From Ischnura elegans (taxonomy: Eukaryota; Arthropoda; Insecta; Odonata; Coenagrionidae), in the NCBI RefSeq assembly GCF_921293095.1, contig NC_060247.1, positions 56,889,111 through 56,953,110 of the forward strand: a stretch of DNA of 64,000 nt, written 5' to 3'. The translations under genes and the position numbers were made by a program. Shown one piece after another: positions 1 to 64,000 of this stretch; position 1 is the first letter of the stretch, and the number at the start of each line of letters is the position of its first letter. The notes beneath the pieces were generated by a model. That model had not been told where the DNA came from and made no database searches. It worked only from the letters and a program-made list of their open reading frames with translations.

Positions 1-818
1 TCTCGTGGTAGGATGTGGCCACGGAAGGAGGACTACTTCTACTCTAATTATGCGAAATCCACTCTCCTATGACATAGTTAGGGGCCTGACCCTGAGCGGT
101 GGCCATGTCAATAATTTACATGTTAATTGTAATTTATGATACAACTTATTTGAATACGAATTGAAAATTTTTCCTGATTGAAGTATTCCCTTCAGTCAAT
201 GAACTCACATTTGTATTTCTTGTACTAGTTGATATTTCTAAATTCAGTCTTAAGTGCCGTATAAAATTCTCAAGGTAATATCCTATTCCGAACATCGATG
301 ATAAATTTATGTCATTAAGCAATATATATTTAGGCCCATTGTTTTTTCCACTTTCTTCTATTTACTCCACTTTTACCTTTAATTTTCACTTTTAGGGCCA
401 TAGCGACTCCAATTCACGATTTATTAGTTATTTTATGGGATTTGATGCAGATTTAGGCAAATAAAAAACAATTTTTCTTTGTTATCGAATGTAAACTTGA
501 TTTACTGTAAAGCTGCTAAACCAGAATAATTCACTATCAAGGCCAAAATTTCTTAGCGATAAATTTGCCTAAATTTTGGCATGGGGGAACTTGTGTTGCA
601 ATCACGTGCTTCATTGGTTCCATAAGTAGATATGATTTAGTTTATGCCTCCTTGCCATTATGTATGGTCTTCATAACGTTCTATTTTTCTATCTTTAATC
701 ATCTGTAAATGGTATTTTTTTTAAATCTCAACACACGTTTTATGTTAAATATTATTGGGAGAGATGGAGTGGACTGTGATTAATTCAATGCAACTATTTA
801 TATCCATTATTTCTCAAG
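1..818. other. Non-coding stretch left of the first recognised exon
   Basis: AT-rich sequence with no exon, RNA gene or repeat that I can support. If the gene at 819-7787 has earlier exons, this is probably intron. The pyrimidine-rich run just before the AG at 817-818 looks like the end of an intron. No promoter motif stands out. Confidence 0.4.
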
Positions 819-1048
819 ATTTTGGCAACACGACCACATCCCTGGCCAGCCTCAGTGCCTGGAGCTCACTGATTGCTATCAAAGCAAAGATAGCGGTGAT
901 AATAGCGATATTTTGGGCCCTGGCATCCCTCTTCCACAAATATGTTGGATCAGTGAGTCTGTGCCGAACAGCTCCCGGGTATCTTCATAGCGATCATCAT
1001 TCCATCGGAGACTTGTACGGAAGCGCTGCATATGCCCATCCTTACCAG
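819..1048 (+). CDS. Exon A (internal, 76 codons plus 2 nt)
   Basis: Reads FGNTTTSLASLSAW, then the hydrophobic core KIAVIIAIFWALASLF, then HKYVG and a His-rich end, YAHPYQ. The donor CAG/GTGAGT at 1048/1049 is consensus and leaves phase 0. The left border is inferred from an AG at 817-818 after a pyrimidine-rich run; this frame is open further left to a TAA at 746-748, so an upstream start (ATG at 764) cannot be ruled out. Confidence 0.65.
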
Positions 1049-4000
1049 GTGAGTAGATAGAATAAGGTATTAATCATACTTGATGGAGGAAAGTGGCTAG
1101 AGGACGAAAAGTTTCTAATAATCTTACCAGGTGGATTTGTATGGGAATTTCAATATTACACAAGTTCTTTTACATCAACTGTGAAGTTTCGCCAGGTTGT
1201 GGGAGATTTTTAAAAAATCAAATTTTCTAACAAAAGCAATATTTTAAATGGATTACATAAAATTTTTTACAAACTGAAGAAAAATAACTCAAAGTTGAGT
1301 TAGGAACGATTAAATTGTGAACCCCTAAATTTTCTCTGTCTAAACGTTTTAGTATTGATAAAGCCATCCCCCCTTCCTTTGAGGTGACATCAATGAAGGA
1401 GGATGAATGTTTTACATTCAGATTAAGGACTTCAAACAGCAACATATCATCGTGTAGCACTCTTGGGTAGGAATGGAATAGGATTGTTTTTAACGGCTGA
1501 ATGGTAATGTACTCTTAATTTCAAGGTTTATTGCAAGTGCATTTCGTAATGGTGACGAGCGGCGGTGCTCATTACAAGTTATGATGGAAAGTGATGCAAA
1601 GCGTAGTATTTTTGGTTCGAATGGGTTGAAATCTGAAATGTAAATTGATGAATTTGGTGCGTGTTATTTCAAGGGAAATAGTTTTATATTTGGCTATTTC
1701 CGTACGTTGAAATAAGTACATGCTGATGCAGTTATTCTTGAAATTACTAAGTCGTATAATAAATCGTCTAGTATCGCACCGATAACTAATTTTATCGAAT
1801 CGTCTCTCGAACTAGACCAAATATGTATTTGTAAAATAGGATAGGGCTATTTTGAGTTGAGACGCGTGTCAGCTATGACGAAGAACTTCGTAATTTAGTG
1901 AAATTACCTCGAGTGAATTAAATGATTAGGAAACTCAAAACAATTTTAAATAAAGCATGAATTCACCAGTTAACGAATATTTACTTGAAAATTTCATTAC
2001 TCAGGATCAGTGCTGCAAACCAGGAATTATAGCGGCGTATCTTTATTATTTTCGATGAATTTGGTAATTTTCCGTTCTTCACGTAAATTCACGAATATGG
2101 ACACTGGATTTTCAACGTCTTGTCATGGGTGATGCCAAAATATATCGCTCCAAGTTATAAAATTCATAAATCACCCAAGGCAATGAGTGAACGATATCAA
2201 TGTAGCCATAACATGCTCGTCGATGTAGCCATGTTTCCATAGAGATTTACTTCAGGACCACCAATATTAAATTCGTCTTCCCACTTATGAGATTTTTTTC
2301 TTTAATCGACGATGGATGAAGATAAAAAAAATCGTGAAATGCATGAAGGCTTGTAGGATGTAGTCACAGGGGGGTGGAGGGTTTGGGATTCTGCCTATGA
2401 CCTTCTACGCCATAATCCGACGAAAATCCAGGATTTATATTCGTGACGTAAAGTAAAGTGGTATTACATGTATTATGAATTTGAAATTGTTATCACTCTC
2501 CTCTACTGTATTTCGTCTTTTCGACTTGCACCATCTAGGAATCGCCTCACTCCTACTCGTCATACAGCACTCCCGTAAGTGGACGTCCCGGCAGGGTAGA
2601 AATGGAGGAGGAATCATCCCCATCTGCGTTCTTGAAAGAAATGGTGACGTTGACTTCGGAGAGGTGAGACTCAAGGGTTATTATTCTCTGCACTTACTGA
2701 TGAGAGCCTGCATTTGTGTATTTGTAGCTCGCGATAATGATTGGCTTACTGAAATGGGAGTGATATATAACTCAGCCGTTCTGAATATAATTTTAAGCTT
2801 CAGATAGCTTTTCAATAAAGCTATTTTCAGAAATTTGATGAAAGCCCCTTCATGCTGTGAATCTATATTTATTACAGAATAACCGATGGAGTACTTTTGT
2901 CATTTTCCATTGCTTTTATAGTGCATACCACCAACAAAAATATATTATTGAACGCATTAATGCACCACTTGCTATGTTCCGTATATTGGTTTGATTCCTA
3001 ATTCGCTCGAACATCATTTTACTGTGAGGATACTTTAATTTTCGGCTGAAATTAGTTTCTCAGAGGTAGTCTTGTATATTTTCACTGTAGGAGAATGAGT
3101 TAGTGTGATGTAGTGAATTTCTATCACTTGGGACTGAGAATAAGGCTTTACTTGAAGGCTTTTCATCCGAAATACGATCCCTAATAGTATAATGGATGGG
3201 GGCCACCTCAAACAAAGCAATATATCTTAAACGAACAGTAAAGTGAGTCACCGAACCGTAGTTTCCATTGTTTGTACCTTTAGCCTGTAGCGATATCTTT
3301 TAGAATAGCATTTTTTCAACTAGTTTCTCCGTCATCGTCCTACGCACTTGAATTTACGTAATGGCTCTGTAAGACCTCATCAGTCGTCCTTTTCCTGTCA
3401 AGTATTAACGATTTTAATTTGAAATGCATGGTGGAAGTCTATCGGAGAATGTAAAACTTAAATAGAGCTATACTTCCTGGTTTGTGTTATATTTTTTGCT
3501 TTTAACTTTTGCCACTATATGTAAGGTGATTCATAGTCGTGTACAACCTTCTCCGTAAGCAGCATTTCTATTTTTTTATTACATATGAGGCATCCGGCAT
3601 AAATGTTAATCTCCCTCAACAATTAATTACAACTAGACGAATTTACATTACAAGAAACAGAAAGATGTAAAATTAATGCTCTTAATACTGAAGTTGGTAC
3701 ACCTATTAGGAGACTCATTCAATAGGGTAGTTTCCTTCATCAAAGAAAACGAAAAGCATTGATTGCGATTCGTTACCCACCATTAGTGTATTCAAAATAT
3801 ACGAATTATTTCGTTTTAGAAATAGCGGTTTAGACGAATGGCAATGGTCCATTTTTATCCTCATTTGAAAAGGGCCAGATTGGCGCCCATGCGATGCCAC
3901 TCCACGTGACGTCACAGGGACCTAGTTTCTATACGAGAAGATAGGAGTTATACATCGTCTGAGGTTACCAATGCATGCATAAGGCGCAGAGCTCAGGGAA

Positions 4001-7000
4001 ACATGTCTTAATAATCACTTATTAAAACTGGCTAAGGTCGGAAAGTTTTCTTCATTTGATAAGGTATTAATAATCCTTATTTAAGCCAAGCGCTACCAGA
4101 CAGCAGGGTACTCAGCTACCCGCTAGCAGCCTGCGTCGTATCGGCGCTCAACTCGCCTCAAGGTCACCTCACAGGGCGGAGGCGGGAACCAGAAATACGT
4201 CACACGGAGAGATTTCCCGGCATTCATACTTACGCGTCGCGTTTTAGCGCGCTTGAACATTTTCACTTTTCATTTAATCACGAAAAATAGATATCGCCAT
4301 TTAAAAATATAAAAGCGTGAAATACCTACTCCAGGAGTAATAATTTTTTGATTTAGGCAATAAAAAAATAATAGGAAACCACCCTATTGCATGCTACTTT
4401 GAAAAAATCGTATGAGCATCAAACAGCGCTTTTTAAGGCATGCAGAAAGATCCATATGTGCACAAAAACAATTTGTTGAGGTGATTAACTTAATATGTAG
4501 AAAGAGGCAATAGATATTATTTAAATTAAACCTGAGACTAATAAATGGTCATTTTTTGGATAGCAATGGCCTATTGAATGATGCGTAAGTTCAGTAATCG
4601 GGTAAAATTTGTTGCTGGAAACGACAAATTAATTTTGGTAGAACAATAATGTTATCGGGGCGCACTTAACTGTAACACATATTTTAAATCAGCTCGTAAA
4701 ATAGGAAGATGATAATTTCAATTCCATGGTGAATAATTGAACTCTTTCCCGGTTTCCACAGGCTTGCGCTCGCCGATGTGGTGTTTGGCGCTATAAGCGA
4801 AGAAGGCTGCCGCCGCCGTCTCCTGTGCTGGCTCTCCTCGGCCTACTCAGACATCTTCGGAACAACCTCCTCTGCCTCTTCGGAATACAGTGGTGGAGGG
4901 TAAGAACAGTAAAAATGTTATTTATATGCAGTATCTTCTTTTTATACCTTAATAATTATTATTTAGTTTCATCTCTCGAGACTTACCCCCAAGATTTGAA
5001 ACTAGAAATAATATTAATTGTAGCAATGCCTCACTGTTGGGATTTTTGTCTGTAGAAATTACTTTATATTTTTATTTGAAGGATAAATTACCGTATCCAG
5101 CAGTGTTGCCATTTTATAGCTGTTATGTAACAATATATACATTTGAGGACATACCTGTAATATAACAAGAAGAAGCAAGAATAAAATTTACAAAAAAGAT
5201 AAATAGAATCGGAAATGATGAAGCTACTTAGGTGACAGATAGGAGAGGGAAAGGCTTATAAAGTATTTGAAACTCTGCTACATATTTATGATATTTTATG
5301 TTTCTTCCGCATCTAAAATGTTAATATCATCATTATTCAAAGAGACCAAAACCTCGGAAGTTAAGAACTACGACGTAGGAACGTCAACCAATGTGACAAT
5401 TACAATCGAAGACCATGTTAACGACGTTTTGAGCTCTCGTGCCTCGTGTTTGGATGTAACATTACCCGTCATTTATTACACGGGTTAAAAAGCGGAGATA
5501 TTTTCTGGGTAAATAACCAAAATTTATAATTTCCCGGGCATTTATACATAATACAATAATCATAATCTATAATGGATCACTTAAAATGTAACGGCGAGAG
5601 GTACAGTGGCGTTGAAGTTGGGATTTCCTGAGGAACGGATTTCACTCTCGAATGATATTTTATTAAATTAAAATCAAGTCCTTTTGAAAATCGGTGGGTT
5701 TTTAATGTACTTTAGTGATCAGTGTGTCACCGAAACTGCTTAGAGCTCGTGCAAAATTTGGGGGATTTTATTTCGCCCAGACGTCCATTTCACAATTGAA
5801 ACAACGTCAGCTGGGTTAAAATTGGCGCTTTCTGGATAACTTTGGTCCAGAGACATAAAATACTGTTCTGTATTTTACTATTAGCATTGAGTTACCGACT
5901 TAGTTATTGCATCAGTCGACAGGTAGCATCATTATATTCGCCCGTGAATAAAGGTCTATACAGGGACCCGAATAAAATAAATTCATAGCTTAAAATCAAG
6001 GAACACTTGAAAACAGTATAAGTACTTAAGGCCGCTATACACGATGAATGATCATGCGAATAATCATGCCGAATGATCACGTGATCATTCACAGGATCAT
6101 GCGAGTAAAATAGAACATGTTCTAATTTTCACTGAATGATCATGCTCATGAAGGTTCATTCGCCAATTGTTCCGTCATACACGGCGAATGATCATGCTGA
6201 ATGATCATGCGAATGAAATCATTCGCCGTGTATGGCGGCCTTAAGAGATATTTATTGTGAGGTATCTTTGCTCCAACGCATGGTTTAGAACTAGATTTGT
6301 ACGTTTTAATTAGGTTGATCCAAAGTTACCCCAATTCAATTGGACCAAATAAAAAAATCCTGGTTTTTATAATAGTTAGAGATTCAGAAACCGACTTTTA
6401 TTTTAGGCACATGATCTATGAATGACTTTAACCTCATTATATACATTGTTTATTAATTTTAAAGTTTGATAGGTTCAGTGGCGTAACTGGGAATATGCTT
6501 TGGGGGGAGGGGGGGGGGGGGGTAATGAGATGGAATGGGGAAGGCCGACCTTCCACCCTCTGGCTATCAACATTAATATATCTGGATTAATATTCTCTTG
6601 GGTAACTTATTCCTGGAGAATAATATTCTTCCACCTGACTACATCGTGGATTCCTGTAAAACCTGGAGAATATTCTCAGGTGGCTATTCAAGTATCACGT
6701 AGCTAGGTGTCAGGCATTTACATTATTGACCATGTGATTTTAGGAAAATTTTGGAAAAATGACATGCCTGCAAAATACATTTTACATAATTTTAGCACTT
6801 AAAATTTGGGTTCCATTAAAAGCCTACGCTAAAATTTACTATAAGTCAAAACTAGACAATAGTTTTGAATATTATCTTTATTTCTCTGAGGCTTTAGGGG
6901 GGATCTATCCCCCTCGCCCCCCCATAGTTACGCCCCTGGATAGGTTTGTTTGTTTCCAAGAAATCAATAAATGTTGGGCCAAAGTTAACCCAGAACATCA

Positions 7001-7787
7001 GGAGAATTAAGCGTGATGGAGTGGAATTTTTCCATAAAGAAAGAAACACTTGCAATTTTCCACAATTATGTACTTTTATTTCGAACGAGGTTTCGAGGTT
7101 ACTACATCACATTCAAGGTAAAAAAATAGTTGGTTAATGGTTGGTTGAATACCATTTTGTACCTTGAAGATGTTGTAGTAATTTCAAAACATAGGTCAAA
7201 ATAAAAGTACATAATCGTGGAAAATTGCAAATGATTCTTTCGACAAAGTTACCCCAATTGACGGTAACGAATTCATCTATTTGATGGCCTTTTTGGATAA
7301 AAGTAATCAGCCGTAATACGTAATCGCGGGCAGTGGCGTAGCCAGGGGGAGGGTCTGGGTGGTTCGAAATATAAAGGCAAGATTATTTTCCTTAATAAAA
7401 GAAAACAAATTATTGAAAAATCATGACTTTACAAAGTATTTTTTTAACAAATGAAGATTTTTCGATTGTGAAAAGTGTTAAAATTAGTTTAAATTCATTA
7501 CTTAGTACCCTATCTTTAAAAACTTTTTCCCCCCTGGTTTTGGACCCTCCCGAACGAAATTCCTGTCTACGTCACTGATCGCAGGGCACCTCATGATAGA
7601 TGAAAGAATAATATAAAAAGTTAGGTGGTTAGACTTTTTTTGATCCTGTGCTTTCACTTACAGTATCCCATTTTCCATTGGAGACGGAGAATGCTCGCTG
7701 AGCGACGAGGATGGAGATTGCCCGGCGTCCCGTCTATCCCGAGCGCTCTCCGCCCTCACAAAACACCGGCCCGACTCCACTGCTTGA
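819..7787 (+). CDS. Uncharacterised four-exon protein gene (3' part), probably membrane or secreted
   Basis: Exons 819-1048, 2539-2663, 4762-4899 and 7664-7787 join in one frame. Introns begin GTGAGT, GTGAGA and GTAAGA and end in AG; the phases (0, 2, 2) fit at every junction, and the frame closes with TGA at 7785-7787. This encodes about 204 residues. Order: a Ser/Thr stretch; a hydrophobic segment of about 20 residues (core KIAVIIAIFWALASLF) that is probably membrane-spanning; a His/Tyr/Ser-rich stretch (SDHHS, YAHPYQ, SPHSYSSYS); an acidic linker; a helical block with two Cys (ADVVFGAISEEGCRRRLLC); a Ser/Gly linker; and an acidic Cys-bearing tail ending HRPDSTA. The layout recalls insect-restricted extracellular or cuticle-associated proteins such as the Osiris-like group, but I do not recognise the family and assign no function. 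The start codon and first exon(s) are not identified; the left border is inferred. The three introns hold one ~660-bp MITE, one short MITE and two hAT elements. Confidence 0.72.
1049..2538 (+). other. Intron between exons A and B
   Basis: AT-rich intron of about 1.5 kb starting GTGAGT and ending CTAG. I saw no repeat or RNA gene in it. Confidence 0.65.
2539..2663 (+). CDS. Exon B (internal, 125 nt)
   Basis: Follows a pyrimidine-rich stretch ending CTAG and is followed by GTGAGA. Read in phase 0 from exon A it gives ESPHSYSSYSTP, then VSGRPGRVEMEEESSPS and AFLKEMVTLTSE, with 2 nt left over. The leftover AG joins the first G of exon C to make Arg. A GTAAGT lies inside the exon at 2575-2580, but using it would break the frame into exon C. 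Confidence 0.7.
2664..4761 (+). other. Intron between exons B and C
   Basis: About 2.1 kb, GTGAGA to ACAG. Holds one full-length copy of the ~660-bp MITE (3725-4384). The rest is AT-rich and shows nothing recognisable. Confidence 0.65.
3725..4384 (+). mobile_element. ~660-bp MITE, copy 1
   Basis: Non-autonomous DNA element with terminal inverted repeats starting GGGTRGTTTCCT and flanked by TA on both sides, which suggests a TA target duplication. No coding capacity. The body holds a conserved block with CACGTGACGTCAC (about 3904), which joins an E-box-like CACGTG to a CRE-like TGACGTCA. Three more copies of almost the same length lie in the window (35209, 39074 and 53804). The superfamily is uncertain; a TA duplication would suit a Tc1/mariner-type source. 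Confidence 0.8.
4762..4899 (+). CDS. Exon C (internal, 138 nt)
   Basis: The acceptor is TTTCCACAG and the donor GG/GTAAGA. In the phase set by exon B it reads LALADVVFGAISEEGCRRR, LLCWLSSAYSDIFG, then a Ser/Thr/Gly-rich end. GC content and codon use stand out clearly from the AT-rich introns. The two Cys, six residues apart, flank an Arg triplet. Confidence 0.78.
6028..6242. mobile_element. Palindromic MITE rich in GAATGATCATGC
   Basis: Inverted termini AAGGCCGCTATACACG and its complement (about CGTGTATGGCGGCCTT) flanked by TTA/TAA. The ~215-bp body is built from repeats of GAATGATCATGC, which contains the self-complementary TGATCA, so the whole element can fold. The termini resemble those of the MITE at 37261. 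The flank suggests a 3-bp TWA duplication as in PIF/Harbinger, but TTAA cannot be excluded. Confidence 0.7.
6476..6938. mobile_element. Non-autonomous hAT element 1
   Basis: Starts CAGTGGCGTAACTGGG and ends in the complement of CAGGGGCGTAACTATGGG. It is flanked by a perfect 8-bp duplication, GATAGGTT (6468-6475 and 6939-6946), the hallmark of hAT insertion. The 463-bp body lacks transposase. It carries a long G-run near the left end and a nested copy of a ~148-bp repeat (6582-6730). Its right part matches hAT element 3 at 34280 in opposite orientation (shared GGATCTATCCCC block). Confidence 0.88.
6582..6730 (+). repeat. ~148-bp repeat, copy nested in hAT element 1
   Basis: Nearly identical to 7855-8001, with only a few differences. 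It contains short internal palindromes (CTGGAGAATAATATTCT and GGAGAATATTCTC). One copy is inside a hAT element and the other in the 3' UTR region of the four-exon gene, so this is a dispersed unit in its own right. Confidence 0.75.
7331..7577. mobile_element. Non-autonomous hAT element 2
   Basis: 247 bp. Starts CAGTGGCGTAGCCAGGGGGA and ends in the complement of CAGTGACGTAGACAGG. The flanking 8-mers ATCGCGGG (7323-7330) and ATCGCAGG (7578-7585) differ at one base and look like an aged target duplication. No coding content. Confidence 0.82.
7664..7787 (+). CDS. Exon D (terminal, with stop)
   Basis: The acceptor is CTTTCACTTACAG. The first T completes a Gly codon begun in exon C. Reads IPFSIGDGECSLSDEDGDC, then PASRLSRALSALTKHRPD and STA, then TGA. 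Two Cys lie in an acidic context. A 247-bp hAT element ends only 86 bp upstream of this exon, inside the intron. Confidence 0.78.
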
Positions 7788-7854
7788 AACACTGTCTCTG
7801 GCACTGGAAAGGGTGACGACGCTCATTCGCCTACATCTTGGTTTCGTGCTGAAC

Positions 7855-8001
7855 CTGGATAATATTCTCTTGGGAAACTTATTCCTGGAGAATAATATTC
7901 TTCCACCTGGCTACATCGTGGATTCCTGTAAAACCTGGAGAATATTCTCAAGTGGCTATTCAAGTATCACGTAGCTAGGTGTCAGGTATTGATATTATTG
8001 A
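7855..8001 (+). repeat. ~148-bp repeat, copy in the 3' UTR region
   Basis: Matches 6582-6730 in the same orientation. Ends with the shared GTAGCTAGGTGTCAGG and a TATTATTGAC-like edge. Lies within 70 bp of the stop codon, so it is probably transcribed. Confidence 0.75.
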
Positions 8002-8671
8002 CGATTATTATTACGATATTATTGTGATCGTCTATTATCATACCATGTTTGGTAATTACTAAAATCACTTCAAATCTAACTTTTTATATAGTTAGTAAAA
8101 AGACATATCTATAGGAATTGCAGTCTAGACACGAACGTAATTCTTAAGGGTAATTATTTTAGTAAGAAATCAAATAAGTTTCCACACCCATTAAGCCCTC
8201 GTTAAGACAACGGAATCCCATCCCTTCTTCCCGATTAAGGTAAGGCGACGTGCTTTAGTGATGACTTCCCATGCTGCGGGGCCGGGTTCAATGTTATAGT
8301 GTTGCTGAATGATGGCTAAGATTTTTAGTAGGTATAATTTGGGCGTAGGCATTCGATGCTGCTGCGTGGGTCGATGTTAATGGCAATTTTATATGTTATC
8401 GGTGTCTCAATGTGTTGCAGAGTACTTTCTTCTGAAATCAGCTGGGACAGTAAAAATCAGTCGGGGTGATTATAATAAAGACAGTTCCAGTAAGCATCTG
8501 GTGATATGCACGCCCAAATGATAGTCTACGGTTTCTGCAAAAAGGAAAAGGAGAAATTTCGCCATTGCTTCCCAATCATGAATATAATTTTCATCAAATC
8601 ATTTTATTCATTGCACCAGTGTTCCAAGTTTTGAATGATGCTTTCGGTAAAGAGTCATGCGTTACCATGTA

Positions 8672-8677
8672 AATAAA
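8672..8677 (+). terminator. Candidate polyadenylation hexamer 1
   Basis: AATAAA in the context TGTAAATAAAGTATATTATT, about 0.9 kb after the stop codon. Confidence 0.35.
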
Positions 8678-8989
8678 GTATATTATTTACGGTGAGAGAC
8701 GGAATGTGAATGGAAAATGAAATTGACATGGAAAGTGAAAATTTAGAGCTGATGCCGAGGATCAGTCACAAGTGAATGCTGAAACTCTAGAACTTCATCA
8801 TTGGCTGGTAGTCGAATTATAATGGGCCATCACACCATCAACTTTACACCGAAAACATTTCTATCGCAGTGATAAGCCTTGTCCTATTGACATTTTTTCA
8901 TTCTGTGAAGCTAATGGAGACTTATATTAGTGATGTTTAGTATTCTACAAGTCTACGAATTTTGTAAATGTAATCTGCGTCACCTTGTA

Positions 8990-8995
8990 AATAAA
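8990..8995 (+). terminator. Candidate polyadenylation hexamer 2
   Basis: AATAAA in the same TGTAAATAAAGTATATTATT context as the first, about 320 bp further on. The two 30-bp blocks differ at only two bases, so the signal appears duplicated. Confidence 0.35.
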
Positions 8996-9006
8996 GTATA
9001 TTATTT

Positions 9007-10728
9007 GATTTTTTTGTGTTCAACTAATGTAAGCTAAAAACTTTTTTTAAATTTAAAGTTAAATATAAATATTTTCCAATTTTAAGCAAACATTGCTCTA
9101 GTAATTGACCCTCTTTTGTGGACTAAAGGTTCTTTTTGGACCTTGGTTGTAGTTGTTATCGAGACGAATCAGTAAATTTCTATTGATAATGAACGATAAA
9201 ATTGTTTCTCTTGTAGGATATTTCTGAATAACCACAAAAGAAAGAATTGGTTCCCAGAATAATAAGTACCAAGGTGAGGGTTGGATTGCGATGTCAATCG
9301 CGTGATGTAAGCGAAAATATAGCCGAATATAAGTTATCTTTTTTATTTAATGGATACGTAAACGTTTGAGAGCCAGATATTACTCCGTAATTTCCTTGTG
9401 CATTATTTTCCGTCGAGGAAATGCACTTATAGGCATTTGTATAATGAGCCGTATATAGTATGGGATCCCATTGTTTTTTTGATCAAATCTGGTTTGTGTT
9501 TTTCTGGGGTGTCGATCAAATTGTCAAGCGATCGCCTCAATAATAATCGAGAGGCTAATTTTAATTCTGTTCTCTCTATTCCGCATACAATCATCTTTAA
9601 TTCCTTGGTTATTTTTCCACTGTTTTCGTGGACACACATTATTAATCGTGTTCAGTGAGTCCTGTACGTCTTCATCGTTTCCTACCCCGTTAGCGACCTC
9701 CATTATCAATTCATAGTGTAGTATTGGCGCCAGCCCCTGGGCCGAGGGCTCTCAATGGAGTCGCGTGTGATTAAAAAAAGAATCGAGGGTGCTGCTCCGA
9801 AAGAATGAAATGATAGGAGCGGAGGGGAAGGGCAGTGGTGGGGAGGAGGGCAGGGGAGGGAAAAAGAGGTGGGGGAAGTTGGAGGAGGAGAGGGGGTTGT
9901 GGCCGGAGGGCGGGGCCACATGGTGAGAGGGAGGGGTGGGTTGGCACGGGTGCCGATGAGGCGTGATTCCTGTGTCCCTATAAAAATCCTCAAACCACTC
10001 CTTCTCTCTCTCCCTCTCCTCTAATTCCTTTTTCTTGATGACAGATTCGCTCCTCCATCCGCCTGAGTCTCCCACCATCTCTAAAATGCGTATTTTTCTA
10101 GTATATTTTACGTCTAATCATGCTGAATAATTCGATGCGCATTTATTTCTCGGTTCCTACGAAGTAATGAGCATTTCTGTAGTTGAAATTTTATGGTAAA
10201 AAATATGTTTACCGAAAATAAATAACGTACTTAATTAGTATATAAGTCTGCGGATCAGAGACCGGGAATCTTTTTCCGTCTGACGAGGTCAATTAGTTCA
10301 CATTGGTATGGGGACGTGGGGTAAAACACCTCGAATTTCGCTGGTATTTTCAGAAATTATGGTGTGTATGTACGAAGTTTAAGAATGTTCGTAGATTTTT
10401 TCACGACTTTTTGTTGTTAATGAATTATTGATTTTTATTTTTGTATTAAATGGAGTAAAATAATCAAGGCTTGTGTAAGGCAATTTTTGAAATGGTTACT
10501 TGCGTTATTGCTTCAATATGACGGTGAATTATACTGCAAGACTGCCCGTTCCTCACGGGAGAGTAAAACGGGGTATTATATTTGAGGAGAGGCTCGGAGG
10601 AGAGGTTTAGTTTTAAGTAAAGTTCTATGGTTCGGATAGGAGGCAGAGTTAAGTCAAAATGACGGGAGGAGTGCGCCTGGATCAGAGGCATATCCGAGGG
10701 ATATTGGGTTGTAGTGCTTAGGTTCAAT
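9007..10728. other. Intergenic stretch with a purine-rich block
   Basis: Mostly AT-rich with nothing recognised. From about 9800 to 9950 the + strand is almost entirely G and A with many GGG and GGGG runs (G-quadruplex potential), followed at about 9980 by CCTATAAAAATCC, a TATA-like string. ORFs here are Pro-rich low-complexity frames of the complement and are not credible genes. Confidence 0.5.
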
Positions 10729-11004
10729 CAGTGTCGCAGCGAGGGGGGATTTTGGGGCCCCCAGAGCTCAGAGAAATTTTTAAGTTTTATCCATTTTACG
10801 TAATTGGATTTTTATTATTTATAGAATAGTGTTCGGATTAAAAAAGTATCCCTTAGAAAGCCGTAAAACTCACCATTATGAACCATTTATCTTAAAATTG
10901 TTCTGGGGAGGGCTCCCGCACCTCCCGCTTACCCTAGCGGGCCATACCCCCAGTATTAGTTGCGCCTAAACCCCCTCTAGCCTTAATTCCTGGCTGCGCC
11001 CCCG
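10729..11004. mobile_element. Non-autonomous hAT-like element 4, degraded
   Basis: Starts CAGTGTCGCAGCGAGGGGG and ends in the complement of CCGGGGGCGCAGCCAGG. Flanking 8-mers GGTTCAAT (10721-10728) and GGTTAAAT (11005-11012) differ at one base. 276 bp, no coding content; the termini are more diverged than in the other hAT copies. Confidence 0.65.
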
Positions 11005-12254
11005 GGTTAAATTATTTAATGAGTGATCAGAGGCACCCCTGCTCTTTTTTCTCGGATTGGTCTTTCAGGTAAATTATTATTTAAGGAAATTTAATTGATT
11101 ATTATCTTCTATTTATGTTGAATTATGATGCTATAATGATATTGGACAGTTAAAGTTCACTTTGAGATTGTTTTCCTGGACACTTTCACGATTAATCATT
11201 GTGGATCAGTTTGCAAATTATTAAGTAGATATTATCGTGGTAAATCTCAGACGGTCTAGGGAAAGGCATGGTCCTAACATTTATGCATGATTTTACTCAC
11301 CCATGGCTTAGTTCGGGGTGTCCTCTACCTTCACCGATAGACATTTACTTTTCGATTGAAACGGTGGGTGAAAGGCAGTGAAATGGATTAGTATCTAGTA
11401 TTTTGATGGCAGTAAAATTCGATTAAAGTTTTAAGGAGAAAAATGCATCAGGCTATGATTTCTCATCATGCGAAGTCCTCACTTTGGGTTCATTCACTCT
11501 GACAGGAATTAATAACTCAAATGCCGGATTGGGTAAGTGATATTAAATTAGATTGTCACGAAAAAATATTCTTCTTTAAAAATAGGTCATCAATTAAAAA
11601 TAAACATTCGCAAAGGTTACCGTCCTCTCGATTGGTTTCACTCAACGCATCTCTAGGTGGAAGGGTAGATGATTTCAATATTTCTCCTCGGGTAACTCGA
11701 GAAACAGTCGACGGATCATAATACGGAAAAATAGATATTTTAACTCTCCAAACTCAATTCATATAACCTACAGGTATCCTTAGGCGGTCCCAGGTATAAG
11801 CACTTGCTCCTATATCCATAATGACGATATCTATATGCTATGCTATCCGCAGCGGAGTAGGACCTCAAATGCGTATTCCTGTGGCGAAGATACAATGAGG
11901 CTACCGGGGTGGGGTTTCATCACCCTGAAGATTAGCGGGGTCCTCAAAGGGCAAGTATGCTAAATTGAGTTGTTATGGCCATGATTACCTGAAGGCTTAT
12001 AGGTAAAATAGAAGAGATTTTTGCGTGATCAATATATGGCAAAATGATATTTCACTGTGCGTAGTTAAATGTTAGATTCCAAAACGGTCAAGAGGGGGCT
12101 TCTCTAGGCTCATCTGTCTGGGGGTCATATACAGCGATGCTACTACACTGGCATATTTTTTACCGAATGATGATGAAATGCATAGGTTGGTTTGAATATG
12201 GGAGGGTAGAACTCACCCCAGGATAACCTATAGGTTTGTGATACTATTGCGAGA
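11005..12254. other. Intergenic stretch, nothing recognised
   Basis: AT-rich with no exon, RNA gene or clear repeat that I can support. Confidence 0.4.
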
Positions 12255-12404
12255 CCACAGAAGGGCCCCCCCCGGTTTCTCTACCTGGGCCACCTCTCAC
12301 TTCAACGATGTTTAGGGGTGTCGGAAAATTTCACCCGGTATTTGAACCAAGGACCCCCAATGAGTAGCCCAACGCTCTATTGGCACTTGGCCTCCACGCT
12401 TCCC
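12255..12404 (-). repeat. tRNA-derived SINE, minus strand
   Basis: On the minus strand the head reads like a tRNA, with a B-box-like GGTTCAAATACC (around 12340) and an upstream A-box-like region with GAGCGTTGGGCTAC. The acceptor stem does not close, so this is a SINE head and not a tRNA gene. The body runs on to a C-rich stretch near 12265. Confidence 0.55.
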
Positions 12405-12471
12405 GGAAAATAACTATAGATCGAATTTAATTTCTAATTTTAGTCATGCACAAAGAAACCAAAAATATCAG

Positions 12472-12619
12472 TGTAGGGTATGAAGTGATGATAGTTCGAA
12501 CTTTTCCACATAAATATCTATTTCAAAGGAGTTTTCCGAACGTCATCAAATATGGCTCCTTTAAAATAAAGACTTATGTGGAAAAGTGCAACGTATCATT
12601 AATTCATATCCCACAATGG
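12472..12619. mobile_element. Fold-back element with ~60-bp imperfect arms
   Basis: The left arm (from TGTAGGGTATGAAG through CTTTTCCACATAA to AAAGGAG) is mirrored by the right arm ending TCATATCCCACA, about 60 bp each with scattered mismatches. On the minus strand the central loop reads TTTGATGACGTTCGGAAAAC, which loosely resembles a minimal hammerhead core (UGAUGA, short stem, GAAA). No clear target duplication was seen. It may be related to the Penelope-type fold-backs at 47907 and 56048. Confidence 0.55.
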
Positions 12620-12648
12620 ATTTCCACATTGTATGATCCACCATGAGG

Positions 12649-12749
12649 TTTCTTGGTTAGTTAACTTTTACTTATACCGCAACGGAAATATGAAAGTATA
12701 AAATAAAGTAGTAGTACGTAAAGTAAGTAAAAGTTAACTAACCAAGAAA
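12649..12749. mobile_element. 101-bp MITE with perfect 26-bp inverted repeats
   Basis: The arms at 12649-12674 and 12724-12749 start TTTCTTGGTTAGTTAAC and are perfect complements over 26 bp, around a ~49-bp AT-rich spacer. It lies 30 bp after the fold-back at 12472-12619. The superfamily is unclear. Confidence 0.7.
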
Positions 12750-14999
12750 AATTATAATAGAATATCTCACAGTTAAGAATGACATAATGTATCATCAACC
12801 GCCATTCATTAAAAAAATCATACCTACTTCGGAAAGTCGGGAAATGGTTGCCTCGCGAAAATAAAGCTCCAGCAAGAAATCACATGGGAAAATTAATTGG
12901 ATTAAACGCCCCACGAAATTTCACGGGTTGGGATCCATCTTTCTGTTGCGAGTGGATAAATGGGTCCCTTGCCTCAACACTATTCGCGCCCAACCTTCCT
13001 CTCTCACGCCGTGCGTTCTTCATTTCGTCCTTCAAACATTCTCCACGACTCTCCGCGCCTCATCATCCACGAATTCCTTCCACGCCTCCATCCAACTCTT
13101 TAGACCCTTTAAGAGTTCTCGGGTAATATTTATAAATTACGCAGCCCCCATATCGTTTGAGTTCGAGGAGGGGACATATAGCAGCCAATCCGATGCGGTC
13201 CTTATTTTGAGCCCGAAACCCTGGAATGAATCGTTCCGTGGAGTTGTCACCGCTCCACCCTCTCTTGTGTTTTGGCAGTGCTTACAAAGCGGATGGAATG
13301 CTCCAGAGAGGAAATAACTCATCGAATGTTCCGATCCTTTGCGGTAATGGAGGCATTCAGCAATTAAGTGACGCAGGGAAGACCGATTGGTTAATGGTGA
13401 GTTATAGATGTCGCTTCCCACGCAAACGAAACGGAGCGTCTTACAAATTTAAGGAAGCTAGTTTACGCAAATTTATTTTTGGGTCATTCTAATTATTGCA
13501 CGACTTTTCACATGGAAAAAGGGATGGGTTTAAGTTTGCTCTGTGAATCATATGGTGGAAGTGAAAATATGTTAAATTTCACACTTAATTAACGAAAAAA
13601 CGTAATGCAATATAATATATATATTGTAATTCCACATTTATCATGTATAAATTTATGTGAAATTACAAAGTTTTTTACGTTTCATTATTTTTAGTCCATT
13701 CCATGAAATCACGCCCGAGACAGCGAATTGAACATACAATCATTTTTGGCTCGCGAAATTTTCTTCATTTCCATATACATAAGTTGATTTAACAATGCTA
13801 CTTATGTTAATTTTACTTCGTAATCAGGGGTTTTCTTTTTATCTGTTGGTTGAGTATCATTCTGTAAAAAGTACCTTTTTTTAAAAAACTACTTGTCAGT
13901 AAGTGAGTAAATGCATACTTCGTTTGAGAAAAGTGAAAATACTAAATATTCAGAGAGGTGCAAAGGAAGCCTTGCGGGGGCGTTATGATAATGATCCAGA
14001 GTTAGTGTTTGGGGTTGCAATTCCCGGAAAAGATTACTTGTGGCCTACCCAACAATAGAAATTCCATCGTATACCTACATTCCTCAGTCAGCTTGTCAAT
14101 GGAATCTGTTCTGCTCTCTTAACAAGGAGATAATTTCGTGATATGTGGTATTAGGTCGTTTTATTTTCTGCATCTTTTGAATGGTCTGCCACGTACCACC
14201 AACTTGGTTGAAAATCAATGGCTCATATCGCGGAGTGTACCGGGATGGGTAGGGAAGGGGCAGAAGGCTCATAGCCCCCGCATATAAGTTTGCTGAATTG
14301 AATAATCAAAAATTTCAATATTATAAAAGTGCCAAAAAATTTTTCTCAAGTTCTGAGAAGGTTAAATGCAAAAATAAATCCTGGAAGTAAAACACCCCTA
14401 TCTGAGAGTAATCATCAGAACCCCTTAGAGTGGTTCCATGTCCACCTTAGCCAAATTCCTTGGTTGTGCCCATTATCCAATCTTCCAAAGTTTTCGCCTC
14501 TGAAGATACCCTCCGCGGGAAGTGATGATGGTTATTTGGCTATCTTCCCTTATAATTCCGAAATTATTAGTTCAAAGACGAGTGACTGGAAACATAGGAT
14601 GACATACATAAAACCTTTGTTTACCTCTACCAAGTGGAAAATTATCGATACTCTTCCAATCATATAAATCTGTATTTTCAAGTTGAAAATCATTACCACC
14701 TCTGTAACTCATCCAAATTTTCCCTTATGATCCTGAAGATATATTTTTAATGATCTCCTTGTTATTATTCTTGATTACTCTACCCATGAGTATCAATAAC
14801 GCCAATCTTCCTTTGAGAGAATTCATCAAGAGCAGATTCTGTCTGAAATTATTGCTTAGCCTTATTCGTTGTAACTTCTTGTCTTTGGGAATCCTGGAAA
14901 TGGATTCATTCAGAATTAAGTATATTAAAGTAATTGCCTGTTTTATTCGGGGTCCAAAGTTTTTTGGAGAGTTAAACAAACCAAAATTCGAAACTTTAG
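12750..14999. other. Intergenic stretch, nothing recognised
   Basis: Contains several overlapping ORFs on both strands at 12850-13490 and 14330-15010. None has a recognisable domain, splice context or codon pattern that convinces me. The 12950-13300 part is somewhat GC-richer. Confidence 0.4.
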
Positions 15000-15262
15000 T
15001 GTTCTAGATTCAGATATATTTTTGCATTGGATGACAGATAGCCAAGGCTATTGGCGTAGGGGAAGAAAGGTTGATCGAAACCCGGCGTCGGAAACGCGTC
15101 GAGGTGACCACTGTTTAATGGCCAAACCAACGGGTGCTGAAATTGGATTTCTATCAACTCGCTAACCAAGCAGGGATGGAGCTTACTCTGTAACCTCCAC
15201 CGCATTCGGAGTTTGAACGAGCGACCTCTCGATGAAAAACAAATACTCTAGCTGAGGCCCTC
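15000..15262 (-). repeat. tRNA-derived SINE, minus strand
   Basis: On the minus strand: GGCCTCAGCTAGAGTATTTG (A-box-like) followed by CGTTCAAACTCCG (B-box-like), then a body with AGAGTAAGCTCCATCCCTGC. This is a tRNA-like head fused to a non-tRNA body. Cloverleaf pairing is lost, so it is not a functional tRNA. Confidence 0.6.
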
Positions 15263-17779
15263 CTTGAGGCAGATGTAAGAGTAATCCATCTAAAGGAAAC
15301 TGCACTTGAGCTCACTTAATTCTATGATTTGGTAGATGGAAACTATTGGCATCCTTTTGGACTCATCCCACGGCCATTTACTGATCCCGCCATATCTCAA
15401 CCGACAGACGCCTCGTGTCTGTTGACCCCCAAGGGATTTAAAAGTGCCCGCCGCTGTGTCCCTCAAGGGACTATCCTTGCACCCGCTCATTCATAAAGTC
15501 TCGGCCCCTCTTCCAGAGAACATCCTTCAGCCTCCCTAACCCCTCCTCCTCTCAGTCACTCTACCTCAATGTTTCACTCCTCCCCACACTTCTTCTTGTA
15601 GGGTGAGACCTTAGATGACCTTTCCCCATATTTCGAGAGGGGACACTCCAGACGCCACTTGGCTTGCGAACACATAAACCTTTCCGCCGCACGACTTTAG
15701 CCAGCTACCATCCGCCCATAGAGACACTCGAGAGACACTGAAAAGTCTTTTCGGAGTGATACCTCTCTCCACCAGAAAGTGTCAACAGAATGGGGAACGT
15801 CCTCGAAGACGGGGAGCATGCATCGGATGGCTACGAAACTTTTCCCATTGACTCCGGTGTTTGTCGTTTTTCATCCTTCGCGTCTTGTGAATCGTCTGTT
15901 TTGTCTCAAAGTTGCGAGAGAAAATCATCGTGGTTCACATCTCAATGGTCCTGCTGAAGATTTTGTTTCTCCGAAGATAATGTTTCGGGAGATAAGTAGA
16001 GTGAATTGACCATTATTCTGTCAAAGTCGTAGGTAATTTGAAAAATGTTCCGAGAAAGTGGCTCTTTCGTGTCTTAAGTGACGCCGAGATCCATAGCTTA
16101 CATTTTTTATTCACAGCATAGTATATTCATTCATAAAAACGATTGCTGGATTAAGTTAACAGTGAAAGGAGGAATAATATGAATGAATATGAAATGAATG
16201 AGATAAAAAAAATAGAAGTTAAATTAAAGGATTCTGTTTGTGATTCTTAGGAATGTTCAAATTTCCTATTCATTAAATATTTCTCTCTATCTGTAGCTTT
16301 GATCTTTGAATAATTAGTCTGTTATTCTTCAGCCCATATAAATACTCATAGGACAATAGTAATTCATTATTATGATAGTAAATTAAGTTAACCAATTAAG
16401 ACAGATTAACACGCATTTTTAAATGATTATTACATTTTATCCATAGCTGCTCATCTGTGATACAATATTGCTGTGCGTTAGATTTACGCGTTGACTTAGT
16501 TACACGTAGATATTTCAGGTCACTGCATGTTGTATATTATTATTGAGTATAGTCTTTGACTCCTAGAATCAGTAGTTGGTGAAATTTATTATTTTTACTT
16601 AATCACACTCACGGTATAAGCTACTTTATTACTTTTTCTATAATAGCGAGAAATAATTTAGTAGGATATGAAATTAAGAGTCAAACTGATAATAAGGGTA
16701 CTTACAATCCGACCACTCTGTCGTACATTAAATTTATTTAGGACCATTATTATATATTTGATTACGCATTTTTTCATCAGAAACTCCCGAAAATAGGAAT
16801 AAAAATTGTTGTTGTCATCCCCACCTCCTTCAGGCTACGAGAATTCATTTTAAGAATTTTGGTAATACAGTGAAATATGACCCGAACAATGAAGGATACT
16901 ATTTATGATTTACAGGTATTATTTTTTGTACTGTTGTCTAAAAATGTAGAAGTTAAGCATATAAAATAAGAATTGTGTATTTTTCATGCAAAATGAGGAG
17001 TTTGAAGATTCTTTGCTGAAGAACTGCTACGAAAAAATAATGTACGGAGTGAATAGCAAAATGCACTTATCCTACACGTTGCTGCGTGTGAAAGCAATGC
17101 ATGTAAATAAAATCTATTATTCCTGTGGAGTTATTATTGCCTCATCTCATTGTGTGTGTTTTCGTAAGCCAGGCTATAGCCTGAAGAAGTGAGAATATTA
17201 TTAAATTTTTAACCAAAACTTGAGAATATTTTATTCCTTATTTTTATACCTTATTTTTATTAGGTTCCTTTATTATCTGTAGAAATAAATACCTACAGCT
17301 AGCATTCCGGTGGTGAATCTCTCTTATCTATCGAATCTGGAAATGTTCATTTTTCTCTAAAAACCAGTTTTTAACACATGAATGTCGTTTCATTTCAACT
17401 GAAATACCCATCTGGAATGGGAGTATAACCGAGGTTCATCGACTTCCTGGCGATTAATATGCTATCTAGAAACTACTATTTATATTATGGACTTGATGCT
17501 CGGTCCATGTTGTAATGCCATCCTTGACGGACCGCAGAGGCACGGCAGCCCTCTCCAACAACGGTTTGGACATTTTATTTCGTGAAGTCTAAGAAGAATG
17601 TCTAGGAAATATCTTTCATCCGTTTGGACAATTGTACATACTTTCACCAATAAAGTGACCTATCGAATTCAGAGAGTGGGCTTTTTATTTTAAAAACACA
17701 TTTCTTGTAATCATTGAATATCATTTGGTTTCTTTCCATATCAATAATTGAAACGGGTATTGGTAGGAAACGACCGATA
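15263..17779. other. Intergenic stretch, nothing recognised
   Basis: 15360-15900 is moderately GC-richer, with short unsupported ORFs. 16000-17600 is strongly AT-rich. No exon or RNA gene could be supported. Confidence 0.4.
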
Positions 17780-18050
17780 GCTGAGGTCATTTGCGCCATG
17801 AGGGAAAGGTATCCTAGGAAAGGTGGAGAGAAACCCGGCTTCCGCATTAGCCTGCTCTTAACGAAAGGCACCAATGGGACCACGGCTTAACGTCCCACCC
17901 GATGGATGAAGTGCTGCGCTTCAAATGTCCTCTACACAGCATTCAAGCAGGTATCGGGCAGTCTCTGAATGTTCTCTGCCTGCAACATGGATTTGAACCC
18001 GAGCCTATGGAGTGGAAAGCCAACACTAGCCATCACACCAACCCGATCCC
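17780..18050 (-). repeat. tRNA-derived SINE with conserved body, minus strand
   Basis: The minus-strand head GGTTGGTGTGATGGCTAGTG (A box) and CGGGTTCAAATCCATG (B box) is followed by a body holding GGGTGGGACGTTAAGCCG, a string I associate with widespread invertebrate SINE bodies (recalled, not checked). The right end is near 18050 and the tail runs to about 17780. Confidence 0.65.
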
Positions 18051-19185
18051 CCGTCAATAATTACAGACCTATATATTATCAATTCCGTATTTTTTTGCCT
18101 AACCCACGTACCATATCGTGTTACGAAGAATTCTGTGCCTTATGTCCTCCACATACACGAATTTGTGCCGCGAGTCATTGGCTGAGTCCAGCGTTGAGGT
18201 CTCCAACATGTTCATAGAGATTTCAACGTTTGAATAATTATAATAATATAAATTTTATTCCTCTATGTAACGTATTCAAATATAATTACTCAGAATTGGA
18301 TGAAAAACTAGGTCCTGGGAAGAATTTTCTGTTTTGCGATGACCATTGATTAAAGTACAAAGGCAGACATTAATTGCATGTTTATATAATTTTCACCTCT
18401 AACTCACTCTGACAAAAAAAGACAATGGGTACATTCAGTTACAGAAACTTATAATACCTTACATGGAATATAAATAAAAACTGGTGAACAATTTTGCTGA
18501 AAAATTTGCAATTAACCCTAACAATGCCTGTAAAAAAGGATACCCTTGTTGGCTAATAAATTTTAACACTGGTCATAGAAATTTACACTTCTCAGGAGAA
18601 TTAGCAATCAATTCCAAGGCTTTTTGCATGGACTTTTATTATGAACGTTTGAAGTTTCAAAGGCAATTCAAGGACTTTTATTATGAATGTTTGAAGTTTC
18701 AAAGGCAATTTAAGGACATTTATTTTGAATGTTTGAAGTTTTATTTATTTGGTTTTGGCATTTTAGTGGCAAATTTACCTCTTAATTAATATTAAAATAT
18801 TTACTTGCATATTAATTGGACTCAATTCTATTTCCCCCTCTGTTATAAAAAAATCTTCAATACCTTATGGACAAATATGTATGTATCTCAAGGGATAATT
18901 AGCTCTTAAAAGCTATGCTATATATTTAGCTCTTAAAAAGATGAAAGGAATACTCTGATTTCTTTTCGTGAAGAATTATTTTGACAATTTTCTTTTGAGC
19001 AATGTGAAATGATTAGATATTGGATAAATATGTGCAGCCCCAATTAGACATGCCATACTGCAGTCTGGAATGTACTTAAGCAAAATAAATAGATCTAATT
19101 ACGGACAGGGGACATAGGTATCGTAAAAGAAAGAATTTTCTTAACATTGAAATCATCTCATGCATTAGATCAGTGATTATTATTA
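18051..19185. other. Intergenic stretch around the minisatellite
   Basis: AT-rich. Apart from the minisatellite at 18630-18743 nothing is recognised. Confidence 0.4.
18630..18743 (+). repeat. 42-bp minisatellite, 2.7 copies
   Basis: Units start at 18630, 18672 and 18714 with GGACTTTTATTATGAA and continue TGTTTGAAGTTTCAAAGG. Because 42 is a multiple of three, the reading frame stays open and translates as repeats of KDFYYECLKFQRQF. With no other coding evidence I treat it as a minisatellite. Confidence 0.7.
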
Positions 19186-19255
19186 TCATCATCACATATT
19201 GCTGCAAGTAGGCTATTGCCTGGTGGCAGCATAAGATTTACACACATGAATAACA
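19186..19255 (-). repeat. Possible LINE 3' tail, minus strand
   Basis: On the minus strand, GCAATAGCCTACTTGCAGC leads into a GATGATGATAATAATAAT microsatellite-like end. This is the form of many insect LINE 3' ends. No reverse transcriptase sequence is visible beside it. Confidence 0.3.
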
Positions 19256-19900
19256 ATGTCGTATCTAATAACAATTTTAGAAACAGAAAAGAAACCTATA
19301 GTAAAAAATAATGAATAAATTCTAATATCATACAACCAACAATTGAACATTGACCCAAATAACCCAATTTCAAATACGAGATTCCAATTGATATTTTATA
19401 AATAAATATTTTCAATTGACGTCAATAAGTAAATCCAAATATTTTACGTAGTTCATGCGTTCAATTTTTATACGCACTGCACAAAAACTACTATTATTAT
19501 AGTGAACACCTGCAGTATATAATATTTAGTCAAGGACAGTCTCTATCCTCTACACAATCTCAAAAGTATTTTTTTTTCTTCATCAAAATTCCGCGTATTT
19601 CAAGGAAGTTAGCGCGTGTGGTCTGCACGTTTTCTTCTAGCATTTTTTTTAGTAGTAATAGACGATATTTTAGATCCACGTTTTCTAGACCAAAAGCCTC
19701 TGTAAGTTCTCACAGATTTAAGCACTATTTTCTTGAATTTCCCTCGTGTTGTTGTCTTTTTTAGAGTTTGCTGATCGAAAGTATTTGCTGATATCTGCCT
19801 CTATTCGTTTCCTATCCCTCTTAGCCTCTTCCAGCATTAAAAAAAATCAGTGAGATACTTGCACTGCTTGATTATGCTGACGCAATAGCCACTATTCTTT

Positions 19901-20197
19901 TCATTCCTTCATCAGAACACGGCGGAAAACGGCAATTTTTCTTTTTGGTACAAATAAACTCAATATCCTCCTTGGACATCTCGACTCAGTTGACATAGCA
20001 CTGGACTCTATTTGGACGCAATTTTTAGCTGTCCCTTTTGAAAATTTAGCTTGCATACCAAAAATCTGCATTTTTAGATCTTTCTCATCCAACTGCGAAG
20101 TAATTTTAGTGCAAGAATTAAATACTAGAACATAGCTGAACGCAATTTCGGCCAATATTGAATTGAAAACTTCTATGAGAATTCTGCCTTTCGACAC
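19901..20197 (-). other. Unrecognised ORF, 98 codons, possibly decayed coding sequence
   Basis: The minus-strand frame reads GRILIEVFNSILAEIAFS, then SCTKITSQLDEKDLKMQIFG, ending VPKRKIAVFRRVLMKE. Composition is more protein-like (charged, mixed) than most chance ORFs here. Downstream on the same strand another frame reads MLEEAKRDRKRIEADISKYF. No family recognised. It could be a decayed DNA transposon or retrocopy. The apparent start is GTG, so it is unlikely to be a whole gene. Confidence 0.25.
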
Positions 20198-22675
20198 CGG
20201 AGCACCACACGACCGTCTCGCCAGGAGATCACAACATGAACTCTACGTCTCCGCTGCTTTAATAATTGCATTTAGAAGCAGATGTCTTGTATACTGCCAT
20301 TCTTAACCTCCTCGGTATTTACAATACATCGACGCTTGAATTTTTTCACCGCTTGGCTAAGTGAAATGTTATTGCAACTAGTTTAGTGCGTCCCGCCAGA
20401 TGACAAGCATGATTAGCAGAAATCGCAAATATTGTTTGTTAACAATCAATTAACCAGAAATATTTAGATGTGTCCCGAGACGGAGGAGGTGAGAATATTG
20501 TGAAGCACATACCCTCTCTCCATGGTCCCATGAAATTTCCGAAAGGACGGAGACTGCTGGCTCTCAGATTTAGGCGGGGGCGTGCCTGTCGGAGGACAGC
20601 GAGGGTGGGTTGAAGACAAGGTTGCATGAATTATGGGCGTCGACATGAGTGCGAGAGAGGGAAACTGCGAAGCAGACAAGAGTGACCTCTTATGGGAGGA
20701 CGTGAGAAAGAGATTTTCGTTTTTCTCATCGATGCTCTGCATTGACTCCTTAAATTTATTGCCTCAGTTTCTTTTCTGGCAAAAAGCATTGGAAATCACT
20801 CTGAGCGCATCCAAATATAAATAACATACCTTTCTTGGCTGTTTTTCCTATTTACTCTCTAGAAGAATTTTCTATATTTACTTCTGTACTCGGAATACTT
20901 TGAAATATCTATGCGAATGGGGGACGCGACGGAATTATTACATCTCACTGATAATATTTATCATTCTAATATAGTCAATGGATGGTGGAAAAACATTTAT
21001 TATTCTTGTCCTCAACATCCGTATTTTGAGATTTGTACTGATTCGTACTTATATTCTTCATCAATTCATGGCTCTCGCACTAAATTATGTATGCGGAAAA
21101 ATTAATTTGAACTGAGTCATAAGGCTTTTGTTGTTTTTGTTGCTTTGCATTGTTGATTTCCCATAAAAATATATGTAAAGGAAGATTCATATAGTATAAA
21201 CTGTGATTCCACATATTTAAAATCAAATTCCAAACTTGACCGAATAGAAATAGATTTTAGGAGAATATTTATGTGAATTTTTGAGTTGATTTTGTCGGTA
21301 AATAATAAAATACTTTCTTAATAATTGATTAAAATAAAACTACGATGTTAATAATCAGTTCTTCAATACATTAATTAGCGTATGAAATAATTAAATATAG
21401 CAGAGCATTTTACTGTCTGAAAAACAACCTATAGGGAAAATAATATTTCACTATAATATAAAATGTTTACTATGATCAATGCTGTCCGCGAATTATTTCT
21501 GTGCCAGAAAATAATTTATCTGTGATTGGATGATTCATTAGGCTGTGTTTTCAGGGCCATACAGTGACTGCTAAGTATCTAGTATGTTATTACTATAGGT
21601 AAAGTATCGATATCTACTCAATATATCACTCGAAATTAATAGGTAATTAAGTTATATTTTTCCTCTTTTTGTTTCTAGGATTATCTTGAGATGTATTCTG
21701 ACTGCATATCAATGCCATGAGAGCCATAGAATGGGGGACTTTTTCTTTAAAACAGCTTGGTTGATTCAAAATTAATTTTTGGTTTGGAAATATTACGTAT
21801 GAATGACGCGATACGTCTCAGTGCCATCAGTTTAATTTATCCTGATCTCTGAAAGTGCTTTTTCTTTCTGTGTCATAGATAGAAGCATAATAACAATGCA
21901 TCATTTATCGAAATTAAAGAATTAAACTCCTCCATAACCAAAGCTACTTTTTTTTAGAAATGAGATATTAATTTATTATGAAAATATAGTAAATATTGTC
22001 ACATATTGCAGCCTTCGAAAGCTGCTGGGATACTTCAAGGATGTAGGTCCGCGTCTCCGCTTTACAAAAGAAATTTCGCGCATGGTTCATAAATGTTTCG
22101 CCATTATGGACGAAATCCATCGAGACTAATAAGCAAAATTAATGTAAAGAGAATATGGACTTTTACAGTTTGAACCAACAGTTATTTCCATAGGCACTAA
22201 TTTAGAACTTGTCCGGTTTCAAGTCCAAGATTTAATTTTTTTTATTCTTATACTGTAGCGATTATTTAATAAGTTTTTTAAAAAAAGATGTTGATATGCC
22301 CAGGTATCTATTAATATTTTTCATAAGCTCAACCAAGTACCACCATCCCATTACAGCTTGTAAGAAAATGTGGATTTACACGTGCCATCTCCAGAAAAAA
22401 AACAGCTCAGAAAGTCTTTTTGTCTGTCAGAAGATGAAGTGAAATTAGATGATTTAATTTAAAAAATTTCACAAGAACGACATATATTCATTTCTTAACA
22501 CTTTTCGTGCTGTGGGCGCAATATTACGCCGAGTGAATTCCTTCCCTTTTTGCTAAGGACGTAATACTATACTCCATACGTCTTTTGAAAAAAATCGTAT
22601 TTTGCCATTTTTTAGCAAAGTGGTACTAACCTCTAAATAAACCAACAAAAAAATCAAAATTCATTCTTTAAAATG
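20198..22675. other. Intergenic stretch, nothing recognised
   Basis: 20450-20760 is GC-richer with overlapping unsupported ORFs on both strands. The rest is AT-rich without recognisable features. Confidence 0.4.
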
Positions 22676-22748
22676 AATCCAAACACTCATTCCTTTACAG
22701 TAGCTCTCTCCCAACACTCATTCCTTTACATTAGCTCTCTCAGTAGGT
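22676..22748 (+). repeat. Short tandem duplication (about 31-bp unit)
   Basis: ACACTCATTCCTTTACA followed by GTAGCTCTCTC or TTAGCTCTCTC occurs twice in direct tandem. Confidence 0.6.
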
Positions 22749-22919
22749 TTTTGCAGGTTTTTCACGCCCCCCTCTTTGTGTGGGCGTTTTCCTGCAGTGG
22801 GTTTTTTCCAATAAGGACGACAGTCAATATCCTTAGGTTTTTCCCACGTTCTCTAACATCTTTTTACACTTGGTCAATGGTAACTTTGTTAACTTATAAT
22901 TTTATTTGTTGATTGAAAA

Positions 22920-23085
22920 TGGAACTTATATTTCTTTTTATGTAATTTCTCTGCATGTAATTTCATGAGCAACTTGACAACGTATTTAACTGCATATATT
23001 TCATGTTTGACGAGGGGTTAGATGGAAGATGGGACTTTCTAGTCCCAATCTCGCCCAATAAAGAGGTTTATTATTATTATTCATC
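22920..23085 (+). repeat. LINE 3' end
   Basis: GGGGTTAGATGGAAGATGGG, then CTAGTCCCAATCTCGCCCA, AATAAAGAGG and a TTATTATTATTATT tail. This matches the general form of insect non-LTR retrotransposon 3' UTRs with a trinucleotide tail. The coding part is absent or too diverged to read. Confidence 0.5.
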
Positions 23086-25283
23086 GCATCAAAGGTTGAT
23101 CGTTAAGTATTAACATAAAAGTATTGAAAATGGCCAGCACTTGGGTACAGATATACTGTACGAAGGTCAACAGGGTAAGTGTTCAAGCAACGTCTCCGAG
23201 CTGCATTCGCAGTCACCGTGGTGAGGCGTTTGAAGCGCTTATGTGGATTAGCCAGGGGCGTGGTTGAGAGACAGGACGTCACGCGGGTCGATTTGAGGGG
23301 ATTAGGGGACAAATGGGAGGAGCAGGAGCGGTAGTCCGCGATGCAGAGGAAGCCATCGATCTACGCACAACTAGAGTCATGAGGGGTGAAGGAAGGAATG
23401 GGGACTCTTTTATTTCAACTTTTTCGACACGAAATCCAGGGGACGTGACTTTATCTTTCGAGAGAAAAGGGATTTCCGAGGAGATGCTGGGGTGGACCAC
23501 ACAGGGACTGGGATCCGCCCTTGTGACACTGAGGATTTCTCGTGGCCATCCGTGTGAGCAGGAATACCCCATGCAGAGGGTACAATCCTCAGCCCATTTT
23601 ACCAGATGCGTGGCAGCTTGCTTCCTGCGAGTGAATACCTAGAAGTTTTCCCTCATCGAAGGAGAGTAATGTTGGTTTCATGTGTTATTAGTTGATTTTT
23701 ATCTTTACAGTTAATTTCAAACTTTTAAAGGGAATGGTTGTTATTCTGAAAATACCATCAGGAGGAAAATAGATTGTATTTGTTGATTGGAATCAGATAT
23801 TTCATTTTATCATAGATAGATGAGAAGACTGTTAGCGTTAATTGTTTTCCCTTCAGCTTCAGAGCTGGGGTTTGGAGAATTAATGTTCATAATTAGTGAT
23901 TTTAAATATGTGACTTTTTTCTGGGTAAGCAGTAGCAACCAATTATTTTGTTCCTTGAACATATTTTTTGGAGGAATATTGGTATCTGTATTTAATAAGT
24001 CACACAATGCACTAGATGAAAAATATCATCGTCATTTTTAAATAAAAAAGTAATAGATAAGAGATATTGTGTAAAAACGGATCGACTCGTTAAGTTAAAA
24101 GCAAATGATAATCCAGAATATGATGAGATGGATCGAATAAGCAGCAGAATTTCACGCCATGAGGTCCTTATCCATACTCTTGTCTCTGTATTATGTCACA
24201 AAATGAGTTAAATGTAATTTTAAAAATTATCACGGTACAGGTTCCATGATTTTCAGTCGGAAAAATTAGTGGAAACTATTCGGTTTTTGTAATGTGGTAT
24301 TTTTGAGCAATAGTAAACAAGCAAGATCGTTATCTAGAATGGTTTTTGAATGAATGTTTGTGCATAAAATTATGTTTTCGGGTCAATACTACAAATTATT
24401 TATGGGCGTTTGAATCAATCTTCTCTGACACAGATGTGGCTAATTCAGCTTTTTGCGATTTAAGGTTGAGGAGAAATCCGTGATGCTTATTTTACGGAAT
24501 CAGATCGAGGGCAACATTACATATATTTCATGATAAGCTTTTTTTGAAAGCCTAAAATAAGCGACTGGCACGCGTCCCGTCCTGGAGGAGGGAGATGGGA
24601 CGGGGTGGAGCACAAAAATAGGCCAAATATTGACACGAATTTCAATGGGAATGTATTCACTGAAAATATTTAAGTTATTTTATGAGGTTGGTTGAATGAG
24701 TACGTGAATTTTTGAATAAAAGATATTGTCAGGAAATAGTTTTTAGATCCACAATTTAGTCACCTTTTAGATCGATAGATTTAGTCCAACATTTTTTCCA
24801 ATTTTTCAGTTTCTTCTAAATAATAGCTTTTATCAAGGCCCTGAAAGTAGGCGTTCTTTTCAGTGATAACCTTTTGGTTTGATCCAAATCTCTCACCGCC
24901 CAGCCGTTTCTTCAGATTTGGAAATATACCGGATGGGGTTGCAGTTGGTGGCCTACAGATTTCAACTGTGTGCCATTTTTAAGTCAAAATATATAAATAA
25001 ATTGTTAGTTGTATTCCGTACGATAAATATATTTGTTTTGATTGTAATCAGTCTCTTCGAGAAAGTGTTCAGTATTTAGTAATTATTCTAGTAGTAGGAA
25101 AGTGATCGATCAATCGTAACAAATACAGGTTCACCTCCATGAGGTATATTTTTAGTCCAATGAAGACAAGGTAATTCCCAGAAACGAATTATACCTACCT
25201 GAAAAATACTTAAAAAATAATCGTATTAACAATCGAAAATACTGATCGAATGAACAATATTACAAATAGTACAATATGATTGT
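23086..25283. other. Intergenic stretch, nothing recognised
   Basis: 23150-23640 is GC-richer and has a 109-codon ORF (23313-23642) with no recognisable motif. The rest is AT-rich. Confidence 0.4.
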
Positions 25284-27016
25284 CAGTGGTGGCTCGTGAG
25301 TCAAATGCTGGGGGGGCGCAATCCACCGGGAGTTCATATTTTTTAATATTTCGTGTATTTTATTAAGTTTTTACGGCAATCTAGGAATTAAATTTTGTGA
25401 TGCCATATGTTCCGTTTTTTTCAACATAAATACCTAGTTTTCCTAATAAAGCTTGATTAATAAATACTTAATGCAGTAGACTCTCGGTCATACGGATCGG
25501 CTTAGTCCGGACTCTAGATTATACTGATCAATGATCTTGAAGAATAAAAATATATTTGCTGCGATATTTTGCAAATACAAACGAAAATACGTAACTCTAG
25601 GTTTTAGCGCCTACATTCTTCGTGCGAATATGCCCGCAATACACTTCTGTTGTTCGTTATGCAATCATGATGCGTTATTTGTCAAATCTATACAATATTT
25701 GCAATGATTTAGGTAGCAATGACACTTGTAACACCTGAGGAGGGAGGGGAGTGTCACTGACTTCCACTAGGCAACAAACACTAATAGAATGCACGCGCTT
25801 TGCTATGGCAGATGTAAACTTTGATTGCGGTGTTCGCGTTGCTTCTTGAATACAATATGATTTCAATCAATAATTAAACATATCTCACACATTTTTAACA
25901 AAATCTGAAATACTCACATTCCTTTAGATATATTGCAGAAGTCCATCTTTCTTTCCTTTTGTCCAGCAAAGTGATCAATTACACGTTCGTTGAAATCAGC
26001 GCCGGACAACAATTTCTTTCCGATTGAACACATGGCAAGGGTACTAGTCTATAATAAACAAGGGACTTAATAAACAAGGGACGACACAAAATAGGGCGAC
26101 GAAAAATACGACAAAAATTTTTTTTTCCCTAAAACAAAAACGAGCACTTCTTGACATTCATTGAATGACTCTATTTAAAGTCACGTTTTACGGGTTAAAT
26201 CATGTTCAATCCTTCACCCTATCACGCACGCACCTATTTCTTAAATTATAAATCAGTGGGGAATGTTAACTGATTTTTCCCAATACTGCAGGTCTTTTGA
26301 TAAATTTATCTGAAAAATAGGTTCCGCATTTCTAATCATCGGGAAGATATGAATACATTGTTAAGGCCTAAATATTATAATATTAGTTTCCCCAAGGTTC
26401 TTGAAATTCGTAATCATAACAGAACTGTGGCAAATACTCGAGAATAGTTTTCCTACGTCAATACGGCCTTTAACTGGTTGGATTTTATGTGTTCCGGAAT
26501 TCAAACGCCCAAAAACGCAAGCATAATGAGATAGTTTATTTTCTGTAGCAATACCTATCAGTAATTAAAAATTAAAATCGTATAACTACACCCAGTACAG
26601 TGACCATTCTGATTCCGTAGGTCCCTTTTCTGTGGCAGCACCAAGTAGACGCCAGATTATACGCCCGCCGGGCGGCGCAGCGATGTCAACTCACTCGTCG
26701 CTCTGCGCATTCTCGGACGACATAAGGCACAACGTTAGACGCGTCATAGCACCAGCGGCACCCACCACTACCACTCTCCATATAAATGCATGGGGATGGA
26801 TTGGGACGTTCTGGCCAGCGCCTCACGGCTACAAATACGAACTTCTCGCGCTATTTCTTTTCGCGTTTTTCCTACACTTTAAATGTATGCGACTGAAAAA
26901 ACACTCTGATTAATTAGATGTATAATTATAAATTAATGGATATTTTTTTTTTTTTAACTTTTTCAAATATTTAGGAGGGGCGGCGTCCGAGAGTCCTTAT
27001 GGGCAAGCCGCCACTG
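25284..27016. mobile_element. hAT element 5, 1.7 kb
   Basis: Starts CAGTGGTGGCTCGTGAG and ends in the complement of CAGTGGCGGCTTGCCCAT. Flanked by a perfect 8-bp duplication, ATGATTGT (25276-25283 and 27017-27024). At 1733 bp it is long for a MITE but too short for an intact hAT transposase, and I find no transposase motif. A GC-rich block at 26620-26830 sits inside. The element also carries a pogo/Tigger-like terminus near 25472, suggesting a nested insertion or captured sequence. Confidence 0.85.
25472..25530 (+). repeat. pogo/Tigger-like terminal sequence nested in hAT element 5
   Basis: CAGTAGACTCTCGGTCATAC, then CGGATCGG and CTTAGTCCGGACTCTAG, resembles the repeated CGGTTATCCGGATC-type termini of pogo-like elements. 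No matching right end was found, so it is at best a fragment. Confidence 0.35.
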
Positions 27017-27024
27017 ATGATTGT

Positions 27025-30000
27025 ATGTCATTGAAGTCCTCTGCCAAGTATGACCATTATAAATTGAGGCAGAGTTTTATTAATGCAATCGAACGTGTAA
27101 TGCGATCATTTCTATTACGTGCATCGGTACATAGTATTGCAATCTTAAGATTTGTGTATTGCAGCCCTCCATTTATCCGTATGCCAAGCTAGTTCTTTTC
27201 CTCCCTCACGCTCTTATTCCCCGTATCATCCCTGCTATTTTCCATAATCATATCGGGGTGGATAGATTTCTTTTTCTATATAGGCATTTCTAATTACACA
27301 AGATAAAATATCAAAGGTCTAACGTTATAAAATTGCAATTCATGTATGTAAATTCACTTTTAAAAAATTAATGAAATACTTTTTTTACCGATGCCTAAAA
27401 TTTAGACATTCTTAATCACCGGATGTTTTGCATTACTCAAATTATGATTCATTCATATGAAAACACCGTGAGGGAAGTGGTGTTCTCGGAGAAGAATCAG
27501 TTCATTTTTAAAAATACCTCTCCGCAGTTTAGACTGCTCTTCCTTTTTGATGGATGGGAATATGAAAATCCACTCCGCCTCTCTTAATGGCCGTCCATTA
27601 TACAGAAGTTAGGGCTCTATGTCGACTTGAGCGATACGTTTTTCCGGGGAAAGAATGGGAGGCGAGGATGTTCTCGCGCTCACAAACAGAATGTGTGGAA
27701 GGAAGAGGTGGGTGGAATATTTGGGGTGTAAGGAGGAATGGGTTCGGCTGTTTTATTGGCAAGATGACGGCAAGAGTGGAAGTCCACGAGAGTGAGTCGT
27801 CAACAGACTAGAGAAGAGAAAGGATGTCGGGAAGAGGGAAGTGTGTTCTCTTGACAATCGGATCTAAAAGCTAAAACGGAGTGGATTGAAGAGGCTCCCA
27901 AGGGCAGTATTAGTTTGGAGAGTCTCAGAGAGGATGGAAATAAGTTACAGGGATAGGATAGTTGAAACACAAGGGTAAACCAGCGACTAAACTAGGAAAC
28001 AACTTCGGGGGTTGTCAATGGTTCATTGAAAACTTTTCTGTTATTTTTGCTGGTCTCGTAATGAAATTTTTTCCTCGAAACTATGGAATATGAGGAATAT
28101 AAGGCTGGCAATGTACAAAATTTTCTAATGATTACCTCAAAAAGAATATTTTCCGAATCCCATTTTGATCTCGGGCATGGATTTAAAAGTGCTTGATATC
28201 TCCCAGAACAACAATGGCAATGAGACAGTGAAAGGTTTAAACTTATGCTAATAGCGTGTCTGACAGATTTCGGAATTCGTTTTCCCGAAAATCTGCTTTC
28301 AGTAGGTATGCTAAATGTTCAAATGCCTTGTTTCACGTGCGAATAAATTAGCTATGCAAATGCATGACGCCTACGTTCCGGAATTACTTATGTAGTCAGG
28401 TAAAGTAATGCACATATTTTGTCAGAGAAAGTTTTAAATACCAAAAAGACTCATTTTCTATCATAGGGTTCCAGCACCTTTTATACGCAAAAATTCCCAT
28501 GTAGTTAAAAAAATTACTCGATATCCTTTTCACCTCTTATGCTTATTCTCTTGTGCGCCTCATCGATCTTACACATCGTCCTTATTTGTATAATATACTT
28601 AGATCCCCCTTCTTGAATATTCATTTTATGAGAAAAAAACCTTTAAGATGATGAAGTTTATTGACAGAAAAATGGTTAATTCGGTTGTGTTCGTGCAACA
28701 CAATCGAATTAAACATATTCTTTAACAATTTCACGTCATAGAGAAACAATTGGAAGAGGCAACTTTTGATGGCGTATGATTGTGTTATTTTCCTCATTTG
28801 GAATGCATGAACTATCGTATTTCCCCGCTAATCGTGCGAATTGACGTGAAAGATATTATCCTTGCTCCCTCATCTAGAGGGAGTAGTTCCGTCCATTTGG
28901 GAAGAATGGTTTCCCAACCCCTCTTCCTTTGTTTTCTTTGGGGTCGCTTTTCTCTCGGCCTCACTCAGAAACTCTTTTTTCACCTCTCCACTCTATCCCC
29001 ATGGACTTCGTTTCAGTGTTTGTGTTCTGTGACTATCCAGGCAGTGTATACAATCCCATACTGACTTTAGCTTCTATTTCCAAGTGTTTCCATTGATAAA
29101 GTCGCCTAACCTACGCTTGGAAAATTGAGGAAAATAGTCTCTAGAACTGGAGAGAAGAAAAAACTATTTTAAATCCTTGTATTTGGCGCTAAGAGCTTAA
29201 ACTGGCGAAATTACAAAAAGTAGTTCACTCATGAAATAAGTGAAGTTATCATTATTTCTGCTCGTCAACAATACGTCGTTGGCCTTCCAATCCATCTATA
29301 TATTGTGTGTAATAATTCCCTTTCCTTCAAAATCCCATATCGAACATCTGAAGTCTATTTTTATCTTCATTCAATGTATAATTATTCCTAAATAGTAGAT
29401 TTCTATCGGATCAAATTGATGAACTTCATATCAAATACATTATTATGTAGCCTTCTGATTTTTGTGTCGTCTTTCAAGAGTAATTCTTATTTTAGGAATA
29501 CATCATTCTCTAGCCTCTCCATAAAACCTGGTATTTAAAGTTTATAAAGGATCATACTATTGCCCAACCATTACTGTGCCAAAATTTTCTTTTCAGATTC
29601 GATCTCCTTCTTCTCTTTTCAAAGAGTTTCCAAATTCCGTAAACGATACGTCGTTCTTTTTTCTTTCTGTCTGGTGTGGGTGCCACCTCTTTTTTCCACC
29701 ATAGTCTCATTCCGAACAATTTAAGTCTATTTTTATCTCCTTACTTCAGGTTTAAACGACCATGTTTTTGTAGATAAAAATGAGCACCTCGAAAAAATAG
29801 CGAAAGGTTTAAAAGTTTAGCGAAAGGTTTAAAACATTTGGAAGTTTTTTTTCATTAGCATCGAAAAGAACGTGAAAAATCGTACTACGTCATGAGATAA
29901 CAGAGTGGAAAGCAGCATCAAACCAATATTACTATTGTTGAACTGTGACGATGATGATGACTATGGTTTATATATTTTTAAGGAGTATTCCGAAATCGAC

Positions 30001-30419
30001 TTTTCGAAAAAAAATGGTCAAAAACGTTTTGCGCAAGTCCTGCTGGGGCCATAATTGAGTGAAACTGATTATGTTAATCTACATTCTGTAATTTATTCTG
30101 GGTTTTATGTTTATTAGTGACGTATTGAAATAAATATCTTGTGATTTTTCACGGAAAAAATTTTTCGATGTTTATACATCATATTCAAGATAGCAACGTC
30201 GAAACCTTGAGTGGAATAAATTTTATATCGGCGGAAAATTGCAAAATTTAATTTAAATATGGTAAAATTCCACTCCATCACGCTTGGATCTTCGAATATT
30301 ATAATTTACGTTGACTATTCATCTTCTTTGACCTCACATCCTGCGAAAAATGATCGCATCAAATCTTAAGAAATTAAGTTACGTTCGGTCGTATTTATGT
30401 CGCACGAAAAGTGTAAACC
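27025..30419. other. Intergenic stretch, nothing coding recognised
   Basis: AT-rich apart from a mildly GC-richer part at 27550-27900. Contains a 16-bp hairpin at 28676-28712. No exon, tRNA or element could be supported. Confidence 0.4.
28676..28712. other. Hairpin with 16-bp arms
   Basis: Arms TTAATTCGGTTGTGTT and AACACAATCGAATTAA (one mismatch) flank a 5-nt loop. It could be a short cruciform or a remnant of a transposon end. No T-run or gene lies beside it. Confidence 0.5.
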
Positions 30420-31140
30420 ACGCGTTTATACACTTCACCCCATTGCTCCATCACCATTGTCCTCACCCTCGTCTCTTTCTAAGTCCTTCTCCTCCTTGAT
30501 CTCCCGCACCTCTCTCGCCTGTACTATTCCTAGCGAGAGAGCCGAACGTGTCTTCATCTCATAAAAAAATACCAAAGCCTTCCTCCCCTCCTTTCAGCCG
30601 CCACCCCCGCTTGCTTTCCCACATTCTCACCTCTCCCCCTGCATCCCCTCTTGCCCACCCCATATATTCCCCCTTCCGGTCCACCCCACCCCCTCCTCCC
30701 CGCGTAAGAAGAGCGCATATGAGAGGGTGGGCCGGTGGAGGCTGTAGTTCGCATCGGGGAGAGGTTAAACGGCCCCCTATTAACTTAAAAGAACATCTCC
30801 TTCCGTTAGCCGCGCTTGTGCATCATGCCCTCATCCCACTCTTGAAGAACGCGGGGTAGGGGAGGAAACCACCCCATCTAACCCGTGGCGGCGTCGAATG
30901 GGGAGCGTCTCCGTGGGGTCGTCTTGGTTTCGGGTCGGTCGAGTGCTGAGGATACGTGCTACGTGGACAAAGTGAGATGCGTCGTCGCGTCTTCCGTCTC
31001 TATCTTTCTCGTCCACCCCTTGCTGCTCCCACTCTCTTTAACTTCTCAAACGGAGAGTGGTGTCGCCGAGGGTGAATGACGCGGGTATTTTTGGGGGAGG
31101 ATTGCGAGGGGCGAAGGGATGCCGGAGGTCTTTTACGGGA
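30420..31140. other. GC- and CpG-rich island
   Basis: Clearly richer in G, C and CpG than its surroundings. A pyrimidine-rich left half (30460-30710) leads into a CpG-dense right half (30890-31090). Such islands in insect DNA may mark a promoter or enhancer, but no exon or core promoter motif is readable, so the role is open. ORFs here are low-complexity Pro/Ser/Arg frames. Confidence 0.4.
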
Positions 31141-33059
31141 TGCACACGAAATGGTTTGGGGTGCTACTAGAAAAATCTGAGGATAGGTGGCGCCAGGATT
31201 GTGAGTAGGTCGGTGTCTGTGAATTCCTTACCGAAATTTTGTAATAAATACCGTTTACGAATATCTGAGGATTATGAATATGAGGAGGTTTATGAATATA
31301 TGGGGATTTTTTTCGGTTTAAATAACGCATTAAAAATTAATTATTTATGACAATATTATTATTTATCATATCATATATTATTATCAAAACAATTCATAAT
31401 GAAATGTGGAAATTTTCAGAAGTAAATTTTTCCTAGGCTTTTTTTCCGAATAAAAAATAAAAGGACGTACTAATTCGGATCTTTTATCATGGGGTTAACT
31501 ATATGTACTCAATCTACATTTGGACCCTGGAGAGGAGTAAATTTTCCCGATTCCAATTGAAGGAGCTATGTGTTTGTGTTGATTGGTCGTTTCCTTCCTT
31601 TTTCTTTTAATTTTCTTTCCATTTTTCTCTTCCTTTTTCTTTGCATATCCGGCCTCACATGCAATGATACAAAAATCATCAAAGGCAATAGAGCTTTATC
31701 TTAATAACTACTGAGTGTTGCTGTTTTTTTTAACTAGGTGGCATGTTTAAGAAAATTTTTGTCATAATTGTTTATTTTAATATTTCAAAATTATTATTAA
31801 ATTAGTAAATTTCGGGTGCTGATGGTTGGCTAATTATCCCAAGCCTTACAACTTGTTTTCATTTATTTTTAACCTACCAGTATATATCCCTTTTAATTAA
31901 TTCCATCTTTCAGACGATATAGGATGTGATTTACTGTTGCAATGGATTTCTGTAAGTATATCATTAACTCAGCAAATGGCTAGCAATTTTTATTTCCTCA
32001 TTCGTTATTGGTTAAACAAATTCTACGGTGATTCGATGTTGACAATAAATTACAATTATTCTTAAGTATTAGACGCCCAATTATTGAATACATTATTAAC
32101 TTACTAAGCAATTATAACTGTACTAAATGTTGCCCATGATGGTTCAATATTTTTAGGAAATGATCAATATCTCCTTGTTTAGTACCTTCTGTTTCATCAA
32201 CTCATGGGGTATTTCCTGTCGGTAAGCCTCACTTTTAGAGAAATCTTTGAACTTGACCTCGATGTTTCTTTCAGCGTATCACCTACGTGAGACTGTTGAT
32301 AGTGAGAGATTTTTTTAGCACCTCTTCTATATATCAGAGCATCCATCTGCGGAAAGCGCTGTTGTCGGAAACATGAGCGACTGCAACTCGGATGACAACT
32401 TCGTATCGCTGCGACTTGTGTGACTTTCTGGAGATCTGCACCAGGGTACGAGGATGATTCAGTGGGGCGACGAGAACCCTGAACATTGAAGAATCGGGGT
32501 AGTTTAACGGGAGACTGGAAAGAATTCCAAAGGGATTGGGATGGAAGAAAGGAAGTTTATGCCACTGGTAGTCGTTTTCTCGTGGCAGTGACGGAGGGGG
32601 GATGTGGGGACATATCTCGTTCACGAGGGGATATTACGCAGACACCGGCGTCTTCCCTATGGTGTTTAACTTTTTTTCCCCCGCGGGAAAAACAGAAGAG
32701 TCTGAGACTCGTCCCCTGCGGTGACTATACGCGTCCCCCGTTGTTAGTACTCAATTTACGACACGTTGAACAGCTCGGATGCTAATTTCCTCTCTCGCCC
32801 TGCCCACTCGTTAGAAATCGGGGATGGTTAACGTTCCCCGTGCCCAACATTGATGTGTGTTTCTATTGAAACCAGGTCTCACATCTTCTGAGGTATGTTA
32901 AACCTCTTTCTTGGATAGTTATTCTTTTCTAATTTCAGTGTCGAAGAATGAAACCATAGATTATAGGTAGGAAAGTCCATTCTCAAAAATAGTGAAATTT
33001 ATTTAATACTAGAAACTATACTCATACTAATGCTCAACTGGGGCGAAAAAATCAAGGAA
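31141..33059. other. Intergenic stretch, nothing recognised
   Basis: AT-rich, with a GC-richer patch at 32340-32800 holding overlapping unsupported ORFs. Confidence 0.4.
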
Positions 33060-33150
33060 AGATAATAATATAATAATAATTTATTTACTCCTACATTTTG
33101 ATTTTACAGCTGAATACAAGAGAAGAAAGAGAAGGAGCCTTAGCTGGTCT
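33060..33150 (-). repeat. Possible LINE 3' tail, minus strand
   Basis: On the minus strand, CAGCTGTAAAATCAAAATG, then GTAGGAGTAAATAAATTATT and TATTATTATC: a short 3' UTR-like stretch ending in a trinucleotide tail. No coding part seen. Confidence 0.3.
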
Positions 33151-33659
33151 CCAAGGTAATAAGATCAGAATTGAGCCACCATCAAATGACAAAATGTATG
33201 CCAATAAAAAAAATAATGCAGTAAATGATACATGAGTGTTTTAAATAAATAACATCAAAATAAATTTTCAATTATTTCTTACTAGAAAAGCCAGTCTTTG
33301 GTAAGTCGTAACATTTTATTTGGTGATTTAATTTATTTTAATTTTAGCGGGAAACGTTTATATAATGTTAACCTTGGTCTGTTTGTTAGTACACATGACT
33401 CACTCCTTAATTTAAATCTGTATTTAACACATCCACTCGGCATACTGCTACTTGTGGCTTAAAACAATTTTAGGACTTATAATTCGAATAAATACAAATA
33501 CCTTAGTGGCAACAAGGCATTTGAATTCATTAAGCAAAGATATAGTTAATACGTCTTCAAAGTAGATAAAATTATCTTGATATAATGATGACAATGCCCT
33601 TTTATTGGTATAATGCTGGAATTTTTAGCTATTTGCTTTGCTTTTATTGATATACTGCA

Positions 33660-33725
33660 GCAGAGGCAGAAACCTCGACGAAGATCCTGTGGGTCATTGG
33701 ATGTATTAAATAATCCTTGTAGTGC
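33660..33725 (+). repeat. ~65-bp direct repeat, uninterrupted copy
   Basis: CTCGACGAAGATCCTGTGGG, then TCATTGGATGTATTAAATAA, is repeated at 34231-34279, where a hAT element has inserted at GGATGTAT and the repeat resumes at 34547. Confidence 0.65.
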
Positions 33726-34230
33726 TTGCGTGTCAAACACTCACCATCAATTTGGCTCAGAATAAATTTTTGTAATTGATCATAATTTGATACAATGTGG
33801 TTAACTACCTCATGACACACATATAATAAAAATGTTTCAATTCCAAGCATGGTGAAACTCTCATTTTTAATAAACAGGCATATGGTGGAGCAGCAAATGC
33901 TCACCACTGATTAGCTAACGACGTGTTAAAATTCTGTATGTAATCGAGAAAAACTGTGACAACTAAATGCATTTAACCATAAAATCTGAAAAACTCTTAA
34001 TTATTTATTAATTGATTATAATTTCACTCTTTCCCTTAAAGAAAACTCTTATCTTCGAAACGGAAAGTTCGTTAGTGAAGGATTGCCATTGTTGCCATAA
34101 AAATTATTATTTTGACGAGAGTATAATACGAGTAGGCTGAAAGTCGCAAAATAAAGGCTTTGTATAGTTGTGTTTCCATGGATTGAACTTTCAGCTGTGA
34201 TAAAGTAGATACGTTTTCTCTACTACTCAT

Positions 34231-34570
34231 AAGCAGAGGCATTACCCTCGACGAAGATCCCGTAGGTCATTGGATGTATCAGTGGCGTAACTATGGGTGG
34301 ATGAGGGGATAGATCCCCCCCACCCCCAAAGCCTCGGAGAAATAAAAAAAATTAACTATTGTCTAATTTTGACATTTAATAACTGTATCTGCTTAAAGTT
34401 AAATTTTTAGTGTCAAAAAGATGTAAAATGTATTTCCACTCAAGTCATTTTTCGAAATTTTTCCCGGACCCCCCGTTACCTGGGAGAGGGATCGCCAACC
34501 TAGGCCATTCCAACCCCTCGGAAGCATATTCTTAGTTATGCCACTGGGATGTATCAAATAATCTTTACCT
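34231..34570 (+). repeat. ~65-bp direct repeat, copy split by hAT element 3
   Basis: Shares CCTCGACGAAGATCC and GGTCATTGGATGTAT with 33660-33725. The hAT insertion at 34280-34546 divides it, and the intact copy shows the empty site. Confidence 0.6.
34280..34546. mobile_element. Non-autonomous hAT element 3
   Basis: 267 bp, starts CAGTGGCGTAACTATGGG, ends in the complement of CAGTGGCATAACTAAG, with a perfect 8-bp duplication GGATGTAT (34272-34279 and 34547-34554). Same family as hAT element 1 at 6476, reverse orientation. The related empty site is preserved at about 33700. Confidence 0.9.
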
Positions 34571-34597
34571 ACTATCATAAAATCACACAGGGCTTTA

Positions 34598-34868
34598 AAT
34601 AAATCGGCCACGGTGGCGGCGGGGATAAGTCCTCGCCTACCATGCCGAAGGTTGCGAGTCCCACCTGGATAGGTTGCCCCTTTCAAGACATGGGTATGTG
34701 TAATCGTCTGTTGTTGATTGTTTAAACTCCCGATGTAAAGGCCTCATTATGCTGTTTTCGGGGGTTATCGAAATAAATAAATAAACAAATAAATAAATAA
34801 CTCAATAAATGAATAAATTAATAAACAAACAAATAAATAAATAAATAAATAAATAAAGAAATAAATTT
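34598..34868 (+). repeat. tRNA-derived SINE with AAAT tail
   Basis: Head CGGCCACGGTGGCGGCGGGG (A-box region) and GAAGGTTGCGAGTCCCACC (B box), then a body with CCCGATGTAAAGGCC and GGGGGTTATCGAAATAAAT, ending in a ~95-bp tail of AAAT/AAAC units. A standard SINE layout, plus strand. Confidence 0.75.
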
Positions 34869-35208
34869 CAAATAACCCATTCTCGTGAGCATCGTGCAGG
34901 AAATTTGTGCGTTGTCCTTCGGCAAAGGCCGTCACGTGATCCCATTCAATTCTATTCCCGTTTCCGTTCTCCTTCCGCGTCTCTTTCCTCCAAACCGACC
35001 CACCATCCCCCTCCCTCGCTGCCAGTCCATTCAGTTACTGCTCGGGAGAGGAGAGACCCGTGTCCCTCCGTGGAGGTCATCGGCAGATGGTGCCTTGGGA
35101 AGTGATCCGTGAAAATGCTACACAGCCCTCCACGACGCAAGAGCCCCTCATCCCATCTATAAGGAAAACGCTCTCAGCTAACTGAGGCCACTCCTCCAAC
35201 TTACAACA
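34869..35208. other. GC-richer stretch between SINE and MITE
   Basis: Pyrimidine-rich with several CpGs. Overlapping unsupported ORFs on both strands. Nothing recognised. Confidence 0.35.
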
Positions 35209-35869
35209 GGGTAGTTTCCTTCATCAAAGAAACCGAAAGGCATTGATTGCGATTCGTTACCCACCATCAGTGTATTCATAATATACAAATTATTTGGTTT
35301 TAGATATCTCAGTTTAGACGAATGGCAATGGTCAATTTTATCCTAATTTGAAAAAGGCCAGATTGGTACCCATGCGATGCCACTCCACGTGACGTCACAG
35401 GGATCTAAATCCTATACGATTAGTCAGGAGTTTTACATGGTCTGTGATTACTAATGCATGCATATGGCACAGAGCTCAGGGAAACATGTCTTAATAATCA
35501 CCTATTTAAACTGGCTAAGGTCGGAAAGTTTCCTTCGTTTGATAGGGTATTAGTAATCCTTATTTAAGCCAAACGCTATCTGCTAGCAGAGTACTCTACT
35601 ACCTGCTGGCAGCCTGCATTGTATCAGCGCTCATAGCCTCGCACCAAGGTGGCCTCACGCAGCGGCAGCCGGAACCAGAACGACGTCACACGGGAGTTTT
35701 CCCAGCATTCATACTTACCCGTCACGTTTTCGCGCTCTTGAAAATTTTCACTTTTCATTTAATCGTGAAAAATAAATATCGTCATTTAAAAATCTAAAAG
35801 CGTGAAATACGTAATCCAGGAGTTATAATCTTTCGATTTAGGCATTAAAAAATAAATAGGAAACCCACC
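35209..35869 (+). mobile_element. ~660-bp MITE, copy 2
   Basis: Same orientation as copy 1, with termini GGGTAGTTTCCTTC and GGAAACCCACC. Shares the CACGTGACGTCAC block (about 35387-35399). The left TA is not preserved. No coding capacity. Confidence 0.8.
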
Positions 35870-37153
35870 TATTAGAGTCATGAAATATCGTTTTGCATCG
35901 CCGAGAATGTTATATTTGATATGATCAATGAAGATAAAATTTGTGGTGTGCCTCTTTAGAGTAAGTGGCGTCAATAGGGAAGGTGGGCATTGCACGCGGA
36001 TGTGGGTGCGGGTCCAACTTTGATTTATTGTCACTCCACGCAATTATTCGCAATCATATCTTCAGTACAGCGGTAGATATTTACGAATGACAAGTCAAAA
36101 TTTCGGTTCACTTGGACAAACATGCAAACATGTGTTATGGTTTCCCGTTTTAAATAAATACACTATCTTCCAGAAGACAGCATGGTATGTAGTTTTAGTG
36201 TTAATAGCTGATAAAATATTGAGAAAAATCATAAAAAATTGCTGAGCGGAAAGCTATTTTAGCCTATGCCCTCACAGACATTTAACGTCAAGGCTTCCTT
36301 GTTGATAATTTATTACATACTTGATGGAATGTCATGTTAAGGTGGTCGTTGCAGTATATCGAATAATGGTTACGGAAAATTTGAATCAGATTTAAGATTA
36401 ATGCGGAAAATTCAGCCTACTTATTTTTGTACTTATTGTAGTGGCGTTGCAAACAAGGCGACTAACAGAAAACGTGAATTACTGAAGTTCTTTTGGGATC
36501 CAAAACCTGTAAAGTATCGGCTGGAAACGTTTATTCCAAGTGAATTCCAACATTCTTCAGGATATATGCATCTTAGTCTAACTTATCTAATTTATTAACC
36601 TGAACTCGTGGGAATGGTTTCTCTGTATATTGTGATCTCAATCTTCGTGTAAAGTGAAAAAGTTTGTTTGAGAGGTATATGCCAGCGCACTTTGTGTATC
36701 CTGTCATGAAAGAACTTTATTTTAGATATTCTCAATTCAGAAGCGGAAGGATTTTTATGTCAACATACAGCGATAATGACAAATAAAAAAAAGCTGGCGA
36801 AATTCCGGTATCGAGCCATTCTCATGAAGTATAATGGAAGCATGCACCATATCTAGGATGCGAAGGTATAAAAAATGCCGAGCGGCGCCAGAATGCAACT
36901 CGACATTGATGGGCCATCGCTCCTGTTTTTCCTGCGCTCCCTGGGTCGCTTGTATGTGACCCGTGGGACTGCCATTTGTCTCGAAGAAAGCCTGGCCTCC
37001 TTTAAATGCCTCGTTTCGAGGAATACGGCAAACGTCCCTGCTGAGCTCGAACACCCCCTCCTCCTTTCCTAGTACGGTCGCCGTCTGCTGTGCGGGGAAT
37101 CCAGGGTTCCTGCTTGTCTGTACTTGCTTGCTGCACCACCTTAGACTGTTTCG
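35870..37153. other. Intergenic stretch, nothing recognised
   Basis: AT-rich up to 36800, then moderately GC-richer with overlapping unsupported ORFs at 36755-37262 on both strands. Confidence 0.4.
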
Positions 37154-37260
37154 TTACAATGTGTTTACAAGAATTAATTCAGCCTTATTTTATTTCGGCG
37201 GCCTTGAGTTCCAGCTTCACAGGCAGATTGCCTTCATGAGAAGTTGGCAAGTTTTACTTT
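37154..37260 (+). repeat. Direct duplication flanking a MITE, left copy
   Basis: The last ~72 bp (from TTTTATTTCGGCGGCC through AGAAGTTGGCAAGTTTTAC) recur at 37536-37609 with no difference that I can see. The first part (TTACAATGTG, AATTAATTCA) is also shared but with indels. The MITE at 37261-37479 sits exactly between the two copies. Confidence 0.8.
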
Positions 37261-37479
37261 AAGGCCGTTTTACACGGGGCACGGAATTGCGTAGGTTAGA
37301 GCTGCATTAATTTATAAAATGGCGTGGAATTGCGCGAATGCATGAACGAAATTAGAACAGGGGCTATTTTGCCGTCTCGCATGTGTCCTAGCAATTCACC
37401 GCTTTCACGACGCAATTTTGATTGCGACTTCGCACGTACGACGGATTTCGCAATTCCGTTTACCGTGTAAAACGGCCTT
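37261..37479. mobile_element. 219-bp MITE at a duplication junction
   Basis: Inverted termini AAGGCCGTTTTACACGG and complement, with a second inner match around GGAATTGCG and CGCAATTCC. Flanks fit a TTA target duplication if the element is taken to start at AGGCCG, as in PIF/Harbinger-type elements. Similar termini to the MITE at 6028. No coding content. Confidence 0.75.
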
Positions 37480-37611
37480 TACAATGTGCTAACAATAATT
37501 AATTCATCACAGCGAAAAAATGTGTAGATTAAATTATTTTATTTCGGCGGCCTTGAGTTCCAGCTTCACAGGCAGATTGCCTTCATGAGAAGTTGGCAAG
37601 TTTTACTTTTG
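37480..37611 (+). repeat. Direct duplication flanking a MITE, right copy
   Basis: Repeats 37154-37260 in the same order and orientation, with a ~26-bp longer AT-rich segment near its left end. The near-identity of the right half contrasts with the diverged left half. Confidence 0.8.
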
Positions 37612-38925
37612 AATGAATGTGAAAATATAATTAATTCGTATGCGTAATATTTTTATGGTCGTGTGACTTGCATGTGAGAATCATCTTCCATGCTAGTGCT
37701 TTGTCACCCCTTGCCAAACACCCCAGAGGTTGCTCGTAGGGTATTAAGGAGATGTTGATGAGTTAATGATAGCCCATTTTAGTAGCCTAGTAATAGTCGC
37801 CGTTGACTTGATACACGATCAAATCTGGCACATAAGCGAAGTAATTATCATAGTAATGCCATTTATGACTTTAGAAGCAGATAATGATATTGATTTTAAA
37901 TCTATGAAATCTACTCTTTATTTGGGTAATTTGAAGATTTCCACCCGACTCGACAGCCTTCATAAGCCGCCGTACCCTTATATAGGGCATGACCACGGAT
38001 TACGACCTGATAATAAGTATTATTAATACTTTTCCTCTTCTATTCTTGACCTTGTTTAATAACTTTTGATGATGTTTCTTGGAGTTTAGAATTGACCTAA
38101 ACTCCAAGAAATATCATAAAAAGACCTGATAATAACTATTGGCGGTTTCTTTATTCTCTATATATAAAGTATGTACTAAAATATAGCATTGATTTTGCGA
38201 CCATGCGACAGTTTAAAGGCAATCGTATTTATTTTTTAATTGATGATATACTCTTTTCTCAAGTTCAAAATATCTCCTTGGTTTATTTCTTGATTGTATC
38301 TCCTAAAAATACATTTGTTCAACAATTAAATTCTTGTAGCAAGACTGCTGGTAAAAACTGCGTATTTTGGACAATTACGGGCTAAATAAATGCCACCATT
38401 CACGGATAAGGATATTCATTGCATGCGAAAGAATTTCTGAGAATAGACTAGTATGCTATTTCTAGAAAAGAATCGGAGTCATTTCGAGTGTAAAAAAATA
38501 AATTATTCTCAGTATTAATCACGTGGTATTGGACATCCCTAACATATAGCCTAAAACGTTTCTTTTAACCCTGGAATGCCCTGTAATAAATCAAATCTGT
38601 TTAATGACCTACCGTTGTTTTTAATGGCTTCAGGTGGGATTGCCAATGAATAGCTTATGTTTGAGAACTTCTTAACTTCTCAACCAGCATTATTTATTTC
38701 CTTCTTTATGGACGAATGTGATTATGAATCTAAAATGGGAAACTATTTTCTCGTACTCGTTCTTGGTAATGAAATATTATTAATTACTGCTTTCATTAAT
38801 CGCCGATCTTTCATTAAACGAGTGGTCTGCTGCAGAATATAAAATTTTCGAACCAATTATCCAGCCAACAATCTCTGGAGGTTTAATTTTAGCCTTTCGT
38901 TGAAGAAGAGTAATTTAAACGTAGA
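37612..38925. other. Intergenic stretch left of the first tRNA gene
   Basis: AT-rich. Contains the hairpin insertion at 38022-38122. Nothing else recognised. Confidence 0.4.
38022..38122. mobile_element. 101-bp hairpin insertion with 18-bp direct flanks
   Basis: The hairpin arms TTTGATGATGTTTCTTGGAG and their complement (about 25 bp each, 38064-38121) close on a 7-nt loop. The whole insert is bordered by 18-bp direct repeats GACCTGATAATAASTATT (38004-38021 and 38123-38140, one mismatch), which look like a long target duplication. No coding content. Confidence 0.55.
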
Positions 38926-38997
38926 AGCAGAGTGGCGCAGTGGAAGCGTGCTGGGCCCATAACCCAGAGGTCCGTGGATCGAAACCACGCTCTGCTA
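38926..38997 (+). tRNA. Initiator tRNA-Met (CAT), copy 1
   Basis: 72 nt. The acceptor stem AGCAGAG pairs with CTCTGCT, the anticodon loop is GCCCATAAC with anticodon CAT, the A box is TGGCGCAGTGG and the B box GGATCGAAACC. The initiator hallmarks are present: an A1-T72 start to the acceptor stem, GGG/CCC in the anticodon stem, and GATCGAAA in the T loop instead of TTCGA. Closely matches metazoan initiator tRNA-Met. Six Ts follow from 39000 and would end Pol III transcription. It would deliver the starting methionine to ribosomes. Internal promoters suffice, so no upstream element is required. Confidence 0.97.
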
Positions 38998-38999
38998 GA

Positions 39000-39005
39000 T
39001 TTTTT
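39000..39005 (+). terminator. Pol III T-run of tRNA-Met copy 1
   Basis: Run of six Ts, three nt after the tRNA end. Confidence 0.8.
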
Positions 39006-39073
39006 GCGACCTCGGTGGCGGTGAAGTAATATCATCCAGTGCTTTGCCAAACCAGAGGACACGGGCTCGAATA

Positions 39074-39733
39074 GGGTGGTTTCCTTTTATTTTTTTATTG
39101 CCTAAATCGAAAGATTATTACTCCTGGAGTACGTATTTCACGCTTTAAAATTTTTTAATGACGATATCTATTTTTCGCGATTAAATGAAAAGTGAAAAAT
39201 TTCAAGCGCGCGAAAACGCGACGCGTAAGTATGAATGCCGGGAAATCTCTCCGTGTGGCGTATTTCTGGTTTCCGCTGCCGCCCTGTGAGGTGACCTTGA
39301 GGCGAGTTGAGCGCTGATACGACGCAGGCTGCTAGCGGGTAGCTGAGTACCCTGCTGGCTGGTAGCGCTTGGCTTAAATAAGGATTATTAATACCTTATC
39401 AAATGAAGAAAACTTTCCGACCTCAGCCAGTTTTAATAAGTGATTATTAAGACATGTTTCCCTGAGCTCGTCGCCTCATGCATGCATTGGTAACCTCAGA
39501 CGATGTATAACTCCTATCTTCTCGTAAGGAAACTAGGTCCCTGTGACGTCACGTGGAGTGTCATCGCGTGGGCGCCAATATGGCCGTTTTCAAATGAGGA
39601 TAAAAATGGACCATTGCCATTCGTCTAAACCGGTATTTCTAAAACGAAATAATTTGTATATTATGAATACAGTAATGGTGGGTAACGAATCGCAATCAAT
39701 GACTTTCGTTTTATTTGATGAAGGAAACTATCC
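39074..39733 (-). mobile_element. ~660-bp MITE, copy 3
   Basis: Reverse orientation to copy 1. Termini GGGTGGTTTCC and GGAAACTATCC flanked by TA on both sides. Contains the complement of the CRE-like block (GTGACGTCACGTGG near 39542). Lies between the two initiator tRNA genes, 77 bp after the first. Confidence 0.82.
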
Positions 39734-40991
39734 TATTCCGTCCGGTTGAGATCAATCATGCACCCTGAAATTAAATTAATTTTTATTGATTATTATTTTT
39801 ACACTTTTCCAGTGTAAATACTCAATAAGGTACTACCTAGGTCATTGTCTAGCTGATAAATAAAAGCAGTAATTTCACTTTTACATGAGATATACAATAG
39901 TGCTATTAATATCATTGCTCACCTTCAATTTTGCTAAGTAAGTCAGAAATCGATTTACGATAATGTATTAAAAAAATTACGCACACACACACACGGTAGA
40001 ATTGGCGTGCGGAGGCTAGGAAAATTATTTAAGTGTGAAAACAATTTTATCCCATTTTAATTCAATTAGTGGATAGAAAGGTTTTTTTTTTACAAATAAT
40101 ATGATTAGCCATTTTGTTATTTTACTATCTTCCATTACTTTGATTGAATCTGGTACCTTATTGAGATATTAAATTAATATTTATGCACTAAATGTTTTTC
40201 ATAAAATGATCTATTATTGCAGTACACAATTAGCATTTTTAAGGTGGCTTGGGGTCATAATTAGGTGAGATATTTGACAATTTAAATAGGGTGAGTACAA
40301 ATGGGGGTTATTTTTAACAAATGCATAGAAATGCTGGGAAGAGTTAGTATTCTATCTTTTATGAAATAATTTTTACACGAATAGAATATTTTCAGGTTAT
40401 TCAAGACTTTCATTCCTCTTTTCTGGATCCTGAATAATCTCTCGTTTCTGAGTGTGAGCAAAATGATGAGGATAATGAGATATAATGGAAATTCATACAT
40501 AACTTTAAAATTCTGTTTCGCAACTTCGAAATAAAGTCCCTGAAATTCAGTCATGATGAGGATATTGAATGTAAATTTTTCTTTTCTAAGCCGTATGCTT
40601 TATAAAAGAGCCTAATAGATTTCACTTAACAAAAAAATTTAAGCATCTTCTCATCGATGAAAACTATGCTTAACGTCAGTGAGTTGTTGGAGGGTGACGA
40701 TGATCCTTATCACAAAAAATCGATACTTTAGATTTTTTCTACTGGATAGCGACAAATCAAGGACGGAAAAATTCTGTCGATAAAAATTTGTTTGTAAATT
40801 AGAGTCTTAACTGTAATAATTTTGCAACTGATGTGATTTCGATCATGATGCAATTTTATCATTAGGCAAGCAACTTCACTTTATTTTACACCCTCGGTTG
40901 GAGCATTCAATGGGTGAATTGGATTCATGGATTTAATTGAGTAAAAGTCAATCCAAGTCTCAATGAAATATTTCCTCAATGTATTTGTGGG
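39734..40991. other. Stretch between MITE copy 3 and the second tRNA gene
   Basis: AT-rich, with a short CA run near 39980. Nothing else recognised. Confidence 0.4.
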
Positions 40992-41063
40992 AGCAGAGTG
41001 GCGCAGTGGAAGCGTGCTGGGCCCATAACCCAGAGGTCCGTGGATCGAAACCACGCTCTGCTA
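40992..41063 (+). tRNA. Initiator tRNA-Met (CAT), copy 2
   Basis: Identical over all 72 nt to the copy at 38926, same strand, about 2 kb away. A run of seven Ts follows at 41066-41072. Flanks differ apart from the GATTTTTTT after the gene, so only gene and terminator are conserved. That fits selection or gene conversion on the gene itself better than a recent block duplication. Confidence 0.97.
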
Positions 41064-41065
41064 GA

Positions 41066-41072
41066 TTTTTTT
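41066..41072 (+). terminator. Pol III T-run of tRNA-Met copy 2
   Basis: Run of seven Ts just after the tRNA. Confidence 0.8.
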
Positions 41073-42855
41073 CCCAGCCTCAAAAAAACCTCCGTTTTCG
41101 CAATACTATCTGAGTAGAAGCCCTCATTGAAGTTGAAACCGAATGATCCTTATTCGTCGGATCAGCCGTTCCTTCTGAAGCAGGTTCTCTCTCAACCTAC
41201 GCCCTCCGTTAATTTAATTGAAATGACGAATTCGCGCCGACTGCCGATGTGGAGGAAACGCGATTAGGTGGAGCCGTCGTCTCCATTCTCCACGTGCGCC
41301 TCCCTCGGGATGGAGTTAATTATTTTAAAATACGCTCCGCTTCGCACTTATCTTCCTTCCCTAAATCCCGTCAGTGCCAAAATACACTCCAGGACCCCGC
41401 CTCTTCCAGGAGACAAGCGTTTTTGTCTCCTTCCCGACAAAAACTTTGGTCCCACAAACTTTCATCGTGTTCTTTTTGTAAATGAAATATATTCGCATGC
41501 TTTTTAAACATTTCATTGGGAATATGTAATTACTACACAAAAAATGTCTGGGTACAGTTGTTGTGTTGGTCTCTTTAATGAATATAAGTGAAATTTTCTT
41601 TGTATTAACCCAGACCTAATAAAAAGTGTTTACGTATTATATGATGATTTTAGTTTAAGTGTGTTAACGTGCGATAGTTTCTATAAAAAAGTGAAAAATC
41701 TCGCCTACGGGCACAAGCTTCAGGTTGCCGGTTTTTTACCGAGCCGTGTTGTAGGTAATTTTTTTTGCTCTAGGTTTTGGGACCGAGCTTCAAATTAATG
41801 TATTAATATTATATTCTCAAAACTCATGAACGCTCGTCCGTACAAAGCAAACTATAATGTAATTCATCCTGATGTTACATGTCTTAATGCATATACAAAA
41901 GTGACCTCCTAGCGTAAATTTAAGAGGAAGCATAATTTTAAACATTGCCTTAATATCATAGAAAAATAGCTTTTGATACAATTGTATTCCTAATTAGAAA
42001 TTCTAAGGGTTAAAAGCTTGATTATCCTTCGTGTATAAGTAATTACGAAAACTTCATTCGCGAATGTCGCTGTGGTAAGAAATTTGGGATAGTTAACCTA
42101 CAGCTCCTGGATACTAATCGATGTTTGCCGTCTCCATATTCTTATCGGAGGAATGACATTCAATTCTCGCCTCCTTTTTAAATATTTATATGTGTCTGTT
42201 TCTAGTCTAGTGTAAGTTTCCTTCTATACAGAAAATTACTTCCCTGTGTCTTGTTTGAAATTCGTATTTTTTTGCTTCTAGGCGGCTAATTGACGGTAGT
42301 TAGCAAATCAGAAAAAACTGAGAGCGGTTTGTCTTCGCGGCTGCGTGCATGCCATGAAAGCAATGAACATAAAACCTGAGCTGACTCGGGATCGCGCAGA
42401 GTGGCGAAGAAGGACCAAAAGAGACACGGAAAATATTCCTAAAAGTAGATGCTCCTGTCAATGGGTGAGCATATTTCATATTTTTATAGAAACTAGCTCA
42501 TGCTAAGAAACTTGCACTAAAATCATTCATACAGTACCTTGGCCCAATTTTGATCGGGCTTGGGTTGATACAGTGAAAATTATACTTCGGTCAGTTTTGG
42601 GGCCAACTCAGTCATGGCGCTGTGCCCAAGCGACGCTGTGAAATAATTTTTCGAATTCAGTGATTACACAAGAAACAGGAAAAATATTCAGCAGTAAATT
42701 TGTAATTCGAAATAATGGGGGTTGGGCTTTTCAAAATTTAAAAAGACATGAATTTTGGACTCTTCGTTTTGATTTCCGCCTTCTCGTGCTGCACCCTCTC
42801 GCTTTCGCTGCAGTCCTGCTCAAATGTACACAATGAAGACTCCAAAGCTGCACAA
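41073..42855. other. Intergenic stretch, nothing recognised
   Basis: 41100-41480 is moderately GC-richer with unsupported ORFs. The rest is AT-rich. Confidence 0.4.
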
Positions 42856-43567
42856 GGTGATAAAATTTGAAGTGCCATACTTTCTAAATAAGTATTCTCG
42901 TTGCGCATATCGGTGATATAATTAATTTATAGTTTTTGTTCGGACTGCATACAAATATTTCGTCGACGGCAGGTTGTCGACTCTTGTTCCTTTGTACTTG
43001 ACGAACAATTTTGTCTTGAAGATAACTTATCACAAAATGCAAAAAGGATCAGTCAATAAAATTTGGTAGTGGTATTGATCTGGATTGGCACCTATTTGGG
43101 TTTGAAACCGTGTTATTCCTTACATTTTTTGGAGTGAGCTTTTGCGACTCCATATCGCTGGATAGGTTTGACAATGCTCTGTCATTTTGATTGAAGGTGA
43201 CATTTTGTGAAAAAGTCTCTTCGTGACATTTTGGGAAAAGAGTCCTACCAGAAATGTGATCCGCATAAAAAACTCTTTCTCGAATTTCGGTCGAAAACAA
43301 AGGATCCAGTTATTACAAATTTGACTTAATCGTTTCATTAATACAACATTAGCAAGAGGTCGAACTCATTTTTCTCAATACAAGCGTGGTTTTAGTTACA
43401 ACCATGTCAAACCAATACTGCGGAAAATTATGCAATGCTCTCTAAAAGTTTTAGGCCCTTTATAGAAAAAATTGAGCGTATTAACAGAGATATTTAAAAC
43501 TTATTATCTTTTATAGTCACACAATGGTAAGGATATAATTTATGGAAATCAAAATCTAGATAGGCGA
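42856..43567 (+). repeat. ~710-bp local repeat, unit 1
   Basis: Begins ATAAAATTTGAAG, includes TTGTTCGGACTGCATA and CATATCGCTGGATAGGT, and ends before a second ATAAAATTTGAAG at 43568. The same blocks recur in order at 43568-46079, diverged by many small changes. Confidence 0.7.
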
Positions 43568-43650
43568 GATAAAATTTGAAGCACTATGATTTCACAATAA
43601 GCATTCTCATTACATACATTGGTAATGAATTGACTGGTTTGGAAGGCAAG

Positions 43651-44712
43651 TGCCGGGTCTACACTAGTAACTTAAGTGACCACTTAAGTTGGCTCTCTAT
43701 TTAAGGTGGCAGTGTAGGTGTCACCAGCTTCCTTTAAGTACACCTCCACTTAAGTCACTTATAACCCATACTTAAATTGAGTTGGCAACTGTTTCCGCAC
43801 GGTTGAAGCTCCTCAAGTGCTGTAAATGGCACATAATAATACCCATCCCGCCCCTGAATCATCCCGTTGATTATGTTCTAAGTTGTGCTGTATTTCATGA
43901 TGTGGTTATTGATCGTTCTATTTCGTTAGTTAACTTCTAGTGTTGGGGTTATTAAGTCGACGAATTTATTTTGTGGAGTTTCTCATCTTATTGTTGGTTT
44001 TATTTCCGTGAAAGCTAATTGCTATGCCTATACTCACGGTGAAACCAGTTTAAAAAATTTAGAAACGTTTTAAGGAATTTTAAGACTGACAATGAGACGA
44101 CGGCAGAGGATCCGGTGAAACAGTTAATTTTCCATGGTGTCATAATAGAAAATAAGTTAAACGAATGCACTTATTAACATCCCACACACTGCTATTGAAA
44201 CCATTGCATAGGGCTTCAATTTTAGTCTTAGGGACGCCGAGGGGGATAAGATACGGCGATTTCATTGGACGAGGGAGGAATTAAAGGTTTAAATTTAACA
44301 TCAATGATTTTAATAAAGGAGCGGAATTTAACCACGTATTTTCGTTTACATTATGAATATGTCATTCCACTGATTCCACGAAGTCAAGCTAAGTAATTCT
44401 AAATTCCTCTGACTTCATCACCTCTCGCCAAATAGCGTCTGCTCAGGGACTGTAATCGGTCTTTCCTTTCAACCTTCTAAATCCAAAATGGTTAATTCAC
44501 GGAGTTTGGAAGTTTGATTCAAATAACCGTGGCTTTGGATCACAGAATCACTAATTGCTCTCCTAGATCTTCATCTGTCAACGTAACTGTTTCCCGATAT
44601 AGACAATCACGGCGCTGAAGTCGACTTAAAGCTCAAGTGTAGCTACCGCACCACGCTTAAGATTAGATTTAAGTGAAGTCACTTAAGTTAAGTCCGTAGT
44701 GTAGACAAGGCA
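43651..44712. mobile_element. 1.06-kb non-autonomous DNA element
   Basis: Termini TGCCGGGTCTACACTAG and the complement of TGCCTTGTCTACACTACGG. Inner inverted blocks carry repeated CTTAAGTGAC strings at both ends. Flanking AAG on each side may be a 3-bp duplication. No ORF of note, so it must move with help from elsewhere. Confidence 0.65.
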
Positions 44713-45129
44713 AAGGAGTTTAAGTGATTTTTTTCTCAACATAGTTAGGTACAGGTAATTTTTAGAAGAAGTATAAAAAAATTGGTTGCCAAGGGATACG
44801 AGTGAGTCTCAGTTCTGTGCTGACATCGAGTGGATAATCAAATCACTTTATCAAATATCTAGTTCATTTCGTTTGTTTTCTATGCCTAATTTCTGTACCA
44901 TGTATAATAACTGTGTATAAAAAAGAATCACTTGTACCCCTTGGCTTCCAAACCACTCAATTGTTGTTCGGACTGCATAAAAGTATTTCGTTGACGGCGG
45001 GTCGTCGACTCCTGTTCCTCTCTATTTGACGAACCAATTTTATCTTAAAGATACCTTACAAAAATGCAAATAGGATCAGTTAATAGGATTTTGGCAACGG
45101 AATCTGAATTGGCGCCTTGTGGAATAGTG

Positions 45130-45716
45130 CAGGGTGCGGCAACATAATTTCTTTTTTTTAACTTATTAAATCCCATTGTACGTATCGATCAGAAACTTTT
45201 TACTTGAATTTTATGATGTAGGCATATATCTAAAGTTCTCTTTCACACAATTTTGAAGACCAAGCCTGGTAGGTTGATGTCCCCCATTTTCCAGACGATG
45301 AGTAAACCATTTTCTGGCATTTTTCATGGCTGTTACCAGTATATCAGGGGGTATGCTGGCAAATTCATCCCGAATGTTGGTATTCAAAGCTTGCAGGGTC
45401 CTTGGACTGTGCACATAAACATGAGATATCAAAAAATTCCATTAAAAAAATGACAAGGGGCCAAATCAGGAGAGAGGGCCGGCCACTCCAAATTGCCCCT
45501 AGTTGGGATGAAGCGCTCAGGGAAGTGTTTCTTTAAAAAAATCTATGCTCTTGAAGTGTGAGCCGAATGAACGACGTACTATGATGGCGATTGAATTTTT
45601 CAGAAACAAAAATTTATAGTTTCGCCCCTCGAACGAGACCACCGGCGCTCTGCGACGACATCAAAAGACTGAATGGCGTCCATTTAAAAAAAAGGAAGTT
45701 ATGTTGTCGCACCCTG
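45130..45716 (-). pseudogene. Internally deleted mariner-like DNA transposon
   Basis: Inverted termini CAGGGTGCGGCAACATAA and complement. On the minus strand the body reads WPALSPDLAPCHFF, like the DDE transposase motif WPxxSPDLxPxDFF, and then VYVHSPRTLQALNTNIRDEF, like the C-terminal VYxxxPxTLxxLKxxIRxE region of insect mariner-type transposases. Only the C-terminal third is left and it is frame-broken. At 587 bp it is far shorter than the usual ~1.3 kb or more. It sits inside unit 2 of the local repeat, so it entered after that repeat was duplicated. Confidence 0.78.
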
Positions 45717-46162
45717 TATTATTTCTTACATTTTTTTTTGCGTTGAAACGGCTTCATATCGCTGGATAGGTCTAAAAATGCTCTTTTATTTTGATTGAAG
45801 GAGAAACTCTGTGAAAAAGCTCCTATCAGAAAAGTGATCCAAATAAAAATACACTTTTTCGCATTTTGGCGAGAAACAAACGTGGTTTTACTTACCTACA
45901 AGTCAAACCAATTCATTCGGCAAAATACATTATGCTCTCTAAAAGTAGGCCCATTATTGAAAAAAATGAACGTATTTTACGTGAAACTATTATCTTCTTA
46001 TATTTATATCTACATCAAGTTAATGATATAATTTATTGAACTTATAATTTAGAATTTTCTTTACAAGAAAGATAGGCAAGAGTTAGGCCGAAGTTAATGG
46101 AAAAAATACACTGCATCAGAGCACTCCTTGCCTTCTCACCTCCGTAATTATGTGGAACAATT

Positions 46163-46303
46163 AGAGCCCCAGCGCACGGGCAACTTTTACAAAGCATTAT
46201 TTAGTTGCTTTGTGGGAGTTCAAATGAAACACACGGCATTGATTGCGACCCCGCACAACTAAATAGTTGCTTTGTAAAAGTTGCCAGTGCGCGAGGGCCC
46301 TCT
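46163..46303. mobile_element. 141-bp MITE
   Basis: Near-perfect inverted arms: GCGCACGGGCAACTTTTAC against the complement of GTAAAAGTTGCCAGTGCGC, extended by CTATTTAGTTG blocks. Very short spacer. No clear target duplication. Confidence 0.7.
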
Positions 46304-47227
46304 CTCAAAATGAGTTCTCCAATTTCATATTGCTAGGTGAAATTTGAATGCTGCGTAGGCATATAAATATAGATATAGGCACATAAATCGTCGGAGATAG
46401 CTATCGCTTACCATATTTACAATGCTGTAAAATCACGGCCGCTATAAAAATTTCGAAGGTATGGGTAAGCTATCAAATCATGTAAGTCCGCTGGATCCGT
46501 TTCCACGAACAGCCTAGGCCATGATAATACTTGTAAATAATAATAAAATAAAAATAATAATAAAATAGTTGTACTGCTGCCTTAGTTACTCTTGTTTTTT
46601 TGTGTGAGGCGACAATTTAGAGGGAAGAATGGGGCTAGGGAGGGACTCTAGGGATTTGAACGGAAAGCCTAGTAGCTTGGGAGATGGGGAGGGGGGTCGG
46701 TGGCAGGAAGGGATTTAGCTCAGCATTTTTTCGATGTGATTTTTTTATTATTTTTAGTCAAGGAGGGGGTGTCGGGTCCGCTGATTCTTGTGCAGGAAGA
46801 CATTCATCCCTTTCCTTCTCGTTTCACTACATCGCTTTTTTCTCTTCCTCTCTTCTCCTTCATCTCTCCTATCCTCTCCTCTCCTCATCCTCATTCCCCC
46901 TTCTTCCCTCGTGAAACCTCCGCCTTTTTGTCCAATTTAATCGTTTCATTCCATTATAAAAAGGGCGCGACAGACAGGGGAAAGTATTATATAGCTGCCC
47001 GTTTTAAACCCTTTGGTCTCCGTCCAAGTTAGTAGCGTCAGAAGGAGAGGGAGAGGTTTGATGGAGCGGAGTGGGAGTAGGGTAGACGGGAGGGCCTTAT
47101 ATTTACGCTCGAGCGACGAGTAACTGTAATGATCATAGTATTTCTACTATCAACGTTTGTAGAGTACCGAGAAAGTAACGGATAGATTTTATGTTAATTT
47201 TTGGAGAAAATGTCAGCACCAAACAAA
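46304..47227. other. Intergenic stretch with repeat fragments and a TATA-like site
   Basis: 46309-46480 is a diverged fragment of the local repeat also seen near 47808. 46620-46920 is purine- then pyrimidine-rich. A strong TATA-like string lies at 46955. No exon recognised. Confidence 0.4.
46955..46964 (+). promoter_or_regulatory. TATA-like string
   Basis: TATAAAAAGG followed by GCGCG, close to the metazoan TATA consensus. No transcript start or exon downstream could be identified, so it may be chance. Confidence 0.2.
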
Positions 47228-47649
47228 TGCCTCGTTCGGATTACGATCGTCCGAGCGATCGTCCTAACGATAGTTGGCCGAACTAGCAGTGTGAATGCAT
47301 GTCCTGACAATAATTACTGCAGTTCCGAACGTTGCCGCTTTTACGATGGTTAGGCGCTGGGAGACCGGAAGAGAAAGCGACAAGAGAAAAAAGAAAAGTT
47401 CGTGAAGCTCCCTTCGCTCTATTTAAAAAAATGGATTTGTCCAAGGAAGGAAGAATATGGGCGGAAGAAAAATTATTCGTTAAATACACGTTGAACAAAG
47501 TAATATCTTGACCCTGCATGCCTCAACAGCTTTGCTAACCGACAATTTCTCGTTCACTTTAGGTGTCAGCACTAGAGGGCAGCTCAGATTTTAACCATCG
47601 TTGTGTGAATGCACGATTGTTCCAACGATTGCAACGATTGAACGAGGCA
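47228..47649. mobile_element. 422-bp non-autonomous DNA element
   Basis: Termini TGCCTCGTTCGGATTACG and the complement of TGCCTCGTTCAATCGTTGC, with subterminal ACGATCG/CGATTG repeats and matching GTGTGAATGCA blocks near each end. No transposase. Confidence 0.7.
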
Positions 47650-47906
47650 ATAGACTCACTCGTATCCCTTGGCCCCAATTTGTTTCTATTTTTGCCACCA
47701 GTTTTTGTATATTTCTTCTATCAATTTCTGTACCTAACTCTGTTCAGATAAAACATCACTTTTACCCCTTGACTTTTCAGCTCCTCAGTTGCCTGAAACA
47801 ATTAATCTCAAAATGACTTCTCCAATTTCATATTGCTTTATGAACTTTGAATTCTACAATGCATAATTGTGGCTAGAGCTTACTATTGTCTACCGCGTTA
47901 CTCCTA

Positions 47907-48109
47907 TTGAAAAATGAAAAAGCAGGAGCAATTTCCACAATTTTAAATTTATTGGTACTACCGGTTTCGCTTTACAGCATCATCACGTACCAGGTGTAAA
48001 GGGAAACCGGTAGCACCAATAAATTAAAAATTGTGGAAATGGCTCCTGCTTTTTCATTTTTCATTATGTCACGTTTCCACTCCATCTCGCCTGAAACCTC
48101 AGATTATAT
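47907..48109. mobile_element. Penelope-type fold-back insertion with hammerhead-like loop
   Basis: Two ~70-bp inverted arms (AAAAAGCAGGAGC ... CCACAATTTT and complement) meet at a loop whose minus strand reads GTGATGATGCTGTAAAGCG then AAACCGG: a UGAUGA, a short hairpin stem, then GAAAC, the order found in minimal hammerhead ribozymes of Penelope-like terminal repeats. The insertion is bordered by a 12-bp direct repeat, GCGTTACTCCTA (47895-47906 and 48110-48121). It splits a fragment of the local repeat. Only terminal-repeat sequence is present. Confidence 0.7.
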
Positions 48110-48225
48110 GCGTTACTCCTACAAATTTTGTGGATGCATAGCCGCTGTAAACATTTCGAAGCTATTAAATTTTGTGAATCGTTCCTTATGCTCTAGTTTT
48201 CATTTTACATATTATTTCTTGAGGT

Positions 48226-48286
48226 GACAGTGAGTAAGGAGCGATAAGGATCCAATTGATTTTCAATTCGCTCCTTACTCACTGTC
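48226..48286. other. Perfect 19-bp hairpin
   Basis: GACAGTGAGTAAGGAGCGA (48226-48244) is exactly complementary to 48268-48286 across a 23-nt loop. Lies between the fold-back at 47907 and the LINE end at 48344. May be a tiny MITE or a structured transcript part. Confidence 0.6.
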
Positions 48287-48343
48287 GCTTTTGCTTAAAT
48301 TAAACACAAAAGTTATGTATATGGAAAATATTTTGTTGTAAGT

Positions 48344-48640
48344 GCAATAAAATTATGGCATTCTCTGCCAGCTAACTTAACCCAAGTGAAATCAATAGAA
48401 TCTTTTAAATATAAATACTGGAAATATCTTTATAAAACTCTTTCTTTGTAAAAGTCTTTCTCACCTTTGTATATTGTATATTCTTGAACACTATTAAATA
48501 ATATCATATGTAATGTAAATGTGCACATCTATAATATTATTATTTGTATTCACTAGTGCCGACTGATATATTATAATGTAAATGTATTGTTTTTCCAAGG
48601 TGGCTTTGCCACAGAAAATAAATAAATATATTATTATTAT
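48344..48640 (+). pseudogene. LINE 3' end, truncated
   Basis: The frame AIKLWHSLPANLTQV, KSIESFKYKYWKYL matches the usual C-terminal end of jockey/CR1-type reverse transcriptase proteins (WNSLPxxIxxxxSLxxFKxxLKxYL). It is followed by a 3' UTR with AAGGTGGCTTTGCCACAG and AAATAAATAAATATATTATT. 5'-truncated just upstream. Confidence 0.75.
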
Positions 48641-50259
48641 TTAATTAAATATCAATACAAATACACTAAATATAAATACTATAAATATCCTAGGCCTTTG
48701 GGCCTAGAAAGAGATATTTAATTACTGTTTTTCGTCTTCTAATGAAAGTAATTTTTTGATCCAATGTGATCAAGAATACTTAACCCTCGATTCTATGATC
48801 ATCATTTAATTTTGAATAATCTATCGAGTGGTTTATGATACATCTGCTGACGTATGAAAAAATGATGCCATGCGTCACACTGATATGAATAACAATTAGT
48901 TTTTAGCGGGTTATAATTACAAATCAGTGTCCGAACTTAAGCTTAAATTAGGAACCCACTAGTTACCGCTACAAATTGTGATAAAAAGAAATGGACCGCA
49001 CTTGATGAATATGGAGATATGTAGATGCAGAGTCCAAATTGGGGTAGGATTACTTCAATCATGATTATGATGTGAAAAAGTTTCAACGGGAATGCTGTTT
49101 CCACTCTCAGTAATGGAGGACGAGTGCCATTTGTGTCAATGGTCGCTGCGTTCCAAATTTATCTATTAATTTTAATTGCCCTAATGAATGCATGGGTACT
49201 TTTTAATTCGAGCACTTAAGCACTCGAATAAAAACATAGATAACAGATAAGCATTGCAGCAATCACTCATGGAAATACAAGCATTATTCAGTGCAGGTGT
49301 TCTAATAAGTGGTATTAAACCAAGTATTTTCAACAATACTCGGAGTCATTTTACGTCCTTTTACATAGTATTTTATTTCATATTATCTTGTATTTATCCT
49401 TATAATCATGTAATTATATGTGAATTAATGTATTCATCCATTTATACATTTATTTATCTGTTTGAACAGAGGTTTCCGCGGTGATAGTTTGGTCTGAAAA
49501 TGTCTCGGGTTTTTCTCTACGTCAGTTGATTTGTTGACAAAAGCTTCGAGCCCTTCGACCTGAATACGCTGGTAGGATAGCCAGCGAAACTGTTGTCCAC
49601 AATTGAACTAACGCGGAAGAAAACCCAGAAAATTGCATAGGTTTATTCTTCTGATTACCTTGGTATTCATTGGGTTGCTCAAATAAAGATACGAATGAAG
49701 TCGTATACAGCAACTTATAGTGCTGGCTCATTGTCCAATCGGTGTCTGGGGTGCTAACTTATAGTCATATTTCAAATTGCCTCGGTTTTTCGCCTCTTCT
49801 CCGGGTAAACATTCTAAAAAAATGGAGGGGCGGAGAGGAGAGGTATAAGAAAGAGAGGAAAGGTTCTCAAATAAAGGCCTTTTGTTTTGAAACAGATTTC
49901 CTGGGGTATTCTCAAATAAGTCCATTAATTTCGAGTGGGGGAAATTTCTGTTCTCGCCCTACTGCGTACCTTCACGGTGTTGGCTTTTCTTTGCACGCCG
50001 CATGAATGTGGCGTGTGGCTGCGGTGAGACCATTGAGAACTAAACAACACTGGAAGCCTTTTATTATTCCCGTCCAAAGAGGCGACGCTATTTCCCGAGG
50101 GCGTCTCCGCGGAACAATAAAAACAATCAGCGACTCGGAGCCACAACGAAGAGTTTTTTCAATTTTTTTTATTTATTCCTTTCGGAAGCCGTTTCTCTTG
50201 TCATCTATTTTCTGCGCTGTGAGGTTTAGTCCTCACGGAAAAGGTAGCTAGTATTTAAC
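48641..50259. other. Intergenic stretch, nothing recognised
   Basis: AT-rich, with a mildly GC-richer part at 49900-50150. ORFs on both strands there are unsupported. Confidence 0.4.
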
Positions 50260-50758
50260 GATTTTACATTCAAATAGTAGAAAGATTTTGGCTTTTTTCT
50301 TTCTATAGCTATCTTATATGTACGTGGAATAATTAGTCATCACCGTAACTGGAATAGTAGAATAGCATTTTACTCAAGAAACTAAGTTCTTTAGATAAAT
50401 ACTATACTAATATTGCTCGAAATGCTAACGCAAGAAAGTGTAGTCCTTCGGACTCAATGTTCAACATATGTTACATTTATCACATAAATACACTCTCTCA
50501 GTTAAACTCTCTGTTCGTTATAGCCACGGATACTGCTAGGGGCAAGATTTTTCTTCTTGTGCCTTTATAGAATCTTTGCGAGATCCTAACTCACGACCCG
50601 TGTGGACCAGAAATTTCACGAATTACAAGCAGTCCTACTTGTACTCTACCTCCTGCTGCATCATAACTCAACCTTCTCTTTTGTTTGAGAATGCATTTAA
50701 TTTCACCATTTATGTAATCCTGATGTGTTTTGAAGAGGTAATTTTCATATTTAATTTA
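50260..50758 (+). repeat. Tandem duplication, unit 1
   Basis: Shares ATTTTACATTCA, ATTAGTCATCACCGTAACT, ACCAGAAATTTCACGAATT and TACCTCCTGCTGCA, in this order, with 50759-51095. It is ~150 bp longer through an extra segment around 50360-50500. Confidence 0.75.
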
Positions 50759-51095
50759 TGATTTTACATTCAGATAGCAGCGGCTCAGATTCTTTCTTCT
50801 TATGGGGTTAAATATGTACGTGGAAAGATTAGTCATCACCGTAACTCTCTGTCCGTCGGACAATATAGCCTTGGCTACTACCAATCGCATGCTTTTACTT
50901 TTTGAGCCCTTATAGAATCTTAGCGAGGTGCAAACTCAAGACCCAGTTGACCAGAAATTTCACGAATTTCAAGCAATCCTACTTGTACCGTACCTCCTGC
51001 TGCAAACCTGTATATCAACCTTATTTTATTATGCTTGAGAATGCATGCAGCTTCACCATTTTTGTAAATGTGACGTGATTTGAAGAATTAATTTA
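50759..51095 (+). repeat. Tandem duplication, unit 2
   Basis: Directly follows unit 1 in the same orientation. Diverged by many substitutions, so the duplication is old. No coding content recognised in either unit. Confidence 0.75.
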
Positions 51096-52789
51096 CAAGT
51101 ATTTGTATTATTATACGTTCTTTTGATAGCTATTTAATGAAAAATTGAAGAGAGAATTGTCGAAAATGTTGGGATGCGTCTGGACAAATCCTCTATATCC
51201 AGATGAAATATGTGCAAGAGCGCCCATCGGCTTCTATGCATGGGAAAAAAGTGGAAATGGCAAAATCTGTGTCGGATATGATAGGTCTGATTGACTCACG
51301 ATGATGATATCGTTTGTTTTCAGACTTCTAATGTCGTTAGAAAATTAATTTTTATTCCTTAAATTATTAATTAAAATTTATCACTCAGGTTTTAAAATCT
51401 ACGAAAATTCACTTAGCTTACTGTTTTCATCTCACATAATTATACGGAGGCTCGGGGTTCAAGGTTAGCTTCGGTTTTTTGTTTTCTGCACAGCCATTAA
51501 TGGAGCTCCAGTTTATATTTTTTTTACGAGAGAAAATCTATGCAATTTTTTATTTAGAAAGTAGACTATTATTTAGAAAATCATTACATCCTGTATTTCC
51601 TGTGATTATTTTCTGCTCGTTTGTTCATTTTTAATCGTTACATACCCTATATGATATCATCGCAAATAAGCTATAACCGTGTTATGCCTTATTTCAATCT
51701 AGGCGCATCATAGCGGACTGTGTGGAAATAAATAAATACAAGCTGTACTTCGAGTTGGCAATTCAATAGTTTTGCCGTTCCACAAGATTCTTAGATCAAA
51801 GGCAAGTGTTTTACTTTGATACCAGCTGAATCCGCTTCCCACTTCTAGAATGCAAACCTCATTGGAGAATAAATTAGGTCGTATCCTTTTGAGTTCGGAG
51901 AACTTATTTGTAAACAAGGGAAAGCACAAAGAACTAAGAAGATTCCGGCTGGAAAATGGCCAGTTTTCCGTAACTTGAGGAAAGTAGATCTAAAATACGC
52001 GCGAAATGATATACTTTGGTCACAAATTTGGCTTCTTCAAAAATAAGCGAGAATTAAATAAAGAATGGAGCCCTTTAATTTTCCACAAGCAGAGGTTTTG
52101 TTTATTATACGATTATTCATAATTTTATATCTTTTGGCGGAATTTTTACTTCTCTCTCGCTGAAAATTTAACGTAGTAGTATTAACTTGGTGGAAAGAGT
52201 TTTTTCATTTGATCGCAAGCGTTGGCTGGCAGTGTATGCCTTATCCGTACGTTTAATTTTCATATGGAGCTAATATGCATTCGTTATTGATTAGAGCGGG
52301 CGATTAATTATCATGCATAATTCTATCCTGAGCGTACAATTGCCCACTCTTTGGTATTTTTTGCTCCATAGCGCTGAATGTTGACTTGATTGGTGGTTGA
52401 GGATTTAAGGGATATTCCTCTTGATGTTGATTAAAATTTTGACTCTTGCAGTTTCTATTGAATGAAAGATTATATTAGATAAAAGTGTATGCTTTCTTTT
52501 GCTTACCTTTTATAAGAATAAGTTTTTAATAAGAGGTAGCCCAAGTATAACAATAAATAATCCTGTCATAGATTTTAGCGCAGCAAATGAACAAACTGGG
52601 GCGACTAGAGAAGTCACTCGGAGAGAGGGCACTCGATGGGTGGTTCAGGGTGTCAATACGTGTTATATTTTTGGCTGCATCCATTATGGATAGCCTCTAA
52701 CTTGGGGTAGTGTCAATCATAAGACTGCGTGTCCTTAACTGGACTTGAGGTTGGATGAAAACTCTAATTTGGCATGAAAGATATTTTTG
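51096..52789. other. Intergenic stretch, nothing recognised
   Basis: AT-rich. No exon, RNA gene or element could be supported. Confidence 0.4.
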
Positions 52790-52807
52790 ACGAAAAAATT
52801 ACATATT

Positions 52808-53406
52808 ATGATTAAAAACTTTTGGGCTATGTCGCCGCGTCAATGCTTTGGGTGGCCCCAACGTTTCCCGACCGATGCAGGTCGCTTTTTCAAGGGATTA
52901 TGGAGAGATGGGAATTTAAGATCTTTTATATTGGTGCCTGTGTCAGGAGGTGGAGGGAGAGAGCACGAGAGAGCGATTCGACTGGGGCAATAAACAAAGT
53001 CCGCGGTAGCCGAAAACGCAGCGCTCGGCCTCATCATCTACCTCAAGGAAGTCAAAATCCTCGCCAAAGTTAAAGGTTTTAAACAGAGACTCGTCAGAGA
53101 AGCCATTGAAATATCCAAAGAAGATAAGAATAATTTCAACAGAGACACCGGCATTAAAATTAGCCGTACTTGGCAACCCGTAATAAGAAGAAACATGCAG
53201 CAACCCACTCCCCCAACCTCCGGCTCCCCTCCCTCCACCTCCTGACACAGACACCTATATAAAAGATCTTAAATTCCCATCTCTCCATAATCCCTTAAAA
53301 AAGCGAGCAGCATCGGTCGGGAAACGTTGGGGCCACCCAAAGCATTGACGCGGCGACATAGCCCAAAAGTTTTTAATCATAATGACGAGCACCCGCGAAA
53401 GTTTTA
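52808..53406 (+). mobile_element. Penelope-like retroelement 3' fragment between inverted repeats
   Basis: Arms 52808-~52960 and ~53229-53383 are inverted copies of about 150 bp, each with ACTTTTGGGCTATGTCGCCG. Between them the + strand encodes the C-terminal end of a Penelope-like protein: VKILAKVKGFKQRLVREAIE, then DKNNFNRDTGIKISRTWQPV. This matches the family pattern KRxxREAIEI ... NFNRDxGxxLSxxWxP that follows the GIY-YIG endonuclease region. Direct repeats of about 17 bp (ACGAAAAATTACATATT; 52790-52807 and 53407-53423) border it as a target duplication. The reverse transcriptase is absent; the piece is heavily 5'-truncated. The arms also hold a short hairpin followed by GAAACG, reminiscent of hammerhead sequences in such repeats. 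Confidence 0.78.
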
Positions 53407-53423
53407 ACGAAAAATTACATATT

Positions 53424-53803
53424 GCTGCATTTGCAAATATTAAGATTATTACCTTCATTATACTGCAGTGGAAGTACCTCTAATTTACATGATAGTTTGG
53501 AAAAAAATCATGCACTGAAAGATACAAAATAATTGTAATATCATATCATCTTATTTTCAGATAATATAGAAGCTGATGCTGCCAAAACAGTCTACAGCGA
53601 TACATGTGCACCCTAAAGGGTGGAATTTGCCTCGAAGAAATCATTTGACTTGACCAGGATTCAAATTAGTGCATAAACTAATCCAAAGTCGAGTATCATC
53701 ATCAACTGATTTTCTACCCCCTGGCAGGTCCCGAACGCCCAAAGTCGTCTCTACCTCCTCCGGCCGCGAGCCTCCTCCTTATACCTTCTTTTTAACCTCT
53801 ATA
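53424..53803. other. Intergenic stretch, nothing recognised
   Basis: AT-rich, then a short GC-richer patch at 53720-53790. No feature supported. Confidence 0.4.
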
Positions 53804-54466
53804 GGGTGGTTTTTTATTATTTTTTAATTGCCTAAATCGAAAGATTATTACTCCTGGAGTATGTATTTCACGCTTTTAGATTTTTAAATGACGATATCTA
53901 TTTTTCGCGATTAAACGAAAAGTGAAAATTTTCAAGCGCGCGAAAACTCGACGGCTAAGTAAGTAGGAATGATGGGAAAAGTCCGTGTGACGTATTTCTG
54001 GTTCCCGTTGCCGCCCTGTGAGGTGACCTTGAGGCGAGGTTTGAGCGCTGATACGACGCAGGCTGTTAGCAGGTAGTAGAGTACCCTGCTAGCTGGTAGC
54101 GCTTGGCTTAAATAAGTAATATTAATACCCTATCAAACGAAGGAAACTTTCCGAACTTAGGTAATTTTAATGGGTGATTATTAAGAGATGTTTCCCTGAG
54201 CTCTGTGCCTCATGCATGCATTGGTAATCTCAGACGATGTAAAACTCCTATCTACTCGTATAGAAACTAGGTCCCTGTGACTTCACGTGGAGTGGAATCG
54301 CATGGGCGCCAATCTGGCCTTTTTCAAATAAGGATAAAATTGACCATTGCCATTCGTCTAAACTGGGATTTCTAAAACCAAATAATTTTTATATTATGAA
54401 AACACTAATGGTGGGTAACGAATAGCAATCAATACATTTCGTTTTCTTTGATGAAGGAAACTACCC
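53804..54466 (-). mobile_element. ~660-bp MITE, copy 4
   Basis: Reverse orientation, with termini GGGTGGTTTTTT and GGAAACTACCC flanked by TA. The CRE-like block is changed (GTGACTTCACGTGG near 54277). Otherwise full length. Confidence 0.82.
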
Positions 54467-55397
54467 TATTCGGCTGTCATCTTCAGCCTTCTTTTTCCTT
54501 TTCTCTTTTTTCCTTCCACTATTCCCTCTACTCTGTACTTAAAATCCCCTTCCCTTTTAAAATATTCCCATTTCAATTATCCTTCCTGCTTTGTATAGTT
54601 ATCAACAATATAGTTTGTGTATTCGAGCACACTACTTGTTAAAATCGGGTGGAATAAAAGTAGGAGATCTGGTAATAAAACCTTGTCAAGTCAAACGGTT
54701 GTTCGAGCCTGAATTCATACCATTGGCGCAGTTATGTAGTTTTGTGACTGTACAAATATATTCATGTGAAGGCTTTTCTGTCATAAAATGCTTTGAAAAC
54801 AGACTACAACTACAGATTTTTTCCCCATTGCGAACGCCTTTTGAGAACGATGGCTCATTAGTCATAAAATTACTAGGTCATTAGTTAAGAGGACGCGTGG
54901 GATATACTGGGTATTCAAAAGGTGGATATTTTGTAGCTTTCCCGAAGTCCCATCATTAGTCAAAAAACCTATTTTTCTCCTTCTTGTTGACGACAGACGC
55001 CACGTCCAAGGTGTCGTCGGGTGTAAAAATTTCGTGTCGCACGGCTGTCAATTGCTTGTCTTGAGTATTTCAGCGGTTTCCTTCAAGTGTCGCCGCTGCG
55101 TCCCGTTCGAAAGCGAATGGGCCGTGAAATGGTCGATCTGACGCTATTTATTCTCTTCAGCGGTGCGGCCTCGGGAAGACGACGTCAGTAGGCGTGACGG
55201 ACGTGCGGGAAAATAGCTGGGGGAAGATGCGTAATGCGGGAGCGGGAATGTAATCGACAGCAGCGAAGAGGAAAAGCGGGGAGGACAGGGAGGCTGCGAG
55301 GTGATGAAACAGTTGACATGCGAAGCGGGGGAGCGATGATTAATTGATTACCAAAACTAAAGAGGAAATCCTAAGGAAAGTCGCCATTTGTAATTAC
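54467..55397. other. Intergenic stretch with a CpG-richer half
   Basis: 54470-54900 is AT-rich. 55000-55350 is richer in CpG and purines. No exon recognised; the unsupported ORF at 54591-54884 has no motif. Confidence 0.4.
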
Positions 55398-55495
55398 CCT
55401 TTACCGCCATCGGTGGAAGCGGGCTTAAGACCTTGACTGCCAGCCAAGAGGCTGCGGGTTCGAGTCCCACCTGCACCTCAATTATGTAAATGTGA
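55398..55495 (+). repeat. tRNA-derived SINE head
   Basis: TCGGTGGAAGCGGGC (A-box-like) and GCGGGTTCGAGTCCCACC (B box) in tRNA-like spacing, then ACCTCAATTATGTAAATG. Cloverleaf stems are incomplete, so it is read as a SINE and not a tRNA gene. It is related in style to the SINE at 34598 (shared GAGTCCCACCTG). Confidence 0.55.
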
Positions 55496-56047
55496 CAGCG
55501 ACGACGGCGATAGATGACCATCACGTTCTCCTATCACGTTCCGCTGTATCGCGCGATCATGTAAGCCACCGTCATCGCGCGTATCATATAGGTACGAGCG
55601 CGTGAGGTTGGTATCATTGATAAATCTGAAGAGCCAATGAAATCCTTCGACACATCTTTGTCCGAGAATGCGTCGTCTGCGGAGTCTTTGAAATAACAAT
55701 AACAAACAACGAAAACATAAAATGGATGCAATTCAAAGCTAAGTACTTCGCTTCGCCAATAGATAATAGTATGATAAAGTACTCGTATAATGGTAAAGTT
55801 ATTGGAAAAGTGTAGTATTACTTTTAGATGTGTGATAACGTAATCCATTATGCTAATGCTCGCCGGGAGATGCTGCAGTCATTATATTTACTATATCGTA
55901 GAGAATGGCCGAAAAGTCGTGACCTTGGATTGAAACTAATTAATGTTGAAATGATGATGGAAGTGTAATCGCGCTAGCGATTTGAATGTAAGTAGTTAAT
56001 AGTTGATTTATGATGATTAAAAAATCGAAAAGGAGTTTAACGATGTT

Positions 56048-56230
56048 CATGGTGAAACAAAACTCAGTACTATTCCACAAACTTTTATTTTAACAGCCTA
56101 CTACTTTCGACGTTTATACCGTCATTATCAAGACTAACCTGACTGTTAAAATAAAAGTTTGTGGAATAGTGCTGAGTTTTGTTTCACCATGAACATTTCA
56201 ACGATCCAAGAAGTAACGCCCAAATCAGTT
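56048..56230. mobile_element. Penelope-type fold-back insertion 2 with hammerhead-like loop
   Basis: Inverted arms of ~57 bp (ATGGTGAAACAAAACTCAG ... CTTTTATTTTAACAG and complement, about one mismatch) close on a ~47-nt loop. On the minus strand the loop reads CTTGATAATGACGGTATAAA then CGTCGAAAG: a near CUGAUGA, a GACG/CGUC hairpin, then GAAA. Direct repeats GAGTTTAACGATGTT and GAGTTAAACGATGTT (56033-56047 and 56231-56245) look like a 15-bp target duplication. Same plan as 47907-48109. Confidence 0.72.
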
Positions 56231-56245
56231 GAGTTAAACGATGTT

Positions 56246-59200
56246 GACATGTTGGAGAACGTACTTGGCAAATGTTGATAATTAAACTGCGATATAAAGT
56301 AATTGACGTTTGAATCACGGATGTACTTCAATTAGCAGTACTTTCCAAGTTGTTGTGTGGAAATTAAGCAGCTCAATAGAGTTCACTACCGTGCGCATAT
56401 AACAATTGAATAACGTGGACAACTAATAATGTCAAGAGAGCACTCCAGTAGAAATAATTAAGGATTTCATTGGTTTTTAATCGATTATGGGGCATTTTTA
56501 AATTAAATAAACAATAATTTTTTCCTAATATATGCATTTAGTGCTCGTTTTTATGTCAGCATATGCTTATCACCATCGGTTTCGAACGTGATAGGCCGAT
56601 GACGCTGGCAGCGTGATGAAGAGAGCGATCACGGTTTCATAATCGCTGCTATCACCTTCCGTCGTGGGAATCGCGTTGCCCCTGGCAACGACATCGCTCT
56701 CACCCTTCTCACAGTTACATAATTAGGGTGCTGGTTAGGTTGATCATGGCATTCATCAGGCTATCCAGGGCGTGGGTACTCGTTTATCTTTCATTGTTAA
56801 GTTAAAAATCCTTATGCAAAAGGCCAAGTATGCTGTTTTTGGTGATGTAGGAATACATTTTTAAAAATAAACAAGATTGCTCGACTTATTTGCACGTGCG
56901 TTTTATCCGGAAACTGAGACCTAACGCTTAAACAACACGATATCTTTATGAAATGAATTTGATAATCTTCTGGATACTGGAGAAATTAAGTGTATGTGCT
57001 AGGCCTTAAGAACAGTTTGAATCGAAGTGTGAATTATTTTCTTCAAAGAGAGATACATTTAAATGAAAGTAAATTTCTCATAATAAATAAGTCACCGTTA
57101 CAACCGAATGTTCTCGTTAGACAATTCATTAAGGGAGTCTATCATTACTTCAGTTAACTTTTGTAAACAATCAAATTAGAGCATTAACAAAACGCAATAG
57201 AGGTTACGTTTCCACACTATCAAAGCCACTATGGGCATGCTTACAGGATCCATAGAAAAAGACCAACGTCCGTGGCTCGTCTACCGGTCAAGGTGATGGA
57301 ATATTCATTATTTTTTTATTTTTCGTAATTGAGGTTAATACCAGCCAGCAAAGTTTTTCGGGCATTTTTTTACGTTTGCGAGACGAAATAATTACAAAAA
57401 AATTAACATTTAGGCTGACGTTATATCGAAATATGCATAGTGAATATAGCCAAACCAAAAGTAGGTAAAAAATCTAAAATACTGGCATAATGGCGAACCG
57501 ATCCCTCTTTTGCATAAGAATCTGGAATGTGGTCCTTTCTTACCGTTAAAGAAGCCGGCGCAAAATACATTATCGTGCTTGAATCTGAATCTATGTTAGT
57601 TTCTTTGAACTGCTCTTATGTAATGACCTGTATCCGACTAAGTCTGTAGACACCATCTAGACAGTCTTCCTTGAGTTAATAACTGTTAGAAGATAAACTA
57701 TCATTGAGGATGATCATTTTGTGGAGCAATCATAATGTGAGACGAGATCATAATGTGAGTTATGTGTTGTTATGATAAGCAAATTTATCTACGAAAAGTG
57801 GAATGGTGAATGTGATGGACGCGAGGAAAAATTCTTCGGCCGACTTTAACGTAATTTTTACACTTCAGATTTCACGTTTGATTAGGCTGATTGCTGTTGC
57901 CATGTTCTTAGACTTAAGTAAAATTACGAATTAAGGTATAATAATTTATTTAACTCGTGTTTCTTCGAATTTTCATGGTGTATATCACTTACCTTTTAGA
58001 AATTATGACTCCATCTCTTCAATGCCTCGTATCTATCGAGCAATCAAATCAAAATGCCTGGTAGTAACAAAATGATGTTGTCAAAAATAGCTGTAATATT
58101 ACTCCTTCAATTTATGCATTTATAGATTCAAAAGCTCACTTTATTCGTAATGGTATTTTACGTTGAAGAATAAAAGAGATTTACTGTACGCGGTTTCTTT
58201 GCCTATAATATCTGTAAACGTAACTTTTGCCGTATCTTATTTTTTTCCATTTCTGCTTGTGTATTTTGGAGGCGTTGTGGAGTTGAGGGGGTAAAGGTAA
58301 TAAGTAGTCATGTAAATATAACACTCGAGATATATTTTATTAGAAAAAGTATATTTTGTGGCCATACATTCAGTTCTTGGAACACATAAAAATATCTGCT
58401 AGTGAATCATAAGATATTCGTTGATACGGCACGATAATTCAAGGCACCAATTCCACTTAATCTATGAAAACAGGAATTTAGCGTATGATAGTGTTACATT
58501 ATATAATGAAGTTGATAGGTCCTCATAATTAATTTTTTACCGTCTAATTATGACCATCTAACTATGTCCTCTGGCTTTCAGCACTTCACCACTCAGTTAT
58601 AGAAATTATAGATTTTTTGGTATAAAACTTCATTTTTGCCACTCAGTCATTTATTAAGTCCTTCATCAAATTCTTCCTCTTTATTCAATATTCATTTTTA
58701 TGCGAACCGTAACATTATACCTGCATATGAAATCATGGTTGTTTCCTTCAAGTCACTGTCTTCCCCATATATATGTCGGAGGGACACCAATGGCTATATC
58801 TCTGATTGTAAGACAAAACACACTAGCAAATCATCTTCAAAAATTCTTTCAATCCATCCTCAGAGCAGATCCACAATTCAGTCCGATTGCTAGGGTTATG
58901 ATGCTGAGATTCTGTTTCTACTGCGACAAATTTGCCTAATTTGCACCACTTCCATTAGGGATTTATCCGTGCGCATCGACCCCATTTGGTGTGATGGCTT
59001 GGAGGTAATTAAACCCCCATTGGAGGAATACTTTTGATTTTGCCCTAATAAATGATTTTATGCACCACATCCATCACTGCCATCATATCACTACCACCTG
59101 GTAGTGATGGTTTAGTTCTAAGTAAAAACATTGGGCCAAGGTCAAGGGTTCGACTAAGAAGAATAATGAAGAAAATAAACATATCCACTAATAGTGGCCT

Positions 59201-59513
59201 TAATCACTTTCGCAATGCATTCTGGGAGTACCTTTTTTGTCCCAAGATCATAATCGCTGGGATGAATTGTTTCTGTATTATCTATAAAGATAAACGATTC
59301 CACTTCACACACTTCTCTGCATAGGTGAATTATTTCGTAACTGCTACATTGTCTGTTAGCTTGAGGCAAATCGACGCGACTTTGCCCCATCGCGTTCCGT
59401 ATCCTCTGAGCAGAACTGGCAGTTGACGCCATTCGACGATTGGTTCGACGGCCCGTCCTACGGGTGTGTCTGCTTTGGTCCCCTCGCTCTTCCTAAGTGG
59501 TGCACGGTGAGGG
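56246..59513. other. Stretch downstream of the nautilus-like terminal exon
   Basis: AT-rich; no exon, RNA gene or element recognised. On the minus strand it is 3' of the stop codon at 59514-59516. The right part may be 3' UTR: minus-strand AATAAA hexamers occur near 58680 and 58650 (TTTATT on the + strand). Confidence 0.4.
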
Positions 59514-59731
59514 CTACCGCGGTGGGGTGTCTGCGTGGTGCCTCTGCTGCTGGGACGAGGGGCTGCTCCCTCCGGCTGCCGAAGCCCCTCCGCCGCCACC
59601 GCTGATGCTCTCCACGATGAGGCTGAGACAGTCGAGGCTGGAGGCGGCGAGGGACGCCGAGGAACCGCCCCCGCCGTAATCGGACGCCGATCTGCCCCCT
59701 GGGCTGCCGTCCGGGCCCTCATCGCCACCAC
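59514..59731 (-). CDS. nau: Terminal exon of a nautilus/MyoD-type myogenic bHLH factor
   Basis: On the minus strand an acceptor (TTGTCTACAG) at 59732 opens an exon that reads 71 residues to a TAG stop. The exon opens with the last 2 nt of a codon. It is Gly/Ser-rich, and residues 29-43 read ASSLDCLSLIVESIS. This matches the helix III motif near the C-terminus of MyoD, Myf5 and nautilus (SSLDCLSxIVExIS), which in MyoD aids activation of repressed chromatin loci. The last exon of vertebrate MyoD has the same makeup and its motif lies in the third exon. The tail has a QQQRHH run. The bHLH domain is not in this exon and I could not find it in the 4.2 kb upstream, so it probably lies beyond the right edge. 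GC-rich codon use contrasts sharply with the flanks. The identification rests on the motif alone; Myf-type paralogues cannot be separated. Confidence 0.82.
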
Positions 59732-59924
59732 CTGTAGACAACGATAAAATGAATCATAAAATATTGGCCCATTCAGCTTGCAAGCTCCGTCGTGCAACAT
59801 TTATCAATGAATTTGGCAGAGATTTTCATGAAAGAAATCAAAGGAGAATATCAGATATTTTTAGAATATCGCAGAACTTTATGGAGGGTGAATTTTGTCT
59901 GTATTATCTATAAAGATAAATGTT
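59732..59924 (-). other. Intron start region upstream of the nau-like exon
   Basis: Minus-strand intron side. It contains CTGTATTATCTATAAAGATA (about 59899), which also occurs near 59274. No other feature. Confidence 0.4.
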
Positions 59925-60119
59925 GATTTAAAATGTTAAGCTGTTAATTCAACAATGTATGTGTACTTAGAGAAAATGTATAAGGGTACAAGATTTCGTT
60001 CGATACCCCCGCAGCCGTATTTAAAATGGTATAACTTGCTCTCCCCAGAACAAGGAAGCTTTTCTCTTTGAAATCAATGCCGGCCTAATTTCTTTCTTTT
60101 CCCTTAATCTCATAGGTTG
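59925..60119 (+). repeat. ~200-bp dispersed repeat, copy 1
   Basis: Matches 62299-62499 at roughly nine bases in ten, with shared AAGGGTACAAGATTTCGTTC and CAGAACAAGGAAGCTTTTCT. Copy 2 has an extra 6 bp. No inverted ends or coding content, so the class is unknown. Confidence 0.75.
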
Positions 60120-60194
60120 TATTTGTAAGTATTTAATCATTTTTCGGAAAATTTCAGAATGCATTAAAAAATTGACGGCTTGTAACTGTAAAGA

Positions 60195-60478
60195 GCTGGG
60201 GAGAAAAGAACATTACTGAGAACTGTAATGAAGAGAAAGGGGAATTGGATCGGGAATGTTTTAAGAGGGAAGGGGATTTTAAATGCAGCAGTCGAGGGAA
60301 CAGTGGAAGGAGAGAAGGGAAGAGGAAGAAGAAGACTGAATATGAAAGACGCAGTAAAGGTTAGGAAGAAGGTACAGGGAAACTAAACGGGAGGCCTTGG
60401 ATAGAATGAGGTGTAGGCGACTTTGGTGTTTGGGACCTATCAATGAAAGGTAGAAAACCAGCTGATGATGATGATCTG
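60195..60478 (+). pseudogene. LINE 3' end, truncated
   Basis: The frame KGNWIGNVLRGKGILNAAVE, GTVEGEKGRGRRRLNMKD follows the common C-terminal pattern of insect LINE proteins (GHxLRxxxLLxxxIEGxVEGxRxRGRxRxxxxxD). It is followed, after a stop, by a decayed tail and a TGATGATGATGATCTG end. 5'-truncated. It lies on the strand opposite to the nau-like gene, inside its presumed intron. Confidence 0.75.
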
Positions 60479-62298
60479 TAAATAATGTATTGACAAAGAC
60501 ACTCATATGCATGCATCAAAGATGGACTATTCGCGCTTCGATAATTCGATATTTTCTTAGTCTCGAAATTGACCCAGATTCGTCCAGGGACCTAAAACGC
60601 TTGGTATTTATACTCAAACAACATTAGTACAGTACAAGTAGTAAACAAATATGGTTATCAGTTCATACGATTCAAAAGTAATTTTTCTTGAAGTAATTAA
60701 TACAATTAAATATAGAAGCAGAATGCATATCGGAACTAACGTCGACATTGTAAATTATAAACAAAATAATTGTTACGACAGAAATTTAAACCATCAAAAC
60801 AAATAAATTTTCTTCTCACTCACAAGTACATCATCGCGACATATTATGGAAAGGTTATTCAAGATTAGTACCTGGGCATTTCTCATTCAACTCTGTGCTA
60901 TGATTGCGCTATCCAGAAACCAACTTATCTTGTCGACAGTGATGTAAATAGGTCGGTGTCGATAAAGTTCACCCTTAAGGTAACTGGGAGAGATATCTGT
61001 GGCAATTCTAGGGAGCAATCAATGTCGAATTTGGAATAGCGGTGGAAAGAGACAATTAATGTTCTAATGACTCAGTTAAACATCGGGACGGAAACATATG
61101 AACCACCGGTATAAATGGAGGAGCATCTTTGCGTATTTTGCAACGAGTATCCTTGCCAATAAATTCTTTACAGATACCTACCGTAATTTAAAAAAAATTA
61201 TTGTGAAAACTTCCATAAAATAACGAAACACTTACAAATAAAAGCCACCCCATAAAATTCTGCGATATTCTGAAGACGCTTGTCTTCTCCTTAATTTTTT
61301 AAATGGAAATCCCTCCTCACTGCATACATAAAGTTCTGTAGAACCTTTACGAAAAACAAAGGATATACGGGAATCCATTCCATATCATTTGTCGGTATGT
61401 ATGCATTTCAGCTAGTTAGGATCAATGCACAGGCTATGGACATTACACACTCGTAATTGAGTCTTATAGCGTACGGCAGCCAATTGCTCTCTGATAAGTT
61501 GGTTACAAGATAGCGCAATAATTACACAGAGTTGTATGAGAAATGTCCTAGTACTAATCATCAACAACATTTCCATGATACGTCTCGTCGGTGTACTTGT
61601 GAGGAGATTTATATTACTAATCTTTTAAATCACTTTTTAATCGTATGCCATCACCTTTTGCGACTTCTCTTTGAAGGAGGGAGGATTGGGAAAACTGGGG
61701 GGGGGGGGGGGCGGTGGGATATTGCGGGAAGACTGGAGGGTGGAGGCGGCGAGTGTGACGGATTGGTAGGTGGGTACGAGGAGCAGGGGTTTAAGTGTTC
61801 GAGGCCAAGTCTTCACTCAACCTTAATAACGCGGACCGAAATCCGAAACCGAAGTAGATGTCGTTAAGAAAGAGTGGAGGTGGAGGAGATGTTTGAGACG
61901 AGAAGAGAGGTGGGCGGAGGAGGAGGTGGTCCATCCCAAAATAAACACGACCGCGCCTCATGACTCTTCCCTTGAGAGAAAAAGAACGTCAAGGACTTTG
62001 ACTTCTTCCTCTTCTCCCGCATTAAAAGAAAAGGAAAGACACCATTCCCGAAGGATACACCCCCTACCCTCATCAAACCGATTCGCTTTTGTAACTTTTT
62101 CATTCAGGTCTGATTCAAGTTAATGAAAATTGTTTTCTTGCGGCCTTGCGCCATGTTTGCCCTTAAAATTTGCAGGTTTTTTTCTGAATGGAACCGCGGC
62201 ATGTCAAACTGAAAGTGTAACTTTCTTGCCAAATACAGTATCATACCTGACGTAACGCTAACTGTTGAAATTAGTGTTATTAATGCACCATCTATTGG
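60479..62298. other. Presumed intron of the nau-like gene
   Basis: AT-rich up to 61530. 61680-62090 is purine-rich, with a 15-G run and later GGAGG repeats. I looked on the minus strand for the bHLH exon and the short middle exon typical of MyoD genes and found neither. Confidence 0.4.
61697..61711 (+). repeat. Run of 15 Gs
   Basis: Homopolymer followed by CGGTGGG and further GGA/GGT runs. High G-quadruplex potential; also a typical place for assembly or sequencing length error. Confidence 0.8.
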
Positions 62299-62499
62299 GA
62301 TTTAAAATGCTAATCTGTTAATTCAACAAGGTATGTGTACTTACAATTAGAGAAAATGTATAAGGGTACAAGATTTCGTTCGATACCCCCGCAGTCGTAT
62401 TTAAAATGGTCTAGCTTGCTCTTCCCAGAACAAGGAAGCTTTTCTCTTTGAAGTCAATTCCGGCCTAATTTCTTTCTTTTCCCTTAATCTCATAGGTTA
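62299..62499 (+). repeat. ~200-bp dispersed repeat, copy 2
   Basis: Direct copy of 59925-60119, 2.2 kb away in the same orientation, both in the presumed intron. Both end at CTTAATCTCATAGGTT. Confidence 0.75.
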
Positions 62500-62577
62500 T
62501 AGAAAATTGTAACTATGAGTAATTATGTCAGGATTCAAACATATGAGTAGGTTTTTGTATTTAAACTCCTGTCCGTG

Positions 62578-62650
62578 AATTATTAAGGGTAGGAATTTTT
62601 TGATATGATAAATGAAACAAGGCCCACTGGACATTATTTGCAGACCCTCT
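62578..62650 (+). repeat. ~72-bp direct repeat, copy 1
   Basis: AATTATTAAGGGTAGGA, AATGAAACAAGGC and ATTTGCANACCCTC recur in the same order at 62932-63003. Confidence 0.65.
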
Positions 62651-62931
62651 AGCCTTAGTTTGACACATTTTACCCAATGAGGCAAGGGGGTTGGGCGATT
62701 TACGGAAAAATTTCGGAATTTATTTGGAAAGGGAAATGAACTATCAAGACGTCATTTGAATATGCTTTCTTATTGCCTCAGTGATAAAAAATTGCAGTTC
62801 CTTAAGATTTGCAGACTTGTTGAAAACCATTCAGTTTTGGGAACACAATTTTCTTAACAGCGAGCCAATTCAACTGCTCTTCACATTGTACTTCGGTGTG
62901 AAAGTGAAATCATTAGGAAGAAAATCAGTAA

Positions 62932-63003
62932 AATTATTAAGGGTAGGACTTCTTTGTTATGATAATGAAACAAGGCTCACAGGACAATATTTGCATACCC
63001 TCC
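62932..63003 (+). repeat. ~72-bp direct repeat, copy 2
   Basis: Same block as 62578-62650, about 350 bp downstream. Together with the 200-bp repeat pair it shows the intron has grown by local duplication. Confidence 0.65.
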
Positions 63004-64000
63004 GATCCCCAGACTCTTCAAATTAATTCTCAAAGTTTTGGAGGGCATATTTTCCAAAGAGTATCAAGCGAAAAGCATATTGAAAACGGCAACAAAATAA
63101 CGCTTTTTGGGATTTTTTATTTCTTTAAATGAAAAATAAAGCATGCGAAACTGTATGGGAAGACTAAAATCGCATTGTGACGAAAAAATTGGCTAAATGA
63201 GATAAATGTGACTATAAAAACTCTGGTTTCATCTAAGTATCTAAAAATGCAATTAATGACATTGTAGAAGGTTCAAATAAAATCATTTTTCATAGATTTA
63301 CTGCCATAGTAGGAAAGATTTTATCTACATCCTCCTCTCAAACAGACTAAATTGGTTTTTAAACACATCCTATTTAAAAGTAATTATAAGATGACCATGT
63401 TTACTTCCTAATTTTATCCGTTTTTTATCAGAAATTGTTCTAGTTTTCTAGAATAAACTTTAAATTAAGCTCGAAAATTTTAGTGGAAAACCTTTTTACG
63501 AATTGGCGGGACGTTTGGACCAATTGCCTTACCGCAGTTTCATGCTAATTACTGTGCAATTTAGCAATTGCCTGATTATGATAATTCATTATTCATTCAA
63601 GTTACCTCTGGATTATCTTTGGCAGTAATAAATTAATTCGGTTGGCATCCAATATAATCCTCATCGCATTCGAAAACAACTTTCTACAGATCCAAAATCC
63701 CTGGATTCACTCCATCTCCATCCACAAATGCCGCCTTTCAACACACATTGCCCATACCATTTCATGGAGACCTCTATTCGGCCATCTCGACTCGAGTCCA
63801 ATTCGTTTGACCCGCTACGAAGGAATCTTCTCCATCTTTCCCCGTTGGCTCGTTTTCCACCCTTTCCTGAAATATTCAACCCCGCCTCGCAGACATTGTG
63901 ATGCTCAATATCGCCTCTTCAACTTTGGAACTCATCCACCTTTCATTTGCCTCCCGTCAATCTCCTCCCTGGCATCCTTTACCTAGTTCTACTTGGTAAC
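63004..64000. other. Right edge of the window, nothing recognised
   Basis: AT-rich to 63640, then more C-rich with overlapping ORFs on both strands (63642-63986 and the complement of 63661-63879). No splice-supported exon or motif found. Confidence 0.4.

Follow-up and report, generated by a model that had tools for sequence, protein, structure and literature searches.

The locus lies on the + strand of chromosome 2 of the blue-tailed damselfly, Ischnura elegans, at ~56.9 Mb, and was analyzed in a window of 64,000 nucleotides (positions count from its first base; in negative coordinates, 0 is the base immediately left of window base 1). Four short exons within the window appear to be exons 2 to 5 of a gene whose first exon sits just outside it:

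-752 to -626 (L007:9248-9374), + strand: exon 1 of 5, left of the window; ATG, signal-peptide-like start, phase-1 donor
819 to 1048, + strand: exon 2 of 5, the first inside the window; in-phase 1, out-phase 0; supplies the remainder of codon 43, then codons 44-119
2539 to 2663, + strand: exon 3 of 5; in-phase 0, out-phase 2; a Ser/Tyr-rich part leading into an acidic one; the least certain exon
4762 to 4899, + strand: exon 4 of 5; in-phase 2, out-phase 2; GCRRRLLC block, predicted long helix
7664 to 7787, + strand: exon 5 of 5; in-phase 2; stop TGA at 7785-7787; acidic, with Cys217 and Cys226
7860 to 8005, + strand: second copy of a 146-nt direct repeat, 95% identical to the first copy at 6588-6733; non-coding repeat
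8474 to 8995, + strand: AATAAA poly-A-signal-like hexamers at 8474, 8672 and 8990 from a pattern scan of 7788-9200, any of the three being a possible 3' end

Together, these exons form a closed joined frame that runs without a break from the ATG through 247 residues to the TGA. The four window exons are present as the original prediction described them, and joined from base 821 they give 204 residues and a stop, with out-phases 0, 2, and 2; its total of four exons has to be raised to five, to include exon 1. AG precedes positions 819, 2539, 4762, and 7664, and GT follows the first three window exons after 1048, 2663, and 4899. The exons are 51–64% G+C (51–60% for the four in the window), vs. 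35–37% in the three window introns. The upstream neighbor, which we take to be NOMO, has its presumed end some 6 kb upstream of the five-exon gene, and an Rfam scan of the window returned two tRNAs and nothing else. The first copy of the 146-nt repeat lies in the last intron, and the second begins 73 bases past the stop codon.

Splice sites were ranked over the + strand of 164 kb, with splice weights that, like the exon penalties used below, are rough values from general knowledge. The window donors rank in the top 0.02% (1048, CAG/GTGAGT), 0.23% (2663, GAG/GTGAGA), and 0.83% (4899) of GTs; that of exon 1 reaches the top 4.5%. Among AGs, the acceptors of exon 4 (4762, context TTTCCACAG/G) and exon 5 (7664, context CACTTACAG) fall in the top 0.4 and 1.1%, and those at 819 and 2539 are weaker (top 12.5 and 10.4%). 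The consensus splice sites proposed earlier are uneven in quality: strong at the window donors and at the acceptors at 4762 and 7664 (top 0.02–1.1%), weaker at the acceptors at 819 and 2539. The phases do fit in only one way for these boundaries, because exon 819–1048 is open in one frame only; in each of the exons starting at 2539, 4762, and 7664, however, two of the three frames are open, so that the phase fit alone is modest evidence. It was also partly right that single-frame ORF calls miss the gene, but exon 819–1048 is contained in a listed 101-aa ORF (755–1060).

The codon model was trained on 4028 codons from 22 of the 30 fetched kinase loci (seven with stops inside the match were left out, as was L049, a near twin of L048) and from all 12 Osiris loci fetched from the 35 matches in the genome. 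Compared with stop-free controls, which avoid the + strand of window positions 1–9000 but may include its reverse strand, exon 4 scored 15.0 (matched by 1.1% of 3178 controls) and exon 5 scored 12.8 (1.3% of 4048). The scores of exons 2 (12.5, reached by 8.3% of 627) and 3 (-1.2 bits in the used frame vs. +9.6 in another open frame, the used-frame score being reached by 23.5% of 3777) are not significant taken singly. The used frame has the highest codon score in four of the five exons, and the joined CDS reaches +60.6 bits; read in the other forward frames it gives -82.0 and +22.6, and the reverse strand yields no more than +7.0.

A crude gene finder based on codon usage hit exons 1, 2, 4, and 5 to the base at three of the four penalties tried (7, 9, and 11), with best chain scores of 86.6, 74.6, and 62.6, respectively; at the lowest (4), its chain had eight exons, among them additional small ones, and 850–1048 replaced 819–1048. 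At the same three penalties, the best of 30 other, mutually overlapping window segments scored 49.9, 38.6, and 30.6 (none of the 30 reaching the locus), the best of 36 upstream segments, likewise overlapping and containing parts of real genes, scored 62.2, 50.2, and 45.9, and none of 200 shuffles (first-order resamplings in 300-base blocks) reached the locus score at any penalty. For exon 1, an ATG-to-phase-1-donor exon of equal codon score was found in none of 48 other 7.7-kb segments (again overlapping), and a first search with a cruder score placed the chosen exon third of 16, behind the presumed last exon of NOMO and a 9-codon stretch. A multi-exon gene is thus well supported by the gene finder, by its controls and by the exon outside the window, and we consider it very probable that the gene is real.

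Three other accounts of these exons were weighed. One, which we regard as rather unlikely, is a real gene with a different middle, in which exon 3 would start at 2568 and a 35-nt exon (4446–4480) would restore the frame, or which would be arranged in some other way, and the Ser/Tyr-rich “ESPHSYSSYST...” would then not be protein. This is the middle that the gene finder chose at penalties 7, 9, and 11, it scores 3.4 bits higher at penalty 9 (74.6 vs. 71.2), and its acceptor at 2568 scores 4.7 vs. 1.8 at 2539. However, acceptor scores are on our own rough scale, the arrangement requires the additional 35-nt exon, and exon 3 from 2539 prolongs the His/Tyr/Ser-rich composition of exon 2 unbroken. 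A start at the in-window ATG at 764, which would cut the gene to four exons and dispense with the one for the signal peptide, is most improbable: the frame is open from 764 and in phase, but this form scores 45.6 vs. 71.2 for the five-exon form, and the added stretch 764–818 (31% G+C) has a codon score of -6.9 bits, and it was rejected on this lower score and poor codon usage. We also think it very unlikely that the locus holds no working gene, in which case the exons would be open stretches strung together by chance, the remains of a gene now decayed, or the spliced, G+C-rich exons of a transcript that is non-coding. Such a reading would fit the codon scores of exons 2 and 3 taken singly, and a homologue search in Pfam, NCBIfam, and PDB sequences that found none; against it stand the run from ATG to stop without a frame break, codon scores that favor the used frame in all but one of the five exons, and a locus score matched by no shuffle and by no other window segment.

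In the protein of the five-exon model, hydropathy, by which alone the signal peptide and membrane helix were judged, peaks over residues 1–19 (mean 1.63) and 61–79 (mean 2.06). Small residues precede a likely cut after Ala22, and the second hydrophobic segment (residues ~60–81) comes with lysines 64, 66, and 83. The exon 2 product includes an NTT glycosylation sequon, this lysine-flanked hydrophobic helix, Cys91, and a His/Tyr-rich stretch; the cysteines past the signal are 91, 177, 183, 217, and 226, of which Cys177 and Cys183 make up the C-x5-C block of exon 4. Single-sequence models of two exons were single helices with low mean pLDDT (68.6 and 63.1), the latter being exon 2, modeled as one helix over its residues 5–42 with a best ten-residue block of pLDDT 89. 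The signal-peptide-like start from exon 1 and the second hydrophobic segment (~60–81, by hydropathy) strengthen the earlier proposal of a membrane or secreted protein. Its function was described as unknown, which holds in the sense that searches of the 204-residue protein against Pfam, NCBIfam, and PDB sequences gave zero matches at E up to 10, as did Pfam searches with the full 247 residues and with two parts of the protein, HMMER filters dropping most weak matches in these searches. A whole-genome paralogue search gave five matches, four of which were the exons themselves, and no paralogue was found; the fifth (L006, E 0.455), weak, A+T-rich, and with an internal stop, was read as chance.

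Osiris proteins (DUF1676, PF07898) are insect secretory-pathway membrane proteins of cuticle-secreting cells. The predicted build of the damselfly protein recalls their C-terminal half, a likeness that composition explains. In PMC3284338, five features define the family: a hydrophobic N-terminus (likely a secretion signal), a two-Cys region, DUF1676, a hydrophobic putative transmembrane domain, and AQXLAY with nearby tyrosines. The damselfly protein has a hydrophobic N-terminus in its signal-peptide-like start and a putative transmembrane domain in its lysine-bearing helix, and it shares with Osiris the His/Tyr-rich stretch past the helix and a helix exon placed after a phase-1 intron (among Osiris exons fetched from the same genome, five of five second-half exons have a phase-1 acceptor and seven of seven first-half exons a phase-1 donor), the chance of a shared phase-1 intron being one in three. 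The other three of the five features are absent. No cysteine lies between the signal peptide and the helix, the first being Cys91 past the helix; DUF1676 has no Pfam match in the protein, and the locus, at 56.9 Mb, stands apart from the 35 DUF1676 matches of the genome, which lie on the same chromosome at 37.3, 95.2, and 138.8–139.9 Mb; and AQXLAY was not seen by eye in the 247 residues, where tyrosines are present and SAAYAHPY is the nearest string. In addition, the helix exon is followed by three more, but in Osiris the five fetched helix frames continue through the tail to the stop. Among scores against Osiris C-terminal exons, the best (L028) was equaled by 5 of 1000 composition-keeping shuffles and the other four by 76, 250, 152, and 318 of 1000; the profile score was equaled by 201 of 1000. 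Homology to Osiris was not shown, as pairwise and profile scores were not significant relative to shuffles. It is quite improbable that the gene is an Osiris remnant, or a sister to that family, lying away from the cluster. Such a gene would have lost DUF1676 or never had it; the intron phase, the helix, and the His/Tyr stretch would have been retained, and the C-terminal module with its cysteines would be a gain. If true, this would show the Osiris membrane half acting alone in one of the oldest winged-insect lineages.

Unlikely as well, if less so, is a soluble, secreted protein that is stabilized by disulfides, built around the C-x5-C helix, and working in the manner of the small Cys-motif proteins of the insect DM4/DM12 type; its hydrophobic stretch would be buried instead of crossing the membrane. 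A signal-peptide-like start would fit such a protein, and all nine DM4_12 (PF07841) matches of the genome have the C-x5-C spacing (e.g., CLLRAIC), as in CRRRLLC, the two cysteines standing five residues apart and the damselfly block being a predicted helix. However, the G-x-x-G-(R/K/Q) run-up of these nine matches is absent from the damselfly protein, and its block is followed by W, where eight of nine fetched members have CE and one has CM. The five cysteines past the signal are an odd number, and the hydrophobic core, 15 residues long with Lys/His on its flanks, has the look of a membrane-associated segment. No Pfam family was matched at E up to 10, and the locus is not among the nine PF07841 matches. 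DM4_12 homology was rejected on a profile comparison that covered 12 columns at 0.1% probability, the three identical residues being two cysteines and one arginine, and on the rank of the six-frame segment 4733–4900 (exon 4, used frame), 964th among the DM4_12 profile matches of 1776 regional segments.

As a whole, the best explanation, which we hold tentatively and at slightly below even confidence, is a five-exon secretory-pathway gene whose product has a membrane helix and is used in cuticle cells. Its first ~22 residues would be a cleaved signal peptide, and the protein would therefore enter the endoplasmic reticulum; entry into the secretory pathway is in itself likely. The helix at ~60–81 would then anchor the protein in the membrane or lay it along the membrane, and the His/Tyr/Ser-rich stretch, the C-x5-C helix, and the acidic Cys tail may act outside the helix through weak binding, disulfides, or cross-links. 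Judging from its build alone, the most likely setting would be cuticle-secreting cells, where it might act in trafficking or matrix patterning in the manner of Osiris without being one; a cuticle or Osiris-like role is possible but doubtful. The product is probably unremarkable, a membrane or secreted protein restricted to its lineage. Wider interest, as a link to the building of patterned cuticle in insects, hangs on the Osiris resemblance, which failed the homology tests. The value of the finding is mainly as a gene call, in which splice phase, codon usage, and neighboring sequence led to a closed model with a secretion signal and zero library matches; if confirmed, it would give the damselfly genome one more orphan secretory-pathway gene.

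The four exons of the original prediction stand on the + strand at the positions it gave; their boundaries are AG/GT, their out-phases 0, 2 and 2, and joined they encode 204 residues and then a stop. Their G+C content is 51-60%, vs. 35-37% in the three introns; by our own rough weights the donors are good and the acceptors at 819 and 2539 mediocre. The phases do fit, as had been argued, but this fit alone weighs less than was thought because each of the three later exons is open in two frames (819-1048 has one stop-free frame).

What did not stand was the four-exon extent. A search of its own genome places the window at C2:56889111-56953110 (110 contigs, 1,722,721,009 bases). The frame at 819 requires one base from an upstream exon, and we took the 100 kb to the left of the window (negative positions; base 0 adjoins window base 1). 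This yielded a first exon, beginning MTPAILLCLVAASSTLLPGTSA, which joins exon 2 in frame to give a closed protein of 247 residues whose N-terminus, judged by hydropathy, resembles a signal peptide. The gene and its upstream neighbours (loci L007-L016) are as follows:

-752 to -626 (L007:9248-9374), +, exon 1
819-1048, +, exon 2
2539-2663, +, exon 3
4762-4899, +, exon 4
7664-7787, +, exon 5
about -85244, Glyco_transf_22 exon
about -42315, SNX17 FERM C-terminal exon
about -50000 to -7000, same strand as the gene, NOMO

One NOMO exon carries the Ig-like domain (E 3.6e-14) and a second matches weakly (E 0.12). We infer that the last NOMO frame ends near L007:3075, with AATAAA soon after. Between there and the window, only exon 1 has an ATG-to-phase-1-donor codon score reaching 24.7, a value matched in none of 48 mutually overlapping 7.7-kb segments elsewhere in the window, both strands (best, 15.6). 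By a cruder first score it came third of 16 candidates, outscored by what is presumed to be the end of NOMO and by a stretch of only nine codons. An earlier I. elegans assembly with annotation by others is mentioned in the available excerpt of PMC9975421, and the five-exon gene may therefore already be annotated.

We trained a codon model on I. elegans kinase and Osiris exons (4028 codons); its score is highest in the used frame for four of the five exons. For the joined frame it is +60.6 bits, vs. -82.0 and +22.6 in the two remaining forward frames and no more than +7.0 on the reverse strand. Among stop-free controls (n = 3682, 627, 3777, 3178 and 4048 segments for exons 1-5), 0.5%, 8.3%, 23.5%, 1.1% and 1.3%, respectively, reached the score of the exon, so that exons 2 and 3 are not individually significant. 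A dynamic-programming gene finder, run at penalties 4, 7, 9 and 11 with the predicted exons withheld, recovered exons 1, 2, 4 and 5 exactly at penalties 7, 9 and 11, with a middle of 2568-2663 plus a 35-nt exon, 4446-4480. At penalty 9 this alternative middle scored 74.6 vs. 71.2 for the predicted exon 3, a gap finer than the rough splice weights can resolve; at penalty 4, further small exons were added and 850-1048 replaced 819-1048. At each of penalties 7, 9 and 11 the locus outscored all 30 other window segments, all 36 upstream segments and all 200 shuffles. Other features of the window are:

57231-59747, +, gene-finder chain, 38.6 at penalty 9, top of the 30 other segments
59330-59800, -, Ala/Arg/Pro-rich ORF of 156 aa, the window's longest, opposite that chain
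27655-35185, +, second-best chain elsewhere, Pro-rich in part, 37.5 at penalty 9
38926-38997 and 40992-41063, +, tRNA matches of equal Rfam score (57.7 bits), ~2 kb apart
6588-6733 (last intron) and 7860-8005 (just past the stop codon), 146-nt direct repeat, 95% identical
7039-7125 and 7155-7241, last intron, inverted repeat of the fold-back type (arms of 87 nt, 84% complementary) that may be a small transposable element

Downstream of the predicted signal peptide, the 247-residue protein has five cysteines, an Asn-Thr-Thr sequon at residue 46 and a predicted hydrophobic helix at about residues 60-81 (lysines 64, 66 and 83, histidine 82). After the helix the sequence is rich in His and Tyr; the next exon is first Ser/Tyr-rich and then acidic, and it is followed by a C-x5-C block, predicted to be helical, and by an acidic tail with cysteines. 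Searches of the I. elegans genome with exon 3 as DNA and with the 204-residue protein revealed no second copy, and protein queries gave no match in Pfam, NCBIfam or PDB sequences. The C-x5-C block is reminiscent of DM4_12 proteins, but comparing profiles gave a probability of only 0.1%. DM4_12 matches of I. elegans comprise eight grouped at C10 86.10-86.27 Mb and one at C4 91.77 Mb.

In its build the protein comes closest to the C-terminal half of Osiris proteins, whose I. elegans genes carry a lysine-bearing hydrophobic helix and tail in the exon after a phase-1 intron (phase-1 donor in 7/7 fetched first-half exons, phase-1 acceptor in 5/5 second-half exons, locus L036 having a second candidate in another phase). 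One Osiris locus (L028) shares the string HSDHH at equal distance from the helix, and the exon 2 frame ranked fourth of 1776 six-frame segments by Osiris profile (first without HMMER composition correction). Homology did not hold: five pairwise scores were reached by 5, 76, 250, 152 and 318 of 1000 composition-keeping shuffles, and the profile score by 201 of 1000. Two of five Osiris features, as excerpted from PMC3284338, are present and three missing, and for both reasons we do not file the gene as Osiris. The DUF1676 (Osiris) matches of I. elegans lie on chromosome 2 (C2) in a large group (138.77-139.93 Mb), a small group (95.2 Mb) and a single place (37.3 Mb).

The five-exon gene is probably real and probably an ordinary orphan; the original prediction was a good one, to which exon 1 and a putative secretion signal can be added. 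According to the available excerpts, Osiris proteins work in cuticle nanopatterning (PMC11151929, PMC12755865) and, with endosomal localisation, in tracheal tube maturation (PMC9870157); by analogy, and tentatively, a similar role would be the likeliest for this gene.
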